Origin: Flaviramulus sp. BrNp1-15
GTDB lineage: Bacteria > Bacteroidota > Bacteroidia > Flavobacteriales > Flavobacteriaceae
NCBI RefSeq assembly: GCF_022259695.1
Contig: NZ_CP092099.1
Coordinates: 2,588,471-2,652,470, forward strand
Length of the DNA: 64,000 nucleotides
Direction: 5' to 3'
Shown here: one piece after another, positions 1 to 64,000 of the stretch
Position numbering within the stretch: position 1 is the first letter of the stretch
Layout: every line of letters starts with the position of its first letter
Notes under the pieces: model-generated
What the model saw: only the letters and a program-made list of their open reading frames with translations
Databases searched by the model: none
What the model was told of the DNA's origin: nothing
Translations under genes and position numbers: made by a program

Positions 1-368
1 TGTGGTAAATAACCTAAAAGATCACTTATTTTTTGAGATATCATGGTTAAGTTCATAATATCTAAAGCCATAATAGCCAACATAATATACATAACCCATT
101 TAACAAAGTTTGAAACTATCTTTATGGTATCAAAGTTTAGTTTTTTACCTTCAATAATTTCAATTTCATTTAAAGTGTCATCAAGTTTATCTGCCTTTGC
201 TAATTTTAAAGCTTTCTTAATTATTCTAACAACTAATTTGGTAACGAGCCATCCTACTAAAAGTACTATTATAGTACCTATAATATTTGGGAATATCTGA
301 GATATTTCAAGCCACATAGTCGATAAAGACTCCATAGCCATATCTTTCCATTGTGTTGCTTTTTCCAT
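1..368 (-). CDS. MscS-like mechanosensitive channel family protein, N-terminal part (3' end outside window)
   Basis: The reading frame opens at the ATG ending at 368 and runs off the left edge, so only about 122 N-terminal residues are visible. Two hydrophobic helices are seen: residues about 27-48 (IIGTIIVLLVGWLVTKLVV) and about 88-106. A charged, amphipathic stretch lies between them. This pattern (helix, KKALKLAKADKLDDTL, helix) is that of the conserved TM-helix N-terminal part of small-conductance mechanosensitive channel proteins of Bacteroidota, which release solutes on hypo-osmotic shock. The MscS core itself is not in the window, so the family call is an inference from the N-terminus and from gene order. 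It follows a small protein gene by 13 bp, which in turn follows an ECF sigma factor, so the three are probably one operon. Confidence 0.65.
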   Translation of the reverse strand, partial: MEKATQWKDMAMESLSTMWLEISQIFPNIIGTIIVLLVGWLVTKLVVRIIKKALKLAKADKLDDTLNEIEIIEGKKLNFDTIKIVSNFVKWVMYIMLAIMALDIMNLTMISQKISDLLGYLP

Positions 369-381
369 TGTTAAATTGTTT

Positions 382-573
382 TTAATTAGGGTTTGAGTTT
401 TTATCTTTCCTGCTCTTAATGACAGTTTCTATAACATCTCCAATATTATATGAAAACAAAGTTCCTAAGTCCATTAATAATTTTGCCATTGCTACATCTG
501 CCATAACCTTAGACTTAAGTTCTTTAGGTACTTCTTTAAGTGGCTGATCTATATGTCTAAACGGATTATCCAT
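382..573 (-). CDS. small conserved hypothetical protein in sigma-factor/MscS operon
   Basis: This encodes 63 residues with no signal peptide and no clear membrane helix. The middle part (KVMADVAMAKLLMDLGTLFSYNIGDVIETVI) could form one amphipathic or weakly hydrophobic helix; the C-terminus is basic and polar. The start lies 3 bp after the stop codon of the upstream ECF sigma factor gene and the stop lies 13 bp before the MscS-like gene, which supports translation as the middle gene of an operon. I do not recognise a named domain. It could be a small regulator or membrane-associated partner of either neighbour, but nothing in the sequence proves this. Confidence 0.7.
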   Translation of the reverse strand: MDNPFRHIDQPLKEVPKELKSKVMADVAMAKLLMDLGTLFSYNIGDVIETVIKSRKDKNSNPN

Positions 574-576
574 TAC

Positions 577-1209
577 TTAACATTTTTCGTTATAAACAGT
601 TATAAGCTTATCCTTTGCGCGTTTTATTCTCATTTTAACTGCACTTTCTCCAATACCTAAAACACTCTCAATTTCTTTAATTGACAAGAAATCCTGATAT
701 TTAAGTAACAAAATCATTTTCTCTTCTGGTGAAATGAGTTCTAACGCTACTTTTAATTTATCAACTTTCATTTCAAGAAAACTATTATCGTCTTCATCTT
801 CTGAAAGGTTTTCTATGTCTTTATAATCTATAGACTGTTTTTCAAACTTTTTAGCTGTATTTCTAGTTACATAATTAACACAATGATTATATGTAAACGC
901 ATATAACCATGTTGAAAATTTTGACTTTCCTTTAAAACTAGGCAACTTAACAAAGAGTTTTAAAAATACATCTTGTGTTAAATCTTTAGCTTCATGTTCA
1001 TCTCTAGCAAAACCATAACACTTGTTATACACTACCATTGAATACCTATCATATAAAATCTCAAAAAGCATTGTGTTATTATTTTTCACAATGGCTTTTA
1101 CCAGTTCTTCGTCTGATTGTTTATTGATTTTGTTAAGGGTTTCCAATTGTAGCTTATCACTAGTTTTGTTGTTGATAGTTTTAAGACACGATAGTTTTAA
1201 AGAAGTCAC
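577..1209 (-). CDS. ECF-type RNA polymerase sigma factor (sigma-70 family)
   Basis: This 210-residue protein has the two-domain layout of extracytoplasmic-function sigma factors. Region 2 covers about residues 45-115 (ILYDRYSMVVYNKCYGFARD, DLTQDVFLKLF, FSTWLYAFTYNHCVNYVTRN), which binds core RNA polymerase and the -10 element. Region 4 covers about 150-205, with the helix-turn-helix SIKEIESVLGIGESAVKMRIKRAKDKL. No anti-sigma gene is visible next to it. The next genes downstream, 3 bp and then 13 bp apart, are a 63-residue protein and an MscS-like channel, so it may link envelope or osmotic stress to transcription (inference). The N-terminal 35 residues are polar and longer than usual for the family, so a start at a later codon is possible. 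Confidence 0.92.
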   Translation of the reverse strand: MTSLKLSCLKTINNKTSDKLQLETLNKINKQSDEELVKAIVKNNNTMLFEILYDRYSMVVYNKCYGFARDEHEAKDLTQDVFLKLFVKLPSFKGKSKFSTWLYAFTYNHCVNYVTRNTAKKFEKQSIDYKDIENLSEDEDDNSFLEMKVDKLKVALELISPEEKMILLLKYQDFLSIKEIESVLGIGESAVKMRIKRAKDKLITVYNEKC

Positions 1210-1268
1210 ATTATTTTAAAAAGATTAAAGCCCAATAAAAACTCTGTTTTAAAGAGTAAAAAATATTG

Positions 1269-1276
1269 TACCTTTA
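1269..1276 (+). promoter_or_regulatory. possible -7 box TACCTTTA upstream of TPR lipoprotein gene
   Basis: TACCTTTA matches the Bacteroidota -7 consensus TAnnTTTG at 7 of 8 positions and lies 37 bp before the ATG at 1313. Just upstream, ACTCT (1241-1245) and AGAGT (1253-1257) form a short inverted repeat. No convincing -33 TTTG was found at the usual distance, so this is a tentative call. Confidence 0.3.
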
Positions 1277-1312
1277 AAAATATTAACCAATTAAAAATCA
1301 AAACTTTACAAA

Positions 1313-3034
1313 ATGAAAAAACTACTTCTAATAGTTTTCTCCTTAAGCTTGTTTGTTTCTTGTAAAAAGAAAAATCAATCAAACAATTTAATTTTAGCTG
1401 AAATCCCCTCATCAAAATACGGATGTGTGCCACCAGTAACCGATGCCGAATGGTACAAAAAAGATAAAGTCGCACCTCTTTTAAAAGGTTACGATGTTAT
1501 AGACTATCCTATAACAACAAACAACCCTTTAGTACAGCGCTATTTTAATCAAGGTATGGCACTTGCCTATGCTTTTAATCATGCTGAAGCTGCACGATCC
1601 TTTTATTATGCAACCAAGTTAGATCCAAATTGCGCTATGGCATTTTTTGGTTTTGCTTATGTATTAGGACCTAATTATAATGCAGGAATGGAACCTGATA
1701 ATTATGAGCGTGCTTACCAAGCCATTCAAACGGCCAAAAAATTATCGGTTAATGCTACTGAAAAAGAACAAGAATTTATTCATGCCATGGCATTGCGTTA
1801 TGCGCCGGAACCTCCTGAAGATAGAAGTGAATTAGATATTTCATACTCTAATGCTTTAGCTGAGATTAATAATAAGTATCCCGATGACTCCGAAATTTCT
1901 GCACTCTACGTAGAATCTATGATGAACTTACACCCTTGGGATTTATTTGATAAAGCAGGTAATGCACAACCTTGGACGCCAAAAATTATTTCGTTGCTGG
2001 AAAGTACTATTGAAAAACACCCTAAACATCCTGGAGCTCATCATTTTTATATCCATGCAGTTGAAATGTCTAATACGCCTGAACGTTCTGATGCTTCGGC
2101 AAAATTATTTGATAAAGGTTTAGTTCCTGGTTCTGGTCATTTACTGCACATGCCATCGCATACTTATATAAGAACTGGGGAATATCATAAAGGAACTTTA
2201 TCTAATATTGCTGCTGTAAAAGCAGACAGCACATATGTTACTACATGTCATGCTCAAGGTGCATATCCTTTAGGATATTATCCACATAATTACCATTTTA
2301 TGGCTGCAACTGCAACATTAGAAGGCAATAGCCATTGGGCAATGATTGGAGCCAACAAAGTTTCTGAACATGTTCATCCAGATATCATGAAAGAACCCGG
2401 TTGGGGCACACTACAGCATTATTACTCCATTCCTTACTATGTGGCTGTAAAATTTAAAAAGTGGGATGATATTTTAAACTTGAAATTAGAAACTTACGAT
2501 TTAGATTATGTTAAAGCCATTAGGCATTACGCAGAAGGAATGGCTCATTTAGGAAAAGGTGATTTAGAGCAAGCCAAAGCAGAATTGTCTGCACTTGAAA
2601 TTTTAGCTAAAGATGAAGCTTTAAAAGACATTACCATTTGGAATATTAATACGGTTTATGATTTAGTTCAGATAGCTGAAAAAGTTTTAGAAGCCGAAAT
2701 ATTACTATATGAAGCTGAAGATTCTCCTGGAAATTACAAAGCAAGTATTGTGCTTTTAAGAAAAGCTGTAGACATGGAAGATGCGCTAAACTATAACGAG
2801 CCACCTGATTGGTTTTTTTCTATACGTCATTATTTAGGTAATGCTTTTATATTAAATAGACAAAATCGAGTAGCCATTGAAACCTATCTTGAAGATTTAA
2901 AACATTTTCCTAAAAATGGTTGGGCTTATCATGGTATTAAAACTGCATATGCTGCTTTAAACGATGAGGAAAAAACAGTACACTACGATGACTTATTTAA
3001 AAAGAGTTGGAAACATGCAGATATTGAATTATAA
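1313..3034 (+). CDS. TPR-repeat lipoprotein
   Basis: This encodes 573 residues. A type II signal peptide ends in the lipobox LFVSC, giving Cys17 as the lipidated residue, so the protein should sit in the outer or inner membrane facing the periplasm. Helical tetratricopeptide-like repeats are visible, for example residues about 78-120 (YFNQGMALAYAFNHAEAARS, ATKLDPNCAMAFFGFAYVLG). A His-rich central block includes HPGAHHFYIHAVEMS and LLHMPSHTYIRTGEYHKG, which is characteristic of a family of bacterial TPR proteins of unknown role; the conserved histidines hint at metal binding (inference). It is a single gene with its own terminator immediately after the stop. I can assign the fold but not the function. 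Confidence 0.85.
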   Translation: MKKLLLIVFSLSLFVSCKKKNQSNNLILAEIPSSKYGCVPPVTDAEWYKKDKVAPLLKGYDVIDYPITTNNPLVQRYFNQGMALAYAFNHAEAARSFYYATKLDPNCAMAFFGFAYVLGPNYNAGMEPDNYERAYQAIQTAKKLSVNATEKEQEFIHAMALRYAPEPPEDRSELDISYSNALAEINNKYPDDSEISALYVESMMNLHPWDLFDKAGNAQPWTPKIISLLESTIEKHPKHPGAHHFYIHAVEMSNTPERSDASAKLFDKGLVPGSGHLLHMPSHTYIRTGEYHKGTLSNIAAVKADSTYVTTCHAQGAYPLGYYPHNYHFMAATATLEGNSHWAMIGANKVSEHVHPDIMKEPGWGTLQHYYSIPYYVAVKFKKWDDILNLKLETYDLDYVKAIRHYAEGMAHLGKGDLEQAKAELSALEILAKDEALKDITIWNINTVYDLVQIAEKVLEAEILLYEAEDSPGNYKASIVLLRKAVDMEDALNYNEPPDWFFSIRHYLGNAFILNRQNRVAIETYLEDLKHFPKNGWAYHGIKTAYAALNDEEKTVHYDDLFKKSWKHADIEL

Positions 3035-3035
3035 A

Positions 3036-3062
3036 AAAAGCGAACCGTATTGGTTCGCTTTT
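3036..3062. terminator. bidirectional rho-independent terminator
   Basis: A perfect stem GCGAACC (3040-3046) / GGTTCGC (3052-3058) has a 5-base loop. It is flanked by an A-run on the left and a T-run on the right, so it can terminate transcription both from the TPR lipoprotein gene (+) and from the MotA/TolQ-like gene (-) that converges on it. Confidence 0.85.
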
Positions 3063-3090
3063 CATTTTTGAATAAAAATAACTAACTAAA

Positions 3091-3525
3091 TTATTCAACA
3101 GTTTTTACATTATCTTCTTTATTAAGCCATCTTAATACTAAAATGCCAATTCGCGCAATTACAAAAGAGAATAGCCCAAACGTAGCTGTTAAAAGTGATA
3201 CCTTAAGTCCGCCAGCAAAAACTTCAGGACTCGGGCTACCTATAGCTTCAATAGAATCGAAAGCCATAATTAGTCCTATTACCGATCCTAAAAAACCTAA
3301 CACCAAACCTAATAAGCTAGAATCGGTAGTTAATCGAATATATTTTTTTGAAAGCTGTTCGTTTTTTTTTAGATTGATGAAACTCATAATAATAAAGAAA
3401 ACAGATAACAATAAACATATCAATATTAAGGACATAAATAACGGTCCGCCTTCCATAAAGCGATCTACAAATGGGTTTAATATTAATAATTGTTTTGAAA
3501 ATAAAGACATTAAAAGTGTATTCAT
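3091..3525 (-). CDS. MotA/TolQ/ExbB proton-channel family-like membrane protein
   Basis: This 144-residue protein has three predicted membrane helices, at about residues 30-50, 68-92 and 107-132. The second and third helices have the small-residue-rich character of the MotA/TolQ/ExbB family (SSLLGLVLGFLGSVIGLIMAFDSI and FAGGLKVSLLTATFGLFSFVIARI), which form proton channels that energise outer-membrane or motility machines together with an ExbD/TolR-type partner. It is shorter than ExbB (about 230 residues), and no ExbD/TolR gene lies beside it, so its partner is unknown. It is expressed alone and shares the terminator at 3036-3062. Confidence 0.75.
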   Translation of the reverse strand: MNTLLMSLFSKQLLILNPFVDRFMEGGPLFMSLILICLLLSVFFIIMSFINLKKNEQLSKKYIRLTTDSSLLGLVLGFLGSVIGLIMAFDSIEAIGSPSPEVFAGGLKVSLLTATFGLFSFVIARIGILVLRWLNKEDNVKTVE

Positions 3526-3597
3526 AATTGATGGTTTTTAATTAAACATACCCAAACTTACTGCATCTTTTCACTCAAAAAATTAAATTGCGACCAG

Positions 3598-3653
3598 TAA
3601 CCAGATTAGTGCCTTAATTAACATTATTGTAAAATCCGTACTTAAACTGGTTA
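3598..3653. repeat. inverted repeat TAACCAG...CTGGTTA upstream of the sensor kinase gene
   Basis: TAACCAG (3598-3604) and CTGGTTA (3647-3653) are perfect inverted copies about 50 bp before the LytS-type gene. They could be a binding site, for example for autoregulation by the LytTR regulator, but 7-bp arms can occur by chance in AT-rich DNA. Confidence 0.3.
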
Positions 3654-3704
3654 TTCGTCTACAAAACTAAATCTACAATATAAAAATACACTATTATTGT
3701 ATTA

Positions 3705-4754
3705 ATGTTTTCTAAAGAATTTATTTTAAAGAAAATAGGTTATGCCATTTTACACATCATTTTCTGGTTAGGTGTATTACTTTTTTATACTTATTTTTTT
3801 GATGTTGGTAGTACTAACTTTACTAACACTTTATACTTTTCATTTTTTTTAATGCCTATAACGATAGCTACAACCTATGTATCTATTTACAAGCTAATAC
3901 CAGATTATCTAATAAAAAAAAGATATGCTCTATTTGGGTTGTATAGTATATATACCTTTATTATTTCTGCATATTTAGTAATGCTTTCTATTTTTTTTAG
4001 CCTGATTTATATTTCAAATTTTGAATATAACGATATGGCTCCAGCAACAAAAAATATATTCTTTGTTATCACTGCTGTTTATTGTGTTGTATTTATCGTA
4101 AGTGCATTTAAACTACTTAAACTAAACCTGAAAAACACTGAACAAAACAACTTACTAAAAACTAAAATTTTAGACACTCAGTTAAAATTAAAGGAGCAAG
4201 AACTCAATTATTTAAAAATGCAGATACATCCGCATTTTTTATTTAATACCCTAAATACTATGTATGGCTTTGCTCTTAAAAAAGCCGATGAAACCCCAGA
4301 AATGATACTAAAACTATCTAATTTATTAGATTATTTACTGTACCAAGCAGATAAACCTTTTGTATTATTAACTGAAGAAATTGATCATATCAAAGATTAT
4401 ATTGAGTTAGAACAAATGCGTTTTAACAATACCTTAAACATAAATTTTAGTACTAATAAAATAATAGAAACTCAAAAAATAGCTCCAATGCTTCTGCTTC
4501 CTTTTGTAGAAAATAGTTTTAAACATGGGGTTTTACAAAAAGGGGTTTTAAATATATTTATAGAGTTATTGTGTAACGATAATCAAATTCATTTTACTGT
4601 AAAAAATACGAGCAAAAAACAAAAACCCACAAATAGCGGTATAGGACTGGAAAACATAAAAAAACGACTAGATTTACTTTACCCAGACCAGTATTCATTG
4701 AAAATTGATAATGATATTACTAATTATAAAGTTTCTTTAATTTTAAACATTTGA
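3705..4754 (+). CDS. LytS/YehU-type sensor histidine kinase
   Basis: This encodes 349 residues. Four hydrophobic helices fill the first 140 residues and a short helical linker follows. The His_kinase (PF06580-type) dimerisation segment is KMQIHPHFLFNTLN, with the phospho-accepting histidine in PHFLFN (about His177). The ATPase N-box is LLPFVENSFKHG and the G-box is SGIGLENIKKRL. It is an inner-membrane kinase without an obvious extracytoplasmic sensor domain. The stop codon overlaps the start of the response-regulator gene (TGATG), so the two are translationally coupled and form a two-component pair. A possible -7 box, TATTATTG at 3692-3699, is only 5 bp from the ATG, which would make the mRNA nearly leaderless. 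Confidence 0.93.
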   Translation: MFSKEFILKKIGYAILHIIFWLGVLLFYTYFFDVGSTNFTNTLYFSFFLMPITIATTYVSIYKLIPDYLIKKRYALFGLYSIYTFIISAYLVMLSIFFSLIYISNFEYNDMAPATKNIFFVITAVYCVVFIVSAFKLLKLNLKNTEQNNLLKTKILDTQLKLKEQELNYLKMQIHPHFLFNTLNTMYGFALKKADETPEMILKLSNLLDYLLYQADKPFVLLTEEIDHIKDYIELEQMRFNNTLNINFSTNKIIETQKIAPMLLLPFVENSFKHGVLQKGVLNIFIELLCNDNQIHFTVKNTSKKQKPTNSGIGLENIKKRLDLLYPDQYSLKIDNDITNYKVSLILNI

Positions 4755-5467
4755 TGCATAACAAAAACATATCGTGTTTAATTGTTGATGACGAAATTAT
4801 TGCCCGCGAGGTTATTGCTACTCATTTATCAAAAATTAAAAACATAAACGTAGTTGCTAGCTGTAGTAATGCACTTGAAGCTTTTAATTGTATAAATACT
4901 TATAATATTGACCTTGTTTTTCTTGATATTAACATGCCAGAAATATCTGGAATTTCGTTTGCAAAGTCTATAAACAAAGACATAAAAATTATTTTCACTA
5001 CGGCTTACAGAGAATACGCAGTTGAAGGTTTTGAACTTAAAGCAGTAGATTATTTATTAAAACCTATTGCTTTTGAGCGTTTACTCAAGGCAGTTAACAC
5101 CTACTTTGAAACACTTCATCATTATGAAAAAAACACTGAAACCAATACCGAAGTAAACGATTTTATTTTTGTGCGTTCTGATAGAAAAATGATAAAAATT
5201 GATTTTGATTCTATCATTTATATTGAAAGCTTAAGTGATTATTTAAAAATACATTTAGAAGACAAAACTATTATTACCAGAGAAACTATAAGTGCAATTG
5301 AAGCAAAATTACCAAATAAGAAATTCCTTAGAATACATAGATCATTTATTATTTCTCTAAAACATATTTCGTCTTTTACTAATGATGAAATAACTATTAA
5401 TAACAAATCTTTATCAATTAGCAGAAGTTATAAAAAAGAGGTTTTGCAAATCCTTGAAAAATTTTAA
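4754..5467 (+). CDS. LytTR-family response regulator
   Basis: The ATG at 4754 overlaps the kinase stop by one base and is preferred over the TTG one codon upstream; the product has 237 residues. An N-terminal receiver domain has the acidic pair Asp12-Asp13, the phospho-acceptor Asp58 (LVFLDINMP), Thr83 and Lys103. The C-terminal LytTR DNA-binding domain, about residues 138-236, carries the typical FIFVRSDRKMIKI, YIESLSDYLKIH and FLRIHRSFIISL segments. Proteins of this type bind pairs of direct repeats upstream of their targets. The adjacent kinase is its obvious partner; targets are not shown by the sequence, but the promoter region of its own operon holds an inverted repeat. Confidence 0.95.
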   Translation: MHNKNISCLIVDDEIIAREVIATHLSKIKNINVVASCSNALEAFNCINTYNIDLVFLDINMPEISGISFAKSINKDIKIIFTTAYREYAVEGFELKAVDYLLKPIAFERLLKAVNTYFETLHHYEKNTETNTEVNDFIFVRSDRKMIKIDFDSIIYIESLSDYLKIHLEDKTIITRETISAIEAKLPNKKFLRIHRSFIISLKHISSFTNDEITINNKSLSISRSYKKEVLQILEKF

Positions 5468-5534
5468 GTTCCTATAAAAACATTAAACTTATGTTAACTA
5501 AACATTCTGTTACAATTCTTTGTTAGGTAATTAA

Positions 5535-5542
5535 TAAATTTG
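5535..5542 (+). promoter_or_regulatory. -7 promoter box TAAATTTG for the S1/P1 nuclease gene
   Basis: TAAATTTG is a perfect match to the Bacteroidota -7 consensus TAnnTTTG and lies 14 bp before the ATG at 5557, giving a leader of about 8 bases. No -33 element was found at ideal spacing; TTTG at 5519-5522 is only 12 bp away. Confidence 0.5.
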
Positions 5543-5556
5543 CAAAAACTTATTTC

Positions 5557-6339
5557 ATGAAAACATTTTTCACTTGCTTAATTGCCCTAGTATTTTTAAT
5601 TCCAACTAATGTTAAAGCATCAAATGATTTTTGGGGACCAACTGGTCATCGTGTTGTTGGAAAAATTGCTGATAATTATTTAAAAGGCAAAGCAAAAAGA
5701 GAAGTTAAAAGACTTTTAAAAAGACAATCGTTAGCGTTTGTATCTACGTTTGCAGACGAAATAAAATCCGATAAACGCTACAACGAATTTTACACTTGGC
5801 ATTACATAAATATGCCCTTTGATGTAAACTACCAAAACTCAAAAAAGAATCCAGAAGGTGATTTAGTAACTGGAATTGAATATTGCAAAAAAGTAATTTC
5901 TGATAAAAATGCAAGTGATGAAGACAAAGCCTTTTACTTAAAATTACTTATTCATTTAATTGGTGATTTACATCAACCTATGCATGTTGGACTTGAAGAA
6001 GATCGTGGTGGAAACGACTTTAAAGTACAATGGTTTTATGAAGACTCTAACTTACACCGTGTTTGGGATTCTGAAATGATTGATGAGTTTGATATGAGTT
6101 ATAATGAGTTAGCAGAAAATGCTGATGTATTAACTAAAAACCAAATAAAAGCCATTCAAGAAGGCAATATTATTGATTGGGTAAACGAAACCCACGAACT
6201 TACAAAAAAGGTATACACCTCAGCAGAACCTGATGAAAACTTAAGATACCGTTATTCATACAACAATTTTAAAACTGTTAGAAGTCAACTTCAAATTGCT
6301 GGTATAAGGTTAGCAAAAGTGCTAAATGAATTGTTTTAA
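5557..6339 (+). CDS. secreted S1/P1-type zinc nuclease
   Basis: This encodes 260 residues with a signal peptide ending near Ala21. All nine zinc ligands known from fungal P1 nuclease can be placed with nearly the same spacing: Trp26 and His31 (FWGPTGHR), Asp67, His82 (WHYINMP), His133 and Asp137 (HLIGDLHQPMH), His143, His167 and Asp171 (NLHRVWDSEM). The Trp would be close to the mature N-terminus, as the family requires. The enzyme should hydrolyse single-stranded DNA/RNA and 3'-nucleotides outside the cytoplasm, serving phosphate or nucleoside scavenging. It is a single gene after the LytTR pair and could be one of its targets, which is inference only. Confidence 0.93.
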   Translation: MKTFFTCLIALVFLIPTNVKASNDFWGPTGHRVVGKIADNYLKGKAKREVKRLLKRQSLAFVSTFADEIKSDKRYNEFYTWHYINMPFDVNYQNSKKNPEGDLVTGIEYCKKVISDKNASDEDKAFYLKLLIHLIGDLHQPMHVGLEEDRGGNDFKVQWFYEDSNLHRVWDSEMIDEFDMSYNELAENADVLTKNQIKAIQEGNIIDWVNETHELTKKVYTSAEPDENLRYRYSYNNFKTVRSQLQIAGIRLAKVLNELF

Positions 6340-6416
6340 TTTTAAAATAGTCTTATTAATATTAAATTATTACTTCCTTATAAGTTGTTGATACGTATAC
6401 ACACTTTTATATAAAT

Positions 6417-6446
6417 AAAAAGGCGCCAAATTTGGCACCTTTTTTA
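6417..6446. terminator. bidirectional terminator between S1/P1 nuclease and lpdA
   Basis: The stem AGGCGCC/GGCACCT (one C-A mismatch) brackets a self-complementary AAATTT centre, with an A-run to the left and a T-run to the right (6440-6445). It lies 19 bp beyond the lpdA stop on the minus strand and also suits the plus-strand nuclease gene. Confidence 0.75.
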
Positions 6447-6464
6447 TAATTTAAAAACTAGTGA

Positions 6465-7871
6465 TTAAAAATGTAAAGCTCTTTTATCGGTAGCATCAAG
6501 AGCAGCCTCTTTAATAGCTTCTGCAAATGTTGGATGTGCATGAGACATTCTAGAAATATCTTCTGCGCTAGCTCTAAACTCCATAGCTGTAACAGCTTCT
6601 GCAATTAAATCGGCACAACGTGCTCCAATCATGTGTACACCTAAAACTTCATCTGTATTTTTGTCTGCTAAAATTTTCACAAATCCATCGGTATCGTTAC
6701 TTGCTCTGGCACGCCCTAATGCTCTAAAAGGGAATTGCCCAACTTTATACTCTACTCCTGCTTCTTTTAATTCTTCTTCTGTTTTACCAACAGCTGCCAC
6801 TTCTGGCCATGTGTAAACAACACCTGGAATTAAGTTATAATCTATATGTGGTTTTTGTCCTGCTAAAATTTCAGCAACAAAAACACCCTCTTCTTCTGCT
6901 TTATGAGCTAACATCGCACCTTTTACAACATCACCAATTGCATAAATATTAGATACGTTAGTTTGTAAATGATCATTTACTTCAACTTGACCTCTATCTG
7001 TCATTTTAACTCCTGCTGCTTCAAGATTTAGCCCATCAGTATAAGGACGACGACCTACTGAAACTAAACAATAATCGCCTCTAAATTCTACTTCCTCACC
7101 TTTTTTATTATCTGCTTTTACAATAACCTCATCACCTTTTCGCTCTACAGATTTTACTTTATGAGATACATTCATACTGAATTTCTGCTTCTTTAAAACT
7201 TTATTAAGTTCTTTAGACAAAGCGCCATCCATTCCTGGAATAATACGATCCATGTACTCAATTACTGAAACCTCAGCACCTAGACGTTTGTATACTTGAC
7301 CAAGTTCTAAACCAATAACACCACCACCAATGACTAATAAATGTTTTGGTATTTCTTTAAGTTTTAATGCTTCTGTAGATGTTATGATGCGTTCTTTATC
7401 AATTGAAATAAATGGTAAAGTTGAAGGTTTACTACCTGTTGCTATTATAGTATTTTTAGCTTCAATTTCTTCAGAAGAACCATCATTTTTAGCAATATTT
7501 ACATGTGTTGCATCTTTAAATGAACCTAAACCTTCATAAACATCAATCTTATTCTTCTTCATTAAAAAATCGATTCCTCCTGTAGTTTGATCGACCACTG
7601 CTTGCTTACGTGCAATCATTTTTTCAAGATTCACCTTAATCTCTCCAGGAATTTCAATTCCATGTTCATCAAAATGTTTGGTTGCTTCTTCATAATGATG
7701 CGAAGAATCTAATAATGCTTTACTTGGTATACAACCAACATTTAAACAAGTTCCTCCTAAAGTGGAATATTTTTCAATTAGTGCAGTTTTCATTCCTAGT
7801 TGAGCGCATCGTATTGCTGCAACATATCCTCCAGGACCAGAGCCAATAATGGCTACATCATATGAATTCAT
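6465..7871 (-). CDS. lpdA: dihydrolipoyl dehydrogenase (E3)
   Basis: This encodes 468 residues, the normal family length. The N-terminal FAD site is VAIIGSGPGGYVAAI. The redox-active disulfide is Cys42/Cys47 in GGTCLNVGCIPSK, the NAD-binding site is LLVIGGGVIGLELG, and a second FAD motif ends in YAIGDV. The C-terminal catalytic His-Glu pair lies in HAHPTFAEAIKEA. The enzyme reoxidises dihydrolipoamide in the pyruvate, 2-oxoglutarate and branched-chain dehydrogenase complexes and/or the glycine cleavage system, passing electrons to NAD+. It stands alone here, away from E1/E2 genes, consistent with one E3 shared by several complexes. A well-formed promoter precedes it. Confidence 0.97.
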   Translation of the reverse strand: MNSYDVAIIGSGPGGYVAAIRCAQLGMKTALIEKYSTLGGTCLNVGCIPSKALLDSSHHYEEATKHFDEHGIEIPGEIKVNLEKMIARKQAVVDQTTGGIDFLMKKNKIDVYEGLGSFKDATHVNIAKNDGSSEEIEAKNTIIATGSKPSTLPFISIDKERIITSTEALKLKEIPKHLLVIGGGVIGLELGQVYKRLGAEVSVIEYMDRIIPGMDGALSKELNKVLKKQKFSMNVSHKVKSVERKGDEVIVKADNKKGEEVEFRGDYCLVSVGRRPYTDGLNLEAAGVKMTDRGQVEVNDHLQTNVSNIYAIGDVVKGAMLAHKAEEEGVFVAEILAGQKPHIDYNLIPGVVYTWPEVAAVGKTEEELKEAGVEYKVGQFPFRALGRARASNDTDGFVKILADKNTDEVLGVHMIGARCADLIAEAVTAMEFRASAEDISRMSHAHPTFAEAIKEAALDATDKRALHF

Positions 7872-7906
7872 AAATTATATTTTGTAGTTCTATTAAAAAC
7901 GAGAAA

Positions 7907-7937
7907 CAAAAATACAAATGTTTTTATGGCAGGACAA
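7907..7937 (-). promoter_or_regulatory. promoter of lpdA (TTG-N20-TATTTTTG)
   Basis: Read on the minus strand, TTG (7937-7935) is followed after 20 bases by TATTTTTG (7914-7907), a perfect TAnnTTTG. The predicted transcription start is about 30 bases before the ATG that ends at 7871. Confidence 0.6.
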
Positions 7938-7977
7938 TAAAAATAGATTTTAAAAAGTAATTTTATTAATTTAAAAA

Positions 7978-9567
7978 TTAACCTTCATTTTTCTCAATAT
8001 CTGCTAATATCCATTCTAATTCTGTATCTTTTTTCAATCTTCTATCTTCTACTGTTGGTTCTATTTTAATATCTGGTTTAACACCGTAGCCATCTGGATT
8101 TTGTTTTTGAGGCGCTTCAATTTGCATTAATCCCATTCTAATTTTAAGCTTTGAAGTTGGTAATTGATATATTTTGTATATGCCAGCAACTGTACCATTA
8201 TAGGCTCCTCCTGTTTCTTCTCCAACAAAAACTGCTCTTTCTGTAGCTTTTAAATGTGTTGATATAAGTGATGATGCCGAAAATGAATTCCCATTAATCA
8301 GCACATAAATCTTTCCTTTAAAATGTAACGGATTGTGTTCTTTTATTTTTGAATGTTTATTAAACCTATAATAAAGTTTACCTTCTCGTTTTTTTGTTTT
8401 AAGTAAATTATGAGAAATTACTAAAGGAGAAAGTAAAGCACCTACAACTTTAAGGCTATTAGGTGTTGTGTTGCTCATAAAAGATTTTAAAAACGGCATT
8501 CTAGTTTTTACTTCACTTTCTGTTATAAATTGATAGGGTTCATTTGCTAAATAAGAATACAAATAATCTATTTCTGCTATTCTACCACCTCCATTATCTC
8601 TTAAATCTAGAACTAAGTATTTGCTTTTTGCAGAATCTAATTTTGCAAAACTTTCTTTGTAAAACTTTTTATAATTACCGTTAGTAAAGCCTCTTATTTT
8701 CATAAAAGCTACGCTACTATCTTTTCCTATAAAATTAAAATTTCGGGTGTATTGTTTTCTTTTGTTTAAATAACCGTATTTTTTATTATCCTTTTTTCTT
8801 TTCTTTCTCGCTAATCGTCTAGTTTGTTTTTCTCCTTTAGATAGCTTTTTAGGCTTAACTTTTTTAACTGAAACTGAATCTACTTTATTTTTCTTCTCTT
8901 TTGAAATTCTTCTGAAGGTTTTAGTAAATATTGAATCTTTCGATTTAAAAGTAACTTTTAAACTATCTATAAACCCTTTGTCTTTATAATAGAAGGTAGA
9001 AAAACCTTTTCCAACAAATCTGTTGTGCAATGTTGTATTGTATCCATCTGAAGCAAAACGTGTTTTGTAAGTGTTAACTAAGTTCACTGCAGATTCATCA
9101 TTTATTTTAAGCACTTCATTACCTATAATTGTAGAATCTTTTCCTATGTTATTTTTAACCCATAATTTGCCTTCTAAATATTCAAAATCTAAATCGTAAA
9201 ATTCAAACTTCTGTTTATTTAAGGCTTTACGTTCTTTCTTTTTAAACCATCTACCAACAGAACTTACAGAAACATGTCCTTGCCTAACATGAGTAACAAC
9301 AGGCGCTAGTTTTTTAAAAAAATCTCGAGAGTCAATTGGCGTATTTATAGATTTTTTTAAGCTGTCAAATTTAAAATCTAAAACCTCTTTTGAAGTGTAT
9401 TGGTATAATTTAGGATGATGCTTTTTTAGCTGTTTATAAACCTTATCTACATCTTTATGTAAATCTTCAACAGCATGCAAACTGGTAATTTGCTCGTTAT
9501 ATTTTTTAACACTGGTGCAAGATGATAGAATTGTTAAAGCACTAATAACTAAAAATAGTTTTTTCAT
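7978..9567 (-). CDS. S41 family (tail-specific/tricorn-type) peptidase, lipoprotein
   Basis: This encodes 529 residues with a lipoprotein signal (LTILSSC, Cys17). The C-terminal third carries the S41 peptidase core: YLVLDLRDNGGG, then IYVLINGNSFSASSLISTHL with the probable nucleophilic Ser, then FVGEETGGAYNGT. The N-terminal part is a helical domain with RQGHVSVSSVGRW. A very basic insert lies at about residues 230-270 (many Lys/Arg, e.g. RRLARKKRKKDNKKYG), which is unusual for a periplasmic protease and might bind polyanions. It should act as an envelope-anchored serine protease; the substrate is unknown. It is transcribed alone, divergently from smpB. Confidence 0.88.
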   Translation of the reverse strand: MKKLFLVISALTILSSCTSVKKYNEQITSLHAVEDLHKDVDKVYKQLKKHHPKLYQYTSKEVLDFKFDSLKKSINTPIDSRDFFKKLAPVVTHVRQGHVSVSSVGRWFKKKERKALNKQKFEFYDLDFEYLEGKLWVKNNIGKDSTIIGNEVLKINDESAVNLVNTYKTRFASDGYNTTLHNRFVGKGFSTFYYKDKGFIDSLKVTFKSKDSIFTKTFRRISKEKKNKVDSVSVKKVKPKKLSKGEKQTRRLARKKRKKDNKKYGYLNKRKQYTRNFNFIGKDSSVAFMKIRGFTNGNYKKFYKESFAKLDSAKSKYLVLDLRDNGGGRIAEIDYLYSYLANEPYQFITESEVKTRMPFLKSFMSNTTPNSLKVVGALLSPLVISHNLLKTKKREGKLYYRFNKHSKIKEHNPLHFKGKIYVLINGNSFSASSLISTHLKATERAVFVGEETGGAYNGTVAGIYKIYQLPTSKLKIRMGLMQIEAPQKQNPDGYGVKPDIKIEPTVEDRRLKKDTELEWILADIEKNEG

Positions 9568-9638
9568 ATAAGCTAAAATAATAGTATTTGTGTGAATTTA
9601 AAACTGATTAATTTTTCTTTAACTTTTAAAAATTCATG

Positions 9639-9646
9639 TACTTTTG
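9639..9646 (+). promoter_or_regulatory. -7 box TACTTTTG for smpB
   Basis: TACTTTTG matches TAnnTTTG perfectly and ends 6 bp before the ATG at 9653. Transcription would begin within a few bases of the start codon, so the mRNA is probably leaderless or nearly so. The TTG at 9644 overlaps this box and is therefore not the start codon. Confidence 0.5.
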
Positions 9647-9652
9647 CCTTAC

Positions 9653-10111
9653 ATGCAAAAAAACATAAACATACAAAATAAAAAAGCACGCTTTCTATAC
9701 GAGATTTTAGATAAGTATACAGCTGGTATTGTACTAACTGGTACCGAAATTAAATCTATTAGAAATAGTAAAGCCTCTATTGCAGAAAGCTTTTGTGAGT
9801 TTAATGATCGTGGAGAACTTTTTGTGGTAAATATGACTATTGAAGAATATGCTTTTGGAAATTACTACAACCATAAACCAAAAGCATTAAGAAAGTTACT
9901 TTTAAACAAAAAAGAGCTTAAAAAACTTAATAAAGAAGTACAGAATACAGGACTCACTATTGTTCCGTTGCGTTTGTATATAAACGAAAAAGGCTTTGCT
10001 AAACTAGAAATTGCTTTAGCAAAGGGTAAAAAATTATACGATAAACGTGAAACTATAAAGGATAGAGATAACAAACGTAATCTGGACAGAATCAAGAAAA
10101 TATATAAATAA
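9653..10111 (+). CDS. smpB: SsrA-binding protein SmpB
   Basis: Starting at the ATG at 9653 the protein has 152 residues, the standard SmpB length. Recognisable family segments are [28 protein letters not shown] near the N-terminus, [19 protein letters not shown] in the middle, and the basic C-terminal tail [19 protein letters not shown]. SmpB binds tmRNA and brings it to stalled ribosomes for trans-translation, with the C-terminal tail entering the empty mRNA channel. The tmRNA gene itself is not in this window. The gene is monocistronic, with a hairpin after the stop. Confidence 0.96.
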
Positions 10112-10112
10112 T

Positions 10113-10142
10113 TTAAGACTTGGTTAACGCTGTAAGTCTTAA
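10113..10142. terminator. hairpin after smpB, possible weak terminator
   Basis: TTAAGACTT (10113-10121) and AAGTCTTAA (10134-10142) form a perfect 9-bp stem with a 12-base loop directly after the smpB stop. There is no T-run, so it may act as a 3' stabiliser or as an operator for the following gene rather than as a terminator. Confidence 0.4.
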
Positions 10143-10178
10143 TCAATTATTTAATTTGCATTTATAAAACCTAACCTA

Positions 10179-10730
10179 ATGAAAAAAATACTTGCAACAC
10201 TATTTTTAAGTCTTTTTACATTACTAATTCACGCTCAAGGGGATTCAGAAGACATAAAAGAAGAATTAATAGAACACAAAGTTGATAGTTCTCTTGTTTT
10301 ATCATTAGATAGTACCATTAAAACCTTATATGCAGTTATTTCTGGAGAAAAAGGAGTTAAACGCAACTGGAAACAATTTAAATATTTGTTTAAACCAAAT
10401 GCTAAATTAATTCCTTCTGGAAAAAATAAAGAAAGGGTTTATGAAGTTCGTTACATGTCTCCAGAAGACTATATAAAAGGCTCTGGAAAATGGTTAGTTG
10501 AAAATGGTTTTTTTGAAAAAGAAATACATCGAAAAATAGACACTTTTGGTAATATAACCCAAGTTTTTAGTACTTACGAATCGTTTTACAGTGAATCAGA
10601 CAAAAAACCTTTTATGCGAGGTATAAATAGTATTCAGTTATTAAATGATGGAAAACGTTGGTGGATTATTAACATTTACTGGACTCAAGAATCTAAAGAA
10701 AAGCCTATTCCTGAAACATATTTACCGTAA
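10179..10730 (+). CDS. secreted hypothetical protein, possibly NTF2/SnoaL-like
   Basis: This encodes 183 residues with a cleavable signal peptide (MKKILATLFLSLFTLLIHAQ). The mature part is soluble; it has SLDSTIKTLYAVISGEKG near the start, a run of alpha then beta segments, and ends in RWWIINIYWTQESKEKPIPE. This order (helices, then strands with Trp-rich ends) resembles the NTF2-like (SnoaL/DUF4440) cone fold, but I see no catalytic signature, so the family is a guess. The next gene starts 12 bp downstream, so it is probably cotranscribed with the PNPOx-family gene. Confidence 0.75.
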   Translation: MKKILATLFLSLFTLLIHAQGDSEDIKEELIEHKVDSSLVLSLDSTIKTLYAVISGEKGVKRNWKQFKYLFKPNAKLIPSGKNKERVYEVRYMSPEDYIKGSGKWLVENGFFEKEIHRKIDTFGNITQVFSTYESFYSESDKKPFMRGINSIQLLNDGKRWWIINIYWTQESKEKPIPETYLP

Positions 10731-10742
10731 CATTAAAAATTC

Positions 10743-11288
10743 ATGAGCAAACAACTCCCACAAATAACAGCAGAACTACAAGAGTTTATAGAAGCTCAAA
10801 AAATCTTTTTTGTGGGTACTGCAGCGCAAGATGGTCGTGTAAATGTATCGCCTAAAGGTCATGATACACTTCGTGTTTTAGGGTCAAACAAATTAGTTTG
10901 GTTAAACTTAACTGGAAGCGGTAACGAAACAGCTGCTCATCTATTAAAGAATCATAGAATGACAATTATGTTTTGTGCTTTTGAAGGTAAACCTCTTATT
11001 TTAAGACTTTATGGGCATGCAAAAATATATCATGAACGCGATGCTGAATTTCAAAAACACATCAGTTTATTTGAAGAAAATGTAGGCTCCAGACAAATTA
11101 TAGAATTAGATGTAGATTTAGTGCAAACCTCTTGTGGTTATTCTATACCTTTTATGGATTTTAAAGAAGAACGCGGGCAATTAAATGCATGGTCTATAAA
11201 ACAAGGTAAAGAAAAAATCAATTCATATTGGGAAGAAAAAAACACCAAAAGTATTGATGGTTTTGAAACTAATATTTTAGATAATTAA
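10743..11288 (+). CDS. pyridoxamine 5'-phosphate oxidase-family (FMN-binding split barrel) protein
   Basis: This encodes 181 residues. Family features are IFFVGTAAQDGRVNVSPKGHD near the N-terminus, a classic PNPOx-like FMN-binding strand pair, and LVWLNLTGSGNETAAHLLKN, MTIMFCAFEGKPLILRLYGHA and a later CGYSIPFMDF. Proteins of this family bind flavin or F420/heme and reduce diverse substrates; this one is not the canonical PdxH, which has other signature residues. The stop overlaps the end of the converging pcm gene by 4 bp. Confidence 0.85.
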   Translation: MSKQLPQITAELQEFIEAQKIFFVGTAAQDGRVNVSPKGHDTLRVLGSNKLVWLNLTGSGNETAAHLLKNHRMTIMFCAFEGKPLILRLYGHAKIYHERDAEFQKHISLFEENVGSRQIIELDVDLVQTSCGYSIPFMDFKEERGQLNAWSIKQGKEKINSYWEEKNTKSIDGFETNILDN

Positions 11289-11926
11289 TTCTTATCCTCC
11301 AGTAAAGGCACAAACCTAAACTCACCATATTCGTGTTGCTCAAATTCTTTTGCACCTTTTCTAATAAAAAGTGTCATGATTTGTACATCATCACCAACAG
11401 GAATAACAAGTCTACCTCCTATTTTTAACTGGCTCAATAATGGTTTTGGCACAAAAGGCGCACCAGCAGTTACAATTATACTATCAAAAGGTGCTTCTTC
11501 TTTTAAGCCTTTATAACCATCACCAAAAATAAGTTTCTTGGCACGATACCCTAATTTGGGTAAAAACTTACTCGTTTTTTTAAACAATTCTTGTTGGCGT
11601 TCAATGCTATAAACTTTTGCTCCCAATTCGCATAAAACAGCAGTTTGATAACCACTTCCTGTACCAATTTCTAAAACTTTATCGCCGCGTTTTACTTGCA
11701 TAAGTTCTGTTTGAAAAGCTACGGTGTAAGGTTGCGAAATAGTTTGGTCTGCAGCAATAGGAAACGCCTTATCTTGATAAGCATGATCTAAAAAACTAGA
11801 ATCCATAAATAAATGTCTTGGTATTTTCCCAATAGCATTTAAAACCTTTTTATCAGTTATTCCTTTGGCTTTTATTACGTTAACAAGTTTTTGTCTTAAT
11901 CCTTTGTGCTTAAAAGTGTCTTTCAA
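11285..11926 (-). CDS. pcm: protein-L-isoaspartate O-methyltransferase
   Basis: This encodes 213 residues, the usual length. The SAM-binding motif I is KVLEIGTGSGYQTAVL. The family-specific N-terminal part includes IPRHLFMDSSFLDHAYQDKA and QTISQPYTVAFQTELM, with the conserved Ser-Gln-Pro of the active site. Downstream are DSIIVTAGAPFVPKPLLSQL and GGRLVIPVGD. The enzyme methylates isoaspartyl residues to start repair of aged proteins. It converges on the PNPOx-family gene with a 4-bp overlap. Confidence 0.96.
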   Translation of the reverse strand: MKDTFKHKGLRQKLVNVIKAKGITDKKVLNAIGKIPRHLFMDSSFLDHAYQDKAFPIAADQTISQPYTVAFQTELMQVKRGDKVLEIGTGSGYQTAVLCELGAKVYSIERQQELFKKTSKFLPKLGYRAKKLIFGDGYKGLKEEAPFDSIIVTAGAPFVPKPLLSQLKIGGRLVIPVGDDVQIMTLFIRKGAKEFEQHEYGEFRFVPLLEDKN

Positions 11927-12059
11927 TTTTTGGTGGCATTTGGTGTGCTAAAATTAGTCAAACATTTTAAAGCTTGAAACTATTTATTCAGAATTTATTT
12001 TTGGTAACATTCAGTCAAAAAATTCATCTCAATAAACTAAATTCATTATTTAATTATCT

Positions 12060-12067
12060 TATTTTTG
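12060..12067 (+). promoter_or_regulatory. -7 box TATTTTTG for the Gfo/Idh/MocA gene
   Basis: TATTTTTG matches TAnnTTTG perfectly and lies 18 bp before the ATG at 12086. No clear -33 element is seen. Confidence 0.4.
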
Positions 12068-12085
12068 TTGAAAACGTAAAAAATT

Positions 12086-13045
12086 ATGCTAAAAGCTGGA
12101 GTACTAGGTGCTGGTCATCTTGGGAAAATTCATTTAAGACTTCTAAATCAATCCAAAAAATACAACCTTATTGGTTTTTATGATGCCGATGAAGAAAACG
12201 GTAAAAAAGTTGAAGCTGAATTTGGATATAAATTCTTTAATTCAGTTGAAGAGCTTATCGATGCTGTTGATATGGTTGATATAGTAACACCAACACTTTC
12301 ACATTATGACTGTGCAAAACAAGCCATTGCAAAAGGCAAACATATTTTTATTGAAAAACCAATTACCAATACTGTTGAAGAAGCAGAACATATAAGAGAA
12401 CTTTTAGCTGAGAATAATTTACGCGGGCAAGTTGGACATGTAGAACGTTTTAATCCAGCTTTTTTAGCGGTAAAAGATCACATTAAATCTCCTATGTTTA
12501 TTGAAACACACCGTTTGGCTGAGTTTAATCCGCGAGGTACAGACGTTCCTGTGGTTTTAGATTTAATGATTCATGATATAGACATCATTCTCAGCATTGT
12601 AAAGTCTAAGGTTAAAAATGTTTCGGCAAGTGGTGTATCTGTAATTAGTGATACACCAGATATTGCAAATGCAAGATTAGAATTTGAAAATGGTTGTGTA
12701 GCCAACTTAACTGCTAGTAGAATTTCACTCAAAAAAATGCGAAAAGCACGTTTCTTTCAAAAGGACGCATATATTTCTGTAGATTTTTTAACTAAAAAGT
12801 GTGAAGTGGTAAAAATGAAAGATGCACCAGAAAATCCTGGAGATTTTGATATGATACTTCAAAATGCCGAAGGAGTTAAAAAGCAAATCTATTTTGATAA
12901 TCCTAAAATTGAAGATAACAATGCTATTTTAGACGAATTAGAAGCTTTTGCTGATGCTATAAACACTAACACAACTCCTATTGTGTCACTTCACGATGGC
13001 ACCGAAGCATTACGCGTTGCAACTCAAATTATTAATTGTTTTTAA
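12086..13045 (+). CDS. Gfo/Idh/MocA family oxidoreductase
   Basis: This encodes 319 residues. An N-terminal Rossmann fold (VLGAGHLGKIHLRLL) binds NAD(P), and the family signature EKPIT follows at about residues 92-96 (IFIEKPITNTVEEAEHI). The C-terminal alpha/beta domain contains GHVERFNPA and DLMIHDIDIILSI, with the conserved Asp/His for substrate binding. It should be a dehydrogenase of a sugar, cyclitol or related compound; the substrate is not evident. The next gene, a 3-hydroxyacyl-CoA dehydrogenase, begins 12 bp later, so the two are probably cotranscribed. The start codon is supported by the promoter box 18 bp upstream. Confidence 0.9.
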   Translation: MLKAGVLGAGHLGKIHLRLLNQSKKYNLIGFYDADEENGKKVEAEFGYKFFNSVEELIDAVDMVDIVTPTLSHYDCAKQAIAKGKHIFIEKPITNTVEEAEHIRELLAENNLRGQVGHVERFNPAFLAVKDHIKSPMFIETHRLAEFNPRGTDVPVVLDLMIHDIDIILSIVKSKVKNVSASGVSVISDTPDIANARLEFENGCVANLTASRISLKKMRKARFFQKDAYISVDFLTKKCEVVKMKDAPENPGDFDMILQNAEGVKKQIYFDNPKIEDNNAILDELEAFADAINTNTTPIVSLHDGTEALRVATQIINCF

Positions 13046-13057
13046 AAACATTTCTGA

Positions 13058-13948
13058 ATGAAAAACATAGCAGTTATAGGTGCAGGAACCATGGGAAATG
13101 GTATTGCGCATACATTTGCACAATCCGGATTTAAAGTTCAGCTTATAGATATTAGTGAAGCTTCATTAAAAAAAGGATTAGATACCATCTCTAGAAACTT
13201 AGACAGAATGGTAGCTAAAGAAAAAATTACTGAAGCAGACAAGGCTCAAACTCTTGAAAACATTTCAACATTCACCAACATCACTGAAGGTGTTAAAAAC
13301 ACTCATTTAGTTGTTGAAGCTGCTACTGAAAATATAGATTTAAAACTCAAAATTTTTAAGCAGTTAGATGAAGATTGCCCAAAGGACTCTATTCTGGCAA
13401 CTAACACATCGTCTATTTCAATTACACAAATAGCTGCTGTTACTTCCAGACCAGAAAAGGTAATAGGAATGCATTTTATGAATCCTGTTCCAATTATGAA
13501 ATTGGTAGAGATTATTAGAGGTTATAGCACCGGTGATGATGTTACGAAAACTATCATGGAGTTATCTAAAACTTTAGGAAAAACTCCTGTAGAGGTTAAT
13601 GATTACCCAGGTTTTGTAGCCAATAGAATATTAATGCCAATGCTTAATGAATCTATTGAAACCTTATACAACGGTGTTGCGGGTGTTTATGAAATTGACA
13701 CCGTAATGAAATTAGGTATGGCGCATCCTATGGGACCATTACAGTTAGCCGATTTTATTGGTTTAGATGTATGCTTATCAATTTTAAATGTGATGTATGA
13801 TGGTTTTAAAAATCCAAAATATGCACCTTGTCCGTTATTGGTAAATATGGTTAGAGCTGGTAAATTAGGCGTAAAATCTGGTGAAGGTTTTTATGATTAT
13901 TCTGAAAGTAGAAAAGCAGAAAAAGTTGCTAAGCAGTTTTTAAAATAA
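13058..13948 (+). CDS. 3-hydroxybutyryl-CoA / 3-hydroxyacyl-CoA dehydrogenase
   Basis: This encodes 296 residues, the length of the single-domain Hbd-type enzymes. The NAD site is IAVIGAGTMGNGIAHTFAQS. The catalytic region includes LATNTSSISITQIA, GMHFMNPVPIMKLVEII (with the catalytic His) and NDYPGFVANRILMPMLNE, and the C-terminal dimerisation domain has HPMGPLQLADFIGLDV. It oxidises 3-hydroxyacyl-CoA to 3-oxoacyl-CoA with NAD+, or the reverse, in beta-oxidation or butyrate metabolism. It follows the Gfo/Idh gene by 12 bp. Confidence 0.95.
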   Translation: MKNIAVIGAGTMGNGIAHTFAQSGFKVQLIDISEASLKKGLDTISRNLDRMVAKEKITEADKAQTLENISTFTNITEGVKNTHLVVEAATENIDLKLKIFKQLDEDCPKDSILATNTSSISITQIAAVTSRPEKVIGMHFMNPVPIMKLVEIIRGYSTGDDVTKTIMELSKTLGKTPVEVNDYPGFVANRILMPMLNESIETLYNGVAGVYEIDTVMKLGMAHPMGPLQLADFIGLDVCLSILNVMYDGFKNPKYAPCPLLVNMVRAGKLGVKSGEGFYDYSESRKAEKVAKQFLK

Positions 13949-13954
13949 GAAAAA

Positions 13955-14044
13955 CGTCATTGCGAGGAAGAATGATGAAGCAATCTTTTAAATTGAAACT
14001 TAAAACTAGTAGATTACCACGTCGCCAAACTCCTCGTAATGACA
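13955..14044. repeat. REP-like palindromic element (GTCATTGCGAGGA family)
   Basis: The left arm GTCATTGCGAGGA (13956-13968) and right arm TCCTCGTAATGAC (14031-14043) pair at 12 of 13 positions, and GCAATCT / AGATTACC sequences lie inside. This pattern, GTCATTGCGAGGA followed by an AAGCAATCT motif, recurs at 40600-40633 in this window. It lies between two codirectional genes and ends 13 bp before the start codon of the DUF1015 gene, so it may form the 5' end or leader of that message. Confidence 0.8.
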
Positions 14045-14056
14045 GATTAAAATTCC

Positions 14057-15295
14057 ATGGCAAAAGTACTTCCGTTTAAAGCAATAAGACCAACTAGAGA
14101 TAAAGTAAGCTTGGTTGCTTCTCGCTCCTATCAAAGTTATACACAAGACGAACTAGAAGCTCGATTAGATTACAATCCGTTTTCTTTTTTACATATTGTA
14201 AATCCTGGATATAAATACGACAAACAAATTAGCGGAAAAGAACGCTATAGCTTAGTAAGAAACAGGTATCAAGAGTTTAAAGAGGACGGTATCTTTATTC
14301 AAGACAATACACCTAACTACTACATTTATAAAATTGTAAATAGAGATGGTAATGCCTTTTCTGGTATAGTAGCAGCAACAAGCTCTGAAGACTACAAAAA
14401 AGATATTATTAAAAAGCATGAAGATACTATTGAATATCGCGAAAACATCTTTAAAGATTATCTAAAAACTGTAGGGTTTAATGCAGAACCCGTACTTCTC
14501 ACCTATCCTGATAATGATGTGATTGCTAATATTATATCTGAAGTCCAAAAAGAACGAGCAGAATTTGAATTCACCACTCACTTTAGAGACACACACTATT
14601 TATGGATTGTTGATGATTTAGAGTTTATCAAGACTATTCAGAATGAGTTTGAAGCTATTGAAACTATATATATTGCAGATGGTCATCATAGATCTGCGTC
14701 GTCATTTTTACTTTCAGAAGCATTAAAATCAGAAAACAAACAACATAAAGGCAATGAGCCTTATAACTTTTTTATGAGTTATTTAATTCCTGAATCTGAT
14801 TTAAAAATCTATGAATTTAATAGATTAGTAAAAGACTTAAATGGACTTTCAAAAGAAGCCTTTTTAATCAAGTTAGATATGATGTATCGTATTGAAAACA
14901 GAGGCTCAGAACTATACAAACCAAATAACAAACATCATTTTAGCATGTATTTAGATGGTGAGTTTTACTCATTGTATCTAAGAAAACATAATTATAAAAT
15001 TAACAACGCATTAGATGCTTTAGATACTCAAATTCTGTTTAAAACTATTTTAGAACCTATTCTAGGTATTTCAGATTTACGTAATGATACTCGAATAGAT
15101 TATTCACATGGAAAAAATGATTTGGTAAACATAAAAAGCAAAATAGATAATGGCGAATTCACTGTTGGATTTGGTTTAGTACCCATAACTGTTGATGAAA
15201 TAAAAGCTATTTCAGATAATGGTTTAACTATGCCACCTAAAAGTACGTTTATAGAGCCCAAACTACGCAGCGGAGTAACAATTTATGAATTTTGA
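14057..15295 (+). CDS. DUF1015 family protein (ParB/sulfiredoxin-like motif)
   Basis: This encodes 412 residues, the normal DUF1015 length. Family features are the N-terminal PFKAIRPTRDKVSLVASRSY, then FLHIVNPGY and RYSLVRNRYQEF, and the central YIADGHHRSASSFL. The Asp-Gly-His-His-Arg motif at about residues 210-214 resembles the active-site motif of the ParB/sulfiredoxin superfamily, whose members bind nucleotides and include free-serine kinases; a small-molecule kinase role is therefore possible but inferred. No serine biosynthesis gene is adjacent here. It is preceded by a REP-like palindrome and followed by a second type of palindromic repeat. Confidence 0.9.
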   Translation: MAKVLPFKAIRPTRDKVSLVASRSYQSYTQDELEARLDYNPFSFLHIVNPGYKYDKQISGKERYSLVRNRYQEFKEDGIFIQDNTPNYYIYKIVNRDGNAFSGIVAATSSEDYKKDIIKKHEDTIEYRENIFKDYLKTVGFNAEPVLLTYPDNDVIANIISEVQKERAEFEFTTHFRDTHYLWIVDDLEFIKTIQNEFEAIETIYIADGHHRSASSFLLSEALKSENKQHKGNEPYNFFMSYLIPESDLKIYEFNRLVKDLNGLSKEAFLIKLDMMYRIENRGSELYKPNNKHHFSMYLDGEFYSLYLRKHNYKINNALDALDTQILFKTILEPILGISDLRNDTRIDYSHGKNDLVNIKSKIDNGEFTVGFGLVPITVDEIKAISDNGLTMPPKSTFIEPKLRSGVTIYEF

Positions 15296-15301
15296 CACTT
15301 G

Positions 15302-15330
15302 TGTCATTCTGAACTCGTTTCAGAATCTGA
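15302..15330. repeat. palindromic repeat of the TCATTCTGAA type
   Basis: ATTCTGAA (15306-15313) and TTCAGAAT (15319-15326) form a perfect 8-bp hairpin with a 5-base loop, inside TGTCATTCTGAACTCG and CAGAATCTGA. I associate this sequence with short dispersed palindromes of flavobacterial genomes; only one copy is seen here. It begins 6 bp after the DUF1015 stop. Confidence 0.6.
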
Positions 15331-15346
15331 ATAATTGAAATAAAAA

Positions 15347-16009
15347 ATGACAATACAAGAAAACCTTAACAATATAAAATCAACCTTACCTGAGCATGTT
15401 ACACTTGTTGCTGTTTCCAAAACCAAACCTATTAGCGATTTAATGGAAGCCTACAATGCAGGTCAGCGTATTTTTGGAGAAAACAAAATCCAGGAAATGG
15501 CTGAAAAGCATGAACAAATGCCTAACGATATTGAATGGCATATGATTGGACATGTACAACGCAATAAAGTAAAATATATGGCAAGCTTTGTGCGTTTAAT
15601 TCATGGTGTAGATAATTTTAAATTGTTGAAAGAAATAAATAAACAAGCTGAAAAACATAATAGAGTTATAGATTGTTTGCTTCAAATAAAAATAGCTAAA
15701 GAAGATTCTAAATTTGGAATGACAACTCAGGAAGCATCAGAAATAATTCAATCTGAAGATTTTTCAAAATTAAAAAACATCAATATTGTTGGTGTTATGG
15801 GAATGGCAACTTTTACAGATAACCAAAAGCAAGTTGAACAAGAATTTAAACTATTAAAGTCCACTTTTGATAATTTAAAAGATGTAAAACTAGATAATTG
15901 TAACCTGCAAACTATTAGTATGGGAATGAGTGGAGATTATCCATTAGCAATTGACTGTGGAAGTACAATGATTCGAGTTGGAAGTAGTATATTTGGAATA
16001 CGAAACTAA
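15347..16009 (+). CDS. YggS-family pyridoxal phosphate-binding protein (PLPBP)
   Basis: This encodes 220 residues. The PLP-binding lysine is in LVAVSKTKPISDL. Other family motifs are FGENKIQEMAEKHE, WHMIGHVQRNKVKYM, the IHGVDNFKLLKEI segment, and at the end SMGMSGDYPLAIDCGSTMIRVGSSIFG. YggS-type proteins are single-domain fold-type III PLP carriers involved in B6 and amino-acid homeostasis rather than catalysis. The ATG follows a palindromic repeat by 17 bp. The downstream four-helix gene looks like an insertion rather than a functional partner. Confidence 0.95.
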   Translation: MTIQENLNNIKSTLPEHVTLVAVSKTKPISDLMEAYNAGQRIFGENKIQEMAEKHEQMPNDIEWHMIGHVQRNKVKYMASFVRLIHGVDNFKLLKEINKQAEKHNRVIDCLLQIKIAKEDSKFGMTTQEASEIIQSEDFSKLKNINIVGVMGMATFTDNQKQVEQEFKLLKSTFDNLKDVKLDNCNLQTISMGMSGDYPLAIDCGSTMIRVGSSIFGIRN

Positions 16010-16021
16010 TAAGTAAAAGTG

Positions 16022-16036
16022 AAAAGTTAATAGTTT
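16022..16036. repeat. left inverted repeat bounding the four-helix-bundle gene
   Basis: AAAAGTTAATAGTTT directly precedes the ATG at 16038. Its reverse complement, with one extra A, is present at 16384-16399. The pair encloses exactly the four-helix gene. Confidence 0.6.
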
Positions 16037-16037
16037 T

Positions 16038-16394
16038 ATGAAAGAATCTATTTTAAAAAATAAAAGCTATGATTTTGCTATTATGGTTGTAAAGATTTAT
16101 AAAACTATTTCATATAAACATAAAGAATTTACTTTATCAAGACAATTATTGAAAAGTGGTACGTCTATAGGAGCAAATATTAGAGAAGCAGAATTTGCTC
16201 AATCAAACAAAGATTTTATTAATAAAATGAGTATTGCTTTAAAAGAAACTAACGAAACGGACTATTGGTTATCTTTATTAAAAGACACTAGCTATCTTGA
16301 TTTAGATAATCATCTAAAATTAACAAGTTATAACAATGAACTAATTAAAATGTTAGTTTCAACAATTAACACCATGAAATCAAAAACTAATTAA
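16038..16394 (+). CDS. four-helix bundle protein (23S rRNA IVS-type)
   Basis: This encodes 118 residues, predicted all-helical. The conserved segment SRQLLKSGTSIGANIREAEFAQSNKDFINKM is typical of the four-helix bundle proteins first seen inside 23S rRNA intervening sequences; IALKETNETDYWLSLL follows. Its biochemical function is unknown. Here it stands between a YggS gene and an exonuclease gene, not in rRNA. It is tightly bounded by inverted repeats AAACTATTAACTTTT-like at 16022-16036 and 16384-16399, as expected of a small mobile or self-contained unit. Confidence 0.9.
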   Translation: MKESILKNKSYDFAIMVVKIYKTISYKHKEFTLSRQLLKSGTSIGANIREAEFAQSNKDFINKMSIALKETNETDYWLSLLKDTSYLDLDNHLKLTSYNNELIKMLVSTINTMKSKTN

Positions 16395-16399
16395 CTTTT
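16384..16399. repeat. right inverted repeat bounding the four-helix-bundle gene
   Basis: AAACTAATTAACTTTT overlaps the stop codon of the four-helix gene and is the inverted partner of 16022-16036. It is followed by a partial further repetition (TTTTTAACTTTTAAC) up to about 16422. Confidence 0.6.
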
Positions 16400-16431
16400 A
16401 ATTATTACTTTTTAACTTTTAACTAAAATAT

Positions 16432-17805
16432 TTGTACGCAATATTAGACATAGAAACCACTGGAGGCAAGTATAATGAAGAGGGAATAACCGAAATTGCA
16501 ATCTACAAATATGATGGTCATCAAGTAGTAGACCAATTTATTAGCCTAGTAAACCCCGAACGAGACATTCAACCATTTGTAGTAAATCTTACAGGTATAA
16601 ATAGTGGTATGTTGCGCAACGCTCCAAAATTCTATGAAGTAGCTAAACGCATTGTCGAAATTACTGATGAGTGTATTCTTGTAGCTCATAATGCTCAGTT
16701 TGATTACAGAATTTTATGTACAGAATTTAGACGATTAGGTTTTGAGTATGAACGAAAATCTCTTTGTACAGTAGAACTTTCAAAATATTTAATACCAGAA
16801 CAACCCTCTTATAGTCTAGGTAAATTAGTGCGCTCACTTGGTATTCCTGTAACCGATAGACATCGAGCATCTGGTGATGCTTTGGCTACTGTTAAGCTTT
16901 TTAAAATGCTTTTAGATAAGGATTCTAATAAAAGTATTATTCAGGAATCTATTCGTTTAAATCCAAAAATACAATTAGAGCCCAAGCATTTAGATATTAT
17001 CGCAGATTTACCATCAATTACAGGAGTGTATTACATTCATAATGCCAATGGTGATATTATTTACATTGGTAAAAGTAACAACATAAAAAAACGTATTAAT
17101 CAGCATTTTACTGGTACAAGTCATAAATCAAAAAAAATACAAACTCAGGTACATACTGTAACCTACGAAGCAACTGGTAGCGAGCTTGTTGCTCTTTTAA
17201 AAGAAAGTGAAGAAATAAAACGCGTTAAGCCTATTTTTAATAGAGCCTTGAGACGTTCTATTTTTACTCATGCTTTGTATAGTTTTAAAGATGAAAACAA
17301 CTATATAAATTTAAAAATAGATGTAGCAGACGGTAGAAAAAAACCAATTACTACCTTTAGTAATCGCCAAAGCGGAAAAAGTTTTATAACCAAAGCTGTT
17401 GAAGACTACAGTCTTTGTCAAAAATTAACAGGACTTTATAAAACTAAAACCAGTTGTTTTAATTATGAAATAAAAACTTGCGAAGGCGCTTGCATTCAAA
17501 AGGAATCTCCAGAATTATACAACAAACGTGTAGAAACTTTAATTAACAAAAACAGTTATTCTAATAAAAACATGGTAATAATTGACAGAGGTCGAGATGT
17601 TGATGAACGCAGTGCTATTTTAATTGAGAATGGTATTTTTAAAGGGTTAGGTTTCTTTAATTTAAATTATCAAATCAATAATATTAAAGTTTTAGAATCT
17701 CTCATTACTCCCATGAAAAACAACAGAGATACTCAACATATTATTCAAAATTATATTAGGAAAAATAAAAGAGTTAAGATAGTTGAGTTAAAATCTAATA
17801 ATTAA
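16432..17805 (+). CDS. DEDDh exonuclease (DnaQ-like) fused to GIY-YIG nuclease domain
   Basis: This encodes 457 residues from a TTG start. No ATG exists before the first catalytic motif, so TTG is required. The N-terminal half is a DnaQ-type 3'-5' exonuclease: DIETTG (motif I, residues 6-11), HNAQFDYRIL (motif II), and HRASGDALATVKLF (motif III with His and Asp). At about residues 195-270 a UvrC/Cho-like GIY-YIG domain follows: GVYYIHNANGDIIYIGKSNN, KRINQHF and SELVALLKESEEIKRVKP. The C-terminus has Cys-rich CFNYEIKTCEGACI. This architecture is known as the epsilon-subunit-like/UvrC-like nuclease, presumably acting in DNA repair. Confidence 0.93.
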   Translation: MYAILDIETTGGKYNEEGITEIAIYKYDGHQVVDQFISLVNPERDIQPFVVNLTGINSGMLRNAPKFYEVAKRIVEITDECILVAHNAQFDYRILCTEFRRLGFEYERKSLCTVELSKYLIPEQPSYSLGKLVRSLGIPVTDRHRASGDALATVKLFKMLLDKDSNKSIIQESIRLNPKIQLEPKHLDIIADLPSITGVYYIHNANGDIIYIGKSNNIKKRINQHFTGTSHKSKKIQTQVHTVTYEATGSELVALLKESEEIKRVKPIFNRALRRSIFTHALYSFKDENNYINLKIDVADGRKKPITTFSNRQSGKSFITKAVEDYSLCQKLTGLYKTKTSCFNYEIKTCEGACIQKESPELYNKRVETLINKNSYSNKNMVIIDRGRDVDERSAILIENGIFKGLGFFNLNYQINNIKVLESLITPMKNNRDTQHIIQNYIRKNKRVKIVELKSNN

Positions 17806-17823
17806 CATAACTAATCTTTTTGT

Positions 17824-17831
17824 TACATTTG
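17824..17831 (+). promoter_or_regulatory. -7 box TACATTTG for the ion channel gene
   Basis: TACATTTG is a perfect TAnnTTTG and ends only 2 bp before the ATG at 17834 and 5 bp before the ATG at 17837. Transcription would start about at the second ATG, which suggests a leaderless message. It lies 19 bp after the previous stop codon. Confidence 0.45.
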
Positions 17832-17833
17832 AC

Positions 17834-18682
17834 ATGATGAAAAACTTCTTTGATAAACACTGGAAAGCTAGAATCTATAAAATAATTTACCATTCAGATA
17901 CTCCTGCTGGTAAGTTATTTGATCTTGTTCTTTTAGTAGTAATTCTTGCAAGTATTTTACTGGTAATGCTAGAAAGTGTTAATAGTATTGATAAAAAGTA
18001 TCATGACTTTCTTAACATTGCAGAGTGGATAATTACCATTCTTTTCACAATAGAATATATTTTAAGAATCATTACCAACTCTAGTCCTAAAAAGTACATT
18101 TTTAGCTTCTATGGAATTATAGATTTACTATCTACTGTACCTAAATATTTATCATTCTTTTTAGTAGGCTCACACTCATTAGTTGCACTAAGAGCGTTAC
18201 GTTTAATGCGCGTTTTTAGAATTTTAAAATTAGCTAGATTTATGGGTGAATCTAATAATTTTATAAAAGCATTAAAGGCAAGTAGAGTTAAAATTGCAGT
18301 ATTTGTTTCTTTTGTTGTAATACTTTGTATTATTCTTGGCACGGTGATGTATTTAGTGGAAAGTGAACAAGATAGTGGATTTACAAGTATTCCAAGAAGT
18401 GTGTATTGGGCTATAGTTACCTTAACAACCGTTGGTTATGGCGACATTGCGCCAGTTACTTCACTTGGGCAATTTATTGCCTCTTTAATTATGATTATTG
18501 GTTATGGAATAATTGCTGTACCAACAGGAATTGTAACTGCAGAGTTTGCTAATCAAAAAAAAGAACCTAAAAAAGAGAAAGATTTAATTCCTGATACTAA
18601 AACTTGTCCAGAATGCTTAACAAACGATATTAGAAAAGAAGCTAAATACTGTTATGTTTGTGGAGCAGAAATTGTACACTAA
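17834..18682 (+). CDS. voltage-gated potassium channel-like ion transporter with C-terminal zinc ribbon
   Basis: This encodes 282 residues. Six membrane segments are visible. S4 carries regularly spaced arginines (LRALRLMRVFRILKLARFM, about residues 118-136). The pore has the potassium selectivity filter TTVGYGDIAP at about 198-207, followed by S6. After a charged linker, CPECLTNDIRKEAKYCYVCG at about 257-276 gives two CxxC pairs and should bind zinc, an addition not needed for channel function. The protein is an inner-membrane potassium channel of the Kv type. Two ATGs are possible (17834, 17837); the promoter box favours the second. miaA follows 14 bp later. Confidence 0.93.
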   Translation: MMKNFFDKHWKARIYKIIYHSDTPAGKLFDLVLLVVILASILLVMLESVNSIDKKYHDFLNIAEWIITILFTIEYILRIITNSSPKKYIFSFYGIIDLLSTVPKYLSFFLVGSHSLVALRALRLMRVFRILKLARFMGESNNFIKALKASRVKIAVFVSFVVILCIILGTVMYLVESEQDSGFTSIPRSVYWAIVTLTTVGYGDIAPVTSLGQFIASLIMIIGYGIIAVPTGIVTAEFANQKKEPKKEKDLIPDTKTCPECLTNDIRKEAKYCYVCGAEIVH

Positions 18683-18696
18683 TTTTAATATAACTT

Positions 18697-19617
18697 CTGA
18701 AAACAGTAGATAAATATCTTATTTCCATTGTTGGACCAACAGCCATTGGTAAAACAGCTTTAAGCATAAAACTTGCTAATCATTTTAATTCTGAAATAAT
18801 TTCGGCAGATTCTCGTCAATTCTTCAGCGAAATGCAAATAGGCACTGCTGCTCCTACTCCAGATGAATTATCAGCTGCTAAACATCATTTTATTCACCAC
18901 AAATCAATTACTGAAGATTATAATGTTGGAGCTTTTGAAAAAGATGCTATTAAAACATTAAACCAACTTTTTAAAACCCAAGATATTGTTATCATGGTTG
19001 GTGGTTCTGGCTTGTATGTAGGTGCTGTTACCAAAGGTTTAGATGATTTTCCTGAGGTAGATAAAAGTATTAGACAAGAACTAAATATTAAGCTAGAAAA
19101 AGAAGGTATCCAATCACTACAAAAACAACTAAAAGAACTCGATAAAGTATCATATGAATCGATAGCTATTGATAATCCACATCGGGTAATTAGAGCTTTA
19201 GAAATTTGTATTGGGTCTGGGAAACCATATTCTTCATTTCTTAATAAAGAAAAAAATAAACGTCCTTTTAAAACTATTAGCGTTGGGCTTACTGCAGAAA
19301 GAGAGCTAATTTATAACCGTATTAATAAACGTGTTGACATTATGATGCAACAAGGTTTACTCGAAGAAGTAAAAAGCTTACTTCCTTTCAAAAACTTAAA
19401 TGCTTTAAATACGGTAGGCTATAAAGAGTTATTTAATTATTTAGATGGCGAATGGGAATTAGATTTTGCTGTTTCTGAAATTAAAAAAAATACTCGTCGT
19501 TTTGCTAAACGACAACTTACTTGGTTCAAAAAAAACGAAGAAACCCTTTGGTTTGATTATACAACACCATTAGAAACTATTGTTGAGAAATTAGAACAAA
19601 AAATTATAGAGCCTTAA
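18697..19617 (+). CDS. miaA: tRNA dimethylallyltransferase
   Basis: The frame is open from a TAA at 18691; the first plausible initiator is CTG at 18697, giving 306 residues. The first in-frame ATG (18832) would delete the essential P-loop, so it cannot be the start. The N-terminus has SIVGPTAIGKTALSI (P-loop) and SADSRQFFSEMQIGTAAP; further on are VGGSGLYV, DNPHRVIRALEI, TVGYKEL and the RFAKRQLTWFKK tail. The enzyme transfers dimethylallyl to A37 of tRNAs reading UNN codons. It lies 14 bp after the channel gene and 6 bp before an acetyltransferase gene. CTG initiation is unusual and would give a low translation rate; a sequencing error is the other explanation. Confidence 0.93.
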   Translation: MKTVDKYLISIVGPTAIGKTALSIKLANHFNSEIISADSRQFFSEMQIGTAAPTPDELSAAKHHFIHHKSITEDYNVGAFEKDAIKTLNQLFKTQDIVIMVGGSGLYVGAVTKGLDDFPEVDKSIRQELNIKLEKEGIQSLQKQLKELDKVSYESIAIDNPHRVIRALEICIGSGKPYSSFLNKEKNKRPFKTISVGLTAERELIYNRINKRVDIMMQQGLLEEVKSLLPFKNLNALNTVGYKELFNYLDGEWELDFAVSEIKKNTRRFAKRQLTWFKKNEETLWFDYTTPLETIVEKLEQKIIEP

Positions 19618-19623
19618 AATAAA

Positions 19624-20301
19624 ATGAAAATAAATGAAGTTGAGTTGGACAATCCGGTTTGGAATGCCTTAACAGACACCCATATTAAAGAGTGTATAGA
19701 TTATGGCAATGTGAAGTTTTATCATCCACATTTTGCCCCTTTTGGTGCTTTTATAAATGATTCAGACACATCTAATGCTATAAAAGAATACTCAAAATTA
19801 ACCAAAGACTTTTTTATTGTTGGCAATAAGCCTAAAATGCCAAAAGATTTTAAAGCTGCTGTAAGGTATGTTGGCTATCAAATGATTATTTACGAGCCCT
19901 TACAAATACCTATTAACCAAGAAATTGTAAAGCTAAACAAATCACATTACGAACAATTAATAGATTTGGTTAAACTTGTGTATCCTCATTTTTTTAAGGC
20001 CAAAACAAATGAGTTAGGAACATACTATGGTATTTTTAAAAATGGAAAACTTATAGCTGTTACAGGAGAGCGTTTTCAATCCAAAAATTTTATTGAAATA
20101 AGTGCGGTAATTACGCATCCAGACCATGTTGGAAAAGGTTACGCAAAACAGTTAATCACGCATACTTCTAACGAAATATTTAAAAAAAATAAAACACCTT
20201 ATTTACATGTAGATGTAAACAATTTAGGCCCCATTGCCTTGTACAAAAAATTAGGGTTTAAAATTAGGAGAGAAATGGAATATTGGAGGATAAGTTGTTA
20301 A
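19624..20301 (+). CDS. GNAT-family N-acetyltransferase
   Basis: This encodes 225 residues. The C-terminal half has a GNAT fold: FIEISAVITHPDHVGKGYAKQLITHT contains the acetyl-CoA binding Q/RxxGxG/A-type turn (HVGKGYA), and LHVDVNNLGPIALYKKLGFKI is the conserved final part. The N-terminal about 110 residues are not clearly related, as in the FR47/DUF-type GNATs. The substrate is unknown. It lies 6 bp after the miaA stop, so it belongs to the channel-miaA-GNAT operon. Confidence 0.9.
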   Translation: MKINEVELDNPVWNALTDTHIKECIDYGNVKFYHPHFAPFGAFINDSDTSNAIKEYSKLTKDFFIVGNKPKMPKDFKAAVRYVGYQMIIYEPLQIPINQEIVKLNKSHYEQLIDLVKLVYPHFFKAKTNELGTYYGIFKNGKLIAVTGERFQSKNFIEISAVITHPDHVGKGYAKQLITHTSNEIFKKNKTPYLHVDVNNLGPIALYKKLGFKIRREMEYWRISC

Positions 20302-20323
20302 TGTATCTTGTAAAAAAAGATCA

Positions 20324-21904
20324 TTATTGCATAGTCACATTGCTATACTTAGCATTTACAACAATGCTTTTACCACTTGCCAAATCTCCTGAAGAAAAAT
20401 TAGACACATTACTATTTGAAGATTTTTCTGGATAAGAAAATCTTGAACGCGTACCTTTATATTGAAAATTATAAAGCACTTTAGGTAACTTTATAACTAC
20501 ATCATTATTTTGAAGAATTATATTTAAATTATTGAATGTATCTTCTATATTCAAAATATTTAAATCACCAATATTACTATCAATTACAGCACTTCCAGAT
20601 AAGTTTGCAATATCAATATTTGATGATGTTGTGTTTAAAACTAAATGCTTTACATTTTTTAACTCAGCTGCTTTAACATAATTTAGGTTTAACTCACCTA
20701 AATTCCAATTGGTTACATAAACTGGAGAATAAGAAGCATTAATGGAAGTAGAACCTCCATTAACGCTATGTGCTGTAAACTTAGAATACGATAAATCTGC
20801 TTTTAAGTTATCTATATTCGCTGCAAATTCAATTTCGCCATGACGTACATTAACTTTAAGTTTTGCGCCTTTAGGCATTTTTATTTTAATCGTTTTCTTA
20901 ACATTATTATTAGATTTGTCATCAAATAACTTTTCTACTTTTTTCTGGCGTTCTTTTGCAAGTATTGAACGTTCTTTAGCTCGCTTCTCACGCTCTTTTG
21001 CCATTTTTTTATGTATTTCTGCACGCTTCTCATGCATGTTTTGTAATCGTTCTTTTTGTGCTTGAGTGCGTTCAACCTGTGCTTCTATTCTTTCGGCTTG
21101 TCTTTCCATTTGAGCTGCATAGCGCTCACCCCAAGCTTCCATTTTTTTAGCATAATCTTCTCCAAACTTTTCACCCCATGCTTCCATTTTCTTTGCATAC
21201 TCCTCACTATTCATTTGTTCTTCAAATTTTTTAGCCCATTCTTCCATTTGTTTCCCATATTTCTCTCCCCATTCTTTTCCAAATTTTTCTCCCCAAGCTT
21301 CCATTTTTTTAGCATAATCTTCACCATAAAGCGATTCAAATCTCTTAGAGTATTCTTCTAGGTACTTATCACCGTCTTTTTTATAAGCTTCATAATCAAA
21401 TACTATAGCTCCAACTCCTTCTGGCAATTCTGGTAACTCTGGAAACTCTGGCATTTCTGCTATTTCTGGCATTTCAAAATGAAAATCGAAATTCATTTCT
21501 GGTAAATCTGCTATCTCAAACTTTAATTCTTTTAACATAGCATTTACAGCTTCATTATCGCCCTTATCACTAGTTCTGTAAGCCCAAAGTGTTGAGCCTC
21601 CTCCTCTTGTTCTTATTGAAACTTCATTTGTTGAAGCATCAATATCTACATCCCAAGATTTTAAAGCATCTTCAAGTTCTTCTTTACTTAATTTTTCGCC
21701 TTCTATATAAGCTTCAATTTCAACAGTGCTTTTATTCCAAGTATCAATAATAATATTGGTATGGCTTGTGTTTAAATCAATAACAACATCTTTATCAACT
21801 TTAATAGACTGAGATACCTTATTCAATTTTTGCTGTGCTATTAAGCCTCCGGTTATTAGAAAGCATAATGCGAATAATTTCATTTTTATAATAGAATTGT
21901 TCAT
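20324..21904 (-). CDS. secreted repeat protein of sigma/anti-sigma operon (MEAWGEKF repeats, beta-rich C-terminus)
   Basis: This encodes 526 residues. A hydrophobic signal (KLFALCFLITGGLIAQ) precedes a beta-rich segment (residues about 35-105), then an acidic Pro-Glu segment (MPEIAEMPEFPELPELPEGV, 145-164). At about 193-270, repeats of the type YAKKMEAWGEKFG occur, followed by a charged helical stretch to about 330 and a C-terminal domain (340-526). The latter has repeated short beta motifs, as in DUF4097-like adhesin domains. It lies 13 bp after the anti-sigma gene in a sigma, anti-sigma, effector operon, so it is probably a regulated envelope protein. Its exact function is not recognised. 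Confidence 0.85.
   Translation of the reverse strand: MNNSIIKMKLFALCFLITGGLIAQQKLNKVSQSIKVDKDVVIDLNTSHTNIIIDTWNKSTVEIEAYIEGEKLSKEELEDALKSWDVDIDASTNEVSIRTRGGGSTLWAYRTSDKGDNEAVNAMLKELKFEIADLPEMNFDFHFEMPEIAEMPEFPELPELPEGVGAIVFDYEAYKKDGDKYLEEYSKRFESLYGEDYAKKMEAWGEKFGKEWGEKYGKQMEEWAKKFEEQMNSEEYAKKMEAWGEKFGEDYAKKMEAWGERYAAQMERQAERIEAQVERTQAQKERLQNMHEKRAEIHKKMAKEREKRAKERSILAKERQKKVEKLFDDKSNNNVKKTIKIKMPKGAKLKVNVRHGEIEFAANIDNLKADLSYSKFTAHSVNGGSTSINASYSPVYVTNWNLGELNLNYVKAAELKNVKHLVLNTTSSNIDIANLSGSAVIDSNIGDLNILNIEDTFNNLNIILQNNDVVIKLPKVLYNFQYKGTRSRFSYPEKSSNSNVSNFSSGDLASGKSIVVNAKYSNVTMQ
21095..21330 (-). repeat. internal repeats encoding MEAWGEKF units
   Basis: Five to six degenerate units with the pattern (Y/E)xxxMEAWGEKFG occur here, with identical DNA stretches such as GCTTCCATTTTTTTAGCATA near 21136 and 21297. 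The units are about 22-50 bp long and may expand or contract by slippage. Confidence 0.6.
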
Positions 21905-21917
21905 TTTTTGATTTTTT

Positions 21918-22487
21918 TTAGATTGATTGTGTTACTCCTTCATCAGAAGTGTTTAATTCTTTTAACTGCGATCTTAATCGATACAAAAGGTTTAAACGAA
22001 ATTTTAAATTATCAATTAATGCATTTACAGTTAACTCACTAGGTCCAGATTCTGTTAAATCAACTAATAAGCGTTTATACTCTTTATCAAGTTTGTCTAA
22101 TTGTTCTAAATAGTCGTCAAATAACTCTTTAGTCTCTGTGGTATAAGTCATTTTAGATAACTCTAAATTAATACTTGCCAAATAATAGTCTTCTACCTTT
22201 TTTAGCCCTGGCGAAATATCGCCTAGAGTTTTAGTTTCAACAGTATTAGTTGCAACTACTTCTGTTGGTAAATCACCTGTTTGCGGTTGAAAAAATTTGA
22301 AAGCACCATAACTTAAACCTAAAAGCACCACAACACTAGCTGCAATTTGCATCCATAGAAATGTTGAGCGTTTTGTTACGGGAAGAGATTCATCCAGTTT
22401 TTTAAGAAATCGATCTTGATGATTTTCTGGCATCTTCTCGTGTGCTATTTTATCATCTTTAAATAACTCTCTAATGTCTCGTGCCAT
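21918..22487 (-). CDS. putative anti-sigma factor, single-pass membrane protein
   Basis: This encodes 189 residues. The cytoplasmic N-terminus (about 1-42: MARDIRELFKDDKIAHEKMP, DRFLKKLDESLP) precedes one membrane helix at about 44-64 (MQIAASVVVLLGLSYGAFKF). The periplasmic part is helical, with YLASINLELSKMTYTTETKE. It starts inside the end of the sigma-factor gene (overlap 22471-22487), so the two are translationally coupled. In Bacteroidota such partners sequester the sigma factor at the membrane. No ZAS/HxxxCxxC motif is visible, so the anti-sigma call rests on topology and gene order. Confidence 0.82.
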   Translation of the reverse strand: MARDIRELFKDDKIAHEKMPENHQDRFLKKLDESLPVTKRSTFLWMQIAASVVVLLGLSYGAFKFFQPQTGDLPTEVVATNTVETKTLGDISPGLKKVEDYYLASINLELSKMTYTTETKELFDDYLEQLDKLDKEYKRLLVDLTESGPSELTVNALIDNLKFRLNLLYRLRSQLKELNTSDEGVTQSI

Positions 22488-23022
22488 TCTTTTTTAGTGT
22501 TAACAGTTCTTGTAATTTTACTTTACCTCTTGATAATTGTGTTCGTGATGCTACTTCTGAGATGTTCAAAATCTCAGCTATTTCCTGATGGTCATAACCT
22601 TCAATTAAATAGAGCATAACAACATATTGATACTTATCTGGTAATTTATTAATTGCTTCTTTTACATCGTTTAATGTAATTGTATCTTCTACTAACCATT
22701 TGTCATCTTTAGGTGTATCAACTACTTTTAGGTGCACCTCTTCTAACTCAACAAGCTGTTGTTTTTTAGATTTTAAAAAGTCGATACTTTTATTAATAAC
22801 AATACGTTTTAACCATGCCCCAAAAGTAACTTCAGCTTTATATTGATGTAGTTTAGTAAACGCTTTTATAAAAGCTTCTTGTACCACATCTTCAGCATCA
22901 GCAGCATCTTTTAAAAACCGTTTAGCAACTATATACATACCATCGCAGTACTGGTTGTATAACTGCAATTGTGCTTTGCGGTTGTTTTGTTTACATTGTT
23001 CAATAATGTCAACTTTAAACAT
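22471..23022 (-). CDS. ECF-type RNA polymerase sigma factor
   Basis: This encodes 183 residues. Region 2 at about residues 22-90 includes QYCDGMYIVAKRFLKDAADA, EDVVQEAFIKAF and FGAWLKRIVINKSIDFLK. Region 4 at about 120-175 includes LPDKYQYVVMLYLIEGYDHQ, EIAEILNISEVASRTQLSRG and KVKLQELL. It belongs to the ECF group with a membrane anti-sigma factor encoded next to it (overlap 17 bp). The downstream secreted repeat protein gene is probably one of its own targets. Confidence 0.95.
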   Translation of the reverse strand: MFKVDIIEQCKQNNRKAQLQLYNQYCDGMYIVAKRFLKDAADAEDVVQEAFIKAFTKLHQYKAEVTFGAWLKRIVINKSIDFLKSKKQQLVELEEVHLKVVDTPKDDKWLVEDTITLNDVKEAINKLPDKYQYVVMLYLIEGYDHQEIAEILNISEVASRTQLSRGKVKLQELLTLKKNGTRH

Positions 23023-23196
23023 GCTAATTCTACTTTTGGTTTATGTTAGTTCGTTTTAAAGACGATTAAAAAAAGGTAGTGTTGCAAAAACGAATATTTT
23101 TTTATTTGAATAATAACAAAACTAAAGAAATTTGCGTTTGTAATTCTTAAATTATGTCTTTTTAAAGTATCTTTACTTCTTAATAAATTGCTCTTT

Positions 23197-23751
23197 ATGA
23201 ACACCTTTTTGAAACGCATTTTAATTATTCTATCCGTTATAGCATTAGGCTTATTTTTGTATTCAACATTAGTTGAAAATATTTTTGCAAAACGACTGAG
23301 TCCTAAAGACACTGTAAAATTTGAGTTGAATGATTTAAAACTTAGAGTATTTTACAATAGGCCTTTTAAAAAGAATCGTGAAATTTTTGGCGCTTTAGTT
23401 CCATACAATCAAGTATGGCGTACTGGTGCAAATGAGGCGACAACTTTTGAAACTAATAAAGACTTAGAAGTTGGTAATATGCATTTAGCCTCTGGAAAAT
23501 ATACACTTTGGACAGTACCAAAAGATTCGGTTTGGACTGTTATTTTTAACTCAAAACAATACTCTTGGGGTGTTAATGCTGAAATGAAACCCATGTGGGA
23601 TCCTAATTATGATGTAGTAAGTATTGAAGTTCCTGTGCAGGAATTAGATAAAACCGTAGAACAATTCACTATAGCTTTTGATAACTCAACCGATAACCTG
23701 TTTTTAACCATGGCTTGGGATGATATTAAGGTGGCTGTACCGCTTAAATAA
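23197..23751 (+). CDS. DUF2911 domain-containing protein
   Basis: The ATG at 23197 gives 184 residues and is better than the TTG at 23188, because the hydrophobic N-terminus (RILIILSVIALGLFLYS) then starts as a normal membrane anchor or signal. The domain has VFYNRPFKKNREIFGALVPY, the conserved VWRTGANEATTFET, GKYTLWTVP and WGVNAEM segments of DUF2911, a beta-sandwich family of unknown role. It faces the periplasm. A possible -7 box, TATCTTTA, lies at 23168-23175. The next gene starts about 17 bp after its stop. Confidence 0.88.
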   Translation: MNTFLKRILIILSVIALGLFLYSTLVENIFAKRLSPKDTVKFELNDLKLRVFYNRPFKKNREIFGALVPYNQVWRTGANEATTFETNKDLEVGNMHLASGKYTLWTVPKDSVWTVIFNSKQYSWGVNAEMKPMWDPNYDVVSIEVPVQELDKTVEQFTIAFDNSTDNLFLTMAWDDIKVAVPLK

Positions 23752-23768
23752 TTCTAGTGACTGTAAAA

Positions 23769-24182
23769 ATGAAAAAATTAATATTTTTTAGTTTTCTGAT
23801 TTTTTTTACTAGTTGTTTTCCTGTGAAGACAAAAAATGCTAAAAAGGCATTTAAATATTGGTCTGGAAATGAACCTCCTGAAGAAATAGAATTGATTGAG
23901 GGTGAATATTATCAATCACCACATTTCTCTTTAGAATATGAATTATTTCTAAAATTAAAATCAAACAATAGATGGTTTTTTGAATTTGTTGAATATAACA
24001 AACTTGAAATTGATACAATAAATAATGATTGGTCTCAATGGACTACACTACCCAATTGGTTTAAAACTGACGAAAGCTATATAATTTATGCAAAAGACCA
24101 AAATAATGAATTTGATAGTTCAAGATATTTTATTAATCCGGAAAGTGGCATCTGTTATATTTATGAATCTGTTGGAATGTAA
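23769..24182 (+). CDS. hypothetical lipoprotein
   Basis: The ATG at 23769 starts a lipoprotein signal peptide (KKLIFFSFLIFFTSC); an upstream GTG at 23757 is possible but would add four residues before the signal. The lipidated Cys is at about residue 16. The mature part of about 120 residues is acidic and rich in aromatic residues, with FSLEYELFLKLKSNNRWFFE and WSQWTTLPNWFKTDESYIIY. No family was recognised. It follows the DUF2911 gene by 17 bp and may be cotranscribed with it. Confidence 0.7.
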   Translation: MKKLIFFSFLIFFTSCFPVKTKNAKKAFKYWSGNEPPEEIELIEGEYYQSPHFSLEYELFLKLKSNNRWFFEFVEYNKLEIDTINNDWSQWTTLPNWFKTDESYIIYAKDQNNEFDSSRYFINPESGICYIYESVGM

Positions 24183-24231
24183 ATTCAAAATAAAAACTAA
24201 AACCGTAAATTAGACAAACTTTTCTTTACGC

Positions 24232-25305
24232 GTGTCCAAAAAAAACAAATCAGCATTAGAAGAAAAAAAAGGTGTTTCTGTATCAGAAATAACTAATGCA
24301 ACTTCTATTAAATCAATTAAAGATAAACGCAAAGCGGAAATTGATACAGATTCGTTAACTAAATCTATTTTAAATAAAGATATTACAGCATTAAGTAGAG
24401 CCATTACACTTGTAGAAAGTAAAAACCCAAAACATTTAGATAAAGCCAACACGATTTTAAAAAACTGTTTACCTCATGCAAATAATTCCATACGAATAGG
24501 TATTACAGGAGTTCCAGGCGTTGGAAAAAGTACATTTATAGAAACTTTTGGTAAACACTTAACCTCTTTAGGAAAACGTGTTGCTGTTCTTGCTATAGAC
24601 CCTACCAGTTCTATTACAAAAGGGAGTATTCTGGGAGATAAAACCCGAATGGAAGATTTAGTAAAAGACGAAAATGCTTTTATTAGACCTTCGGCTTCTG
24701 GAGAATCTCTGGGAGGTGTTGCTCGTAAAACCAGAGAATCCATTATTTTATGTGAAGCTGCTGGTTTTGATGTAATTATTATAGAAACGGTGGGCGTGGG
24801 ACAAAGTGAAACCACCGTACACAGTATGGTAGATTTCTTTTTACTTTTAAAACTTGCTGGAGCTGGTGATGAACTACAAGGTATAAAACGTGGTATCATA
24901 GAAATGGCTGATGCTATTGCCATAAACAAAGCAGATGGTGATAACTTAAAACGTGCAAAACTAGCTAAAGTAGAATTTAATAGAGCGCTTCACCTCTACC
25001 CTGAAAAATCATCAGAATGGCAACCAAAAGTAACGGTTTGCAGTGCTATAAAAAATGAAGGTATTGATACTATTTGGGAGATTATTTTAGAATATATTGA
25101 CTTAACTTCTAATAATAATTACTTTAACCAAAAACGGAATGATCAAAATAAATATTGGCTTATTCAAACTATAGAAGAGCAATTAAAATCAGAATTTTTC
25201 AATACGCCAAAAATTAAAAAGGCATTATCTGAACAACTAAAACTTATTGAAAATAATAAAACAACTCCTTTTGCTGCCGCTGATTATCTTTTAAAATTGA
25301 AGTAG
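24232..25305 (+). CDS. meaB: methylmalonyl-CoA mutase-associated G-protein (MeaB/ArgK)
   Basis: This encodes 357 residues from a GTG start. The G3E-type GTPase motifs are visible: P-loop GITGVPGVGKSTFIE, VLAIDPTSSITKGSILGDKT, IIETVGVGQSE (switch/Walker B) and AINKADGDN (NKxD). MeaB protects and reloads the B12-dependent methylmalonyl-CoA mutase, so the organism probably has that enzyme, although the mutase genes are not in this window. The N-terminus is longer than usual by about 30 charged residues. Confidence 0.95.
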   Translation: MSKKNKSALEEKKGVSVSEITNATSIKSIKDKRKAEIDTDSLTKSILNKDITALSRAITLVESKNPKHLDKANTILKNCLPHANNSIRIGITGVPGVGKSTFIETFGKHLTSLGKRVAVLAIDPTSSITKGSILGDKTRMEDLVKDENAFIRPSASGESLGGVARKTRESIILCEAAGFDVIIIETVGVGQSETTVHSMVDFFLLLKLAGAGDELQGIKRGIIEMADAIAINKADGDNLKRAKLAKVEFNRALHLYPEKSSEWQPKVTVCSAIKNEGIDTIWEIILEYIDLTSNNNYFNQKRNDQNKYWLIQTIEEQLKSEFFNTPKIKKALSEQLKLIENNKTTPFAAADYLLKLK

Positions 25306-25315
25306 TTTTTTAATA

Positions 25316-25891
25316 CTATTTTAATTGAAATTTACTTTGTATGTACTTATCCAACCTATAAAATATATAACCTGAAAGCGCACCAAACAATGCTCCCGAA
25401 AGCACATCTAAAGGATAATGCACTCCAATATAAATTCTACTGTAACCCATAGCTGCAGCCCAAATAATCATAAAATAGATTAAATATTTATATTTTTCTT
25501 TTAGCATAAATCCCGTAAAAATAGCAACTGCCATAGAGTTTGATGCATGACCCGAGAAGTAACCAAATTTTCCGCCACAATAAGATTTTACTAATCGCAT
25601 AACGCTAAAAACTTCATCGTTATGGCAAGGTCTTGGACGCCTTACAAAAACGTTTTTAAACAAATTAGAAACCTGATCTGTGAACGTAATCATTAGTGCA
25701 ACTACTACTAATGTTAAAATAAACATTTTAGTATTTAACTTTCTATACATTAAGTACACAAGAATTGCATAAAAAGGAATCCAATTAAATTTTGTAGTGT
25801 AAAACATCCAGAAACTGTCCCAGGTTTCTGTACCTAAACTATTTAAATAAATGAATAATTCTTTATCTATCTCTACTAATTGGTCTAACAT
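25316..25891 (-). CDS. PAP2 family membrane phosphatase
   Basis: This encodes 191 residues with five or six membrane segments. The three phosphatase motifs are present: FKNVFVRRPRPCHN (KxxxxxxRP-type), YFSGHASNSMAVA (SGH) and SRIYIGVHYPLDVLSGALFG (SRxxxxxHxxxD). These enzymes dephosphorylate lipid phosphates such as undecaprenyl diphosphate or phosphatidate outside the membrane. A 75-residue acidic protein gene lies 10 bp upstream and a MATE transporter gene precedes that, so the three probably form one operon. Confidence 0.93.
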   Translation of the reverse strand: MLDQLVEIDKELFIYLNSLGTETWDSFWMFYTTKFNWIPFYAILVYLMYRKLNTKMFILTLVVVALMITFTDQVSNLFKNVFVRRPRPCHNDEVFSVMRLVKSYCGGKFGYFSGHASNSMAVAIFTGFMLKEKYKYLIYFMIIWAAAMGYSRIYIGVHYPLDVLSGALFGALSGYIFYRLDKYIQSKFQLK

Positions 25892-25901
25892 GATTTACGC
25901 T

Positions 25902-26129
25902 TTATTCATCATACTTTGCTATTTCAGCATCATAAAACTCTGTTGCTTCTTTTATAGCGTTTTCTGTTTCTGTCTCTAGTTCCTTTTGGTCGTCAGCATC
26001 AAAATCTTCAAACCATTCCACTTCATCATTTTCAAGATTAATAATAAATCTGGGAAACTCTGTATGAATTACAAAAATAGCATTTGGGTATTCTGTATTA
26101 TCGCCTAATATAAATTTTGGAAGTGTCAT
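25902..26129 (-). CDS. small acidic conserved hypothetical protein
   Basis: This encodes 75 residues. It has LPKFILGDNTEYPNAIFVIH followed by TEFPRFIINLENDEVEWFED and a very acidic helical C-terminus (DQKELETETENAIKEATEFY). No signal peptide or membrane helix is seen, so it is cytoplasmic. It sits 6 bp after the MATE gene and 10 bp before the PAP2 gene, which supports expression. The family is not recognised beyond being a plausible small conserved protein of Bacteroidota. Confidence 0.75.
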   Translation of the reverse strand: MTLPKFILGDNTEYPNAIFVIHTEFPRFIINLENDEVEWFEDFDADDQKELETETENAIKEATEFYDAEIAKYDE

Positions 26130-26135
26130 TTATAA

Positions 26136-27515
26136 TTATTTATTATTTGACAAAATTAACTTTTTAGTTAGATAATTAAATCGAATATACAATAAAATAG
26201 CAGCTGTGGTTAATCCTGCTAACAAACCTAACCAAATGCCGAAGCTACCATATGCACTTTCTTTTCCTAAAAACCAGCTAATTGGAAAACCTACTAACCA
26301 ATATGAAATAAAAGTGATAATAGTAGGTATTTTAACATCTTGCAATCCTCTAAGCGCACCTAAAACTAACACTTGAATGCTATCACTAATTTGAAAAATT
26401 GCAGCAGCAATTAATAGTTTAGATGCAATACTTACTACTTCAGTATTATCTAGTATGTTTTTAACATCATCATAATCTACATAAATTTTTGGTAATTGAT
26501 TATGAAATAAGAAGAACAGAATAGCAAATGCAACAGCAAACAAAATTCCCATTAAAAATAAAGAAAAAGCTATTCGGCGTAACTCAGAGTAAGCCTTCAA
26601 TCCTTTTTGGTTACCAACTCTAATCATAGATGCAACACTTAAACCCATAGCGACCATAAATGTCATAGACGATAAATTTAACGCAATTTGATTTGCTGCT
26701 TGCGGATTTTTACCCAATAAGCCACTTAACCAAATAGCTGCTGTAAATATGGCAACTTCAAAAAACATTTGCATAGCGCTTGGTGCACCTAAATTGATGA
26801 TTTTTTTAATCATTAATTTATCTAATACAAAAAATTTAATATGGGTTACAAAAGCTTTTGATTTTTCTTTACCTCTAAGTAAGATCCATAAATAACCGAC
26901 CATGACAATTCTAGAAATTAAAGTTCCGTAAGCAGCACCTACAATTCCCAATTCAGGAAAACCAAACTTTCCAAAAATCAACAGATAATTAAGTATAATA
27001 TTAATAATATTGGCCACAATAGTAGCGTACATAGGGTATCTAGTCATAGATAGTCCATCGCTAAATTGTTTAAACCCTTGAAAAATAATTAGTGGAATTA
27101 AAGAAACTGCAACCAAATCTAAATACGGAATTGCTAATTCTACAACCTCAACTGGTTGTTTCATAAAATACATTAATGGTTTTGCGAAAAATACCATTAA
27201 AAAAAGTAGAACGCCTAAAACTGTACATAAAAACAAACCATTTTTAAAAGATGATTTTCCCTTAACAAAATTCCCCTCAGAATCTGCTTCGGCAATAAGA
27301 GGTGTAATAGCTGTTGAAAAACCAATACCTAAAGACATGGCGATAAACATAAAGCTATTGCCTAAAGAAACAGCAGCTAATTCTGCAGTTCCCAGTTGCC
27401 CCACCATAATATTATCTACAAAACTCACAAAAGTATGCCCTAACATACCCAATATTACAGGTGAAGCTAATTGCCAATTATATTTAAATTCTTTTGTGTA
27501 ATCCCTTAATTGCAT
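26136..27515 (-). CDS. MATE family efflux transporter
   Basis: This encodes 459 residues with twelve predicted membrane helices in two halves, each with the MATE core: LASPVILGMLGHTFVSFVDN, IMVGQLGTAELAAVSLGNS, and in the second half INLGAPSAMQMFFEVAIFTA, with LGALRGLQDVKIPTIITF. MATE proteins export cationic drugs or metabolites using Na+ or H+ gradients; the substrate cannot be read from the sequence. It is probably the first gene of an operon with the 75-residue and PAP2 genes, and it diverges from the region holding an orphan terminator at 27756-27786. Confidence 0.94.
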   Translation of the reverse strand: MQLRDYTKEFKYNWQLASPVILGMLGHTFVSFVDNIMVGQLGTAELAAVSLGNSFMFIAMSLGIGFSTAITPLIAEADSEGNFVKGKSSFKNGLFLCTVLGVLLFLMVFFAKPLMYFMKQPVEVVELAIPYLDLVAVSLIPLIIFQGFKQFSDGLSMTRYPMYATIVANIINIILNYLLIFGKFGFPELGIVGAAYGTLISRIVMVGYLWILLRGKEKSKAFVTHIKFFVLDKLMIKKIINLGAPSAMQMFFEVAIFTAAIWLSGLLGKNPQAANQIALNLSSMTFMVAMGLSVASMIRVGNQKGLKAYSELRRIAFSLFLMGILFAVAFAILFFLFHNQLPKIYVDYDDVKNILDNTEVVSIASKLLIAAAIFQISDSIQVLVLGALRGLQDVKIPTIITFISYWLVGFPISWFLGKESAYGSFGIWLGLLAGLTTAAILLYIRFNYLTKKLILSNNK

Positions 27516-27755
27516 CTGGCAAAAATAAACTTTTAAGCCTCGTTTTAAACAATTTCGCCATATTCTTATACAATTTTTTCAAAATTAACAAATGTTAATA
27601 ATTATATGAAAATTCCAACAAAATTGAAGGAATTTTTTTATATATTAGCTATGCTTTAGTTAGCTATCTCTCTAAAATTAGTAGCATATTAGGAACATTT
27701 AGCTTTTATTTTAAAGGGATTTAAAAATATTTTGCTTTTAGTTTCGAATATTTTT

Positions 27756-27786
27756 AAGGAGGAAAAGCTATTTTCCTCCTTTTTTT
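27756..27786 (+). terminator. strong plus-strand terminator without an annotated upstream gene
   Basis: A perfect 11-bp stem, AAGGAGGAAAA (27756-27766) / TTTTCCTCCTT (27771-27781), with the loop GCTA, is followed by a T-run to 27786. The minus strand has no T-run after the stem, so it is specific for plus-strand transcription. Confidence 0.8.
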
Positions 27787-27808
27787 GATTTTTAAAGTAA
27801 CTTCAAAT

Positions 27809-27824
27809 AATGATATATATCATT
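27809..27824. promoter_or_regulatory. 16-bp perfect palindrome, possible operator
   Basis: AATGATATATATCATT is perfectly self-complementary and lies 58 bp before the small membrane protein gene at 27883. It could be a homodimeric repressor site. Confidence 0.35.
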
Positions 27825-27882
27825 TAGCATAACCATTATGTAATGTACTTTTAGTAATGATAATTCTAAAAATCATATTACA

Positions 27883-28206
27883 ATGTCTAGTGTTAAAAAG
27901 AGTAAAAACAAAATAACCTATTGGGTTTTATTGATTTTATCTGTAATTGTTGGTTTTATCTTTTATGGTATTTTACAAGACAATTTTAGTTTACAATTCC
28001 TAATTTTTTTCTCGGGTGTTCCTTTCTTATTATTTATAATTGGATGCTTTGGGTTATTGTGGCCAAAGCTTAAACCCGAAGGAGATGAAGTTTATATTAG
28101 TCATGCGTTGCTAATAGGCTTACTTTTTATTATTCTGTTCTTTATTCATACTTGGGTTGTTTTACCTCGTATTTGTCCAGATTTTGGGTCATGTCTTGGA
28201 GTTTGA
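27883..28206 (+). CDS. small hypothetical membrane protein
   Basis: This encodes 107 residues with three predicted membrane helices: about residues 12-30 (WVLLILSVIVGFIFYGIL), 37-58 (FLIFFSGVPFLLFIIGCFGL) and 76-96 (LLIGLLFIILFFIHTWVV). The C-terminus has two Cys (PRICPDFGSCLG) that may form a disulfide outside the membrane. No family was recognised. It is a single gene with a palindrome upstream. Confidence 0.75.
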   Translation: MSSVKKSKNKITYWVLLILSVIVGFIFYGILQDNFSLQFLIFFSGVPFLLFIIGCFGLLWPKLKPEGDEVYISHALLIGLLFIILFFIHTWVVLPRICPDFGSCLGV

Positions 28207-28258
28207 TTTCTGATTAAATTATTATTAGTCAGATTCAAAGAACAAAGAAAGATTATTA

Positions 28259-29200
28259 CTATAAAGATTTAGCAATATGTTTAGCCTCTTCAAACTCACG
28301 CATCATGTCATCAACTATTACAGCAGTAGGTTTTATATCATGAATTAATCCAGATATTTGCCCAATTTCTAATTCTCCTTCATCTAAATCACCTTCAAAC
28401 ATACCTAGTTTTGCTCGAGCTCGCCCTAATAATTCTTTAAGTTGTTCTGGTGAAGGAGCTGTTTTATAAAGCTCTTGAATATCATTATAAAACTTGTTTT
28501 TTATTAATCTTACTGGTGCTAATTCTTTTAAAGTTAATTGGGTATCTCCTTCTTTGGCATCTACAACTACCTGTTTAAAAGCTTGATGTGCAGAACTTTC
28601 TTCACTCGCTACAAATCTGCTTCCTACTTGTACGCCATCTGCTCCAAGAATCATTGTAGCTAACATCGCTTTTCCTGTGGCAATACCTCCTGCAGCAATT
28701 AGCGGAATGTGTATATGTTCTTTTACCATAGGTATTAAAGTAAGCGTAGTGGTTTCATCTCTTCCGTTATGTCCCCCAGCTTCAAAACCTTCAGCTACAA
28801 CACCATCAACACCAGCTTCTTGAGCTTTTAAAGCAAACTTAACACTGCTTACCACATGAACCACGGTTATACCTTTTTCCTGTAACCATTTGGTCCAAAT
28901 TTTAGGATTTCCTGCAGAAGTGAATACTATTTTCACATCCTCCTCAACTATAATATCCATAATTTCCTGAATATTGGGATATAGCATAGGCACATTTACA
29001 CCAAAAGGTTTATCAGTAACTTTTTTACATTTTTGGATATGTTCTCGAAGAACTTCAGGATACATACTTCCTGCACCTAAAAGTCCTAAAACACCTGCAT
29101 TACTTGCTGCAGAAGCTAATCGCCAGCCACTATTCCAAACCATTCCTGCTTGAATAATTGGATATTTTATATTGAATAACTCTGTAATTCTATTTGGCAT
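28259..29200 (-). CDS. nitronate monooxygenase / FabK-like FMN enzyme
   Basis: This encodes 313 residues with a TIM-barrel fold binding FMN. Motifs are KYPIIQAGMVWNSGWRLASA, VVAEGFEAGGHNGRDETTT, PLIAAGGIATGKAMLA and LGADGVQVGSRFVAS. It matches the 2-nitropropane dioxygenase (NMO) family, which includes nitronate monooxygenases and the enoyl-ACP reductase FabK; the length and GGHNGRDE motif fit both, so the substrate remains open. It lies 9 bp after the mnmA stop, in an operon with it. Confidence 0.9.
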   Translation of the reverse strand: MPNRITELFNIKYPIIQAGMVWNSGWRLASAASNAGVLGLLGAGSMYPEVLREHIQKCKKVTDKPFGVNVPMLYPNIQEIMDIIVEEDVKIVFTSAGNPKIWTKWLQEKGITVVHVVSSVKFALKAQEAGVDGVVAEGFEAGGHNGRDETTTLTLIPMVKEHIHIPLIAAGGIATGKAMLATMILGADGVQVGSRFVASEESSAHQAFKQVVVDAKEGDTQLTLKELAPVRLIKNKFYNDIQELYKTAPSPEQLKELLGRARAKLGMFEGDLDEGELEIGQISGLIHDIKPTAVIVDDMMREFEEAKHIAKSL

Positions 29201-29209
29201 AAATTTTTA

Positions 29210-30397
29210 TTATGAAATGACTCCAGAACCTAATAATTCATCGTCTTTGTACCAAGCAACAAATTGACCTTCGGTTATCGCAGACTGAAATTCTTCAAAT
29301 TCTACATATAAACCACTACCCACTTTATGCAATGTAGCATTTTCTAAAGCTTGTCTGTAACGAATTCTAGCTTTAACCTGCATAGTTTCGTCTGTATTTA
29401 AAGCCAAGTCTTCACGAACCCAGTGTAATTCTTCATTAGAAACAAATAAAGCCTTTTTAAATAAACCAGGATGCTCTTTACCTTGCCCCGTGTAAATTAC
29501 ATTTTCTTCAACATCGGTATCAATTACAAATAATGGCTCTACGGTTCCACCAACCGCTAAACCTTTTCTTTGGCCTTTAGTGAAATAATGCGCGCCTTGA
29601 TGTTTACCAACTATTTTACCATAATCAACTTTGTAATCAATTTTTCGAGATAAGAATTTCAGCTTTTCTTCTTCTGAATCAAAATGTGGTTGAACTTCAT
29701 TAAATATATCTTGTTCCTTAGGAATTTCAACAATAACACCTTCTTTTGGTTTAAGTTGCTGTTGAAGAAAGTCTGGTAACTTTACTTTCCCAATAAAACA
29801 AAGTCCTTGAGAATCTTTTTTATCGGCTGTTGTTAAACCAATTTCTGAAGCTATTTGTCTTACTTCTGGTTTTGTTAATTCACCTATAGGAAATAAAGAT
29901 TTTGCTAATTGCGCTTGTGATAATTGACATAAAAAATAAGATTGATCTTTATTACCATCTATACCTGCTAACAATTGATAAATGTCTTTCCCATTTTTTT
30001 GAATAGTTCCTTTTCTGCAATAGTGTCCTGTAGCAACATAATCTGCTCCTAGATCTAGAGCTATTTTCATAAAAACATCAAACTTTATTTCTCTATTACA
30101 AAGCACATCTGGATTTGGTGTTCTTCCTTTTTCATATTCATTGAACATATAATCAACAATTCGTTCTTTATATTGCTCACTTAAATCTACAGTTTGAAAA
30201 GGGATACCTAATTTTTCTGCAACAAGCATGGCATCATTACTATCATCTAACCACGGACATTCATTAGATATAGTCACAGAATCATCATGCCAGTTTTTCA
30301 TAAACAAACCAATAACCTCATACCCTTGCTGCTTTAACAAATATGCAGCAACACTAGAGTCTACGCCTCCAGAAAGCCCAATAATAACGCGTTTCAT
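29210..30397 (-). CDS. mnmA: tRNA-specific 2-thiouridylase
   Basis: Starting at the ATG ending at 30397 the protein has 395 residues. The further-upstream TTG (30418) overlaps the promoter box and is not the start. The PP-loop is [15 protein letters not shown]. Both catalytic cysteines are present, in [12 protein letters not shown] and [14 protein letters not shown]. Further motifs are [23 protein letters not shown] and [14 protein letters not shown]. MnmA thiolates U34 of Lys, Glu and Gln tRNAs with sulfur delivered by a relay. It is followed by the nitronate monooxygenase gene 9 bp later. Confidence 0.96.
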
Positions 30398-30415
30398 TTT
30401 AATAAAATTAGTGTA

Positions 30416-30423
30416 CAAAGATA
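30416..30423 (-). promoter_or_regulatory. -7 box TATCTTTG for mnmA
   Basis: Read on the minus strand, TATCTTTG matches TAnnTTTG perfectly, 18 bp before the mnmA ATG. This places the transcript start near 30409 and settles the start codon at 30397. Confidence 0.5.
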
Positions 30424-30501
30424 CATATAATTACAAGATTTCATATAAATCTGTAGACTCGAAATCATAGGTAAAATAATATTTTGTTTACTTATTTTAA
30501 A

Positions 30502-30540
30502 AAAAACTTAAACAAAATTTGGTTTTTTGTTTAAGTTTTT
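30502..30540. repeat. 16-bp perfect inverted repeat overlapping the fasciclin gene promoter
   Basis: AAAAACTTAAACAAAA (30502-30517) is followed by a 7-base gap, then TTTTGTTTAAGTTTTT (30525-30540). The repeat ends 2 bp before the -7 box TACTTTTG and covers the -33 region. It lies between the divergent mnmA and fasciclin genes, so it is not the terminator of either and is more likely an operator. Confidence 0.55.
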
Positions 30541-30550
30541 TATACTTTTG
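30518..30550 (+). promoter_or_regulatory. promoter of the fasciclin lipoprotein gene (TTTG-N21-TACTTTTG)
   Basis: TTTG (30518-30521) is followed after 21 bp by TACTTTTG (30543-30550), a perfect match to the flavobacterial consensus. The transcript start would be near 30556, giving a leader of about 20 bases before the ATG at 30576. An inverted repeat occupies the spacer. Confidence 0.65.
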
Positions 30551-30575
30551 TTAAACAAATTTAAAAACCTTTAAA

Positions 30576-31973
30576 ATGAAAACATTAACAGCTTTAACAA
30601 AAACTTTATTACTAGTTATGATGGTATCACTATCATTATCTTGTAATAATGATGATGACAACACAGTAATTGTTGATCCAGGACCAACAAATTCTATTGT
30701 AGAACTTGCACAAGCAACACCTCAATTATCAAGCTTAGTATCTGCTTTAGTAAAGTATCCTGACCTTGTAACCCTTTTAAGCGAAAGTGGAACTTACACC
30801 GTTTTTGCACCAGATAATGATGCGTTTGCTGCACTATTAACTGCCATTGGACAAACTTCTATCGATGATATTCCAGAAGATGTATTAAAGAATGTTTTAC
30901 AATATCACGTATTTACAGCAGCTGCCGTAGAAGCTAGTGCTGTTACTACTGGCCCAATCACTATGGCTAATGGTGAAGAAGCAAATTTAGTTGCTGATAG
31001 TAATGGAGTTTCTATTAGTGGTGCAACAGTTACTACAGCCGATGTAGAGGGAACAAACGGTATTGTTCATATTATTGATAGTGTTATAGTTCCACCTTCT
31101 ATATTACCAATAGTTGGTACTATTGTAGCTCCTGCTTATTTTAACAAAGATTTTACAACGCTTATAGCAGCGGTTCAAGCTGCTAATACAGACATCTTAG
31201 GACTACTTTTAGGGAATGGTCCTAGTGATGAAGGATTAACTTTATTTGCTCCAACTAATGCTGCTTTTGAAGCTGCTGGAATTACAGATGTAAATGGAGC
31301 TGACGCTGTTTTAGCATATCATGTTGTTGATGGAACAGTTATGGCTTCAATGCTACCGTCTACAACAGGTGCTGCTGCTGGTGTACCTACATTGGGAGGT
31401 GAAAATATTTATATAACAAATGCTGGTGGAGATGTTTCAATAAATGGAACAACTACAGTTGTAGCAACCGACATAGTTGGTTCTAATGGTGTAGTTCATG
31501 TTATTGATAGAACTTTATTACCACCAACGCAAACAATAAACGAAATAGTAGGTGATTTTGCTGGTGGTGATCCAGCTGAATTTACATTGTTGGCAGCTGC
31601 TTTAGCTAGAGCTGGTTTAGCAGACTTTTTTGCGGGTGATGGTCCATACACAGTTTTCGCGCCTGTAGATGCTGCTTTTGAAGCTGCTGGCTTAGATTTA
31701 GCAACAATAAATGGTGCAGAACCTTCAGTTGTTGCAGGAATACTAACACATCATGTAGTTCAAGCAAATGTAAATGTATTTTCAACAGATTTAGTTGATG
31801 GTAATGTAACTATGTTAAACGAGCAAGATGTTACCATTAGTTTAGGTGATCTAACTGTTCAAGACGCTTCAGGATCTGATCCTGCCGCAGGTTTAGTACC
31901 AAGCCTATTAAATGTTTTAGCAACCAACGGTGTTGTGCATGTAATAGATAAAGTTTTACTACCTAGTGAATAA
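30576..31973 (+). CDS. lipoprotein with three fasciclin domains
   Basis: This encodes 465 residues. The lipobox SLSLSC gives Cys23, followed by an acidic NNDDDN stretch as in surface-exposed Bacteroidota lipoproteins. Three fasciclin (FAS1) domains lie at about 36-172, 185-315 and 320-462. Each has the H1 type motif (YTVFAPDNDAFAAL, LTLFAPTNAAFEAAG, YTVFAPVDAAFEAAG) and the H2 type motif ending in NGIVHIID, NGVVHVID and NGVVHVID. FAS1 domains mediate adhesion or matrix binding. A strong promoter with an inverted repeat precedes it, and an unusual folded RNA candidate follows. Confidence 0.95.
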   Translation: MKTLTALTKTLLLVMMVSLSLSCNNDDDNTVIVDPGPTNSIVELAQATPQLSSLVSALVKYPDLVTLLSESGTYTVFAPDNDAFAALLTAIGQTSIDDIPEDVLKNVLQYHVFTAAAVEASAVTTGPITMANGEEANLVADSNGVSISGATVTTADVEGTNGIVHIIDSVIVPPSILPIVGTIVAPAYFNKDFTTLIAAVQAANTDILGLLLGNGPSDEGLTLFAPTNAAFEAAGITDVNGADAVLAYHVVDGTVMASMLPSTTGAAAGVPTLGGENIYITNAGGDVSINGTTTVVATDIVGSNGVVHVIDRTLLPPTQTINEIVGDFAGGDPAEFTLLAAALARAGLADFFAGDGPYTVFAPVDAAFEAAGLDLATINGAEPSVVAGILTHHVVQANVNVFSTDLVDGNVTMLNEQDVTISLGDLTVQDASGSDPAAGLVPSLLNVLATNGVVHVIDKVLLPSE

Positions 31974-31984
31974 ATAATTAAAAA

Positions 31985-32116
31985 AACAGCGGCATAAATA
32001 ACATGGTGGTTCAAGCAACTTTAAACGATACATACAATTTACAGGGCATTATCGCTGTTGATGTAATATAAAAATTGTATAACCAAAAACTATCTTTAAA
32101 GTTGCGACCCCACCAT
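31985..32116 (+). ncRNA. candidate structured RNA with nested stem and pseudoknot (unrecognised)
   Basis: Nested complementary segments are present: ATGGTGG (32003-32009) with CCACCAT (32110-32116); GCAACTTTAAA (32015-32025) with TTTAAAGTTGC (32095-32105); GATA (32027-32030) with TATC (32091-32094); and ATACAATTT (32032-32040) with AAATTGTAT (32072-32080). In addition AACAGCG (31985-31991) can pair with CGCTGTT (32053-32059), which lies in the loop, forming a pseudoknot. The segment starts 12 bp after the fasciclin stop; a terminator follows at 32209-32236. It may be a 3' UTR element, a separate small RNA, or a decayed inverted-repeat element. I do not recognise a known RNA class. The strand is assumed from the terminator. 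Confidence 0.5.
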
Positions 32117-32208
32117 AAACATGATTTTAGATTATACTTAATAATAGTTAGTTTGGTTTGTTGATTGTAGGCAATATAGTTCGACTAAAAATTGTCTATG
32201 AAAAAGGG

Positions 32209-32236
32209 CTCCTTAAGAAATTAAGGAGTTTTTTTT
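32209..32236 (+). terminator. rho-independent terminator with GAAA loop
   Basis: The perfect stem CTCCTTAA (32209-32216) / TTAAGGAG (32221-32228) closes a GAAA tetraloop and is followed by eight T. It would end plus-strand transcription from the fasciclin gene and RNA candidate. Its right arm overlaps the stop codon of the minus-strand YwqK-like gene. Confidence 0.85.
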
Positions 32237-32925
32237 ATGTATTTAGGTTTATAAGTAAAATCCTTTTCTTCAACTAGTTTGTTATTTTCATAAAACTTCC
32301 AAATACCATGTTTCTTTCCTTTTTTATAAAAACCTTCGGTAATTAGCTCACCTTTTGGATTAAAAAACTTTGCTTCTCCATGCAGCTCGTCATTCACATA
32401 ATTAAAGGATTTTAAAACTACATTTTTTTCAGAATACCATAAAGAAGAACCTTCCAGTTTACCATCTACATAGTTTTGTTTTTCTGCTATTTGTCCGTTT
32501 GGATAATACACCAAACGCTCGCCATTTAAATTACCATTTGCATTATAATGCTCGATAGTTAAAAGCCTATCAGAATTTTTTTGGTAGTATTTCCAAGTTC
32601 CTATGTAACGTTTTCCATTCATTTGTCCTTCGCTAATAAGTTTTCCATTGGAAGATAAAAACTTTACTTCTGCAATATTATCATTCTCATTAAATTGCTT
32701 AGTAGCCGTTAAGACAGCTTTATTTTTTATGTTTTTATAAAATTTAAAAAGCCCAACTTCTTTACCGTGTAAAAACTCGCCTTCGTATCTTAATACTTTA
32801 GTCTCATCAAAATTCTTTTTCCAAATTCCGTGGCGTTTTCCACTGGCATCAAATTGATTAATGTCTTGTGCAAATATGAAACTATAATTAATTAGAAAAA
32901 TTAAAAAGCTATATACTATCTTCAT
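32221..32925 (-). CDS. secreted YwqK-type (MORN-like) repeat protein
   Basis: This encodes 234 residues with a signal peptide (MKIVYSFLIFLINYSFIFAQ). The rest consists of about six beta-hairpin units of the type G-K-x-H-G-x-W/F (GKRHGIWKKNF, GKEVGLFKFYKN, NLNGERLVYYPNGQIAEKQN, ELHGEAKFFNPKGELITEGF, GKKHGIWKFYENN), as in the YwqK/MORN-repeat family. The 'antitoxin' label sometimes given to this family is not supported here; no toxin gene is adjacent, and the signal peptide places it outside the cytoplasm. Its stop codon lies within the terminator of the converging fasciclin unit. Confidence 0.88.
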   Translation of the reverse strand: MKIVYSFLIFLINYSFIFAQDINQFDASGKRHGIWKKNFDETKVLRYEGEFLHGKEVGLFKFYKNIKNKAVLTATKQFNENDNIAEVKFLSSNGKLISEGQMNGKRYIGTWKYYQKNSDRLLTIEHYNANGNLNGERLVYYPNGQIAEKQNYVDGKLEGSSLWYSEKNVVLKSFNYVNDELHGEAKFFNPKGELITEGFYKKGKKHGIWKFYENNKLVEEKDFTYKPKYIKKTP

Positions 32926-32995
32926 TGTAAATTGTTTATTTCGCTTTCGCGGAATTTATAAATTATTAACGCTTGTATTTTTGTTTTCTTATAAC

Positions 32996-33031
32996 AAAAA
33001 AGCTGCCAAAATAATCATTTTGACAGCTTTT
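32996..33031. terminator. terminator after yidC
   Basis: AAAAAGCTGCCAAAAT (32996-33011) and ATTTTGACAGCTTTTT (33016-33031) pair over 16 bp with one C-A mismatch and an AATC loop. An A-run on the left gives the T-run for minus-strand termination 19 bp beyond the yidC stop. Confidence 0.8.
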
Positions 33032-33049
33032 TATAATTTGATATAAGAT

Positions 33050-34942
33050 TTACTTACGTTTTTGTTGAGCTTGTTTTTGCTTTTCTGCCTGCTCCATCAT
33101 TTCAGCCATTTTTTTCTGAAAACGCCCTTGTTTTTTTGGCTTCTTTTTGTTTTCCTGAATTTGAGCATGAATTTTATCTTCATCGAGAATATAGTTTTTA
33201 ATCACTAAAATGATTCCAATACTAATTAAGTTAGATATAAAATAGTATAAACTTAATCCAGAGGCATAGTTATTAAAGAAAAACAACATCATTATTGGTG
33301 AGAAATACATCATATATTTCATCATTTTCGCCATATCTGGCATACCTTCCTGTTGTGGTTGCGTATTCATTTGTTGCCCCGTTGTTAAACGCATATAAAA
33401 GAATATAGCTATAGATGCCAATAACGGAAATAAACTCACGTGGTCTCCATAAAATGGTATATTGAATGGTAGGTTTGCCACCGTATCGTACGATGATAAA
33501 TCGTCTGCCCAAAGGAAACTTTTTTGTCTTAAATCGAACGCCGAAGGGAAGAATTGAAACAACGCATAAAACACAGGCAACTGTATTAAAGCTGGTAAAC
33601 AACCCGCCATTGGGCTTGCTCCTGCTTTATTTTGCAACGCCATAGTTTCTTGTTGCGCTTTCATTTTATTGTTTTTATACTTCTCACGAATTTCGTCTAA
33701 TTCTGGCTTTAAAATTTTCATCTTAGCCTGAGACAAGAATTGTTTGTATTGTACAAAAGACAACAATATTTTCACTAAAATGGTCATAACTACAATAGCA
33801 ATTCCATAAGGCATAAAACCACCTAAGAAACCAAATAAAGGCATGAAAACATAACGGTTTATCCAACCAAAAATACCCCAGCCAAATGGTACAATTTCAT
33901 CTAAGTTTCTATCGTAAGCATTTAAAACCTTGTAATCACTTGGTCCATAATACCAATCCATACTTTGGTTAATTTCTCCACCTTGTAATTCTAAAGGAAT
34001 TTTAGATGCAAATTGCTTAGTATAAACTGTATCAATAGCTTCGTCTTCAACTAAATTTTCAGTTTTAATCTGTGCTGTTTTAAAAGGCGTATCAGTTAAT
34101 AAAACCGAAGTAAAAAAGTGTTGCTTATAGCCTATCCAAGTTATATCTTCAATTTCTTCATCTGCATCTCTTGCTCCTGTATAATCGTCTTTTCCATCTT
34201 CATATTCATAATGAATATCGGTATATCTGTTCTCGTAAGAGATACTTTTAGCATGACGATATCCTTTTAAATCCCAATCTAAATTAACAGCTTGTGAACT
34301 GTTTATAACATCGCTTAAACCTTGAGAACGGATTGTAAAATCCATCATGTAATCGTTATCTTTAATCTCGTAACGGTACTCTAAAAATTTACTTTCAGAT
34401 ACTTTGAGCTTCATAGAAACCACAGTTACATCGCCATTTTTGGTAACTGTAGGCTGAAATGGTAAATCTTTAGTATTTAAGATTCTACTATCTGTCGTTC
34501 CGAAATTGATATTGAAAGACGCATTATTGTCCTTAATTAAATAGATAGGAACAGAATCAAAATCAACAAACTTTTTTAGTTTAACCTCAGAAAGATAACC
34601 TCCTTTGTTACTAAATTTTAATGCTAACAAATCACTTTCAACACTTGTTTCTTCATTCGAAGATTTTAATGCTGAATATGCAAAAGCACCTAGTTTATTG
34701 TTTAATTTGATTAACTCAAGCGAATCCACATCGCTTCCAACTGCATAATCCTCTGCTGTGGTAAATTTGGTTTGTTCTAATTCTTTAGCTTTATTTTCTG
34801 CTTCAACTTGTTCTTGTTTTGCCTTTTCTTGCGCTTCAAGTTCTTCTGGCGTTGGTTGATTTTGCCAAAGCATATACATTAATATTCCAAAAATAAGTAT
34901 GAAACCTATTACCGAATTAATGTCTAATTTCTTTTCTTCCAT
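33050..34942 (-). CDS. yidC: membrane protein insertase YidC
   Basis: This encodes 630 residues, the usual size in Bacteroidota. An N-terminal membrane helix (VIGFILIFGILMYMLWQ) is followed by a large periplasmic beta-domain (about residues 40-350). The conserved YidC/Oxa1 core of five helices follows: GGFMPYGIAIVVMTILVKIL, LSQAKMKILKPELDEIREKY, SPMAGCLPALIQLPVFYALF, and near the end MMLFFFNNYASGLSLYYFIS. The C-terminal tail is basic and coiled (KKPKKQGRFQKKMAEMMEQA), fitting ribosome contact. It inserts proteins into the inner membrane with or without Sec. It follows pyrG by 74 bp. Confidence 0.97.
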   Translation of the reverse strand: MEEKKLDINSVIGFILIFGILMYMLWQNQPTPEELEAQEKAKQEQVEAENKAKELEQTKFTTAEDYAVGSDVDSLELIKLNNKLGAFAYSALKSSNEETSVESDLLALKFSNKGGYLSEVKLKKFVDFDSVPIYLIKDNNASFNINFGTTDSRILNTKDLPFQPTVTKNGDVTVVSMKLKVSESKFLEYRYEIKDNDYMMDFTIRSQGLSDVINSSQAVNLDWDLKGYRHAKSISYENRYTDIHYEYEDGKDDYTGARDADEEIEDITWIGYKQHFFTSVLLTDTPFKTAQIKTENLVEDEAIDTVYTKQFASKIPLELQGGEINQSMDWYYGPSDYKVLNAYDRNLDEIVPFGWGIFGWINRYVFMPLFGFLGGFMPYGIAIVVMTILVKILLSFVQYKQFLSQAKMKILKPELDEIREKYKNNKMKAQQETMALQNKAGASPMAGCLPALIQLPVFYALFQFFPSAFDLRQKSFLWADDLSSYDTVANLPFNIPFYGDHVSLFPLLASIAIFFYMRLTTGQQMNTQPQQEGMPDMAKMMKYMMYFSPIMMLFFFNNYASGLSLYYFISNLISIGIILVIKNYILDEDKIHAQIQENKKKPKKQGRFQKKMAEMMEQAEKQKQAQQKRK

Positions 34943-35016
34943 GTATTCTTTCCGTGTAAATTAAAAGATTCCTATAAAAAAACAGGAATGACAATAGTTT
35001 ATCAAAAAACTATCCA

Positions 35017-36693
<1,677 letters not shown>

Positions 36694-36795
36694 TTAAAAT
36701 AGTTATTGGCGAATTGTTTTAGTTATTTGAAAGCAATTTTTCAACAAAAGACACTATCTTAGTTTTCTAACTTAAAAACCAAAATGAAACCGAAA

Positions 36796-36842
36796 CAATT
36801 AAAATAATTATCAAACTTACCTTGGAATGATTATTTTAATTG
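36796..36842. repeat. 16-bp inverted repeat upstream of the SDR gene
   Basis: The arms 36796-36811 and 36827-36842 pair at 15 positions plus one G-T wobble around a 15-base loop. The near-palindrome GGTTACATGTGACC (36848-36861) follows at once. Both lie between the divergent pyrG and SDR genes, within 90 bp of the SDR start; no T-run follows, so this is an operator or RNA leader structure rather than a terminator. Confidence 0.55.
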
Positions 36843-36886
36843 ACAAAGGTTACATGTGACCATTGAAAAACAATAAGAAAAAACAC

Positions 36887-37861
36887 ATGAAAGTACTATT
36901 TATTGGCGGAACTGGTATTATTAGTTCTGCATCATCAGAATTAGCTGTAAAACGCGGTATTGATTTATATCATCTAAACAGAGGTGAAAGCTTTAGAAAG
37001 ATTGAAGGTGTGAAAACAATAATCGCAGATATAAGAGATTTTGAAGCTACCAAAAAAGCTCTTGAAAATCATAACTTTGATGCTGTTGTAGATTGGATTG
37101 CCTTTGAACCTGAGCATATTGAAAACGATATTAAACTATTTACTGGTAAAACCAAACAGTTTGTTTTTATAAGTTCTGCATCTATTTATCAAACACCACC
37201 AGAACGTTTACCAGTAACTGAAGACACACCGTTATACAATCCGGTTTGGGAATACTCACAAAATAAAATTGCATGCGAAGATTTATTACGAAAAGCATAT
37301 AAAGAAAATGGCTTCCCATACACAATTGTGCGTCCTTCACACACTTACGACAAAACTTTAATTCCTATGGAAGGTGGCTACACCGTTTTACATAGAATGA
37401 AAAAAGGCTTACCAGTAGTTGTACATGGAGATGGTTCATCAATCTGGACATTTACTAATCATCGCGATTTTGCAGTTGGTTTAATTGGCTTATTAGGAAA
37501 ACCAGAAGCCATTAACGAAGCTTTCCATATTACTAATAACGAATTATTATCATGGAATGATATTTACAGAATTATGGCAAAAGAAATGGGTGTTGAAGCT
37601 AAATTAGTCACAATACCATCTGAATTTATTGCAAAATACGATAAGAATATTGGAGATAGCTTACTGGGTGACAAGATGTACAGTATGATTTTTGATAATT
37701 CAAAAATTAAAAAATTGGTACCTGAATTTAATCCGCAAATATCTTTTCATGATGGTGTAAAAGAAATAGTTGCTTGGTATAACAAACCAGAAAATCAAAT
37801 AGTTGATGAGCATTTTAATGCCATAACCGATAAAATGATTGCAGATTACAAAAGTCTTTAA
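36887..37861 (+). CDS. NAD-dependent epimerase/dehydratase (extended SDR)
   Basis: Starting at the ATG at 36887 the protein has 324 residues; the TTG at 36863 would add eight polar residues before the Rossmann strand. The NAD(P) site is VLFIGGTGIISSASSELAV. Further features are FVFISSASIYQTP, WEYSQNKIACEDLLRKAY (the YxxxK-like element is changed to SQNK), and YTIVRPSHTYDKTLIP. It resembles the atypical SDRs related to isoflavone reductase/epimerases seen in sugar catabolism loci. The next gene is a double esterase 20 bp later, so the two are probably one operon. The substrate is unknown. Confidence 0.9.
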   Translation: MKVLFIGGTGIISSASSELAVKRGIDLYHLNRGESFRKIEGVKTIIADIRDFEATKKALENHNFDAVVDWIAFEPEHIENDIKLFTGKTKQFVFISSASIYQTPPERLPVTEDTPLYNPVWEYSQNKIACEDLLRKAYKENGFPYTIVRPSHTYDKTLIPMEGGYTVLHRMKKGLPVVVHGDGSSIWTFTNHRDFAVGLIGLLGKPEAINEAFHITNNELLSWNDIYRIMAKEMGVEAKLVTIPSEFIAKYDKNIGDSLLGDKMYSMIFDNSKIKKLVPEFNPQISFHDGVKEIVAWYNKPENQIVDEHFNAITDKMIADYKSL

Positions 37862-37881
37862 CTCTTAAGCTATATATTAAA

Positions 37882-39507
37882 ATGACAACCTTAAAAAATA
37901 GTTTTTTAGCAAACTTATTCTTAATTGTTCTATTATTTTCTTCATTGGCAAACTCACAAACAAAAGACATTATTTATTTATGGCCCAATGAAGTTCCAGG
38001 AGAAAAAAAAGCAAAACACCCACCCAGACAAACTGATAATAGAAGTGGAAACGTTATACGATTAACCGATATTACAAACCCTACTTTAACAGTTTTTAAG
38101 CCTGAAAAGAGAAATGATTCTGATGTTGGTATTATTGTTTGCCCTGGTGGAGGCTATCAATATTTAACTGTAAATAAAGAAGGTTATGAAATTGCCGAAT
38201 GGCTAAACACACTAGGATACACAGCTTTTGTATTAGAATATCGAGTACCAGAAAAACAAGAAGGTGCATTAAACGATATACAAAGAGCTATAAGAATTGT
38301 GCGTGGGCATTCAAAAAAGTATAACATTAACCCAGATAAAATAGGAGTTTTAGGGTTTTCTGCCGGAGGAAGTTTAGCCGCAAGAGCTTCAACTAGATTT
38401 ACTACAGACTCCTACTCTAAAATTGATGATTTAGATAATCTTTCTAGTCGTCCGGATTTTTCAATACTTATTTACCCTGCATATTTAGATAAAGGAGAAA
38501 ACCGAAGTTTAACACCAGAATTAACTATTACAGATAAAACACCTCCGTTTTTTATTTTTGAAACTGCCGATGACCCTTACGGAAATAGTGCTCTTGTTAT
38601 GACTACTGCATTACGCGATCATAAAATACCTGTAGAATTGCATTTTTTACCAGAGGGCGGACACGGTTATGGTATGCGCCCGGGAAATATAGCTGCAGAA
38701 ACATGGCCTTCTTTAGCAAAAAATTGGCTACATTCTATGTTTAAACCTAAACTGGGAAGAACTCAAAATTTTCCAAAAGAAGTGGTTTCTGCACATCCAG
38801 TTTCTAAAAAAAAGAAAACTTGGGTATTTCTACTAGCAGGACAATCTAATATGGCAGGACGTGGTTTTGTTGAACCGCAAGACACCATACCGTCCAACCG
38901 TATTTTTACAATAAATAAGCAGAATGAAGTTGTTTTGGCTAAAGAACCGCTTCATTTTTATGAACCCAATTTAACAGGTTTAGATTGTGGCCTTTCATTT
39001 GGTAAAAAGCTCTTAGAACACGTACCAGATGATGTTTCTATAGTGCTTATCCCAACAGCTGTTGGTGGCAGCCCAATTAACAAATGGATAAACGATTCTG
39101 TACACAGAGATGTACAATTGCTTACTAACTTCAAACAAAAAGTAGAAATAGGCAAAGGTATTGGACAAATTAAAGGTGTTTTATGGCATCAAGGAGAAAG
39201 TGATACTGGTAACTCTAATGGTTATCAAGAAAAATTAGGGGAGCTATTTTCTAAATTCAGAACAATAACAGAAGATAAAAGACTCCCTATTTTAATAGCC
39301 GAACTTGGAAGCTACTCTACAGATAATGAAAGTTGGCAAAATATAAATACTCAAATAAAACAGTATACTTTAACCGATAAACATACTTTTTTAATTAAAA
39401 CTACAGATTTAAAAGATAAAGGCGATAAGATTCATTTTAATGCAGAAGGACAACGATTAATAGGAGAACGGTTTGCTATTGAATACATTACATACTATAA
39501 AAAATAG
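37882..39507 (+). CDS. secreted two-domain carbohydrate esterase (alpha/beta hydrolase + SGNH/sialate O-acetylesterase)
   Basis: This encodes 541 residues. A signal peptide ends near residue 25. Residues about 30-295 are an alpha/beta hydrolase of the BD-FAE/acetyl-xylan-esterase type with GxSxG in LGFSAGGSLAARAS and a final catalytic His in GGHGYGMRPG. Residues about 310-541 are a SASA-type SGNH esterase: FLLAGQSNMAGRG (nucleophile Ser), VLWHQGESDTG, and the closing DKIHFNAEG with Asp and His. Two independent ester-cleaving sites on one chain suggest deacetylation of a polysaccharide with two kinds of ester. It follows the SDR gene by 20 bp. Confidence 0.92.
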   Translation: MTTLKNSFLANLFLIVLLFSSLANSQTKDIIYLWPNEVPGEKKAKHPPRQTDNRSGNVIRLTDITNPTLTVFKPEKRNDSDVGIIVCPGGGYQYLTVNKEGYEIAEWLNTLGYTAFVLEYRVPEKQEGALNDIQRAIRIVRGHSKKYNINPDKIGVLGFSAGGSLAARASTRFTTDSYSKIDDLDNLSSRPDFSILIYPAYLDKGENRSLTPELTITDKTPPFFIFETADDPYGNSALVMTTALRDHKIPVELHFLPEGGHGYGMRPGNIAAETWPSLAKNWLHSMFKPKLGRTQNFPKEVVSAHPVSKKKKTWVFLLAGQSNMAGRGFVEPQDTIPSNRIFTINKQNEVVLAKEPLHFYEPNLTGLDCGLSFGKKLLEHVPDDVSIVLIPTAVGGSPINKWINDSVHRDVQLLTNFKQKVEIGKGIGQIKGVLWHQGESDTGNSNGYQEKLGELFSKFRTITEDKRLPILIAELGSYSTDNESWQNINTQIKQYTLTDKHTFLIKTTDLKDKGDKIHFNAEGQRLIGERFAIEYITYYKK

Positions 39508-39548
39508 AAAATCTGCTCAACTTGACTATATTAAATTTTTCAGCTACC

Positions 39549-39608
39549 TTAGTTTAACGATTGATATAAGTCATTAAAGAACGACGTCATATCATCGCAT
39601 TGGCAGTA
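39549..39608. repeat. left boundary of a putative single-gene cassette (attC-like half site)
   Basis: It holds TTAGTTTAACGA (39549-39560), with an 11/12 direct copy at 40326-40337, and TTGGCAGTA (39600-39608), with a perfect inverted copy at 40292-40300. The two elements occur in the order expected if the left and right boundaries are complementary halves of the same palindromic recombination site. Confidence 0.5.
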
Positions 39609-39623
39609 ATTAAAACAAACATT

Positions 39624-40286
39624 ATGAATAAATTCAAAAATATTTTATCAATTTCTTTAATATTAATATTGACTTTAAGTTCTTGCTCTTCGATTAAGAC
39701 ATTAACTAACGGAAAACAAATTGATAAAAAACTTGTTGGGAATTGGGAAGGTTCTGAAAATGACAAACAAGTTAAGGGGCTAAAAAAAGAATGGCTGATG
39801 ACAAGGGATGATGATGGAACATTTACACTAAATTTTAAAACTATTTACGATGGAGAAACCGATGAATTTATTGAAAAAGGAAACTGGTGGGTTGAAGGAA
39901 ATAAATTTTATGAATATCATACAAATTCTGACAAAACTGATAGTTATAAATATGTTGTTCTAAACAAAGACCAAGTTAAATTTGAAATGTTTAATACAGA
40001 TGTCGACTTTGAGGACAAAAATTACACTTTTATTGACACAAGATCTTCAAATGCAAAATCAAGAAAATCTGTCAAAGATGGTTTGTCTATAGAAAATGCA
40101 GTTAAGGTTAAAAGTATTGCAGAAGAGTATGAATTTGCCAGAAATAAATGTCAAGGTTGCCAATTGTTAGGTCAAGCATTAATTGAACACAAAGGAAAAC
40201 CTTATGATGAATTAAAATTTAAAAAAGCAGACGGACAAGAGATTTCATATTATTTTGATATTTCATCATTTTATGGGAAATGGTAA
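39624..40286 (+). CDS. hypothetical lipoprotein in a putative gene cassette
   Basis: The ATG at 39624 gives 220 residues and starts a normal lipoprotein signal (ILSISLILILTLSSC, Cys at about residue 21). The TTG at 39600 lies in the repeat and is not a likely start. The mature protein has a lipocalin-like beta segment (LVGNWEGSENDKQVKGLKKE, NWWVEGNKFYEYH) and a C-terminal part with one CxxC (NKCQGCQLLGQALIEHKGKP). The function is unknown. The gene is bounded by inverted and direct repeats, as a mobile cassette would be, and reads in the same direction as its left neighbour. Confidence 0.8.
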   Translation: MNKFKNILSISLILILTLSSCSSIKTLTNGKQIDKKLVGNWEGSENDKQVKGLKKEWLMTRDDDGTFTLNFKTIYDGETDEFIEKGNWWVEGNKFYEYHTNSDKTDSYKYVVLNKDQVKFEMFNTDVDFEDKNYTFIDTRSSNAKSRKSVKDGLSIENAVKVKSIAEEYEFARNKCQGCQLLGQALIEHKGKPYDELKFKKADGQEISYYFDISSFYGKW

Positions 40287-40291
40287 AAAAC

Positions 40292-40340
40292 TACTGCCAA
40301 CACCGTATAAAAAAAATTGCTCGTTTTAGTTAAACGAAAA
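40292..40340. repeat. right boundary of the putative cassette (attC-like half site)
   Basis: TACTGCCAA (40292-40300) is the inverse of the left TTGGCAGTA and begins 6 bp after the stop. It is followed by CACCGTATAA and then TCGTTT/AAACGA (40321-40326 and 40332-40337), a 6-bp hairpin containing TTAGTTAAACGA, the direct copy of the left element. Confidence 0.5.
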
Positions 40341-40347
40341 TCAAAAT

Positions 40348-40578
40348 TTATCTTTTAGGATATTGTTTTTTAATATTCCGTATTAAATCTTCTAATCCGT
40401 TTAATTTAAGCTCGTAAACCTGTGTAAGCATATCGCCTAACTTCCCTTTTGGAAAACCTTTGCTATGATACCAAACCACATAATACTCTGGTAAATCTAT
40501 TAAATACCTGTCTTTATACTTGCCATAAGGCATTTTGGTATGTGCTAAATCAATTAAAAATTGTTTATCTGGTAACAT
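40348..40578 (-). CDS. DUF3820 family protein
   Basis: This encodes 76 residues. The family signature is MPYGKYKDRYLIDLPEYYVV followed by WYHSKGFPKGKLGDML. Small DUF3820 proteins are cytoplasmic and predicted to contact nucleic acid, or to be the analogue of an exonuclease accessory region; the function is not established. It is transcribed away from the cassette and is preceded by a REP-like half element. Confidence 0.88.
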   Translation of the reverse strand: MLPDKQFLIDLAHTKMPYGKYKDRYLIDLPEYYVVWYHSKGFPKGKLGDMLTQVYELKLNGLEDLIRNIKKQYPKR

Positions 40579-40599
40579 AAATAAAAGATTTTATTAAAC

Positions 40600-40633
40600 A
40601 GATTGCCACAGTCGTTCCTCCTTCGCAATGACG
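40600..40633. repeat. REP-like half element (second copy)
   Basis: Read on the minus strand, ACGTCATTGCGAAGGAGG is followed by GGCAATCT, closely matching the left arm of the element at 13955-14044. The second arm is missing. It lies between the DUF3820 start and the DUF922 stop. Confidence 0.7.
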
Positions 40634-40639
40634 TAAGGT

Positions 40640-41182
40640 TTAATCAACAGATTTGTATTTTGAAAGTTTTTTAAGTTCTGTCTCAACATAAATTTTCCAT
40701 TCTGCCTGCGTTTCAAAATTTCTGGAATAATCGGTTTCACTGTCGTACTTATTTTGCATTTGTGCAAGTTCTTTATTAATAGTATCGTGTAACTGCTTTA
40801 ACTCACTTCTTATGCTATTAGATACTTTTAATTGGCTAATTCTTTGCCTAAATTTTCGGGTATGTAATTCGGTAATATCAAAATGTAATTGTTCGTGCCC
40901 TAACACATGATGATCTGCTAATTCTATTTTATACCAAGATTGCTCTGGATAAAAATGAGCGTGTACTTCGGTTGTAAAACTAACCACTTTATTACTATCG
41001 GTTTGCGTTATAGAAAATCCAAAAGTAATACCCGAAGCAGTTATAGCTACAGCACTAGATCTATTATTAGGTTGTGCTTTAAAATCGTTCCAGGATAATT
41101 TGTAAGATTCATTCCAGGAAATTACGGGTTCATCGTTATGAACACTTAAAAACAAACATATAATAAAGAAAATTCTAAGCAC
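40640..41182 (-). CDS. DUF922 family protein with HExxH motif
   Basis: This encodes 180 residues with a short N-terminal hydrophobic segment (MLRIFFIICLFLSVHND), probably a signal. The conserved HVLGHEQLHFDITELHTRKF contains HExxH (His-Glu-Gln-Leu-His) plus a further His, the arrangement of a gluzincin-type zinc protease site; whether the protein is an active protease is not known. It starts 39 bp after the stop of the LysM/PBP gene and belongs to the guaA, LysM/PBP, DUF922 gene run. Confidence 0.85.
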   Translation of the reverse strand: MLRIFFIICLFLSVHNDEPVISWNESYKLSWNDFKAQPNNRSSAVAITASGITFGFSITQTDSNKVVSFTTEVHAHFYPEQSWYKIELADHHVLGHEQLHFDITELHTRKFRQRISQLKVSNSIRSELKQLHDTINKELAQMQNKYDSETDYSRNFETQAEWKIYVETELKKLSKYKSVD

Positions 41183-41221
41183 AGAAAAACTATTTTAATA
41201 TAAAACGATAAGCTTAATTGC

Positions 41222-43156
41222 TTATTGCTTTACCTCAACAATAGTTAAATCGTCGTACTTTACAAGATAAACAGTATCGTTATAATACCCTCCAAAAAGC
41301 TTCTTTTTGTAAGCAAACTTATTTTCTACATATTCTGTTAAAGGTGCGTTTTTAACAGACATATATAAATCTTCTGATGATACTAATCGTAACACTACAT
41401 CCATAGTTAAATCGAAGCCTTTAACAGCTCTTTTATTTGGTGTAATGTTATAAATTTTATCGTATTTTTTTACAAATGCGTTATTATCATTCTCGCTATA
41501 CTCTTTTGAAGTGGTTGCAAAATGAAATTGTAATTTTGATAAATGGGTATTGTTTATTTGATCGCCTTCAAAAGCAGAATTAATATTAGTTGTAACCAGT
41601 ACAATTTCTGAAGGTTCTTGCTCTACTTCCTCACTCACCCTTTTATGTAACGATGCTAAAACACTTGTAACGTTAGAGGCAAATCCTTCGTTTGTGGTTT
41701 CTATGAACACAATGTTTTTTCCCGGTTTTAAAGCATCTTCTATATCTTCTTTTGTGACAAAAAACTCGTCTTCTCCTTTTTTGTTCTTACGTGAAAATAC
41801 TTGTTTAGCTTGATTAAACTCGCGCTTAAGATCATTAGCTATCGCTGAAGTTTTAGTATCAGAAATAATAATGATATTACTTATTAAACTATCTGCTCTA
41901 ACAAAATTAACCACTTTGCTTTTCAATAAATCGGCTGATGGTTTAGACTGAAAAACATTATCGTAGAGTTTTAAATTTTCACCAATTGGAGAAATTACCG
42001 GAGTATTGTACACCCTTAATTCTGAAGCCACTTTGTTAAAACTATCTGGTGTTAATGGACCAATAACAGCATCAACATCTTCAAAATTATTTTCGTTAAG
42101 TATTTTATCTACTTCACTTACTTGATACTTAGTATCGTAAACATCAACTTTTAAAGAAATTCCAAGTGATTTTAAAGAATCTATTGCCATTAAAACCCCT
42201 GAATAAAAATCTAAAGATGCATTTAAATACGGGTCTTTTTTTATACTACTTTTTGTATCTGAACTATTATCAAAATCTACACGGTTTAATCTAAAAGGAA
42301 GCATAACCGCTATATGTTTTGTATTAAAATCTGAAATACTATCAATTAAATTAATACGCGCTGAATCTGCTTGAATAACACCATTAGCCAAATTTGAGTA
42401 CGGTATTTTTAAAATCATACCGTTTTTTAAACCTGTTTCTGCCAAACCAGGATTTAGTGTTTCAATTTCAGATTGCTCTAAACCTAGTTTAAGCTTTAAA
42501 CGGTAAAACCCTTCTTTTGGTAATACTTTGTAGTAGCTGTATTTTTCATCAACCTCTTTTACTTCTTCGGTTTCTATGTTTGGTACATTAATTACTTGTC
42601 CTTCTTTTAAAACCTCACCCATATCTGGATTAAGTATTTCTAATTCATTTACAGAAATTCCAAACTTATAAGCAATACGCCATTTACCTTCTTTAGGTTG
42701 AACAGTATATTCTTGTGTAAGAGGGTTTTCCTCTACAACTTCAGTAATTTTATAAATTGGTATTTGAATTTTATCACCTTTACGTAATGGATTTGCATAA
42801 AGGAACGTATTATGCTTTTTTATTTCATCTTCTGAAATATCATATTTTTTTGATAAGCTATAAAGCGTTTCTTTACGTCTGGTTTTATGCTCTCTAAAAC
42901 CTTGTAACTCTTTTACAATAGTAACTTCTGGTTTATTAGCCTTAGAAAGTGGAATGATTAAAATAGTATTAGCTTTTAACTCATTTTTTGCATCTGGATT
43001 TAAGCCATAAATATCTGAAGGGGTTACATAATAACGTTTTGCTATACTTTCTACAGTTTCGCCTTCTTTAACTTGATGTGTGCTAAAATTTTGTGCATTA
43101 ACAGAAGTAAAACTAAATGCTAAAACTAAAATAAATACTAATAAAAATCTGTTCAT
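41222..43156 (-). CDS. LysM-repeat protein with periplasmic binding protein-like domain
   Basis: This encodes 644 residues with a signal peptide (FILVLAFSFTSVNAQ). Four LysM units follow at about residues 28-70, 88-132, 150-192 and 208-252 (e.g. HQVKEGETVESIAKRYYVTP, TLYSLSKKYDISEDEIKKHN, LKEGQVINVP), which bind peptidoglycan or glycans. From about residue 280 the fold is that of an amino-acid-ABC-transporter type substrate-binding protein (HIAVMLPFRLN, DFYSGVLMAIDSL, VDAVIGPLTPDSFNKVASEL). It sits between guaA and the DUF922 gene. The role is unknown; cell-wall sensing or carrying a peptide-like ligand is possible. Confidence 0.92.
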   Translation of the reverse strand: MNRFLLVFILVLAFSFTSVNAQNFSTHQVKEGETVESIAKRYYVTPSDIYGLNPDAKNELKANTILIIPLSKANKPEVTIVKELQGFREHKTRRKETLYSLSKKYDISEDEIKKHNTFLYANPLRKGDKIQIPIYKITEVVEENPLTQEYTVQPKEGKWRIAYKFGISVNELEILNPDMGEVLKEGQVINVPNIETEEVKEVDEKYSYYKVLPKEGFYRLKLKLGLEQSEIETLNPGLAETGLKNGMILKIPYSNLANGVIQADSARINLIDSISDFNTKHIAVMLPFRLNRVDFDNSSDTKSSIKKDPYLNASLDFYSGVLMAIDSLKSLGISLKVDVYDTKYQVSEVDKILNENNFEDVDAVIGPLTPDSFNKVASELRVYNTPVISPIGENLKLYDNVFQSKPSADLLKSKVVNFVRADSLISNIIIISDTKTSAIANDLKREFNQAKQVFSRKNKKGEDEFFVTKEDIEDALKPGKNIVFIETTNEGFASNVTSVLASLHKRVSEEVEQEPSEIVLVTTNINSAFEGDQINNTHLSKLQFHFATTSKEYSENDNNAFVKKYDKIYNITPNKRAVKGFDLTMDVVLRLVSSEDLYMSVKNAPLTEYVENKFAYKKKLFGGYYNDTVYLVKYDDLTIVEVKQ

Positions 43157-43300
43157 ATTGTAATTATCTGCTTGATATAAATATAATAAAACCTGCTTAA
43201 TTTAATTATATACGTTTGTTTTTATAATAAAGACGATTACTTCTTAATTAAAAAGCAAGCATATATTTTTACTATTACATATAGCATGCCAAAATGGAAA

Positions 43301-44836
43301 TTATTCCCATTCAATAGTTGCTGGAGGTTTAGAGCTTATATCATATACTACTCTATTAACGCCTTTAACTTTATTTATTATATCGTTTGATGTTTTTTGA
43401 AGGAATTCGTAAGGTAAATTAACCCAATCGGCAGTCATTCCATCGGTGCTTTCAACAGCTCTAAGAGCAACACATTTTTCGTAAGTACGCTCATCTCCCA
43501 TTACTCCTACACTATTTACAGGCAATAACATAGCACCAGCTTGCCACACTTTATCGTATAAACCCCATTCTTTGAGTCCGTTGATAAAAATATAATCTAC
43601 TTCTTGAAGCATTTTTACTTTTTCAGCAGTAATATCTCCTAAAATACGAATACCTAATCCTGGTCCTGGAAATGGATGACGACCTAAAAGCTCTGGATCT
43701 ATTCCTAAAGTAGCTCCTACTCGTCTTACTTCATCTTTAAATATAGCTCGTAGTGGCTCAACAATTTTAAGTTTCATAAAATCGGGTAATCCACCTACAT
43801 TATGGTGACTTTTTATAGTTGCTGATGGTCCGCCAGTAGCAGAAACACTTTCTATAACATCAGGATAAATAGTTCCTTGTGCTAACCATTTAACGTCTTC
43901 AAGTTTATGAGCTTCGTCATCAAAAACTTCAATAAATGCATTACCTATTGCTTTTCGTTTTAATTCTGGGTCTTCAATTCCAGCTAAGGCATCTAAAAAT
44001 CGTTTGGAGGCATCAACACCTTTTACATTAAGCCCCATGCCTTCGTATTGATTTAAAACATTTTCAAATTCATTTTTACGAAGTAAGCCGTTATTAACAA
44101 AAATGCAATATAAGTTTTTACCAATAGCTTTATTTAATAAAACCGCTGCTACTGTAGAATCTACACCGCCTGAAAGTCCTAAAACGACTTTATCGTTGCC
44201 TACTTTTTCTTGAATAGCTTCAACCGTTTCTTCCACAAAAGAATCTGGTGTCCAATCTTGGTGTAGACCTGCAATACTTACTAAAAAGTTTTCTAGAATT
44301 TGTTTTCCATCGGAAGAATGATATACTTCTGGGTGAAATTGAATCGCATAAGTTTCTTCACCATTAATTCTATAGGCCGCATTTTCAACATCGTGTGTAC
44401 TCGCAATTAGAACCCCATTTTCTGGTAGTTTTTTTATGGTATCACTATGACTCATCCAAACTTGACTTCCCGTATGAACATGAGCAAAAAACGGTTCATT
44501 ACCTTTAATAAACGATAAATTTGCACGTCCATACTCGCGTGTATTTGAAGGAGCTACTTCTCCACCAGAAAAATGAGCCAAGTATTGAGCGCCATAACAT
44601 ACAGCCAATAATGGTTTTTTACCTCTTATTTCTGATAAATCTGGATGTAAAGCCTCTTCACCTCTTACTGAAAACGGGCTACCAGATAAGATTACAGCTT
44701 TGTAATCTTGAATGTTTGTTGGAATTTTGTTGAATGGATGAATTTCGGAGTAAATGTTGAGTTCCCTAACTCTACGGGCAATAAGTTGTGTGTATTGCGA
44801 TCCGAAGTCTAAAATTAATACCTTGTCGTGTTGCAT
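43301..44836 (-). CDS. guaA: GMP synthase (glutamine-hydrolysing)
   Basis: Starting at the ATG ending at 44836 the protein has 511 residues, the usual length. The glutaminase domain has [13 protein letters not shown] (nucleophile Cys) and [10 protein letters not shown]. The PP-loop synthetase domain has [16 protein letters not shown], and the dimerisation domain ends in [17 protein letters not shown]. It converts XMP to GMP. A PLP-dependent decarboxylase gene lies 62 bp upstream and the LysM/PBP gene 144 bp downstream. Confidence 0.98.
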
Positions 44837-44898
44837 GCGCAAAAATAGGAATTGATTTTTTATTGACGAATTAGGTTATATATTTTTTTTATTAATTT

Positions 44899-46269
44899 TT
44901 AATTCATTGATTTTAAAATCAGTTTTATATCTTTTTCTGTGGTATCAGGGTTTATAAAACAAAATCGTGAAACAGTTTCAAATGTATTGCCGTTTTTCCA
45001 TTTTGTTGGAGTTACAAGCGCAAACCCTTTTCTATGGTTTTCGTATGTCCAATGTTTATAGTCTTCTGGTTCCCAACCAATTCTTCTGTATAACACACAA
45101 GATAAACTTGGTTCTCTAACTAATTCTAAATTAGGATTCTCTTTAATCATTTTGCCCGCTATATTCGCTAATTCAATGCCGCGTTCTACAGCTTCTTTAT
45201 ATCTATTTGTGCCATGAGTAGCCAATGAAAACCATAATGGCAACCCTCTAACCCTTCTTGTTAATTGTATTTGGTAATCGGTTGGATTGAATCCGTGTGC
45301 CCCTTCATCTTTAAAAATTTCTAAATAAGAACCCTCTTGAGAATGCGCTTGTTTTGCTAATTCTGGGTTTTTGTAAATGACTGCGCCACAATCGTAAGGT
45401 GAAAACATCCATTTATGTGGATCGATAGTTATGCTGTCTGCTTTTTCTATACCTTTAAACAAATGCTTTACTGAATCTGCTACCAAAGCTCCACCTCCAT
45501 ATGCTGCATCTACATGAAACCAAAGGTTTTCATTTTCACAAACTGTTGTAATATCTTCTAAATCATCAATAATTCCAGCATTTGTTGTTCCTCCTGTTGC
45601 AACTACTGCAAATAAACATTTGCGTTGGTGTTCTGTTAAATTATTAATAGTTTTTTTTAGATCTTCTCCTGTTAAATGTTCTTCTGTATCTACTAAAATT
45701 ATATCTACATCGGCTACTTTCGCCATCGCTTTTACAGATGAATGTGCTCCAATTGATGTTATTATTAGTCCTTTTTCTCTTTTGTAGTCTTTATTTTGTC
45801 TCCAATATTCTCTTGCTGTTACTATAGCTGATAGGTTAGCTGCAGTACCTCCACTTGTAAATACACCAAAAGCTCCTTCTGGCAGTCCTGTTAAAGACAC
45901 CATCCATCTCATAGCTTCGTTTTCACAAAAAATACCGCCTGCTCCTTCCATCCAATAAGCTCCATGTATGCTAGAAGCAGATGTAACCAAATCGAACATT
46001 ATTGCTGCTCTGGTAGGTGATGCTGGCACAAAAGCTAAATGCCTTGGATGGTCTATAGGCACATTGGCTTTCATTAGGTGCTTTTTCCATAAATTAAATG
46101 CAAATTCGCCTCCTATTCCCTTTTCTGTAACAGTTTCTCCGACTAGCGCTTTTAATTCTTTTTCACTTTTTGGCTTTCCAATTTTATTATGTGTTGACGA
46201 TATTCTATCTATAGCATATTTCATGACATCTAAGGTCATTTCAACTAAATCTATATCAATTTTGTGCAT
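44899..46269 (-). CDS. PLP-dependent group II decarboxylase (aromatic-L-amino-acid/glutamate type)
   Basis: This encodes 456 residues. The PLP lysine is in ITIDPHKWMFSPYDCGAV. Other family features are FTSGGTAANLSAIVTAREYW, HVDAAYGGGALVADSVKHLF, and GVFTSGG (pyridine stacking region). Group II decarboxylases act on aromatic amino acids, glutamate, histidine or diaminobutyrate; the substrate cannot be settled from this sequence alone. It has its own promoter region, divergent from the TPR/HTH gene at 46423. Confidence 0.93.
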   Translation of the reverse strand: MHKIDIDLVEMTLDVMKYAIDRISSTHNKIGKPKSEKELKALVGETVTEKGIGGEFAFNLWKKHLMKANVPIDHPRHLAFVPASPTRAAIMFDLVTSASSIHGAYWMEGAGGIFCENEAMRWMVSLTGLPEGAFGVFTSGGTAANLSAIVTAREYWRQNKDYKREKGLIITSIGAHSSVKAMAKVADVDIILVDTEEHLTGEDLKKTINNLTEHQRKCLFAVVATGGTTNAGIIDDLEDITTVCENENLWFHVDAAYGGGALVADSVKHLFKGIEKADSITIDPHKWMFSPYDCGAVIYKNPELAKQAHSQEGSYLEIFKDEGAHGFNPTDYQIQLTRRVRGLPLWFSLATHGTNRYKEAVERGIELANIAGKMIKENPNLELVREPSLSCVLYRRIGWEPEDYKHWTYENHRKGFALVTPTKWKNGNTFETVSRFCFINPDTTEKDIKLILKSMN

Positions 46270-46422
46270 TAATCCTAAGGTTTAAAATTGTTTACTAAAC
46301 ACTATGTAAATTTAACATTAACTGATGGATTACAAGTACTAAGTCCTTAATATTAAGTAAGCATTTGATTTACAGCAATCAAATAATTACTTTTATAAAA
46401 AAACACTAACCAACCTTTGATA

Positions 46423-48288
46423 ATGAAAAAGATTTTTATCATTTTACTATTTCTCATAACTCCATACGTTTCTCTTTCACAAAACACAAAACTTATAGAT
46501 AGTTTAAAGCTTGAACTAAAAAACAGAAAAGTAGATGATACCGTAAAAGTTAGTATTCTAATTAGTTTAAATGAGAAACTTAAGTACTCAAAACCCGAAG
46601 AAGCCAAAAATTATGCACTTAAAAGTCTAGAAATCTCTAAAAAAATAAACTATAAATTCGGTATCGCTTCTGGAAATATGCACATTGGCGACCATTACCT
46701 AAATAGAAATCAAAATGATTCTGCACTACACTATTACAATATTTCAAAAAAATATTTTAAAGACATTAATTATATAAGAGGTCTTATTTTTGTGAATCAT
46801 GCTATGTCCATTGTTAAAGAGTCTACTGGAGAATTAGATAAAGCTATAGCCATTACCAGAGAAACATTAAAACTAATTAATGAACATGAAGAGGATAGCG
46901 ATTCAAAAACAAAATTTATAGGCGCACAACATGACGCACTCTCTATTAGATATACAGAAAAAGGGAACTATAAAATTGCACTTATTGAAGCTTTAAAAGC
47001 CTTAAAATGTTTTGAAGAAATAAACGACGACTATAGAAAAGCTGGAGTTTTACAACAAATAGGTCAAATAGAAGCCAGTTTAAAAAACTACAAAACTTCA
47101 ATTAAATACTATAAAGAAGCTATAGATATTTTTAATAAAGAAGAAGAAATATGGTCTTTAACCTATGCTAACATTTCTCTAGGTGCAGCTTATCAAAATT
47201 TAGAAGATTATGAAAAAGCTAAAAATTGCTTTGATGCCGCAATAGATTATGCAAAAAAAGTTGAAGATAAAATGGCTCTTGCCGAAGCCTTAAATTCTTT
47301 GGCTTCACTAGAATTAATTAACAAAAACTATTCTAAAGCAAAACAACTGTTATTAGATTCTAAGGAAATTTCAGAAACAGAGAATTTACAACTAAGTCTA
47401 GCTAATACCTATCAAAATTTAGCAGAAATAGAGTACTACAACAATAAATATTCAACCGCTTTAAACTATAATGATGAAGCTATAAAACTTACAAAACCCA
47501 ATAATGCTTTGCCATATTTAAAAAGATTTTATGGGTATCGCTCTAAGATACTTCAAGCGCTAAAAAAATATGATGACGCTATTTTTTATCTAAACGAATC
47601 TCAAAAAATTAGTGATAGCCTATATTCAGTTACAAAAACACAACAATTAGAAGAATTAAAAACCATTTACGAAACCGAGAAAAAAGAGCAAGAAATCTTA
47701 CTTCAAAAAAATGAAATTGACCTTTTAAAACAAAAAGGAGAAATAAATAATCTTTATAAAATTTTATTTGGTATTGGGTTTTTACTGTCACTAATTGCAT
47801 TTTATGCTGTTAGACAAAAATTAAAACGGAGTAAGATTGAACGTGAAAAATTAGATTTAGAACTGGATTTTAAAAAGAAAGAGCTCACCACACATGCTTT
47901 ACACCTTGCAAAAAAGAATGAAGTTTTAGAAAGTTTAAAGCAACAAGCAAAAGATTTTAAATCTTCTGAAAATAGTGTTAAAGGTTACAATCAATTAATT
48001 AGAACCATTAATTTTGATTTAAAAGATGATAACAACTGGGAAAACTTCAGTAAATATTTTGAAGAAGTACATAAAGATTTTAATAGTAATGTAAAACAAC
48101 AATTCCCTAATGTAACTCCAAATGAATTAAGACTTATGGCTTTATTAAAAATGAATTTATCTTCAAAAGAAATTGCTAATATCCTTAACATATCTCATGA
48201 AGGGATTAAAAAAGCACGCTACAGGCTCCGTAAAAAATTAGGGATCACCACTGAAGATTCTTTACAAGACCTTGTGTTTAACCTTTAA
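46423..48288 (+). CDS. TPR sensor protein with membrane helix and LuxR-type HTH
   Basis: Starting at the ATG at 46423 the protein has 621 residues; a TTG two codons earlier is not needed. A signal peptide is followed by tetratricopeptide units to about residue 400 (GDHYLNRNQNDSALHYYNIS, ALKCFEEINDDYRKAGVLQQ, NLAEIEYYNNKYSTALNYND). One membrane helix (FGIGFLLSLIAFYAVRQ, about 445-465) and a coiled coil follow, and the C-terminus is a LuxR/NarL-type HTH: NELRLMALLKMNLSSKEIAN, ILNISHEGIKKARYRLRKKL. In Bacteroidota this architecture senses in the periplasm and acts on DNA from the membrane. It is the closest regulator gene to the surface-protein locus that follows. Confidence 0.93.
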   Translation: MKKIFIILLFLITPYVSLSQNTKLIDSLKLELKNRKVDDTVKVSILISLNEKLKYSKPEEAKNYALKSLEISKKINYKFGIASGNMHIGDHYLNRNQNDSALHYYNISKKYFKDINYIRGLIFVNHAMSIVKESTGELDKAIAITRETLKLINEHEEDSDSKTKFIGAQHDALSIRYTEKGNYKIALIEALKALKCFEEINDDYRKAGVLQQIGQIEASLKNYKTSIKYYKEAIDIFNKEEEIWSLTYANISLGAAYQNLEDYEKAKNCFDAAIDYAKKVEDKMALAEALNSLASLELINKNYSKAKQLLLDSKEISETENLQLSLANTYQNLAEIEYYNNKYSTALNYNDEAIKLTKPNNALPYLKRFYGYRSKILQALKKYDDAIFYLNESQKISDSLYSVTKTQQLEELKTIYETEKKEQEILLQKNEIDLLKQKGEINNLYKILFGIGFLLSLIAFYAVRQKLKRSKIEREKLDLELDFKKKELTTHALHLAKKNEVLESLKQQAKDFKSSENSVKGYNQLIRTINFDLKDDNNWENFSKYFEEVHKDFNSNVKQQFPNVTPNELRLMALLKMNLSSKEIANILNISHEGIKKARYRLRKKLGITTEDSLQDLVFNL

Positions 48289-48308
48289 AAGCAGGCTTTC
48301 ACTAAAGG

Positions 48309-48356
48309 TGTCCACCATTTGTCCTTGGTATTAAATTATATGTCCACGGTTTGTCC
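48309..48356 (+). promoter_or_regulatory. TGTCC direct repeats with 11-bp period upstream of the cadherin-like lipoprotein
   Basis: TGTCC occurs at 48309, 48320, 48341 and 48352. The pairs TGTCCACCATTTGTCC and TGTCCACGGTTTGTCC each have an 11-bp period, and the pairs are spaced by 21 bp (two turns). Similar repeats lie at 60242-60269 and 60994-61020. This arrangement is typical of tandem binding by a response-regulator-like protein. It lies 157-204 bp before the ATG at 48513. Confidence 0.6.
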
Positions 48357-48512
48357 ATTACAAAATACAAATCGCATAAAATCAATACATTAGGTTTGTT
48401 GTGTCATTAATTTGGCAATACAGTTTTGTGGTGTCTTGCACTGGTTTAGGCTGCAGATATAACCTGTTGCAAGCGCTACAAAAACCAAACATTAACCACA
48501 AAACAATGTATT

Positions 48513-49463
48513 ATGAAAAATTTATTCAAATTCGCACTTATTACAATGCTTATAACTTTATGTATATCGTGTAGCAAAGATGAAGAAACATTTATACCGA
48601 GTGCAAGCGATATTAATTCTACTATTGATGAAAATCCATCAACTGGAACAACTATTGGAACTGTTGCTACCAATTTAACTGGTACTCTAAATTACAATAT
48701 TGTATCAGAATCTATTACAAATGCTTTCTCTGTTAATAGTAGTGGTGTTATAACTGTAAAAGATGCTTTAGTTTTTGATTATGAGGCCACAACAAGCTTA
48801 ACAGCTACTGTTTCTGTAACTAATTCATCAGAAACAGCAACTTCCAAAGTAAGTGTATCATTAAATGATGTAGACGATATTATGTCATTTTTATCAACTT
48901 CTAGATCTGCTTATGAAGCTGCCACTAATAATAGTTGGATTCAAATTACTTCCGAAGAATACAATAGTCTTGCCGAATCCTTAAACCAAGTTTTTAGATC
49001 TGGAACAACAGAAGAAGAATACAACCACTCAAATACCACCCAAAACTCAGGAGGAGGACTTTACACCATAACCAATTCGCAACAGCCACCAATGCCAACA
49101 GGTAGTATTGTTTTTGCATTTAGATACAGAACTACAACAGGAGGTTCAATTTCTGGGAATAAAGTTAAACTTTCAAACACTAGTAACAACAGTGGTTTTG
49201 AAGACATAGGTACTGTATTACCTGACCATAATGCAATAGAAGACGATGTCTTTTTTGTTCTAAAAGGAAATGATGTAAAAACAACAGCAGAAGGTTACAT
49301 AGCTATAATGATGGCTTCTGGAAACGGAATAGGTTATAAAACCATTTCTGGAAATGACACTTTTAATGTAGGTTTCGATGACGGCCCTGAATTAAATGAT
49401 TCTAGAAGTGGAGCTAAATTTTTATTTCAAGGTTTAAGTAGTACGCAAAAACAATGGGATTAA
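48513..49463 (+). CDS. surface lipoprotein with cadherin-like domain
   Basis: This encodes 316 residues. The lipobox LITLCISC gives Cys20, followed by SKDEE, an acidic stretch as in exported surface lipoproteins. A cadherin-like domain spans about residues 32-125 (SDINSTIDENPSTGTTIGTV, ITNAFSVNSSGVITVKDALV, FDYEATTSLTATVSVTN). The C-terminal 190 residues are beta-rich and unassigned. It is monocistronic, ends in a strong bidirectional terminator, and is preceded by the 11-bp-period TGTCC repeats. Confidence 0.88.
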   Translation: MKNLFKFALITMLITLCISCSKDEETFIPSASDINSTIDENPSTGTTIGTVATNLTGTLNYNIVSESITNAFSVNSSGVITVKDALVFDYEATTSLTATVSVTNSSETATSKVSVSLNDVDDIMSFLSTSRSAYEAATNNSWIQITSEEYNSLAESLNQVFRSGTTEEEYNHSNTTQNSGGGLYTITNSQQPPMPTGSIVFAFRYRTTTGGSISGNKVKLSNTSNNSGFEDIGTVLPDHNAIEDDVFFVLKGNDVKTTAEGYIAIMMASGNGIGYKTISGNDTFNVGFDDGPELNDSRSGAKFLFQGLSSTQKQWD

Positions 49464-49489
49464 GTTTTAGTTTTTGAGTTAGTTAGTTA

Positions 49490-49524
49490 AAAAAAGACTG
49501 TGCGAAAAAAGCACGGTCTTTTTT
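49490..49524. terminator. bidirectional terminator between the cadherin-like gene and bshC
   Basis: AAAAAAGACTGTGC (49490-49503) and GCACGGTCTTTTTT (49511-49524) form a stem with one U-G wobble and a 7-base loop. A-run and T-run flanks serve both converging genes; the right arm overlaps the last base pairs of the bshC stop codon region. Confidence 0.82.
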
Positions 49525-51124
49525 ATAAAGTTATAATTGAAAACTCATTTTTTAAGGGTTGTAAACTTTCACTCAATTTTTTAATTAGCAATTCACCGTG
49601 TTCTAAATAGAATTCTGAAAAATTTGATTGTCTTTCTTGTAAGCTTTGATTTGGAAATAATTCATTTTGCAAATCTGTCATTCTTGAAACATAATCTGCC
49701 AATTTTCTTTTTTGAGCTTTTAACAAACGTTTTTCAAGACTCTCTAATCCTTTTAATTGCTTTGTTTCTTGAGCTTTTACCGCTCCTAAAAAAGACTTAT
49801 CAGTTTGTTCTGCTATTTTATATAAATCTTTAAATTGTTCTTGTAAATATTTTTTTTGTGGTGAAAAATCTATGTCAAGATTAGATATTTCTCTTACTTT
49901 CTTATTGATAAACAAATCTCTTCTTAAAAATAAATCTTCATTAGAAATATTTAAATTTTCGAGTTTTTTATGCTGACTCTCTTTTTGAAGTAACACCGAA
50001 TTTCGCAACAATAATATAGGAAAAGGCACCTCAACTTTATTAAAGTACGTTTTTAATTGAAACCAATAAGCCAACTCTCCACCACCACCAATATAACAAA
50101 GGTTAGGTAAAATGACTTCCTGATACAAAGGTCGCATTATTACATTTGGAGAAAAACGTTCTGGATGTTCTGAAACTTCTTTTAAAATTTCATTCTTGCT
50201 CCAAGAAATATTAGTATTTAAAACTTTGTAGACCTTGTCTTCAACAACAATACGTTCTCTTGAATTATCGGTTAAATAAAATAAATTAATTTCTCTTGGG
50301 TTTACCTGTATTTTATAATCTTCAGGCAATTCATTAATTTGTTTGTTGGTTTTAGAAACAGATTTAAAAGATGTTTGATTAAGTAATTCTTCTTCAATAA
50401 AAGGGATAAATTGTTTCTTTAAATCAACATTATCAGCATCAATTATAACTAAACCATAATCTTTAAATAATTCATTTACCAAAAAACGTGTAGCTTCGGC
50501 TAAAGTTTCATGTTTTAAATATGCTTCTTTGAAAAGCGTTTTTAAATACACAGCATTCTTAGAGTTTCCTAATTCGCTGGAATACACTTTAAAAACACTT
50601 TCTAATTCCTTAGTTAATAATCTACCTACACCTCCACTTGCATCTTTATTCCACTGTATTTTTTTTCCTTTAAAATTGAAAAAATTAATCTCATCAAAAT
50701 CATGATCTTCAGTTGCCATCCAATAAATTGGCACAAAATTATATTCTGGATAAGTTTCTTTTAATTGTTTAGTTAAATTAACTGTAGAGATAATTTTATA
50801 CAAGAAATAAAGCGGACCTGTAAATAAATTAAGTTGATGCCCAGTAGTAATTGTAAAGGTGTTTTCAGATTTTAAACTTTCAATATTTTGAGCGGTTGAA
50901 CTGGAAACTTCAATACCCTTATTTTGATTTAAAAGAATATTGGAAAGCAATTCCCTTGTTTCCTTTTTAAAAGCATTATGCTTTTCTTCTATTTGGGATT
51001 TAAAATTCTCTATGTTCGGGAATCGATTGTAAAATGGTTTTAAATCTGAATTTTGTTCTAAATAATCACATATTAATGATGAGAAATAGCCCGTTTTGTT
51101 GAAAGGAATACTGTTTTGCTGCAT
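49523..51124 (-). CDS. bshC: bacillithiol biosynthesis cysteine-adding enzyme BshC
   Basis: Starting at the ATG ending at 51124 the protein has 533 residues, the family length; an ATG six codons earlier (51142) is the alternative. Recognisable family parts are LICDYLEQNSDLKPFYNRFP near the start, TITTGHQLNLFTGPLYFLYK, VPIYWMATEDHDFDEINFFN and NVIMRPLYQEVILPNLCYIG with GGGELAYW. BshC adds cysteine to GlcN-malate to give bacillithiol, the main low-molecular-weight thiol of Firmicutes and some Bacteroidota. The bshA/bshB genes are not in the window. Confidence 0.95.
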   Translation of the reverse strand: MQQNSIPFNKTGYFSSLICDYLEQNSDLKPFYNRFPNIENFKSQIEEKHNAFKKETRELLSNILLNQNKGIEVSSSTAQNIESLKSENTFTITTGHQLNLFTGPLYFLYKIISTVNLTKQLKETYPEYNFVPIYWMATEDHDFDEINFFNFKGKKIQWNKDASGGVGRLLTKELESVFKVYSSELGNSKNAVYLKTLFKEAYLKHETLAEATRFLVNELFKDYGLVIIDADNVDLKKQFIPFIEEELLNQTSFKSVSKTNKQINELPEDYKIQVNPREINLFYLTDNSRERIVVEDKVYKVLNTNISWSKNEILKEVSEHPERFSPNVIMRPLYQEVILPNLCYIGGGGELAYWFQLKTYFNKVEVPFPILLLRNSVLLQKESQHKKLENLNISNEDLFLRRDLFINKKVREISNLDIDFSPQKKYLQEQFKDLYKIAEQTDKSFLGAVKAQETKQLKGLESLEKRLLKAQKRKLADYVSRMTDLQNELFPNQSLQERQSNFSEFYLEHGELLIKKLSESLQPLKNEFSIITL

Positions 51125-51197
51125 ATTCAAAATAAAAATCATGTAAATATACAGCTATTCTATTTTTTGAAATCTAAAAATTTCGTTAAGAGTTTAT

Positions 51198-51911
51198 TTA
51201 TTGAACTCTAAACTGAAAAACACCAGAATCAGAAGTATTACCTAATGCATCTCTAGTAATTATTTTCCAATAGTAAATAGTTCCAGAAGTTACTGAAACT
51301 GTTGTTTCTGTAGTATTAATGTTTGATGCATGAATATCATTTGCGGTTTCATTTGTTCCAAAATAAACATCGAAACCTGCAATATCATCATCTACATCAC
51401 TAGCTGTCCATTGCAAAGTCACTGTATTAGTAGTTGGTATAGATTCTGCCATTGAAGGTGAAACTATTTCGGCAGGAAAAGGCGCATAAGATTGTGCTCC
51501 TGGACCAGCATTATAAAATTGCCATGTATCACTTTGTTCAGTTGTAGAACCTAAAACAGATTCAACAAACCACTTATAGGCTGTAGCCCTTTGAATAGTT
51601 ATAGGGATAATATCCTCGTTAGTTTCTCTTTGAATTACGTTGCTTGTTGATAAATTTTCAATGGTTATTATATAATTATCGGCTCCGTTTGCTCGCCATT
51701 CAAAATATACCGTACTTTCAGTAGGTGTTAAATTTGTACCTTCATTACATAACATATTCTCTTGCGGAAAATATAATTTCACCCCAGAAATTGTTTCTTC
51801 ATTGCCATTACCATCATCAGGATTTTCACCATTAGGATCGTTTCCATTAGAAGATTTACTACATCCAAAAACTAAAAAAGTCAAACAGAAAATATATACT
51901 ACTTGTTTCAT
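51198..51911 (-). CDS. lipoprotein with fibronectin type III-like domain
   Basis: This encodes 237 residues. The lipobox TFLVFGC gives Cys17, followed by a Gly/Asn/Asp-rich spacer (SKSSNGNDPNGENPDDGNGN). Two beta-sandwich units follow; the second (about residues 145-237) ends in TTVSVTSGTIYYWKIITRDA, a fibronectin III-like pattern (a 'how it would look on the cell surface' domain). Its ATG overlaps the stop of the leucine-rich protein gene (ATGA, 51908-51911), so the two are translationally coupled and probably work together on the cell surface. Confidence 0.85.
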   Translation of the reverse strand: MKQVVYIFCLTFLVFGCSKSSNGNDPNGENPDDGNGNEETISGVKLYFPQENMLCNEGTNLTPTESTVYFEWRANGADNYIITIENLSTSNVIQRETNEDIIPITIQRATAYKWFVESVLGSTTEQSDTWQFYNAGPGAQSYAPFPAEIVSPSMAESIPTTNTVTLQWTASDVDDDIAGFDVYFGTNETANDIHASNINTTETTVSVTSGTIYYWKIITRDALGNTSDSGVFQFRVQ

Positions 51912-54900
51912 TTTTTTACAATTTTAAATGTTCTTAATGATTCTTTTGATTGAACAGATATTGTATAAAATCCAATTGAAAAACCTTCTGTATTAAGTTC
52001 TAAAATATCTATCTTTTGGTTTGTTAAGGTTTTAGAATACACTAATTGCCCTAAATAAGAATACATTTTTATGGTTATGTTTTCTCTATCAAGTTCTCCT
52101 AAATAGAGGTTTATTTTTTCCTTAAACGGATTAGGATAAGCCAAAATCTTATCTGACAGAAAAATATTTTCTTCATAAACACCTTGACATTCTTTATCTG
52201 TACTAACTTTTAGTGAATTTATCCCATTTTGCAAGCTTAATGTAACGGATGAATCTGTTGTGTTAAATTTCAAGCCATTAAAATCAATGTTGTAATTAGA
52301 GCTACCAGACATATTTATAGAAACTTGTTTACCGTTAGAAGATTTACCTGTTGTAACATCTAATGGTTCTGGTTGAATAATTACAATATCATAACAGCTC
52401 ATATAATTTGGCCATTCTTCAATAGTGATACACATTTGGTAAGTACCAGCCAATAAATTTAATATGTCAATTTCTGTGGTAAAATGATATTCTTTTGAAA
52501 AATCTTCACCAGTTAAAGTTGCTGTGTAATTGTAATATTCTAACGTTGAAATATTAATTTTTCCGTTATTATTATTTAAGCAGGTTTCACCAGTAATTAA
52601 AATAGTGAAATTATTGTTTGGCAAACTTAAAATGGAACACCCGAATAAATCAACAGGATCTCCAAAAGGTGTATTTGGACATTGGTCATCTGCATTAGCA
52701 ACACCATCATTATCGGCATCTTCGCAAATAGTTTGGTAATTTGCTGAAGCATCTTTATACCAACCGTTGTAAGTACCATCACTATTTGAAATGACTGCAA
52801 CAGGATCATCAACCAAAATACAAGCCAAATCTGGATTATTAGATGCATTGAATGTTTTTAAATTTTCATTGTTTCCATTCTGAAGATTTAACTGGTCGCC
52901 AACCAAGAAATTAGATTGACAATACAAGGTCACCAAATTTGGGTTTAACGTGACATGTAATGCTGTTAATTGATTGTCTGAAACATTTAAAAGTTGTAAG
53001 CCGGTGAGATTATCAACATTCAAATTGGTTAACAAATTACTCGACACGTCTAAACTCACCAAATTTACATTTGAAGCGACATCAATTTCAGAAATTGTAT
53101 TTTCTGAAATGTTTAAGTTCAATAAATTCGTTAGAGTTGACACATCTATTGAAGCTAAATTATTAGCTGAAACATTTAAACTTGTAAGAAGCAAATTATT
53201 GCTTAAATCGATAGTTGTTAACGCGTTGCCTTGAAAATCAAGAGTTGTTAACGACACAAAACCTTCAATACCTGTTGCGTCTAAAATACCGCTATCACTA
53301 ACATTCAATGTCGTTACATTAGTAATATTTGAAGTCGGTATATAATCATCTAAAGTGCCTGAATCGAATCCTAATGAGATAAGAGCTTCCTCAAAAGCAT
53401 CATCAGGCACATAGGTTTCACCGTAGCGACACTCAAGAGAATAATTGGCAGTAGCATCTTTTAACCAAGTTACACCACTAGGAACTGTACCAGTATCAGT
53501 TTCAATACAGGTTAAAGTGACGTTATTTTGCGTATTAAGGTCTAATAAGTTAGGATTCTGACCGTTTTTAAGGTTTAAAATCTCTAATGCATTTGATGCG
53601 CAACTCACATTAACCAATAATAGATTTTGTTGAAAATCTAACTCAATTATAGCATTAAAATCACAATTGAAACTAGCTAAATTAGGTAGAATACTAGCAT
53701 CAAATAACGTAAAAAGATTGTTGGATATATTTAAATTTGAAATATTGATAGCTTCAGAAAGATTTAACTCATCTAATGTGTTATTAGAGCAATTAAGTTC
53801 AATCAAATTAATATTTTCAGTTAAATCAATTTCACTTAAATTATTGTTTGAACAGTTTAAATTTTGAAGCGCTGTAAAATCTTCAATTCCTGTTAAATCA
53901 ACGATATTATTTCCGCTGATGTTTAAATTCGTTATCACTTCAATGGTTGTGGTTAAGACATAATCATCTAGCGCTCCTGCATCGAAACCTAAATCTATTA
54001 GAGTCTGTTCAAAATTATCATCGGGCACGTATGTTTCGCCAAATCTACAGTTTTCACTGAACTCAGTAGTGGCATCTTTAACCCAATTTTCTGGAATGGT
54101 GTTAACATCATCAACTTGTATACACGTTAAATTCGGGTTGTTACTTGCGGTAAAATTTAAAATATCACCGTTAATTCCATTTTGAATGTTGACAAATTCC
54201 AATTGATTGCCAGATACGTTTATTGTAATAGCATCTGGACAAAAATCTAATGGATTATCTTCATTTTTTGCTGGACATGCACCAATTCCTAAAGTTGATA
54301 AATCAAAATCGCCAGCAATTTGGTTACTGCTACAATTAAATGTTTTAAGCTGGTTTAAATTAGTAGGAAGTAACAAATCTGTTAACTGATTATTGCTAAC
54401 ATTCAGTTCAATTAAATTGGTATTAGCGCTTACATCCAACGTTGTTAGTTCATTACTTGAAATTACTAAATATTTCAGTATGAGGAAATTGTTAAGCAAG
54501 GTAGTTAACTCACCAATTTGATTATTATCTAAAACCAAAGCTTCTAGAAGAGGTGAATTTAAATCATTGATTTCAGTTAATTGATTTTGTGATCCAGAAA
54601 CAGCTATTAAGTTTACTTTTCCAGATAGATTAACATCTGTTAAATCGTTATTTGAAAAATCTAAAACTTCCAAAGCATTATTTGAGGTTATATCTAACAT
54701 CGTCAACGAATTAGACCTACAGTTTAAATCTATTAAAGCTGAATAGTTAGTTACAGAAAGTGTGCTTAAATCGTTATTTGAGCAACTCAAATTAGTAAGT
54801 GTATTATTGTTAGTTGCAACTGTAGATAAGGTTGTTATAAGATTACTGTCACAATTAACCTCAACCAAATTATTGTTATTACTTATATCTAAAACAGTTA

Positions 54901-57355
54901 ATTTATTGTTAGCACAGTCTAATGTTTCCAAATTGGTATTTGGCGCTATGTTTAAATCACCCAAATTGTTATCTGCGCAAAACAAGGTCGTTAAATTAAC
55001 TGTTCCTGTAGTATTCAATAACCCGTTTGTATTGGCTGTATTATTGGTTAAAAAGTAATTGGAACCGCAATACAGGTTTTGTAAATTAACCATATTGCTT
55101 ACATCCAATTCATTTAGGTAATTGTTACTACAATCCAATTCTGTTAAAGATGCAAACGCTTTGATACCTTCTAAACTTTCAATGTTTTTTCCGCTAACGT
55201 TCAATGATGTAAGATATTCAATATTTGCAGTGAGTACTTGATTATCCAATGCTCCAGAATCTATACCTAAGTCGATTAAAGCTTGTTCAAAATTATCATC
55301 TGGAATGGTTGTAAACCTGTTAGTTTCACAATCGGAATTATAACTAGCAAAAGCATCTATTGTCCAGCCTGCTGGTATATTTCCAACTATGGCATTATCA
55401 ACATTTATGCAGAATAAATTCAGATTACTTGTGGCATCAAAAACAGTTGTATTGGTGTTGTTTCCGTTTCTTATATCAACAAATTCAAGTGCATTATTGT
55501 TACATAAAATACTGGTTAAAGCGGTATTTGCTGTAAGATTAAGTTCAACAATGGTATTATCTGAACAATCTAAATCTGTCAACGCTATAAAATCTTGAAT
55601 ACCTGTAAAATCTACAATACCATAATTGCTCACATTTAAGTTAGTTTCTGCGCTAATATTAACCGTTGGCACATAATTATCTAGTGGTGCAACATCTAGC
55701 CCTAAATCGATTAAAGCTTGTTCAAAATTATCATCTGGAATATACGTTCCACAATTTACAGCGTATGAAGCCGTAGCATCTACACTCCATGTAACAGCTC
55801 CTGGAACTGCTCCAGTATCGGTTTCAATACAAAATAAATCAGGGTTGTTTATGGCTGAAAAATTTAAAAGATTGGCGTTTTGTCCGTTTTTTAAGTTTAA
55901 AGATTGTAATGCATTGGCATCACAATTTAAATTGATTAATGCTGTAAGATTACTAAAATTGAGAGACGATATCGTATTGTTTGAACAATTTAAATCCGTT
56001 AAAGCTAGATTATTTTCTATGTTCAATTCATCTAACATATTATCCGAAACACCCAGAGTGGCTAGATTGGTAAGATTGCTTAAATCAATAGTAGATAAAT
56101 CGTTATTAGAAATATTGAGGTTTATTATAGCTGAGTTATTTGAAATATCAACGTCCTCCAGATTATTCATACTGCAATCCAAGGTTTGAAGTGCCATAAA
56201 ATCTTCAATACCTATAAGGCTTTCAATAGTAGCATTTGAAATATTTAATGTGGTTATTCCATCAATATTTGCTGTTAGCACTAAGTTATCTAGAACATCA
56301 TCGTAACCCAAATCGATTAAAGCTTGTTCAAAATTATCATCGGGAACGTAAGTGTAAATATCTGTACAAGTGGTTTCTCCAAAATAGGTCCAGTCATCTT
56401 TAGTCCAATTGGTATTTGGAGCAAATCCTGTATCAATTTGAATACAAAATAAATCTGGATTGTTTTCAGAAGTAAATGAGGTTATTAAATCATTATAGCC
56501 ATTCGCAACAATTAGAGATGTGAGTTGATTATTAGACACATTGATTGAAGAAGCACCTTGACAAATAGTGATGGGATCGGTTTGAGGGTCTGGACAGGTA
56601 ACTGTATTTATAGTACTTAAATCTAAATTGGAAATTAAATTACTTGAAACATCTACGGTTTTTAAAGACGTATTTATCGAAAGATTTAAATTTGAAATTT
56701 GGTTTGAGGCACAAAATAAACTTTCCAGATCCAGATTATTGGAAAGATCTAAACCAGTAAGTCTATTGTTAGAAACTGCCAAAAAGCTTAATATATTATT
56801 TTGGCTCACATCAACATCAATTAACCTGTTATTTGAACATGTAACGCTTTGTAATAAATTGTTGTTAGTGATATCTAAAGTTGATAATAAGTTACTTGAA
56901 CAATCCAACACTTCTAATGCAGTATTAGAGGCTATATCTAAGCTTGTTAAATTATTTAGCCCGCAGAGTAATGTTTTTAAATTTAAATTAGCTGATACAT
57001 TAATTGTAGCTAAATTATTATTGTCGCAAGCCAAAGTTTCTAAATTAACAAAATCCTCAATCCCATCAAGATTAGATATATTTTGATAACTCATGTTTAG
57101 TGAACTAACATTTTCAATATTTGCAGTTAAAACCAAACCATTATTTGCTATACCATCACCCATACTTGAAGCATCTCCGATATCAACAATGGCTCCATTT
57201 GTATTGTGTGTTTCTAGATAATTTTCAAAATTTGTATCAGGAATAGGTGTTGTTTGAGAATATGCTTGCGGAAGTAAAAACAACAACATACAAGTGTTCA
57301 CAACAAAGCTTATTGCTAAATTATTTTTAAAACCGATAAATTTTTCTGGCATCAT
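51908..57355 (-). CDS. giant leucine-rich-repeat protein with T9SS C-terminal sorting domain
   Basis: Starting at the ATG ending at 57355 the protein has 1815 residues. A signal peptide is followed by six blocks that open with (Y)VPDDNFEQALIDLG(FD) (first block: PIPDTNFENYLETH), each followed by short leucine-rich units of the SLDCSNNxLTxLDLS type. Near the C-terminus DADNDGVANADDQCPNTPFG is a thrombospondin type 3-like calcium motif, then a beta domain, and the T9SS sorting signal ILAYPNPFKEKINLYLGELD through the last residues. It is exported through type IX secretion and displayed or released at the surface. It overlaps the lipoprotein gene downstream and follows the tail-fibre-like gene by 31 bp. 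Confidence 0.93.
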   Translation of the reverse strand: MMPEKFIGFKNNLAISFVVNTCMLLFLLPQAYSQTTPIPDTNFENYLETHNTNGAIVDIGDASSMGDGIANNGLVLTANIENVSSLNMSYQNISNLDGIEDFVNLETLACDNNNLATINVSANLNLKTLLCGLNNLTSLDIASNTALEVLDCSSNLLSTLDITNNNLLQSVTCSNNRLIDVDVSQNNILSFLAVSNNRLTGLDLSNNLDLESLFCASNQISNLNLSINTSLKTVDVSSNLISNLDLSTINTVTCPDPQTDPITICQGASSINVSNNQLTSLIVANGYNDLITSFTSENNPDLFCIQIDTGFAPNTNWTKDDWTYFGETTCTDIYTYVPDDNFEQALIDLGYDDVLDNLVLTANIDGITTLNISNATIESLIGIEDFMALQTLDCSMNNLEDVDISNNSAIINLNISNNDLSTIDLSNLTNLATLGVSDNMLDELNIENNLALTDLNCSNNTISSLNFSNLTALINLNCDANALQSLNLKNGQNANLLNFSAINNPDLFCIETDTGAVPGAVTWSVDATASYAVNCGTYIPDDNFEQALIDLGLDVAPLDNYVPTVNISAETNLNVSNYGIVDFTGIQDFIALTDLDCSDNTIVELNLTANTALTSILCNNNALEFVDIRNGNNTNTTVFDATSNLNLFCINVDNAIVGNIPAGWTIDAFASYNSDCETNRFTTIPDDNFEQALIDLGIDSGALDNQVLTANIEYLTSLNVSGKNIESLEGIKAFASLTELDCSNNYLNELDVSNMVNLQNLYCGSNYFLTNNTANTNGLLNTTGTVNLTTLFCADNNLGDLNIAPNTNLETLDCANNKLTVLDISNNNNLVEVNCDSNLITTLSTVATNNNTLTNLSCSNNDLSTLSVTNYSALIDLNCRSNSLTMLDITSNNALEVLDFSNNDLTDVNLSGKVNLIAVSGSQNQLTEINDLNSPLLEALVLDNNQIGELTTLLNNFLILKYLVISSNELTTLDVSANTNLIELNVSNNQLTDLLLPTNLNQLKTFNCSSNQIAGDFDLSTLGIGACPAKNEDNPLDFCPDAITINVSGNQLEFVNIQNGINGDILNFTASNNPNLTCIQVDDVNTIPENWVKDATTEFSENCRFGETYVPDDNFEQTLIDLGFDAGALDDYVLTTTIEVITNLNISGNNIVDLTGIEDFTALQNLNCSNNNLSEIDLTENINLIELNCSNNTLDELNLSEAINISNLNISNNLFTLFDASILPNLASFNCDFNAIIELDFQQNLLLVNVSCASNALEILNLKNGQNPNLLDLNTQNNVTLTCIETDTGTVPSGVTWLKDATANYSLECRYGETYVPDDAFEEALISLGFDSGTLDDYIPTSNITNVTTLNVSDSGILDATGIEGFVSLTTLDFQGNALTTIDLSNNLLLTSLNVSANNLASIDVSTLTNLLNLNISENTISEIDVASNVNLVSLDVSSNLLTNLNVDNLTGLQLLNVSDNQLTALHVTLNPNLVTLYCQSNFLVGDQLNLQNGNNENLKTFNASNNPDLACILVDDPVAVISNSDGTYNGWYKDASANYQTICEDADNDGVANADDQCPNTPFGDPVDLFGCSILSLPNNNFTILITGETCLNNNNGKINISTLEYYNYTATLTGEDFSKEYHFTTEIDILNLLAGTYQMCITIEEWPNYMSCYDIVIIQPEPLDVTTGKSSNGKQVSINMSGSSNYNIDFNGLKFNTTDSSVTLSLQNGINSLKVSTDKECQGVYEENIFLSDKILAYPNPFKEKINLYLGELDRENITIKMYSYLGQLVYSKTLTNQKIDILELNTEGFSIGFYTISVQSKESLRTFKIVKK
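53390..57250 (-). repeat. block repeats within the leucine-rich protein gene
   Basis: Six copies of the block-opening sequence encoding PDDNFEQALIDLG or a variant lie near 57240, 56340, 55735, 55300, 54020 and 53400. Three of them (about 55267, 55701, 56309 onward) are almost identical over about 40 bp (GATTAAAGCTTGTTCAAAAT then TATCATC). They can mispair and make the gene length unstable. Confidence 0.8.
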
Positions 57356-57386
57356 TGACAATTGAATTTAAAGTCAAATTTTTAGG

Positions 57387-59618
57387 TTAGTGTTTGCCTT
57401 TGTTGTTTTCTTTATGATAATGAATCTGTTTATCAAACTTTTCTTTTAGCTTCTGAATAGTTTTATTTTTAAAGGCTAAATCGTTTTTAATTTTATTCCA
57501 AAACATATCATTTTCATAATCAACACCATCTGCGCGCATTTGTTCTTCGGCCATTTTCAAACCTAATTCAAAATCTTCATTGGTAATTTCCCAGTACACG
57601 ATTTCGCCTTCATCAGTGTCTACTATTTCATAATCTCTATTGCCATAATAATTCTCCAATTTGTTTTCATCATGATTGGCATTATCTTTCTTAATATGAG
57701 TTGTATCATTTTCTTGAAGAATATTTAATATATCTGATATTTGCTTTTTTAAGTCACTAATTTCTTGAGCCTGTTCTTCTATTTGTTTTTCTAAATTTTG
57801 TACAATAACATTATTATCGTTTCTATTTACGCCAACAGCAGTATTTACCAAATTAAAACCAGAAATATTATTGCTTTCAGACCATGCAGTACCAACTATG
57901 CTAGGTATTTGATTTGACTTGATCTTAGAAGGATGAACCGCTATTCCAATACCATCATTTTTTCCACTTGGTATAATGTAATCTCCAATTTTAACTTGCC
58001 CAAAGACTTTAACGGGTACTTGCCCCATAAAAGCTACTTTTTCATACTCATTTTCCCTGTTACTCTGTGGCATATTGCCCAATACAATAGGTTTTAAGGA
58101 AACTACCATAATCCTTTCTGCTCCTATTAGGTTTTTAGATATCTTCCCACCTTTTACACCAACCAAATCACCATAAGTCATTTTTTCTTTTATGTTTTCT
58201 CGCAATAAATACTCTGCATAATCTCCAGCACCTGAAGCATAGGTTACTCCTTGATATTCGATTTTATTAGCATCATAAGTATCTCTATTATCGTATGCTC
58301 TATTTCTTGCTTGTATAGCAGCATACTCTTTTACCGCCACCAATGCCACTGATAAAATTGATGCCGCTATATCTGAAAATCCTGGACCTGTCGTACAGGC
58401 TCCAAAGCCTAAACATGGTCGAAAATCTGTATATGTTGCCGCTAAATCTGCAGCTTCAATAGCAATATCAATAGACGCCCAGGTTAAATCTAAATTTGCA
58501 TCTAAAATATCATAATCTAACGAAGATTGATCGAACAAATAATCGGCATTGTTTCCAAATTCATCTGGTATTTCTCCTTCAATACGTCCATGAAGCGTTG
58601 GGTATGCAAAAGCACCATCATCCCAAAAAGACACATAATTATTGCCGTTTCTTCCATATCCATTTACTTTTATAGCTATTCCCTGTGTACTGCCCTGAAC
58701 TAATAACGGGTAATTTTCTATGTATTCACCGGGATTTTCTTCACTATCAACAATTTGTTCGTAAGGCGCGTCTGTAGTATAATTTATTGGATCGGTATGT
58801 ACTGTAGAAGTAATAGTGACTTGTTGTTCCGTATCTATATCTACATCTCCTTCAAGTAGCGCTGAATTATTCACCGTTAAATCTTGTACCGTTAAACCAG
58901 TAAATATTGACTCACCAACCACCGATAAAGAACCGTTTAAAATGGTTGGCGCATCTAAATCTCCATCTGGTGGACCTATTAAAGAGTCGCCAACTATTAA
59001 AGCGCCTGTTAAATAGGTTGTGCTTTTATTGTTAACATTTAAGATATTGTTAAGTTTTGTTTCACCATCAACTGTTAAATCACCTGATAAATTTGATTCA
59101 TTACCATTATTTACTAAAAGTCTACCGTTTAAATTTGTTTGCCCGTTAACGGTTAATTCTCTATTTAAAAATGTATCGTCATCAACATCTAATGTTCCTG
59201 TTGCTGTTATATTTCTATGATAAGCGTAAGGTACAAACGTAAGTACTTCTCTACTCATATCTACAAAACTATTTCCATTTCTAAAATCGATATCTACTTT
59301 TAAATCTTTAGAGGTACCATCCCAACTTATTTTTTCAAAATCGTCATGTTCTACAGCTCCTATGATTAAATTTATTCTTCCAAACTCATCAGTAGTTGTG
59401 GTTTGTACTTCTTGAAATTCTATTTGGTTGCCAGAATCAAAAATGGTAAATCTAATATCTACTGTTGTAGATGGTAAATAATTACCTTCTGAATCTACAC
59501 CTGGTAATTCCAGAACATCTGGACCAATAATAACAGCTTGATAACTTATACCATCGGTTTGAGCAAATGATTTTAAGGTTAAAAAAAGGAATAATCCTAA
59601 GGTTAGTATACGTTTCAT
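57387..59618 (-). CDS. secreted tail-fibre-like protein with peptidase G2-like C-terminal region
   Basis: This encodes 743 residues with a signal peptide (LTLGLFLFLTLKSFAQ). After an N-terminal beta domain (to about residue 135), residues about 140-275 hold repeated short strands (ELTVNGQTNLNGRLLVNNGN, SNLSGDLTVDGETKLNNILN) like a trimeric tail-fibre stem. Residues about 460-600 contain GDYAEYLLRENIKEKMTYGD, VGVKGGKISKNLIGAERIMV and GQVPVKVFGQVKIGDYIIPS, similar to the peptidase G2/auto-processing domain of phage tail spikes; catalytic residues are not assigned. A coiled coil follows (ENLEKQIEEQ-like, about 605-650). It precedes the T9SS leucine-rich gene by 31 bp. Confidence 0.8.
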   Translation of the reverse strand: MKRILTLGLFLFLTLKSFAQTDGISYQAVIIGPDVLELPGVDSEGNYLPSTTVDIRFTIFDSGNQIEFQEVQTTTTDEFGRINLIIGAVEHDDFEKISWDGTSKDLKVDIDFRNGNSFVDMSREVLTFVPYAYHRNITATGTLDVDDDTFLNRELTVNGQTNLNGRLLVNNGNESNLSGDLTVDGETKLNNILNVNNKSTTYLTGALIVGDSLIGPPDGDLDAPTILNGSLSVVGESIFTGLTVQDLTVNNSALLEGDVDIDTEQQVTITSTVHTDPINYTTDAPYEQIVDSEENPGEYIENYPLLVQGSTQGIAIKVNGYGRNGNNYVSFWDDGAFAYPTLHGRIEGEIPDEFGNNADYLFDQSSLDYDILDANLDLTWASIDIAIEAADLAATYTDFRPCLGFGACTTGPGFSDIAASILSVALVAVKEYAAIQARNRAYDNRDTYDANKIEYQGVTYASGAGDYAEYLLRENIKEKMTYGDLVGVKGGKISKNLIGAERIMVVSLKPIVLGNMPQSNRENEYEKVAFMGQVPVKVFGQVKIGDYIIPSGKNDGIGIAVHPSKIKSNQIPSIVGTAWSESNNISGFNLVNTAVGVNRNDNNVIVQNLEKQIEEQAQEISDLKKQISDILNILQENDTTHIKKDNANHDENKLENYYGNRDYEIVDTDEGEIVYWEITNEDFELGLKMAEEQMRADGVDYENDMFWNKIKNDLAFKNKTIQKLKEKFDKQIHYHKENNKGKH

Positions 59619-59646
59619 AATAGGGTTAATTTTAGTAAGTGGTAAT

Positions 59647-60162
59647 TTATTTTTTTATGAGTTTTGCGTTAAATAGTTTATTGTTGGATCGTACTTTTAA
59701 AAAATATGATCCGCTAGAAATATGATTAAGATTTAGCTCTATATATTTTGATGGTGAAAAATTTCGATTATAAATAAGTTTTCCTGCTACATTAAAAACT
59801 AAAACTGAAATTTCACTTTCCATATCTTCTGTAAAAGAAATAGAAACAGATTGTTCAAATGGATTTGGGTAAACTGTTGCAGATAAATCATTATTAGCAA
59901 ATCCTGCTTTTTCTACTTTAATTTTATCTATTGGTTGTTGATAGCCTTGTCTTAAATAATAACCATTGTTCGTATAAGTTCCTATAACGCTAGATTGACC
60001 TATACTTTGACTTACAGTATATTTACCCTTACTGGTAGTAATTATTTTAGATGATCCGCTTGTTCCCAAATTAGATCGTACAATAGAATACGATTTAGAG
60101 CTTTGAGCCTGAATTGAAAAAACAAAACAAAAAATAAATACAAAAAGTAATTGTGCTTTCAT
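59647..60162 (-). CDS. small T9SS type A sorting domain protein
   Basis: This encodes 171 residues: a signal peptide (LLFVFIFCFVFSIQAQ), a short Ser/Gly-rich segment (residues about 20-75, VRSNLGTSGSSKIITTSKGK), and a complete T9SS sorting domain from about residue 95 (TVYPNPFEQSVSISFTEDME to the C-terminal KLIKK). It is therefore secreted through T9SS but carries little cargo. It is the first gene of a tightly spaced unit continuing with the tail-fibre-like gene 28 bp downstream and the leucine-rich gene; 11-bp-period repeats lie 80-107 bp upstream. Confidence 0.9.
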   Translation of the reverse strand: MKAQLLFVFIFCFVFSIQAQSSKSYSIVRSNLGTSGSSKIITTSKGKYTVSQSIGQSSVIGTYTNNGYYLRQGYQQPIDKIKVEKAGFANNDLSATVYPNPFEQSVSISFTEDMESEISVLVFNVAGKLIYNRNFSPSKYIELNLNHISSGSYFLKVRSNNKLFNAKLIKK

Positions 60163-60241
60163 TAATTTAACTTTTTAAATATGAATGCATTAGCTTCAAC
60201 AATAAGTCTAAACTAGTACAATAGTTACTATATTAAAAGGA

Positions 60242-60269
60242 TGTCCATACTTTGTCCACCTTTTGTCCA
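60242..60269 (-). promoter_or_regulatory. three TGTCCA direct repeats with 11-bp period upstream of the T9SS operon
   Basis: TGTCCA occurs at 60242-60247, 60253-60258 and 60264-60269 (minus strand TGGACA), exactly 11 bp apart. They lie 80-107 bp upstream of the small T9SS protein gene on the minus strand. Confidence 0.65.
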
Positions 60270-60286
60270 CTAAATAGACAGCATTT

Positions 60287-60931
60287 TTAAAAATCGCATG
60301 AACAATTTGGTAAGTTTATAATAAACCCTATTCCAAATTGATGTGCATTTAACTTTAATTTTTCGGCATTTTCACCACTACTTATTAAAACAGACTTACC
60401 ATAAGAATAGCCTGCATAAATTGCGGTAGTATTTGAAATTGGGTATTGTATGCCAACCCCAGCTCTTAAAAACAAGATATTATTATTAAATTCTTCCTCT
60501 CCTACTAGATTAAACACATCATTATTTATGGTTTGGTTTCCTCTTATTAAAAACTCTGATGCAATAGACCCCTTTGCATAAAACGATAAATCTCTTAATT
60601 GAAATAATCTATAATCTAAACCTGCTCGAACGCCCAAATAACTCACATCCCATTCAAAAAAATTATCTACACTACTTTCGCTACCTATGGCTCCATAACT
60701 ATTATATGATGCACCTAATGCTAAAAACAGTGTTTTTTCACTATTAATAACTTGCCGGTAACCCATACCAAAATAAGATTGAGATTTAGACAAAAGATTA
60801 TCTAGAGGTAGTCCTTGTGAATTTTCATAATCAAAGGATGAAATAGTAGAACCAAGCTCCATATATAATTGTTGACTGAAGCTTGAAATACTAATTGAAA
60901 AAATAAGTATTGTTAATAATTGCCTTTTCAT
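60287..60931 (-). CDS. outer membrane beta-barrel protein
   Basis: This encodes 214 residues with a signal peptide (LLTILIFSISISSFSQ). The mature part has alternating hydrophobic/polar strands of an eight-strand porin-like barrel: FGMGYRQVINSEKTLFLALG, YLGVRAGLDYRLFQLRDLSF, AGVGIQYPISNTTAIYAGYS and HQFGIGFIINL. The C-terminus ends NCSCDF, with two Cys, so the usual final aromatic residue follows two cysteines. It may be a small OprF/OmpX-like protein. The repeats at 60994-61020 precede it on the minus strand. Confidence 0.85.
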   Translation of the reverse strand: MKRQLLTILIFSISISSFSQQLYMELGSTISSFDYENSQGLPLDNLLSKSQSYFGMGYRQVINSEKTLFLALGASYNSYGAIGSESSVDNFFEWDVSYLGVRAGLDYRLFQLRDLSFYAKGSIASEFLIRGNQTINNDVFNLVGEEEFNNNILFLRAGVGIQYPISNTTAIYAGYSYGKSVLISSGENAEKLKLNAHQFGIGFIINLPNCSCDF

Positions 60932-60993
60932 ATTGTTATATATCTGTCACCAATTTAAATGTAACTCACTATAAAACAAATAAATATCTATTA

Positions 60994-61020
60994 AGTCCAT
61001 AATTTGTCTATGACTTGTAA
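60994..61020 (-). promoter_or_regulatory. degenerate 11-bp-period repeats upstream of the barrel gene
   Basis: AGTCCA (60994-60999), TGTCTA (61005-61010) and TGTAA (61016-61020) are spaced 11 bp apart, and a further TGTCCA lies at 61070-61075, 54 bp on (five turns). They lie 63-145 bp upstream of the barrel gene start at 60931 and between it and the divergent TerC gene. Confidence 0.45.
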
Positions 61021-61128
61021 GCTTAAAAGTTATAAATCTTTGAAAGATGTAACTTCAAACTTAAATACTTGTCCACTATTAAATAGTTTGAAACTTTTAT
61101 TTCTCTGAATTATTAATTGGTTTTTAAG

Positions 61129-61136
61129 TAATTTTG
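61129..61136 (+). promoter_or_regulatory. -7 box TAATTTTG for the TerC-family gene
   Basis: TAATTTTG matches TAnnTTTG perfectly. The TTG at 61134 lies inside it and so cannot be the start codon; the GTG at 61155 then has a leader of about 12 bases. Confidence 0.55.
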
Positions 61137-61154
61137 TATTCTAATTTTTATACT

Positions 61155-61946
61155 GTGTTAGACTTTCTACTTACAAGTGATGCTATAATGGCATTACTAA
61201 CTTTAACTTTTTTAGAAATAATTTTAGGGATAGACAATATTGTTTTCATATCAATTGCCGCTAACAAACTCCCTGAAAATCAACGTGCAAAAGCCACAAA
61301 CATAGGTTTATTGCTTGCAATGATTCAGCGTATTATACTGCTGTTTTTTGTTAGTTTTTTAATTGGTTTGAAAGAACCTTTTTACACTATTGAATTATCT
61401 TGGTTACATATTGCTTTAAGTTGGCAAGCTGTTATATTATTCACCGGCGGCTTATTTTTAATTTACAAAAGCACATCAGAAATTCATGAAAAAGTAGAAA
61501 TGCCAGATCATGATGAAAACAGCCTAAATAAAAAGAAGTTAAAAAGTTTATCGCAAGCTATATTTCAAATACTAATTATAGATTTTATCTTTTCAATTGA
61601 TTCTATTTTAACTGCTGTTGGAATGACTAATGGTTTACACCCTAACCATAATTACACCTTAGTTTTAATGGTGATAGCTGTAGTTATTTCTATAATTATT
61701 ATGATTGTTTTTGCAAATCCGATACGAAAATTCATAGATACTCATCCAAGTATTCAATTATTAGGATTAGCCTTTTTAATTTTAATAGGATTTATGCTTA
61801 TTACTGAAGCTGCACACTTATCGCATACTAAGTTATTTGGCAATGAGGTTGGTGCCATACCAAAAGGATATCTTTATTTTGCTATAGCATTTTCATTGTT
61901 TGTTGAATTTTTGAATTTCAGAATTCAGAAAAAAAGCAAAACATAG
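61155..61946 (+). CDS. TerC family integral membrane protein
   Basis: With the GTG at 61155 the protein has 263 residues and begins MLDFLLTSDAIMALLTLTFL, matching the usual TerC N-terminus. Seven membrane helices are predicted. The conserved acidic residues lie in FLEIILGIDNIVFISIAANK and LIIDFIFSIDSILTAVGMTN. TerC-type proteins are linked to tellurite resistance and manganese export or to metalation of exported proteins. A promoter box lies just upstream, and the gene is divergent from the barrel gene. Confidence 0.92.
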   Translation: MLDFLLTSDAIMALLTLTFLEIILGIDNIVFISIAANKLPENQRAKATNIGLLLAMIQRIILLFFVSFLIGLKEPFYTIELSWLHIALSWQAVILFTGGLFLIYKSTSEIHEKVEMPDHDENSLNKKKLKSLSQAIFQILIIDFIFSIDSILTAVGMTNGLHPNHNYTLVLMVIAVVISIIIMIVFANPIRKFIDTHPSIQLLGLAFLILIGFMLITEAAHLSHTKLFGNEVGAIPKGYLYFAIAFSLFVEFLNFRIQKKSKT

Positions 61947-62011
61947 AGTTTTAATCTAAAAAATCCGTTTTTGGCATTTGCTTCGTATATAATATTCTAA
62001 ACATTTGCCCC

Positions 62012-63136
62012 ATGAAATGCTTAACCTACCAAATCAGTAAAACTACTTTTAGTTTATTCTTTGTTATTTTATTTTTTAACTGCTCTAAAGATAATCCTAA
62101 AGACAATTCTACAGTGATTATAAACAATCCGCTAGAAAATCCAGAAGATGGTCCGCCAGCAGGAAATCCAGATGGCAATTCTACTATACCTTTGGAAGCT
62201 AGTTTAGAGGATGTTTCTAATCCTGACACTATAATTGGTGATGGTACACCACAAAGCTGTAATTGTGATGCTGTTGTAGATGCTGTTGCAAAAGGTGGAA
62301 AAATAACTTTTAACTGTGGCACTCAACCTATAACTATTAAAATGGATAGGCCTGCAAAGGTTTTTAACAACGTAAATCCAGATGTAATAATTGATGGTGG
62401 CGAATTAATAACTTTGAGTGGCGATGGAATAACCCGAATTTTATACATGAACACCTGCGATCCTGATCAAGTTTGGACAACAGATCATTGCCAAAATCAA
62501 GATACACCAAGACTTACTGTTCAAAATATAACATTTGCTGATGGTAATTCAACTTCAGAACCCGAGTATACTGGAGGAGGTGCCATTTGGGTAAGAGGTG
62601 GTCGTTTTAAAGCAGTAAATTCTAGATTTTTTAATAATATTTGCGCCAGTACTGGACCAGATGTTGGCGGTGGCGCTATAAGAGTTTTTAGTCAGTATAA
62701 TAATTTACCTGTTTATATTACTAATTGCACTTTTGGAGGTGCAGATGGCTATGGAAATATTGGTTCTAATGGTGGTGGCATAAGTAGTATTGGTGTATCT
62801 TGGACTATTATTAATAGCTTATTTTCTCATAATAAAGCTATTGGAAACGGTGGAAACCCTTCCCAAACAGGAACTCCTGGAGGTGGTAGTGGTGGTGCCA
62901 TATATAATGACGGTAATACAATGTCTTTAAGTATTTACGGAACACGAATTGAAGAAAATGAAGTAAATGCCTATGGTTCATCTATTTTCTTTGTAAGTAA
63001 TGACCATTCTGGCAACATTTTAATCGATAACTCGATAATTCAAAATAACATAGGCGGGTCTTGGTATCCCGTATATCCGAGTATATCGATGCACTCAGAT
63101 ACTTCTATACATGTTACAAACTCAATAATAGAGTAA
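62012..63136 (+). CDS. lipoprotein with right-handed beta-helix repeats
   Basis: This encodes 374 residues. The lipobox VILFFNC gives Cys24, followed by SKDNPKDN and a Pro/Gly/Asn linker. The main domain (about residues 75-374) has repeated short strands with turns of the type ITNCTFGGADGYGNIGSNGG, IINSLFSHNKAIGNGGNPSQ and DNSIIQNNIGGSWYPVYPSI, the pattern of a pectate-lyase-like parallel beta-helix (polymorphic outer membrane-type/choice-of-anchor families). Such domains bind or cut polysaccharides; no catalytic residues can be assigned. Confidence 0.85.
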   Translation: MKCLTYQISKTTFSLFFVILFFNCSKDNPKDNSTVIINNPLENPEDGPPAGNPDGNSTIPLEASLEDVSNPDTIIGDGTPQSCNCDAVVDAVAKGGKITFNCGTQPITIKMDRPAKVFNNVNPDVIIDGGELITLSGDGITRILYMNTCDPDQVWTTDHCQNQDTPRLTVQNITFADGNSTSEPEYTGGGAIWVRGGRFKAVNSRFFNNICASTGPDVGGGAIRVFSQYNNLPVYITNCTFGGADGYGNIGSNGGGISSIGVSWTIINSLFSHNKAIGNGGNPSQTGTPGGGSGGAIYNDGNTMSLSIYGTRIEENEVNAYGSSIFFVSNDHSGNILIDNSIIQNNIGGSWYPVYPSISMHSDTSIHVTNSIIE

Positions 63137-63276
63137 TGAAAATTCTTTTTGTTCTATCTAAGAAACAAACTATTTAATTAATTTAACTTTAGTTAATAAA
63201 AACCTAAAATACATCTGATTTTTAGATATTTACACCATTTTTTTGTAAATTAAGACCACTTCTAAACACAATTGTC

Positions 63277-64000
63277 ATGAAAAAATCAGTCCAATTAACA
63301 TTAATTCTAACAAGTGTTTTATTTTTATTTAGCTTAAACATAAAAGCACAAACTGAAGACGTATTTAAAGAACTTGAAGGCAAAGTAATTGATGGTGATA
63401 CTAAAGCACCACTTATTTTTGCAGATATTGTTATAAAAGATTCAAACATAAGTACAGTAACCAATACTGATGGTGAGTTTTTATTAAAAATTCCTGAAAA
63501 TCATTTTGAAGGTATCTTAACCATTTCTCATTTAGGATACGAGAAAAAAGAGGTCAAAATTTCATCAATACAGAATAATGAAAAAATAAGTTTAACTCCT
63601 GCCATTACAAAATTAGATGAAATAAGTATTACAGCAAGCAAAAAAGACGCAAGGGATTTGGTAACTGAAATGTTAAGTAAAAAAAGTAAGCTTTACAATA
63701 CCAATAATACTTTAATGACGGCCTTTTACAGAGAAACAATTAAGAAAAGAAGACGAAATGCTTCACTATCAGAAGCTGTGGTAAAAATTCACAAACAACC
63801 TTATTCAAGTTTTAAAAAAGACAATATAGAACTTGTAAAAGCTAGAAAAAACACAAATTATAAAAGATTAGACACCATAGCTTTAAAGCTTCAAGGAGGC
63901 CCCTTTAGTAATCTTTACACAGATATTATAAAGTACCCAGAATATATTTTTACAAAAGAAAATATATTAGATTATGACTTTAGTTTTGACAAATCTACTC
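63277..64000 (+). CDS. carboxypeptidase-like regulatory domain protein (3' end outside window)
   Basis: The frame opens at the ATG at 63277 and runs through the right edge; 241 residues are visible. A signal peptide (TLILTSVLFLFSLNIKAQ) is followed by a carboxypeptidase regulatory-like domain at about residues 30-115 (ELEGKVIDGDTKAPLIFADI, NTDGEFLLKIPENHFEGILT, HLGYEKKEVKISSI), the fold found at the N-terminus of SusC/TonB-dependent receptors and of separate surface proteins. Then comes ISITASKKDARDLVTEMLSK and an unassigned part (NTLMTAFYRETIKKRRRNAS). There is no TonB plug motif in the visible part, so it more probably belongs to the DUF5686/CarboxypepD_reg-like group. Confidence 0.85.
   Translation, partial: MKKSVQLTLILTSVLFLFSLNIKAQTEDVFKELEGKVIDGDTKAPLIFADIVIKDSNISTVTNTDGEFLLKIPENHFEGILTISHLGYEKKEVKISSIQNNEKISLTPAITKLDEISITASKKDARDLVTEMLSKKSKLYNTNNTLMTAFYRETIKKRRRNASLSEAVVKIHKQPYSSFKKDNIELVKARKNTNYKRLDTIALKLQGGPFSNLYTDIIKYPEYIFTKENILDYDFSFDKST

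What the first reader, a model, noticed from the sequence alone, without database searches (positions are those of the whole stretch)
48309..61075. TGTCCA direct repeats with exact 11-bp period upstream of three surface-protein units
Seen in sequence: TGTCC at 48309/48320 and 48341/48352; TGTCCA at 60242/60253/60264; AGTCCA/TGTCTA/TGTAA at 60994/61005/61016, plus TGTCCA at 61070 (54 bp on). All lie upstream of genes for exported proteins (cadherin-like lipoprotein, T9SS operon, outer-membrane barrel). An 11-bp helical period is the layout of tandem response-regulator boxes, as known for PhoB/OmpR-type proteins. Inference: one dedicated regulator co-controls these surface genes. The TPR/HTH protein at 46423-48288 is the nearest candidate, the LytTR pair at 3.7-5.5 kb a weaker one.
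Basis: partly seen in the sequence, partly recalled or inferred. Interest (0 to 1): 0.72.

Follow-up and report, generated by a model that had tools for sequence, protein, structure and literature searches.

The report
Tandem operators of a membrane-anchored regulator
Short DNA repeats spaced one helical turn apart most likely are the docking sites of a membrane-anchored switch protein that turns on neighbouring surface-protein genes in marine bacteria, and in many relatives the genes behind the same switch encode pore-forming toxin-like proteins.

Summary
The repeats are real and most likely functional. The genome holds five exact TGTCC-N6-TGTCC pairs: four in the window, one about 240 bp from the only close paralogue of the window's TPR/LuxR-type regulator. 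In 299 family genomes such pairs cluster beside homologues of that regulator. At 46 of 113 sites read near regulators, a perfect sigma-A -7 box (TAnnTTTG) starts exactly 50 bp from the first T; the next-best offset has 9. New regulators from named genomes repeat this in 44 of 60. One recognition-helix residue tracks the operator: GTACC with Q 14/14, GTCAC with N 5/5, GTCC or GTCT with Y 91/96. The T9SS-operon and OMP-barrel sites recur in orthologues, in reverse orientation; the window's OMP copy is degenerate. The TPR/HTH candidate is supported; PhoB/OmpR and LytTR are not. Unexpected: a covarying leader RNA without an Rfam match lies between promoter and lipoprotein gene, and 37 of 65 target lipoproteins in relatives are Thiol_cytolysin (CDC-like) proteins; the window's own target is not. 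Binding and activation are inferred, not measured.

The parts
46423..48288 (+). Membrane-anchored one-component regulator: signal peptide, TPR solenoid, one membrane helix, coiled coil, C-terminal LuxR-type (GerE) HTH with recognition helix ...GIKKARYRLRKK
   Evidence: Pfam TPR_12 2.7e-21, GerE 2.5e-05; AlphaFold2 model, mean pLDDT 78.7, stretches of 402-533 under 50; signal peptide, membrane helix and coiled coil read from the sequence by eye
48309..48324 (+). Operator pair 1a (TGTCC-N6-TGTCC), 32 bp upstream of 1b
   Evidence: many relatives carry two pairs about 33 bp apart (lag-33 count 77 against 6.2)
48341..48356 (+). Operator pair 1b, first T exactly 50 bp before the -7 box
   Evidence: the only zero-mismatch operator-50-box match in the genome
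48391..48398 (+). TAGGTTTG, sigma-A -7 box (TAnnTTTG); inferred start of transcription about 48403
   Evidence: box at -12 to -5 per PMC9723704 (passages)
48402..48504 (+). Structured leader RNA: P1 48402-48406/48413-48417; P2b 48423-48430 and 48433 with 48496-48504; P3 48435-48443/48464-48473; conserved GGCTGCAGA apical loop; alternative partner for P2 in the middle (P2a)
   Evidence: 38-sequence alignment A1; pair counts; no Rfam family at its cut-off in three leaders
48513..49463 (+). Target lipoprotein, 316 aa, one cadherin-like domain and a conserved C-terminal half ending KQWD
   Evidence: AlphaFold2 model mean pLDDT 86.0, only one of five models good
60242..60268 (+). Operator 2, three half-sites; reverse-oriented to the T9SS operon; -7-like TAGTTTAG (5 of 6) on the - strand at 60215-60208, 42 bp from the first G of the proximal pair
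59647..60162 (-). T9SS type A sorting-domain protein, 171 aa, first gene of the operon
57387..59618 (-). Protein with Peptidase_G2/IMC autoproteolytic-domain match, 743 aa
51908..57361 (-). 1817-aa leucine-rich-repeat protein with T9SS sorting domain
51198..51911 (-). Lipoprotein-like protein with fibronectin-III match below cut-off
60994..61009 (+). Operator 3, degenerate (AGTCCATAATTTGTCT); reverse-oriented to the OMP gene; -7-like TAAATTGG (5 of 6) on the - strand at 60957-60950, 52 bp
   Evidence: clear operators upstream of 7 of 8 other orthologues read
60287..60931 (-). Outer-membrane beta-barrel protein, 214 aa

Best explanation
The repeats are the operators of the neighbouring membrane-anchored regulator. 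Its TPR solenoid lies in the periplasm and senses an unknown signal; its LuxR-type HTH in the cytoplasm binds two half-sites one helical turn apart. Bound at about -62 to -47 it stands in for a missing -33 element and activates sigma-A promoters of adjacent surface-protein genes. The main target is the next gene, a lipoprotein, transcribed with a structured leader RNA; the T9SS operon and the OMP gene are further targets through reverse-oriented copies. Shown by computation: sites, fixed spacing, linkage, leader-RNA covariation, residue-operator match. Inferred: binding, sign of regulation, topology, signal.
For: All 5 exact pairs in the genome are at the loci of the two regulator paralogues. 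56 of 150 listed family sites lie within 20 kb of one of 89 regulator hits, 43 of them within 340 bp. Motif-free lag test: 122 exact 5-mer repeats at lag 11 downstream of 88 regulators against 8.9 shuffled, 200 against 35.5 upstream, 6 against 8.7 inside genes. Perfect -7 box at exactly +50: 30 of 34 downstream sites and 19 of 39 divergent sites. New named set: 44 of 60. Residue-operator match. Leader model R1, which does not contain the operator, has 14 sense-strand hits outside its training set; 13 have an 11-bp tandem 50 bp and one 49 bp before the -7 box (10 exact repeats, 4 imperfect): 12 read, one from coordinates, one.
Against: No binding or expression data; repression is not formally excluded. 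94 of the 150 listed sites are not within 20 kb of a regulator hit at E<=1e-60, and 60 are in genomes without such a hit, though several of those turned out to have a weaker homologue. Of 88 regulators, 17 had no operator by the rule used, and 16 of 60 in the named set. Residue and operator are close neighbours in class 1 loci, and in a tree of the cytoplasmic part the residue changes about 7 times with only one or two changes forced by well-supported branches, so the 9 of 9 concordant switches on the sensor tree may be block transfer. The GerE match is near its cut-off and absent at E<=0.001 in the own-genome paralogue.
Confidence: 0.83

Rival explanations
1. Another DNA-binding protein, for example the LytTR response regulator at 4751-5467, binds the repeats, and the TPR/LuxR protein is only a neighbour.
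For: The LytTR pair is intact by Pfam; binding was not tested.
Against: Sites follow the TPR/LuxR gene across many genera, and operator letters change together with its recognition helix.
Confidence: 0.07
2. The regulator binds the repeats but represses, or acts mainly by competition with RNA polymerase.
For: Position near -62 to -47 does not fix the sign; double pairs could loop (inference).
Against: The window's promoter shows no TTG in the 33 bases before its -7 box, and placement upstream of a weak promoter is typical of activators (general knowledge).
Confidence: 0.1
3. The repeats belong to a dispersed or mobile repeat carried along with the genes.
For: Sensor and HTH/operator parts reassort between loci, so blocks do move.
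Against: Only five exact copies in 3.58 Mb, at two loci; fixed distance to a promoter box.
Confidence: 0.02
4. Control is mainly through the leader RNA (attenuator or riboswitch) and the 11-bp repeats are secondary.
For: Leader covariation is strong.
Against: Of 27 divergent (class 2) operators with a box of at least 5/6 at +50, only 1 has the leader by a simple signature; R1 found a second, G217:C9. The operator and spacing stand without the leader.
Confidence: 0.04

Closest known systems
SusR-like regulators of Bacteroides
   Same: Bacteroidota regulators that sense in the periplasm and activate surface-protein genes, with direct-repeat motifs (PMC3878776, passages); that SusR spans the membrane is recalled.
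   Different: Their predicted half-sites are 67 or 77 bp apart; here 11 bp. The sensor here is a TPR solenoid and the HTH matches GerE.
LuxR/NarL-type (GerE) regulators
   Same: C-terminal GerE-type HTH; paired half-sites (the latter recalled).
   Different: No receiver or autoinducer domain found; anchored in the membrane (predicted).
FimS of Porphyromonas gingivalis
   Same: TPR region is a weak NCBIfam match (5.9e-11, 41 bits against a cut-off of 600).
   Different: FimS works with a separate regulator, FimR (start of the abstract of PMC11053733 in a search listing); here sensor and HTH are one chain.
PhoB/OmpR response regulators
   Same: 11-bp tandem boxes (recalled).
   Different: No receiver or winged-helix match.
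Two-component CDC-like (CDCL) toxins of Bacteroidota (PMC11169675, passages)
   Same: 37 of 65 targets in relatives match PF01289.
   Different: The window's target does not; the passages I saw name no dedicated transcriptional regulator.
Rfam riboswitches and leaders
   Same: Covarying 5' leader with two possible partners for one strand.
   Different: No Rfam 15 family reached its cut-off.

Membership tests
LuxR/NarL-type HTH regulators (GerE) | GerE domain above the curated cut-off | tested here: met
   24.3 bits, cut-off 23.5 for the window protein; the own-genome paralogue has none at E<=0.001
PhoB/OmpR response regulators | Receiver domain and winged-helix effector domain | tested here: not met
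   No such match in Pfam at E<=0.001
SusR-like regulators | Direct repeats with centres 67 or 77 bp apart | tested here: not met
   Period 11, secondary lags 33 downstream and 35 upstream (lags up to 40 only); definition from PMC3878776
SusR-like regulators | Periplasmic sensor with membrane span and cytoplasmic HTH | tested here: inconclusive
   Sequence and model agree but topology was not measured
Sigma-A promoters of Bacteroidota | TAnnTTTG -7 box at a fixed place | tested here: met
Sigma-A promoters of Bacteroidota | -33 TTG element (recalled) | tested here: not met
   No TTG in the 33 bases before the window's -7 box; not counted in other loci
CDC-like proteins (PF01289) | Thiol_cytolysin domain in the window's target | tested here: not met
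   Cadherin match only; no PF01289 at E<=1e-10 in this genome
Known Rfam RNA families | Match at the family's gathering score | tested here: not met
   Three leaders scanned up to E=10, none reached a cut-off

The most novel reading that the evidence does not exclude
Marine Flavobacteriaceae carry a modular, rapidly diversifying surface-weapon control system: interchangeable TPR sensors joined to HTH-operator-leader-lipoprotein cassettes, in which one recognition residue (Y, Q or N) sets an insulated operator code, the sensor reads damage or contact from rivals, and a two-state leader RNA (one strand with two possible partners, the second just before the start codon) adds a second control of CDC-like pore-forming lipoproteins and their accessory lipoproteins. 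The window genome would then keep the regulator and an accessory or immunity-like lipoprotein after losing the pore former.
Probability: 0.25. Interest if true: 0.88.

Novelty: new variant of a known kind. Interest (0 to 1): 0.76.

Why it matters
It gives a probable regulator, operator, promoter geometry and leader RNA for a set of surface-lipoprotein genes, many of them CDC-like, across many Flavobacteriaceae genera: 55 of 63 PF01289 genes found in 299 genomes have a regulator homologue or the operator close by, one of the 55 by its TPR part only. CDC-like proteins kill related bacteria in Bacteroides (PMC11169675, passages); their regulation in Flavobacteriaceae becomes directly testable. 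The Y/Q/N residue with GTCC/GTACC/GTCAC operators is a natural set for reading a DNA-recognition code, and the leader is a candidate new RNA family.

Tried and rejected
PhoB/OmpR reading: no receiver domain. LytTR pair: present but no link to the repeats found. Dispersed repeat: five copies only. Genome-wide regulon in this genome beyond the two loci: the promoter-coupled pattern with up to 3 mismatches gives 25 hits against 23 for the reversed control, so no further target is claimed; only two places have 2 or fewer mismatches, both in the window: 48341 with none, and operator 2 read rightwards with 2 (box CAATTTGG), a possible second reading of operator 2 that points into the 3' end of the OMP gene. 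P2a as sole pairing: no covariation beyond shuffles; P2b fits column 49 better (35 of 38 against 26 of 38), but most P2 pairs hardly vary, so neither is proven. A second alignment of the leaders (A2) aligned P3 worse to my eye and was dropped for A1. The pooled reverse-orientation test over 113 sites showed only weak peaks (8 at 52, 6 at 42, but also 6 at 66 and 5 at 62). The focused test on 20 upstream regions gave 16 at 42 or 52 against a shuffled mean of 0.62, all of them 5-of-6 matches and none perfect; those regions are orthologues and not independent. For it the window OMP site was admitted with 2 mismatches and the others with at most 1, and regions without a reverse site had been left out (4 of 16 T9SS regions; L188 of the 9 OMP regions). 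itself read 16 of the 18 T9SS171 loci and 9 of the 18 OMP214 loci (overlapping stretches, partial hits and loci where the OMP gene lies inside an operon were not read), with several gene starts set by extending the tblastn match. The R1 search of 395 order genomes gave 11 positives, all in the same family. The first CDC-like distance count returned zeros through a list/tuple slip in my script and was redone. Paper searches listed no paper that I recognised as describing this operator, leader or regulator; most subscription papers are not held.

Rows dropped: 16 of 76 named loci as duplicates of genomes already used; one more without a recognisable HTH (L267); rows without an operator (17 in the first set, 14 in the named set: 27 Y and 4 Q) from the residue-operator tallies; short regulator hits, and all but 15 of the named ones, from the trees; two short target ORFs (from L075 and L121) from the 65; regulator G228:C1:26458 lay outside the fetched stretches. 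Labels of eight named rows in the tree were set before I had seen their residues; one search bore all eight out.
Full report
OBSERVATION. In the window alone they are only moderately unlikely (4 matches with up to one mismatch, shuffled mean 0.92, 2 of 100 shuffles as many). In the whole 3.58-Mb genome there are five exact TGTCC-N6-TGTCC: four in the window and one at C1:2422590, about 240 bp from C1:2422844-2424718, which is the only other hit of the window's TPR/HTH protein at E<=1e-30 (50% identity). The genus has only this genome in the collection.

THE REGULATOR. 46423-48288 encodes a signal peptide, TPR repeats, one membrane helix, a coiled coil and a LuxR-type HTH (the signal peptide, helix and coil were read by eye). 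An AlphaFold2 model (mean pLDDT 78.7; under 50 in stretches of 402-533) shows a TPR-like helical array, a long helix 383-463 and the HTH helices. The best PDB matches shown are TPR proteins such as LGN and Rap.

LINKAGE ACROSS THE FAMILY. TGTCCANNNNTTGTCC occurs in 112 of 299 family genomes; 150 places were listed and more exist. The regulator (E<=1e-60; at most four candidates scored per genome) gives 89 hits in 56 of 299. 56 of the 150 sites lie within 20 kb of a hit and 43 of them within 340 bp; 90 of the 150 are in regulator-bearing genomes. There are two main layouts. Class 1, as in the window: one or two pairs, mostly 20-60 bp after the regulator's stop, same strand. Class 2: a site mostly 200-340 bp upstream on the opposite strand, often TGTCCATACTTTGTCC. 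Genomes without a strong hit often have a weaker homologue beside the site. A motif-free lag count on the flanks of 88 regulators peaks at 11 bp (122 against 8.9 downstream; 200 against 35.5 upstream), with second peaks at 33 downstream (77 against 6.2) and 35 upstream (104 against 30.6); inside the genes lag 11 gives 6 against 8.7. The control was a shuffle of letters within 20-base blocks, not a dinucleotide shuffle.

PROMOTER GEOMETRY. A perfect TAnnTTTG begins exactly 50 bp after the first T in 30 of 34 class 1 sites and 19 of 39 class 2 sites. Over 113 distinct sites in the fetched stretches, which were chosen for lying near regulators or sites, 46 have a perfect box at 50; the next offset, 83 (=33+50), has 9; all others at most 2. 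Of 76 loci from named genomes, 16 repeated genomes already used; of the other 60, 44 have an 11-bp tandem with a box of at least 5/6 at exactly 50. The box is the sigma-A -7 element at -12 to -5 (PMC9723704, passages), which puts the operator at -62 to -47. In the window no TTG is seen in the 33 bases before the box. In this genome the operator-50-box pattern with no mismatch occurs once, at 48341.

T9SS OPERON AND OMP SITES. Upstream of orthologues of the 171-aa T9SS protein, a reverse-oriented operator (up to 1 mismatch) was found in 12 of 16 regions read, window included; one more (L142) has a forward site and three (L187, L138, L111) have none. Upstream of OMP-barrel orthologues it was found in 7 of 9 regions read; the window's own and L188 have none at that stringency. 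These were 16 and 9 of the 18 loci found for each gene. In the 20 reverse-oriented cases taken forward (12 T9SS, 8 OMP, the window OMP site with 2 mismatches), a 5-of-6 box lies 42 or 52 bp from the first G in 16 (5 and 11); shuffles gave 0.62 on average and 4 at most. The two distances differ by about one helical turn. These are orthologues, so the cases are not independent, and no box is perfect.

RECOGNITION HELIX AND OPERATOR. In the motif KAR[x]R of the recognition helix, GTACC operators go with Q (11 in the first set, 3 in the named set), GTCAC with N (4 and 1), GTCC or GTCT with Y (53 and 38) or Q (2 and 3); one further Y row has a doubtful repeat match. The five Q exceptions have AGTATACC/TGTCTCC or TGTCCCC/TGTCCCC half-sites. 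On a tree of the sensor part, with the last 62 residues trimmed, residue class and operator class switch together in 9 of 9 supported independent pairs (sign test p 0.004; labels checked). On a tree of the last 160 residues, with the residue masked, it changes about 7 times and starred branches force only one or two changes. So sensors and HTH/operator blocks reassort, and linkage could explain much of the concordance.

LEADER RNA. Between the -7 box and the lipoprotein gene lies a conserved leader of about 110 nt. In 38 leaders 92.6% of cells pair for the structure P1+P2b+P3+P4, with 59 double-changed cells against 15.6 in shuffles and 10-17 when the partners are slid. P1 and P3 carry most of the covariation. 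GTTTTGTG (P2) can pair with either of two downstream copies; column 49 favours the copy before the start codon, and P2a alone shows no excess. The structure was partly derived from the same sequences. RNAalifold left to itself drew P3 and part of P2 but not P2b, and the window leader alone folds only moderately better than shuffles (z -2.13, 8 of 200 as good). No Rfam 15 family reached its cut-off in three leaders scanned. Model R1 hits 32 of 299 family genomes and 11 of 395 order genomes, all in the family, under strict filters that lose weak matches. Fourteen sense hits lie outside the training set; 13 have an 11-bp tandem 50 bp and one (G277) 49 bp before the box, although R1 holds no operator. 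Ten are exact repeats; four (G266:C2, G175:C9, G214, G277) are imperfect. A switch function is a conjecture; structure near the start codon is known to tune translation in F. johnsoniae (PMC6847099, passages).

TARGET GENES. A crude lipobox test marks 34 of 37 class 1 and 26 of 30 class 2 targets as lipoproteins; six of the seven misses also show a cysteine after a hydrophobic stretch (by eye). The same test marks 9 of 49 window ORFs of 150 aa or more. Of 65 targets scanned, 37 match PF01289 Thiol_cytolysin (best 1.8e-82), 3 Cadherin, 1 TSP_3; 3 match the TraB exchange family of NCBIfam (best 5.2e-07). A search of 299 genomes found 63 PF01289 genes in 52 genomes. 43 lie within 3 kb of a regulator hit, 34 within 1.5 kb of a listed operator (34 of 34 upstream on the same strand), 51 either. 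Of the other 12, four have a weaker homologue nearby (G266:C3; G212, G104:C6, and G217:C12 matched only over the TPR part), giving 55 of 63; for G096, G251, G153, G056, two in G023, and G134 none was seen, and G169 was not fetched. Genomes: 40 with both, 12 CDC-like only, 16 regulator only, 231 neither (Fisher p 5e-26; not corrected for kinship).

THE WINDOW GENOME ITSELF. It has no PF01289 gene at E<=1e-10. Its target is a 316-aa lipoprotein with a cadherin-like domain (model with one good run of five). Relatives of this lipoprotein stand directly before a CDC-like gene in L134 and L179, two of the 12 loci where one search found it, so an accessory or immunity role is a weak lead only. In Bacteroides fragilis an outer-surface lipoprotein encoded beside the CDCL genes gives immunity (PMC11169675, passages). 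At the paralogue locus the operator is kept, but on its far side ends a reading frame that I take, from recall, for MutS2, and no -7 box follows at +50; this looks like loss of the target.

VERDICT. The kind of regulator, the promoter geometry, the leader RNA and the CDC-like targets were not in the finding. What remains inferred is binding, sign, topology, signal and any RNA switching.

Noticed in passing
window 48402-48504; A1 alignment: Conserved, covarying leader RNA with no Rfam family at its cut-off; one strand has two possible downstream partners.
   Followed up: partly
L070, L073, L092, L102, L130 and other target loci: 37 of 65 target lipoproteins match Thiol_cytolysin (PF01289); others, of about 120, 560 and 750 aa, have no Pfam match in the cases scanned singly.
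   Followed up: partly
L008 10568-10830: Regulator paralogue with a kept operator but no target gene on its far side.
   Followed up: partly
L134, L179: Relative of the window lipoprotein directly upstream of a CDC-like gene.
   Followed up: partly
window 57387-60931 and 18 fetched loci for each gene: Homologues of the T9SS171, OMP214 and tail743 (Peptidase_G2-like) genes recur near the regulators (18 loci each, some overlapping stretches).
   Followed up: partly
window 3705-5467: Histidine kinase and LytTR response regulator pair, no link to the repeats found.
   Followed up: no
3 of the 65 targets of A4 (members not identified): Match to the NCBIfam outer membrane exchange protein TraB model (best 5.2e-07).
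   Followed up: no
window 61070: Lone TGTCCA without a partner at 11 bp.
   Followed up: no
window 60253-60309: Operator 2 also has a 2-mismatch operator-50-box match reading rightwards into the 3' end of the OMP gene.
   Followed up: no
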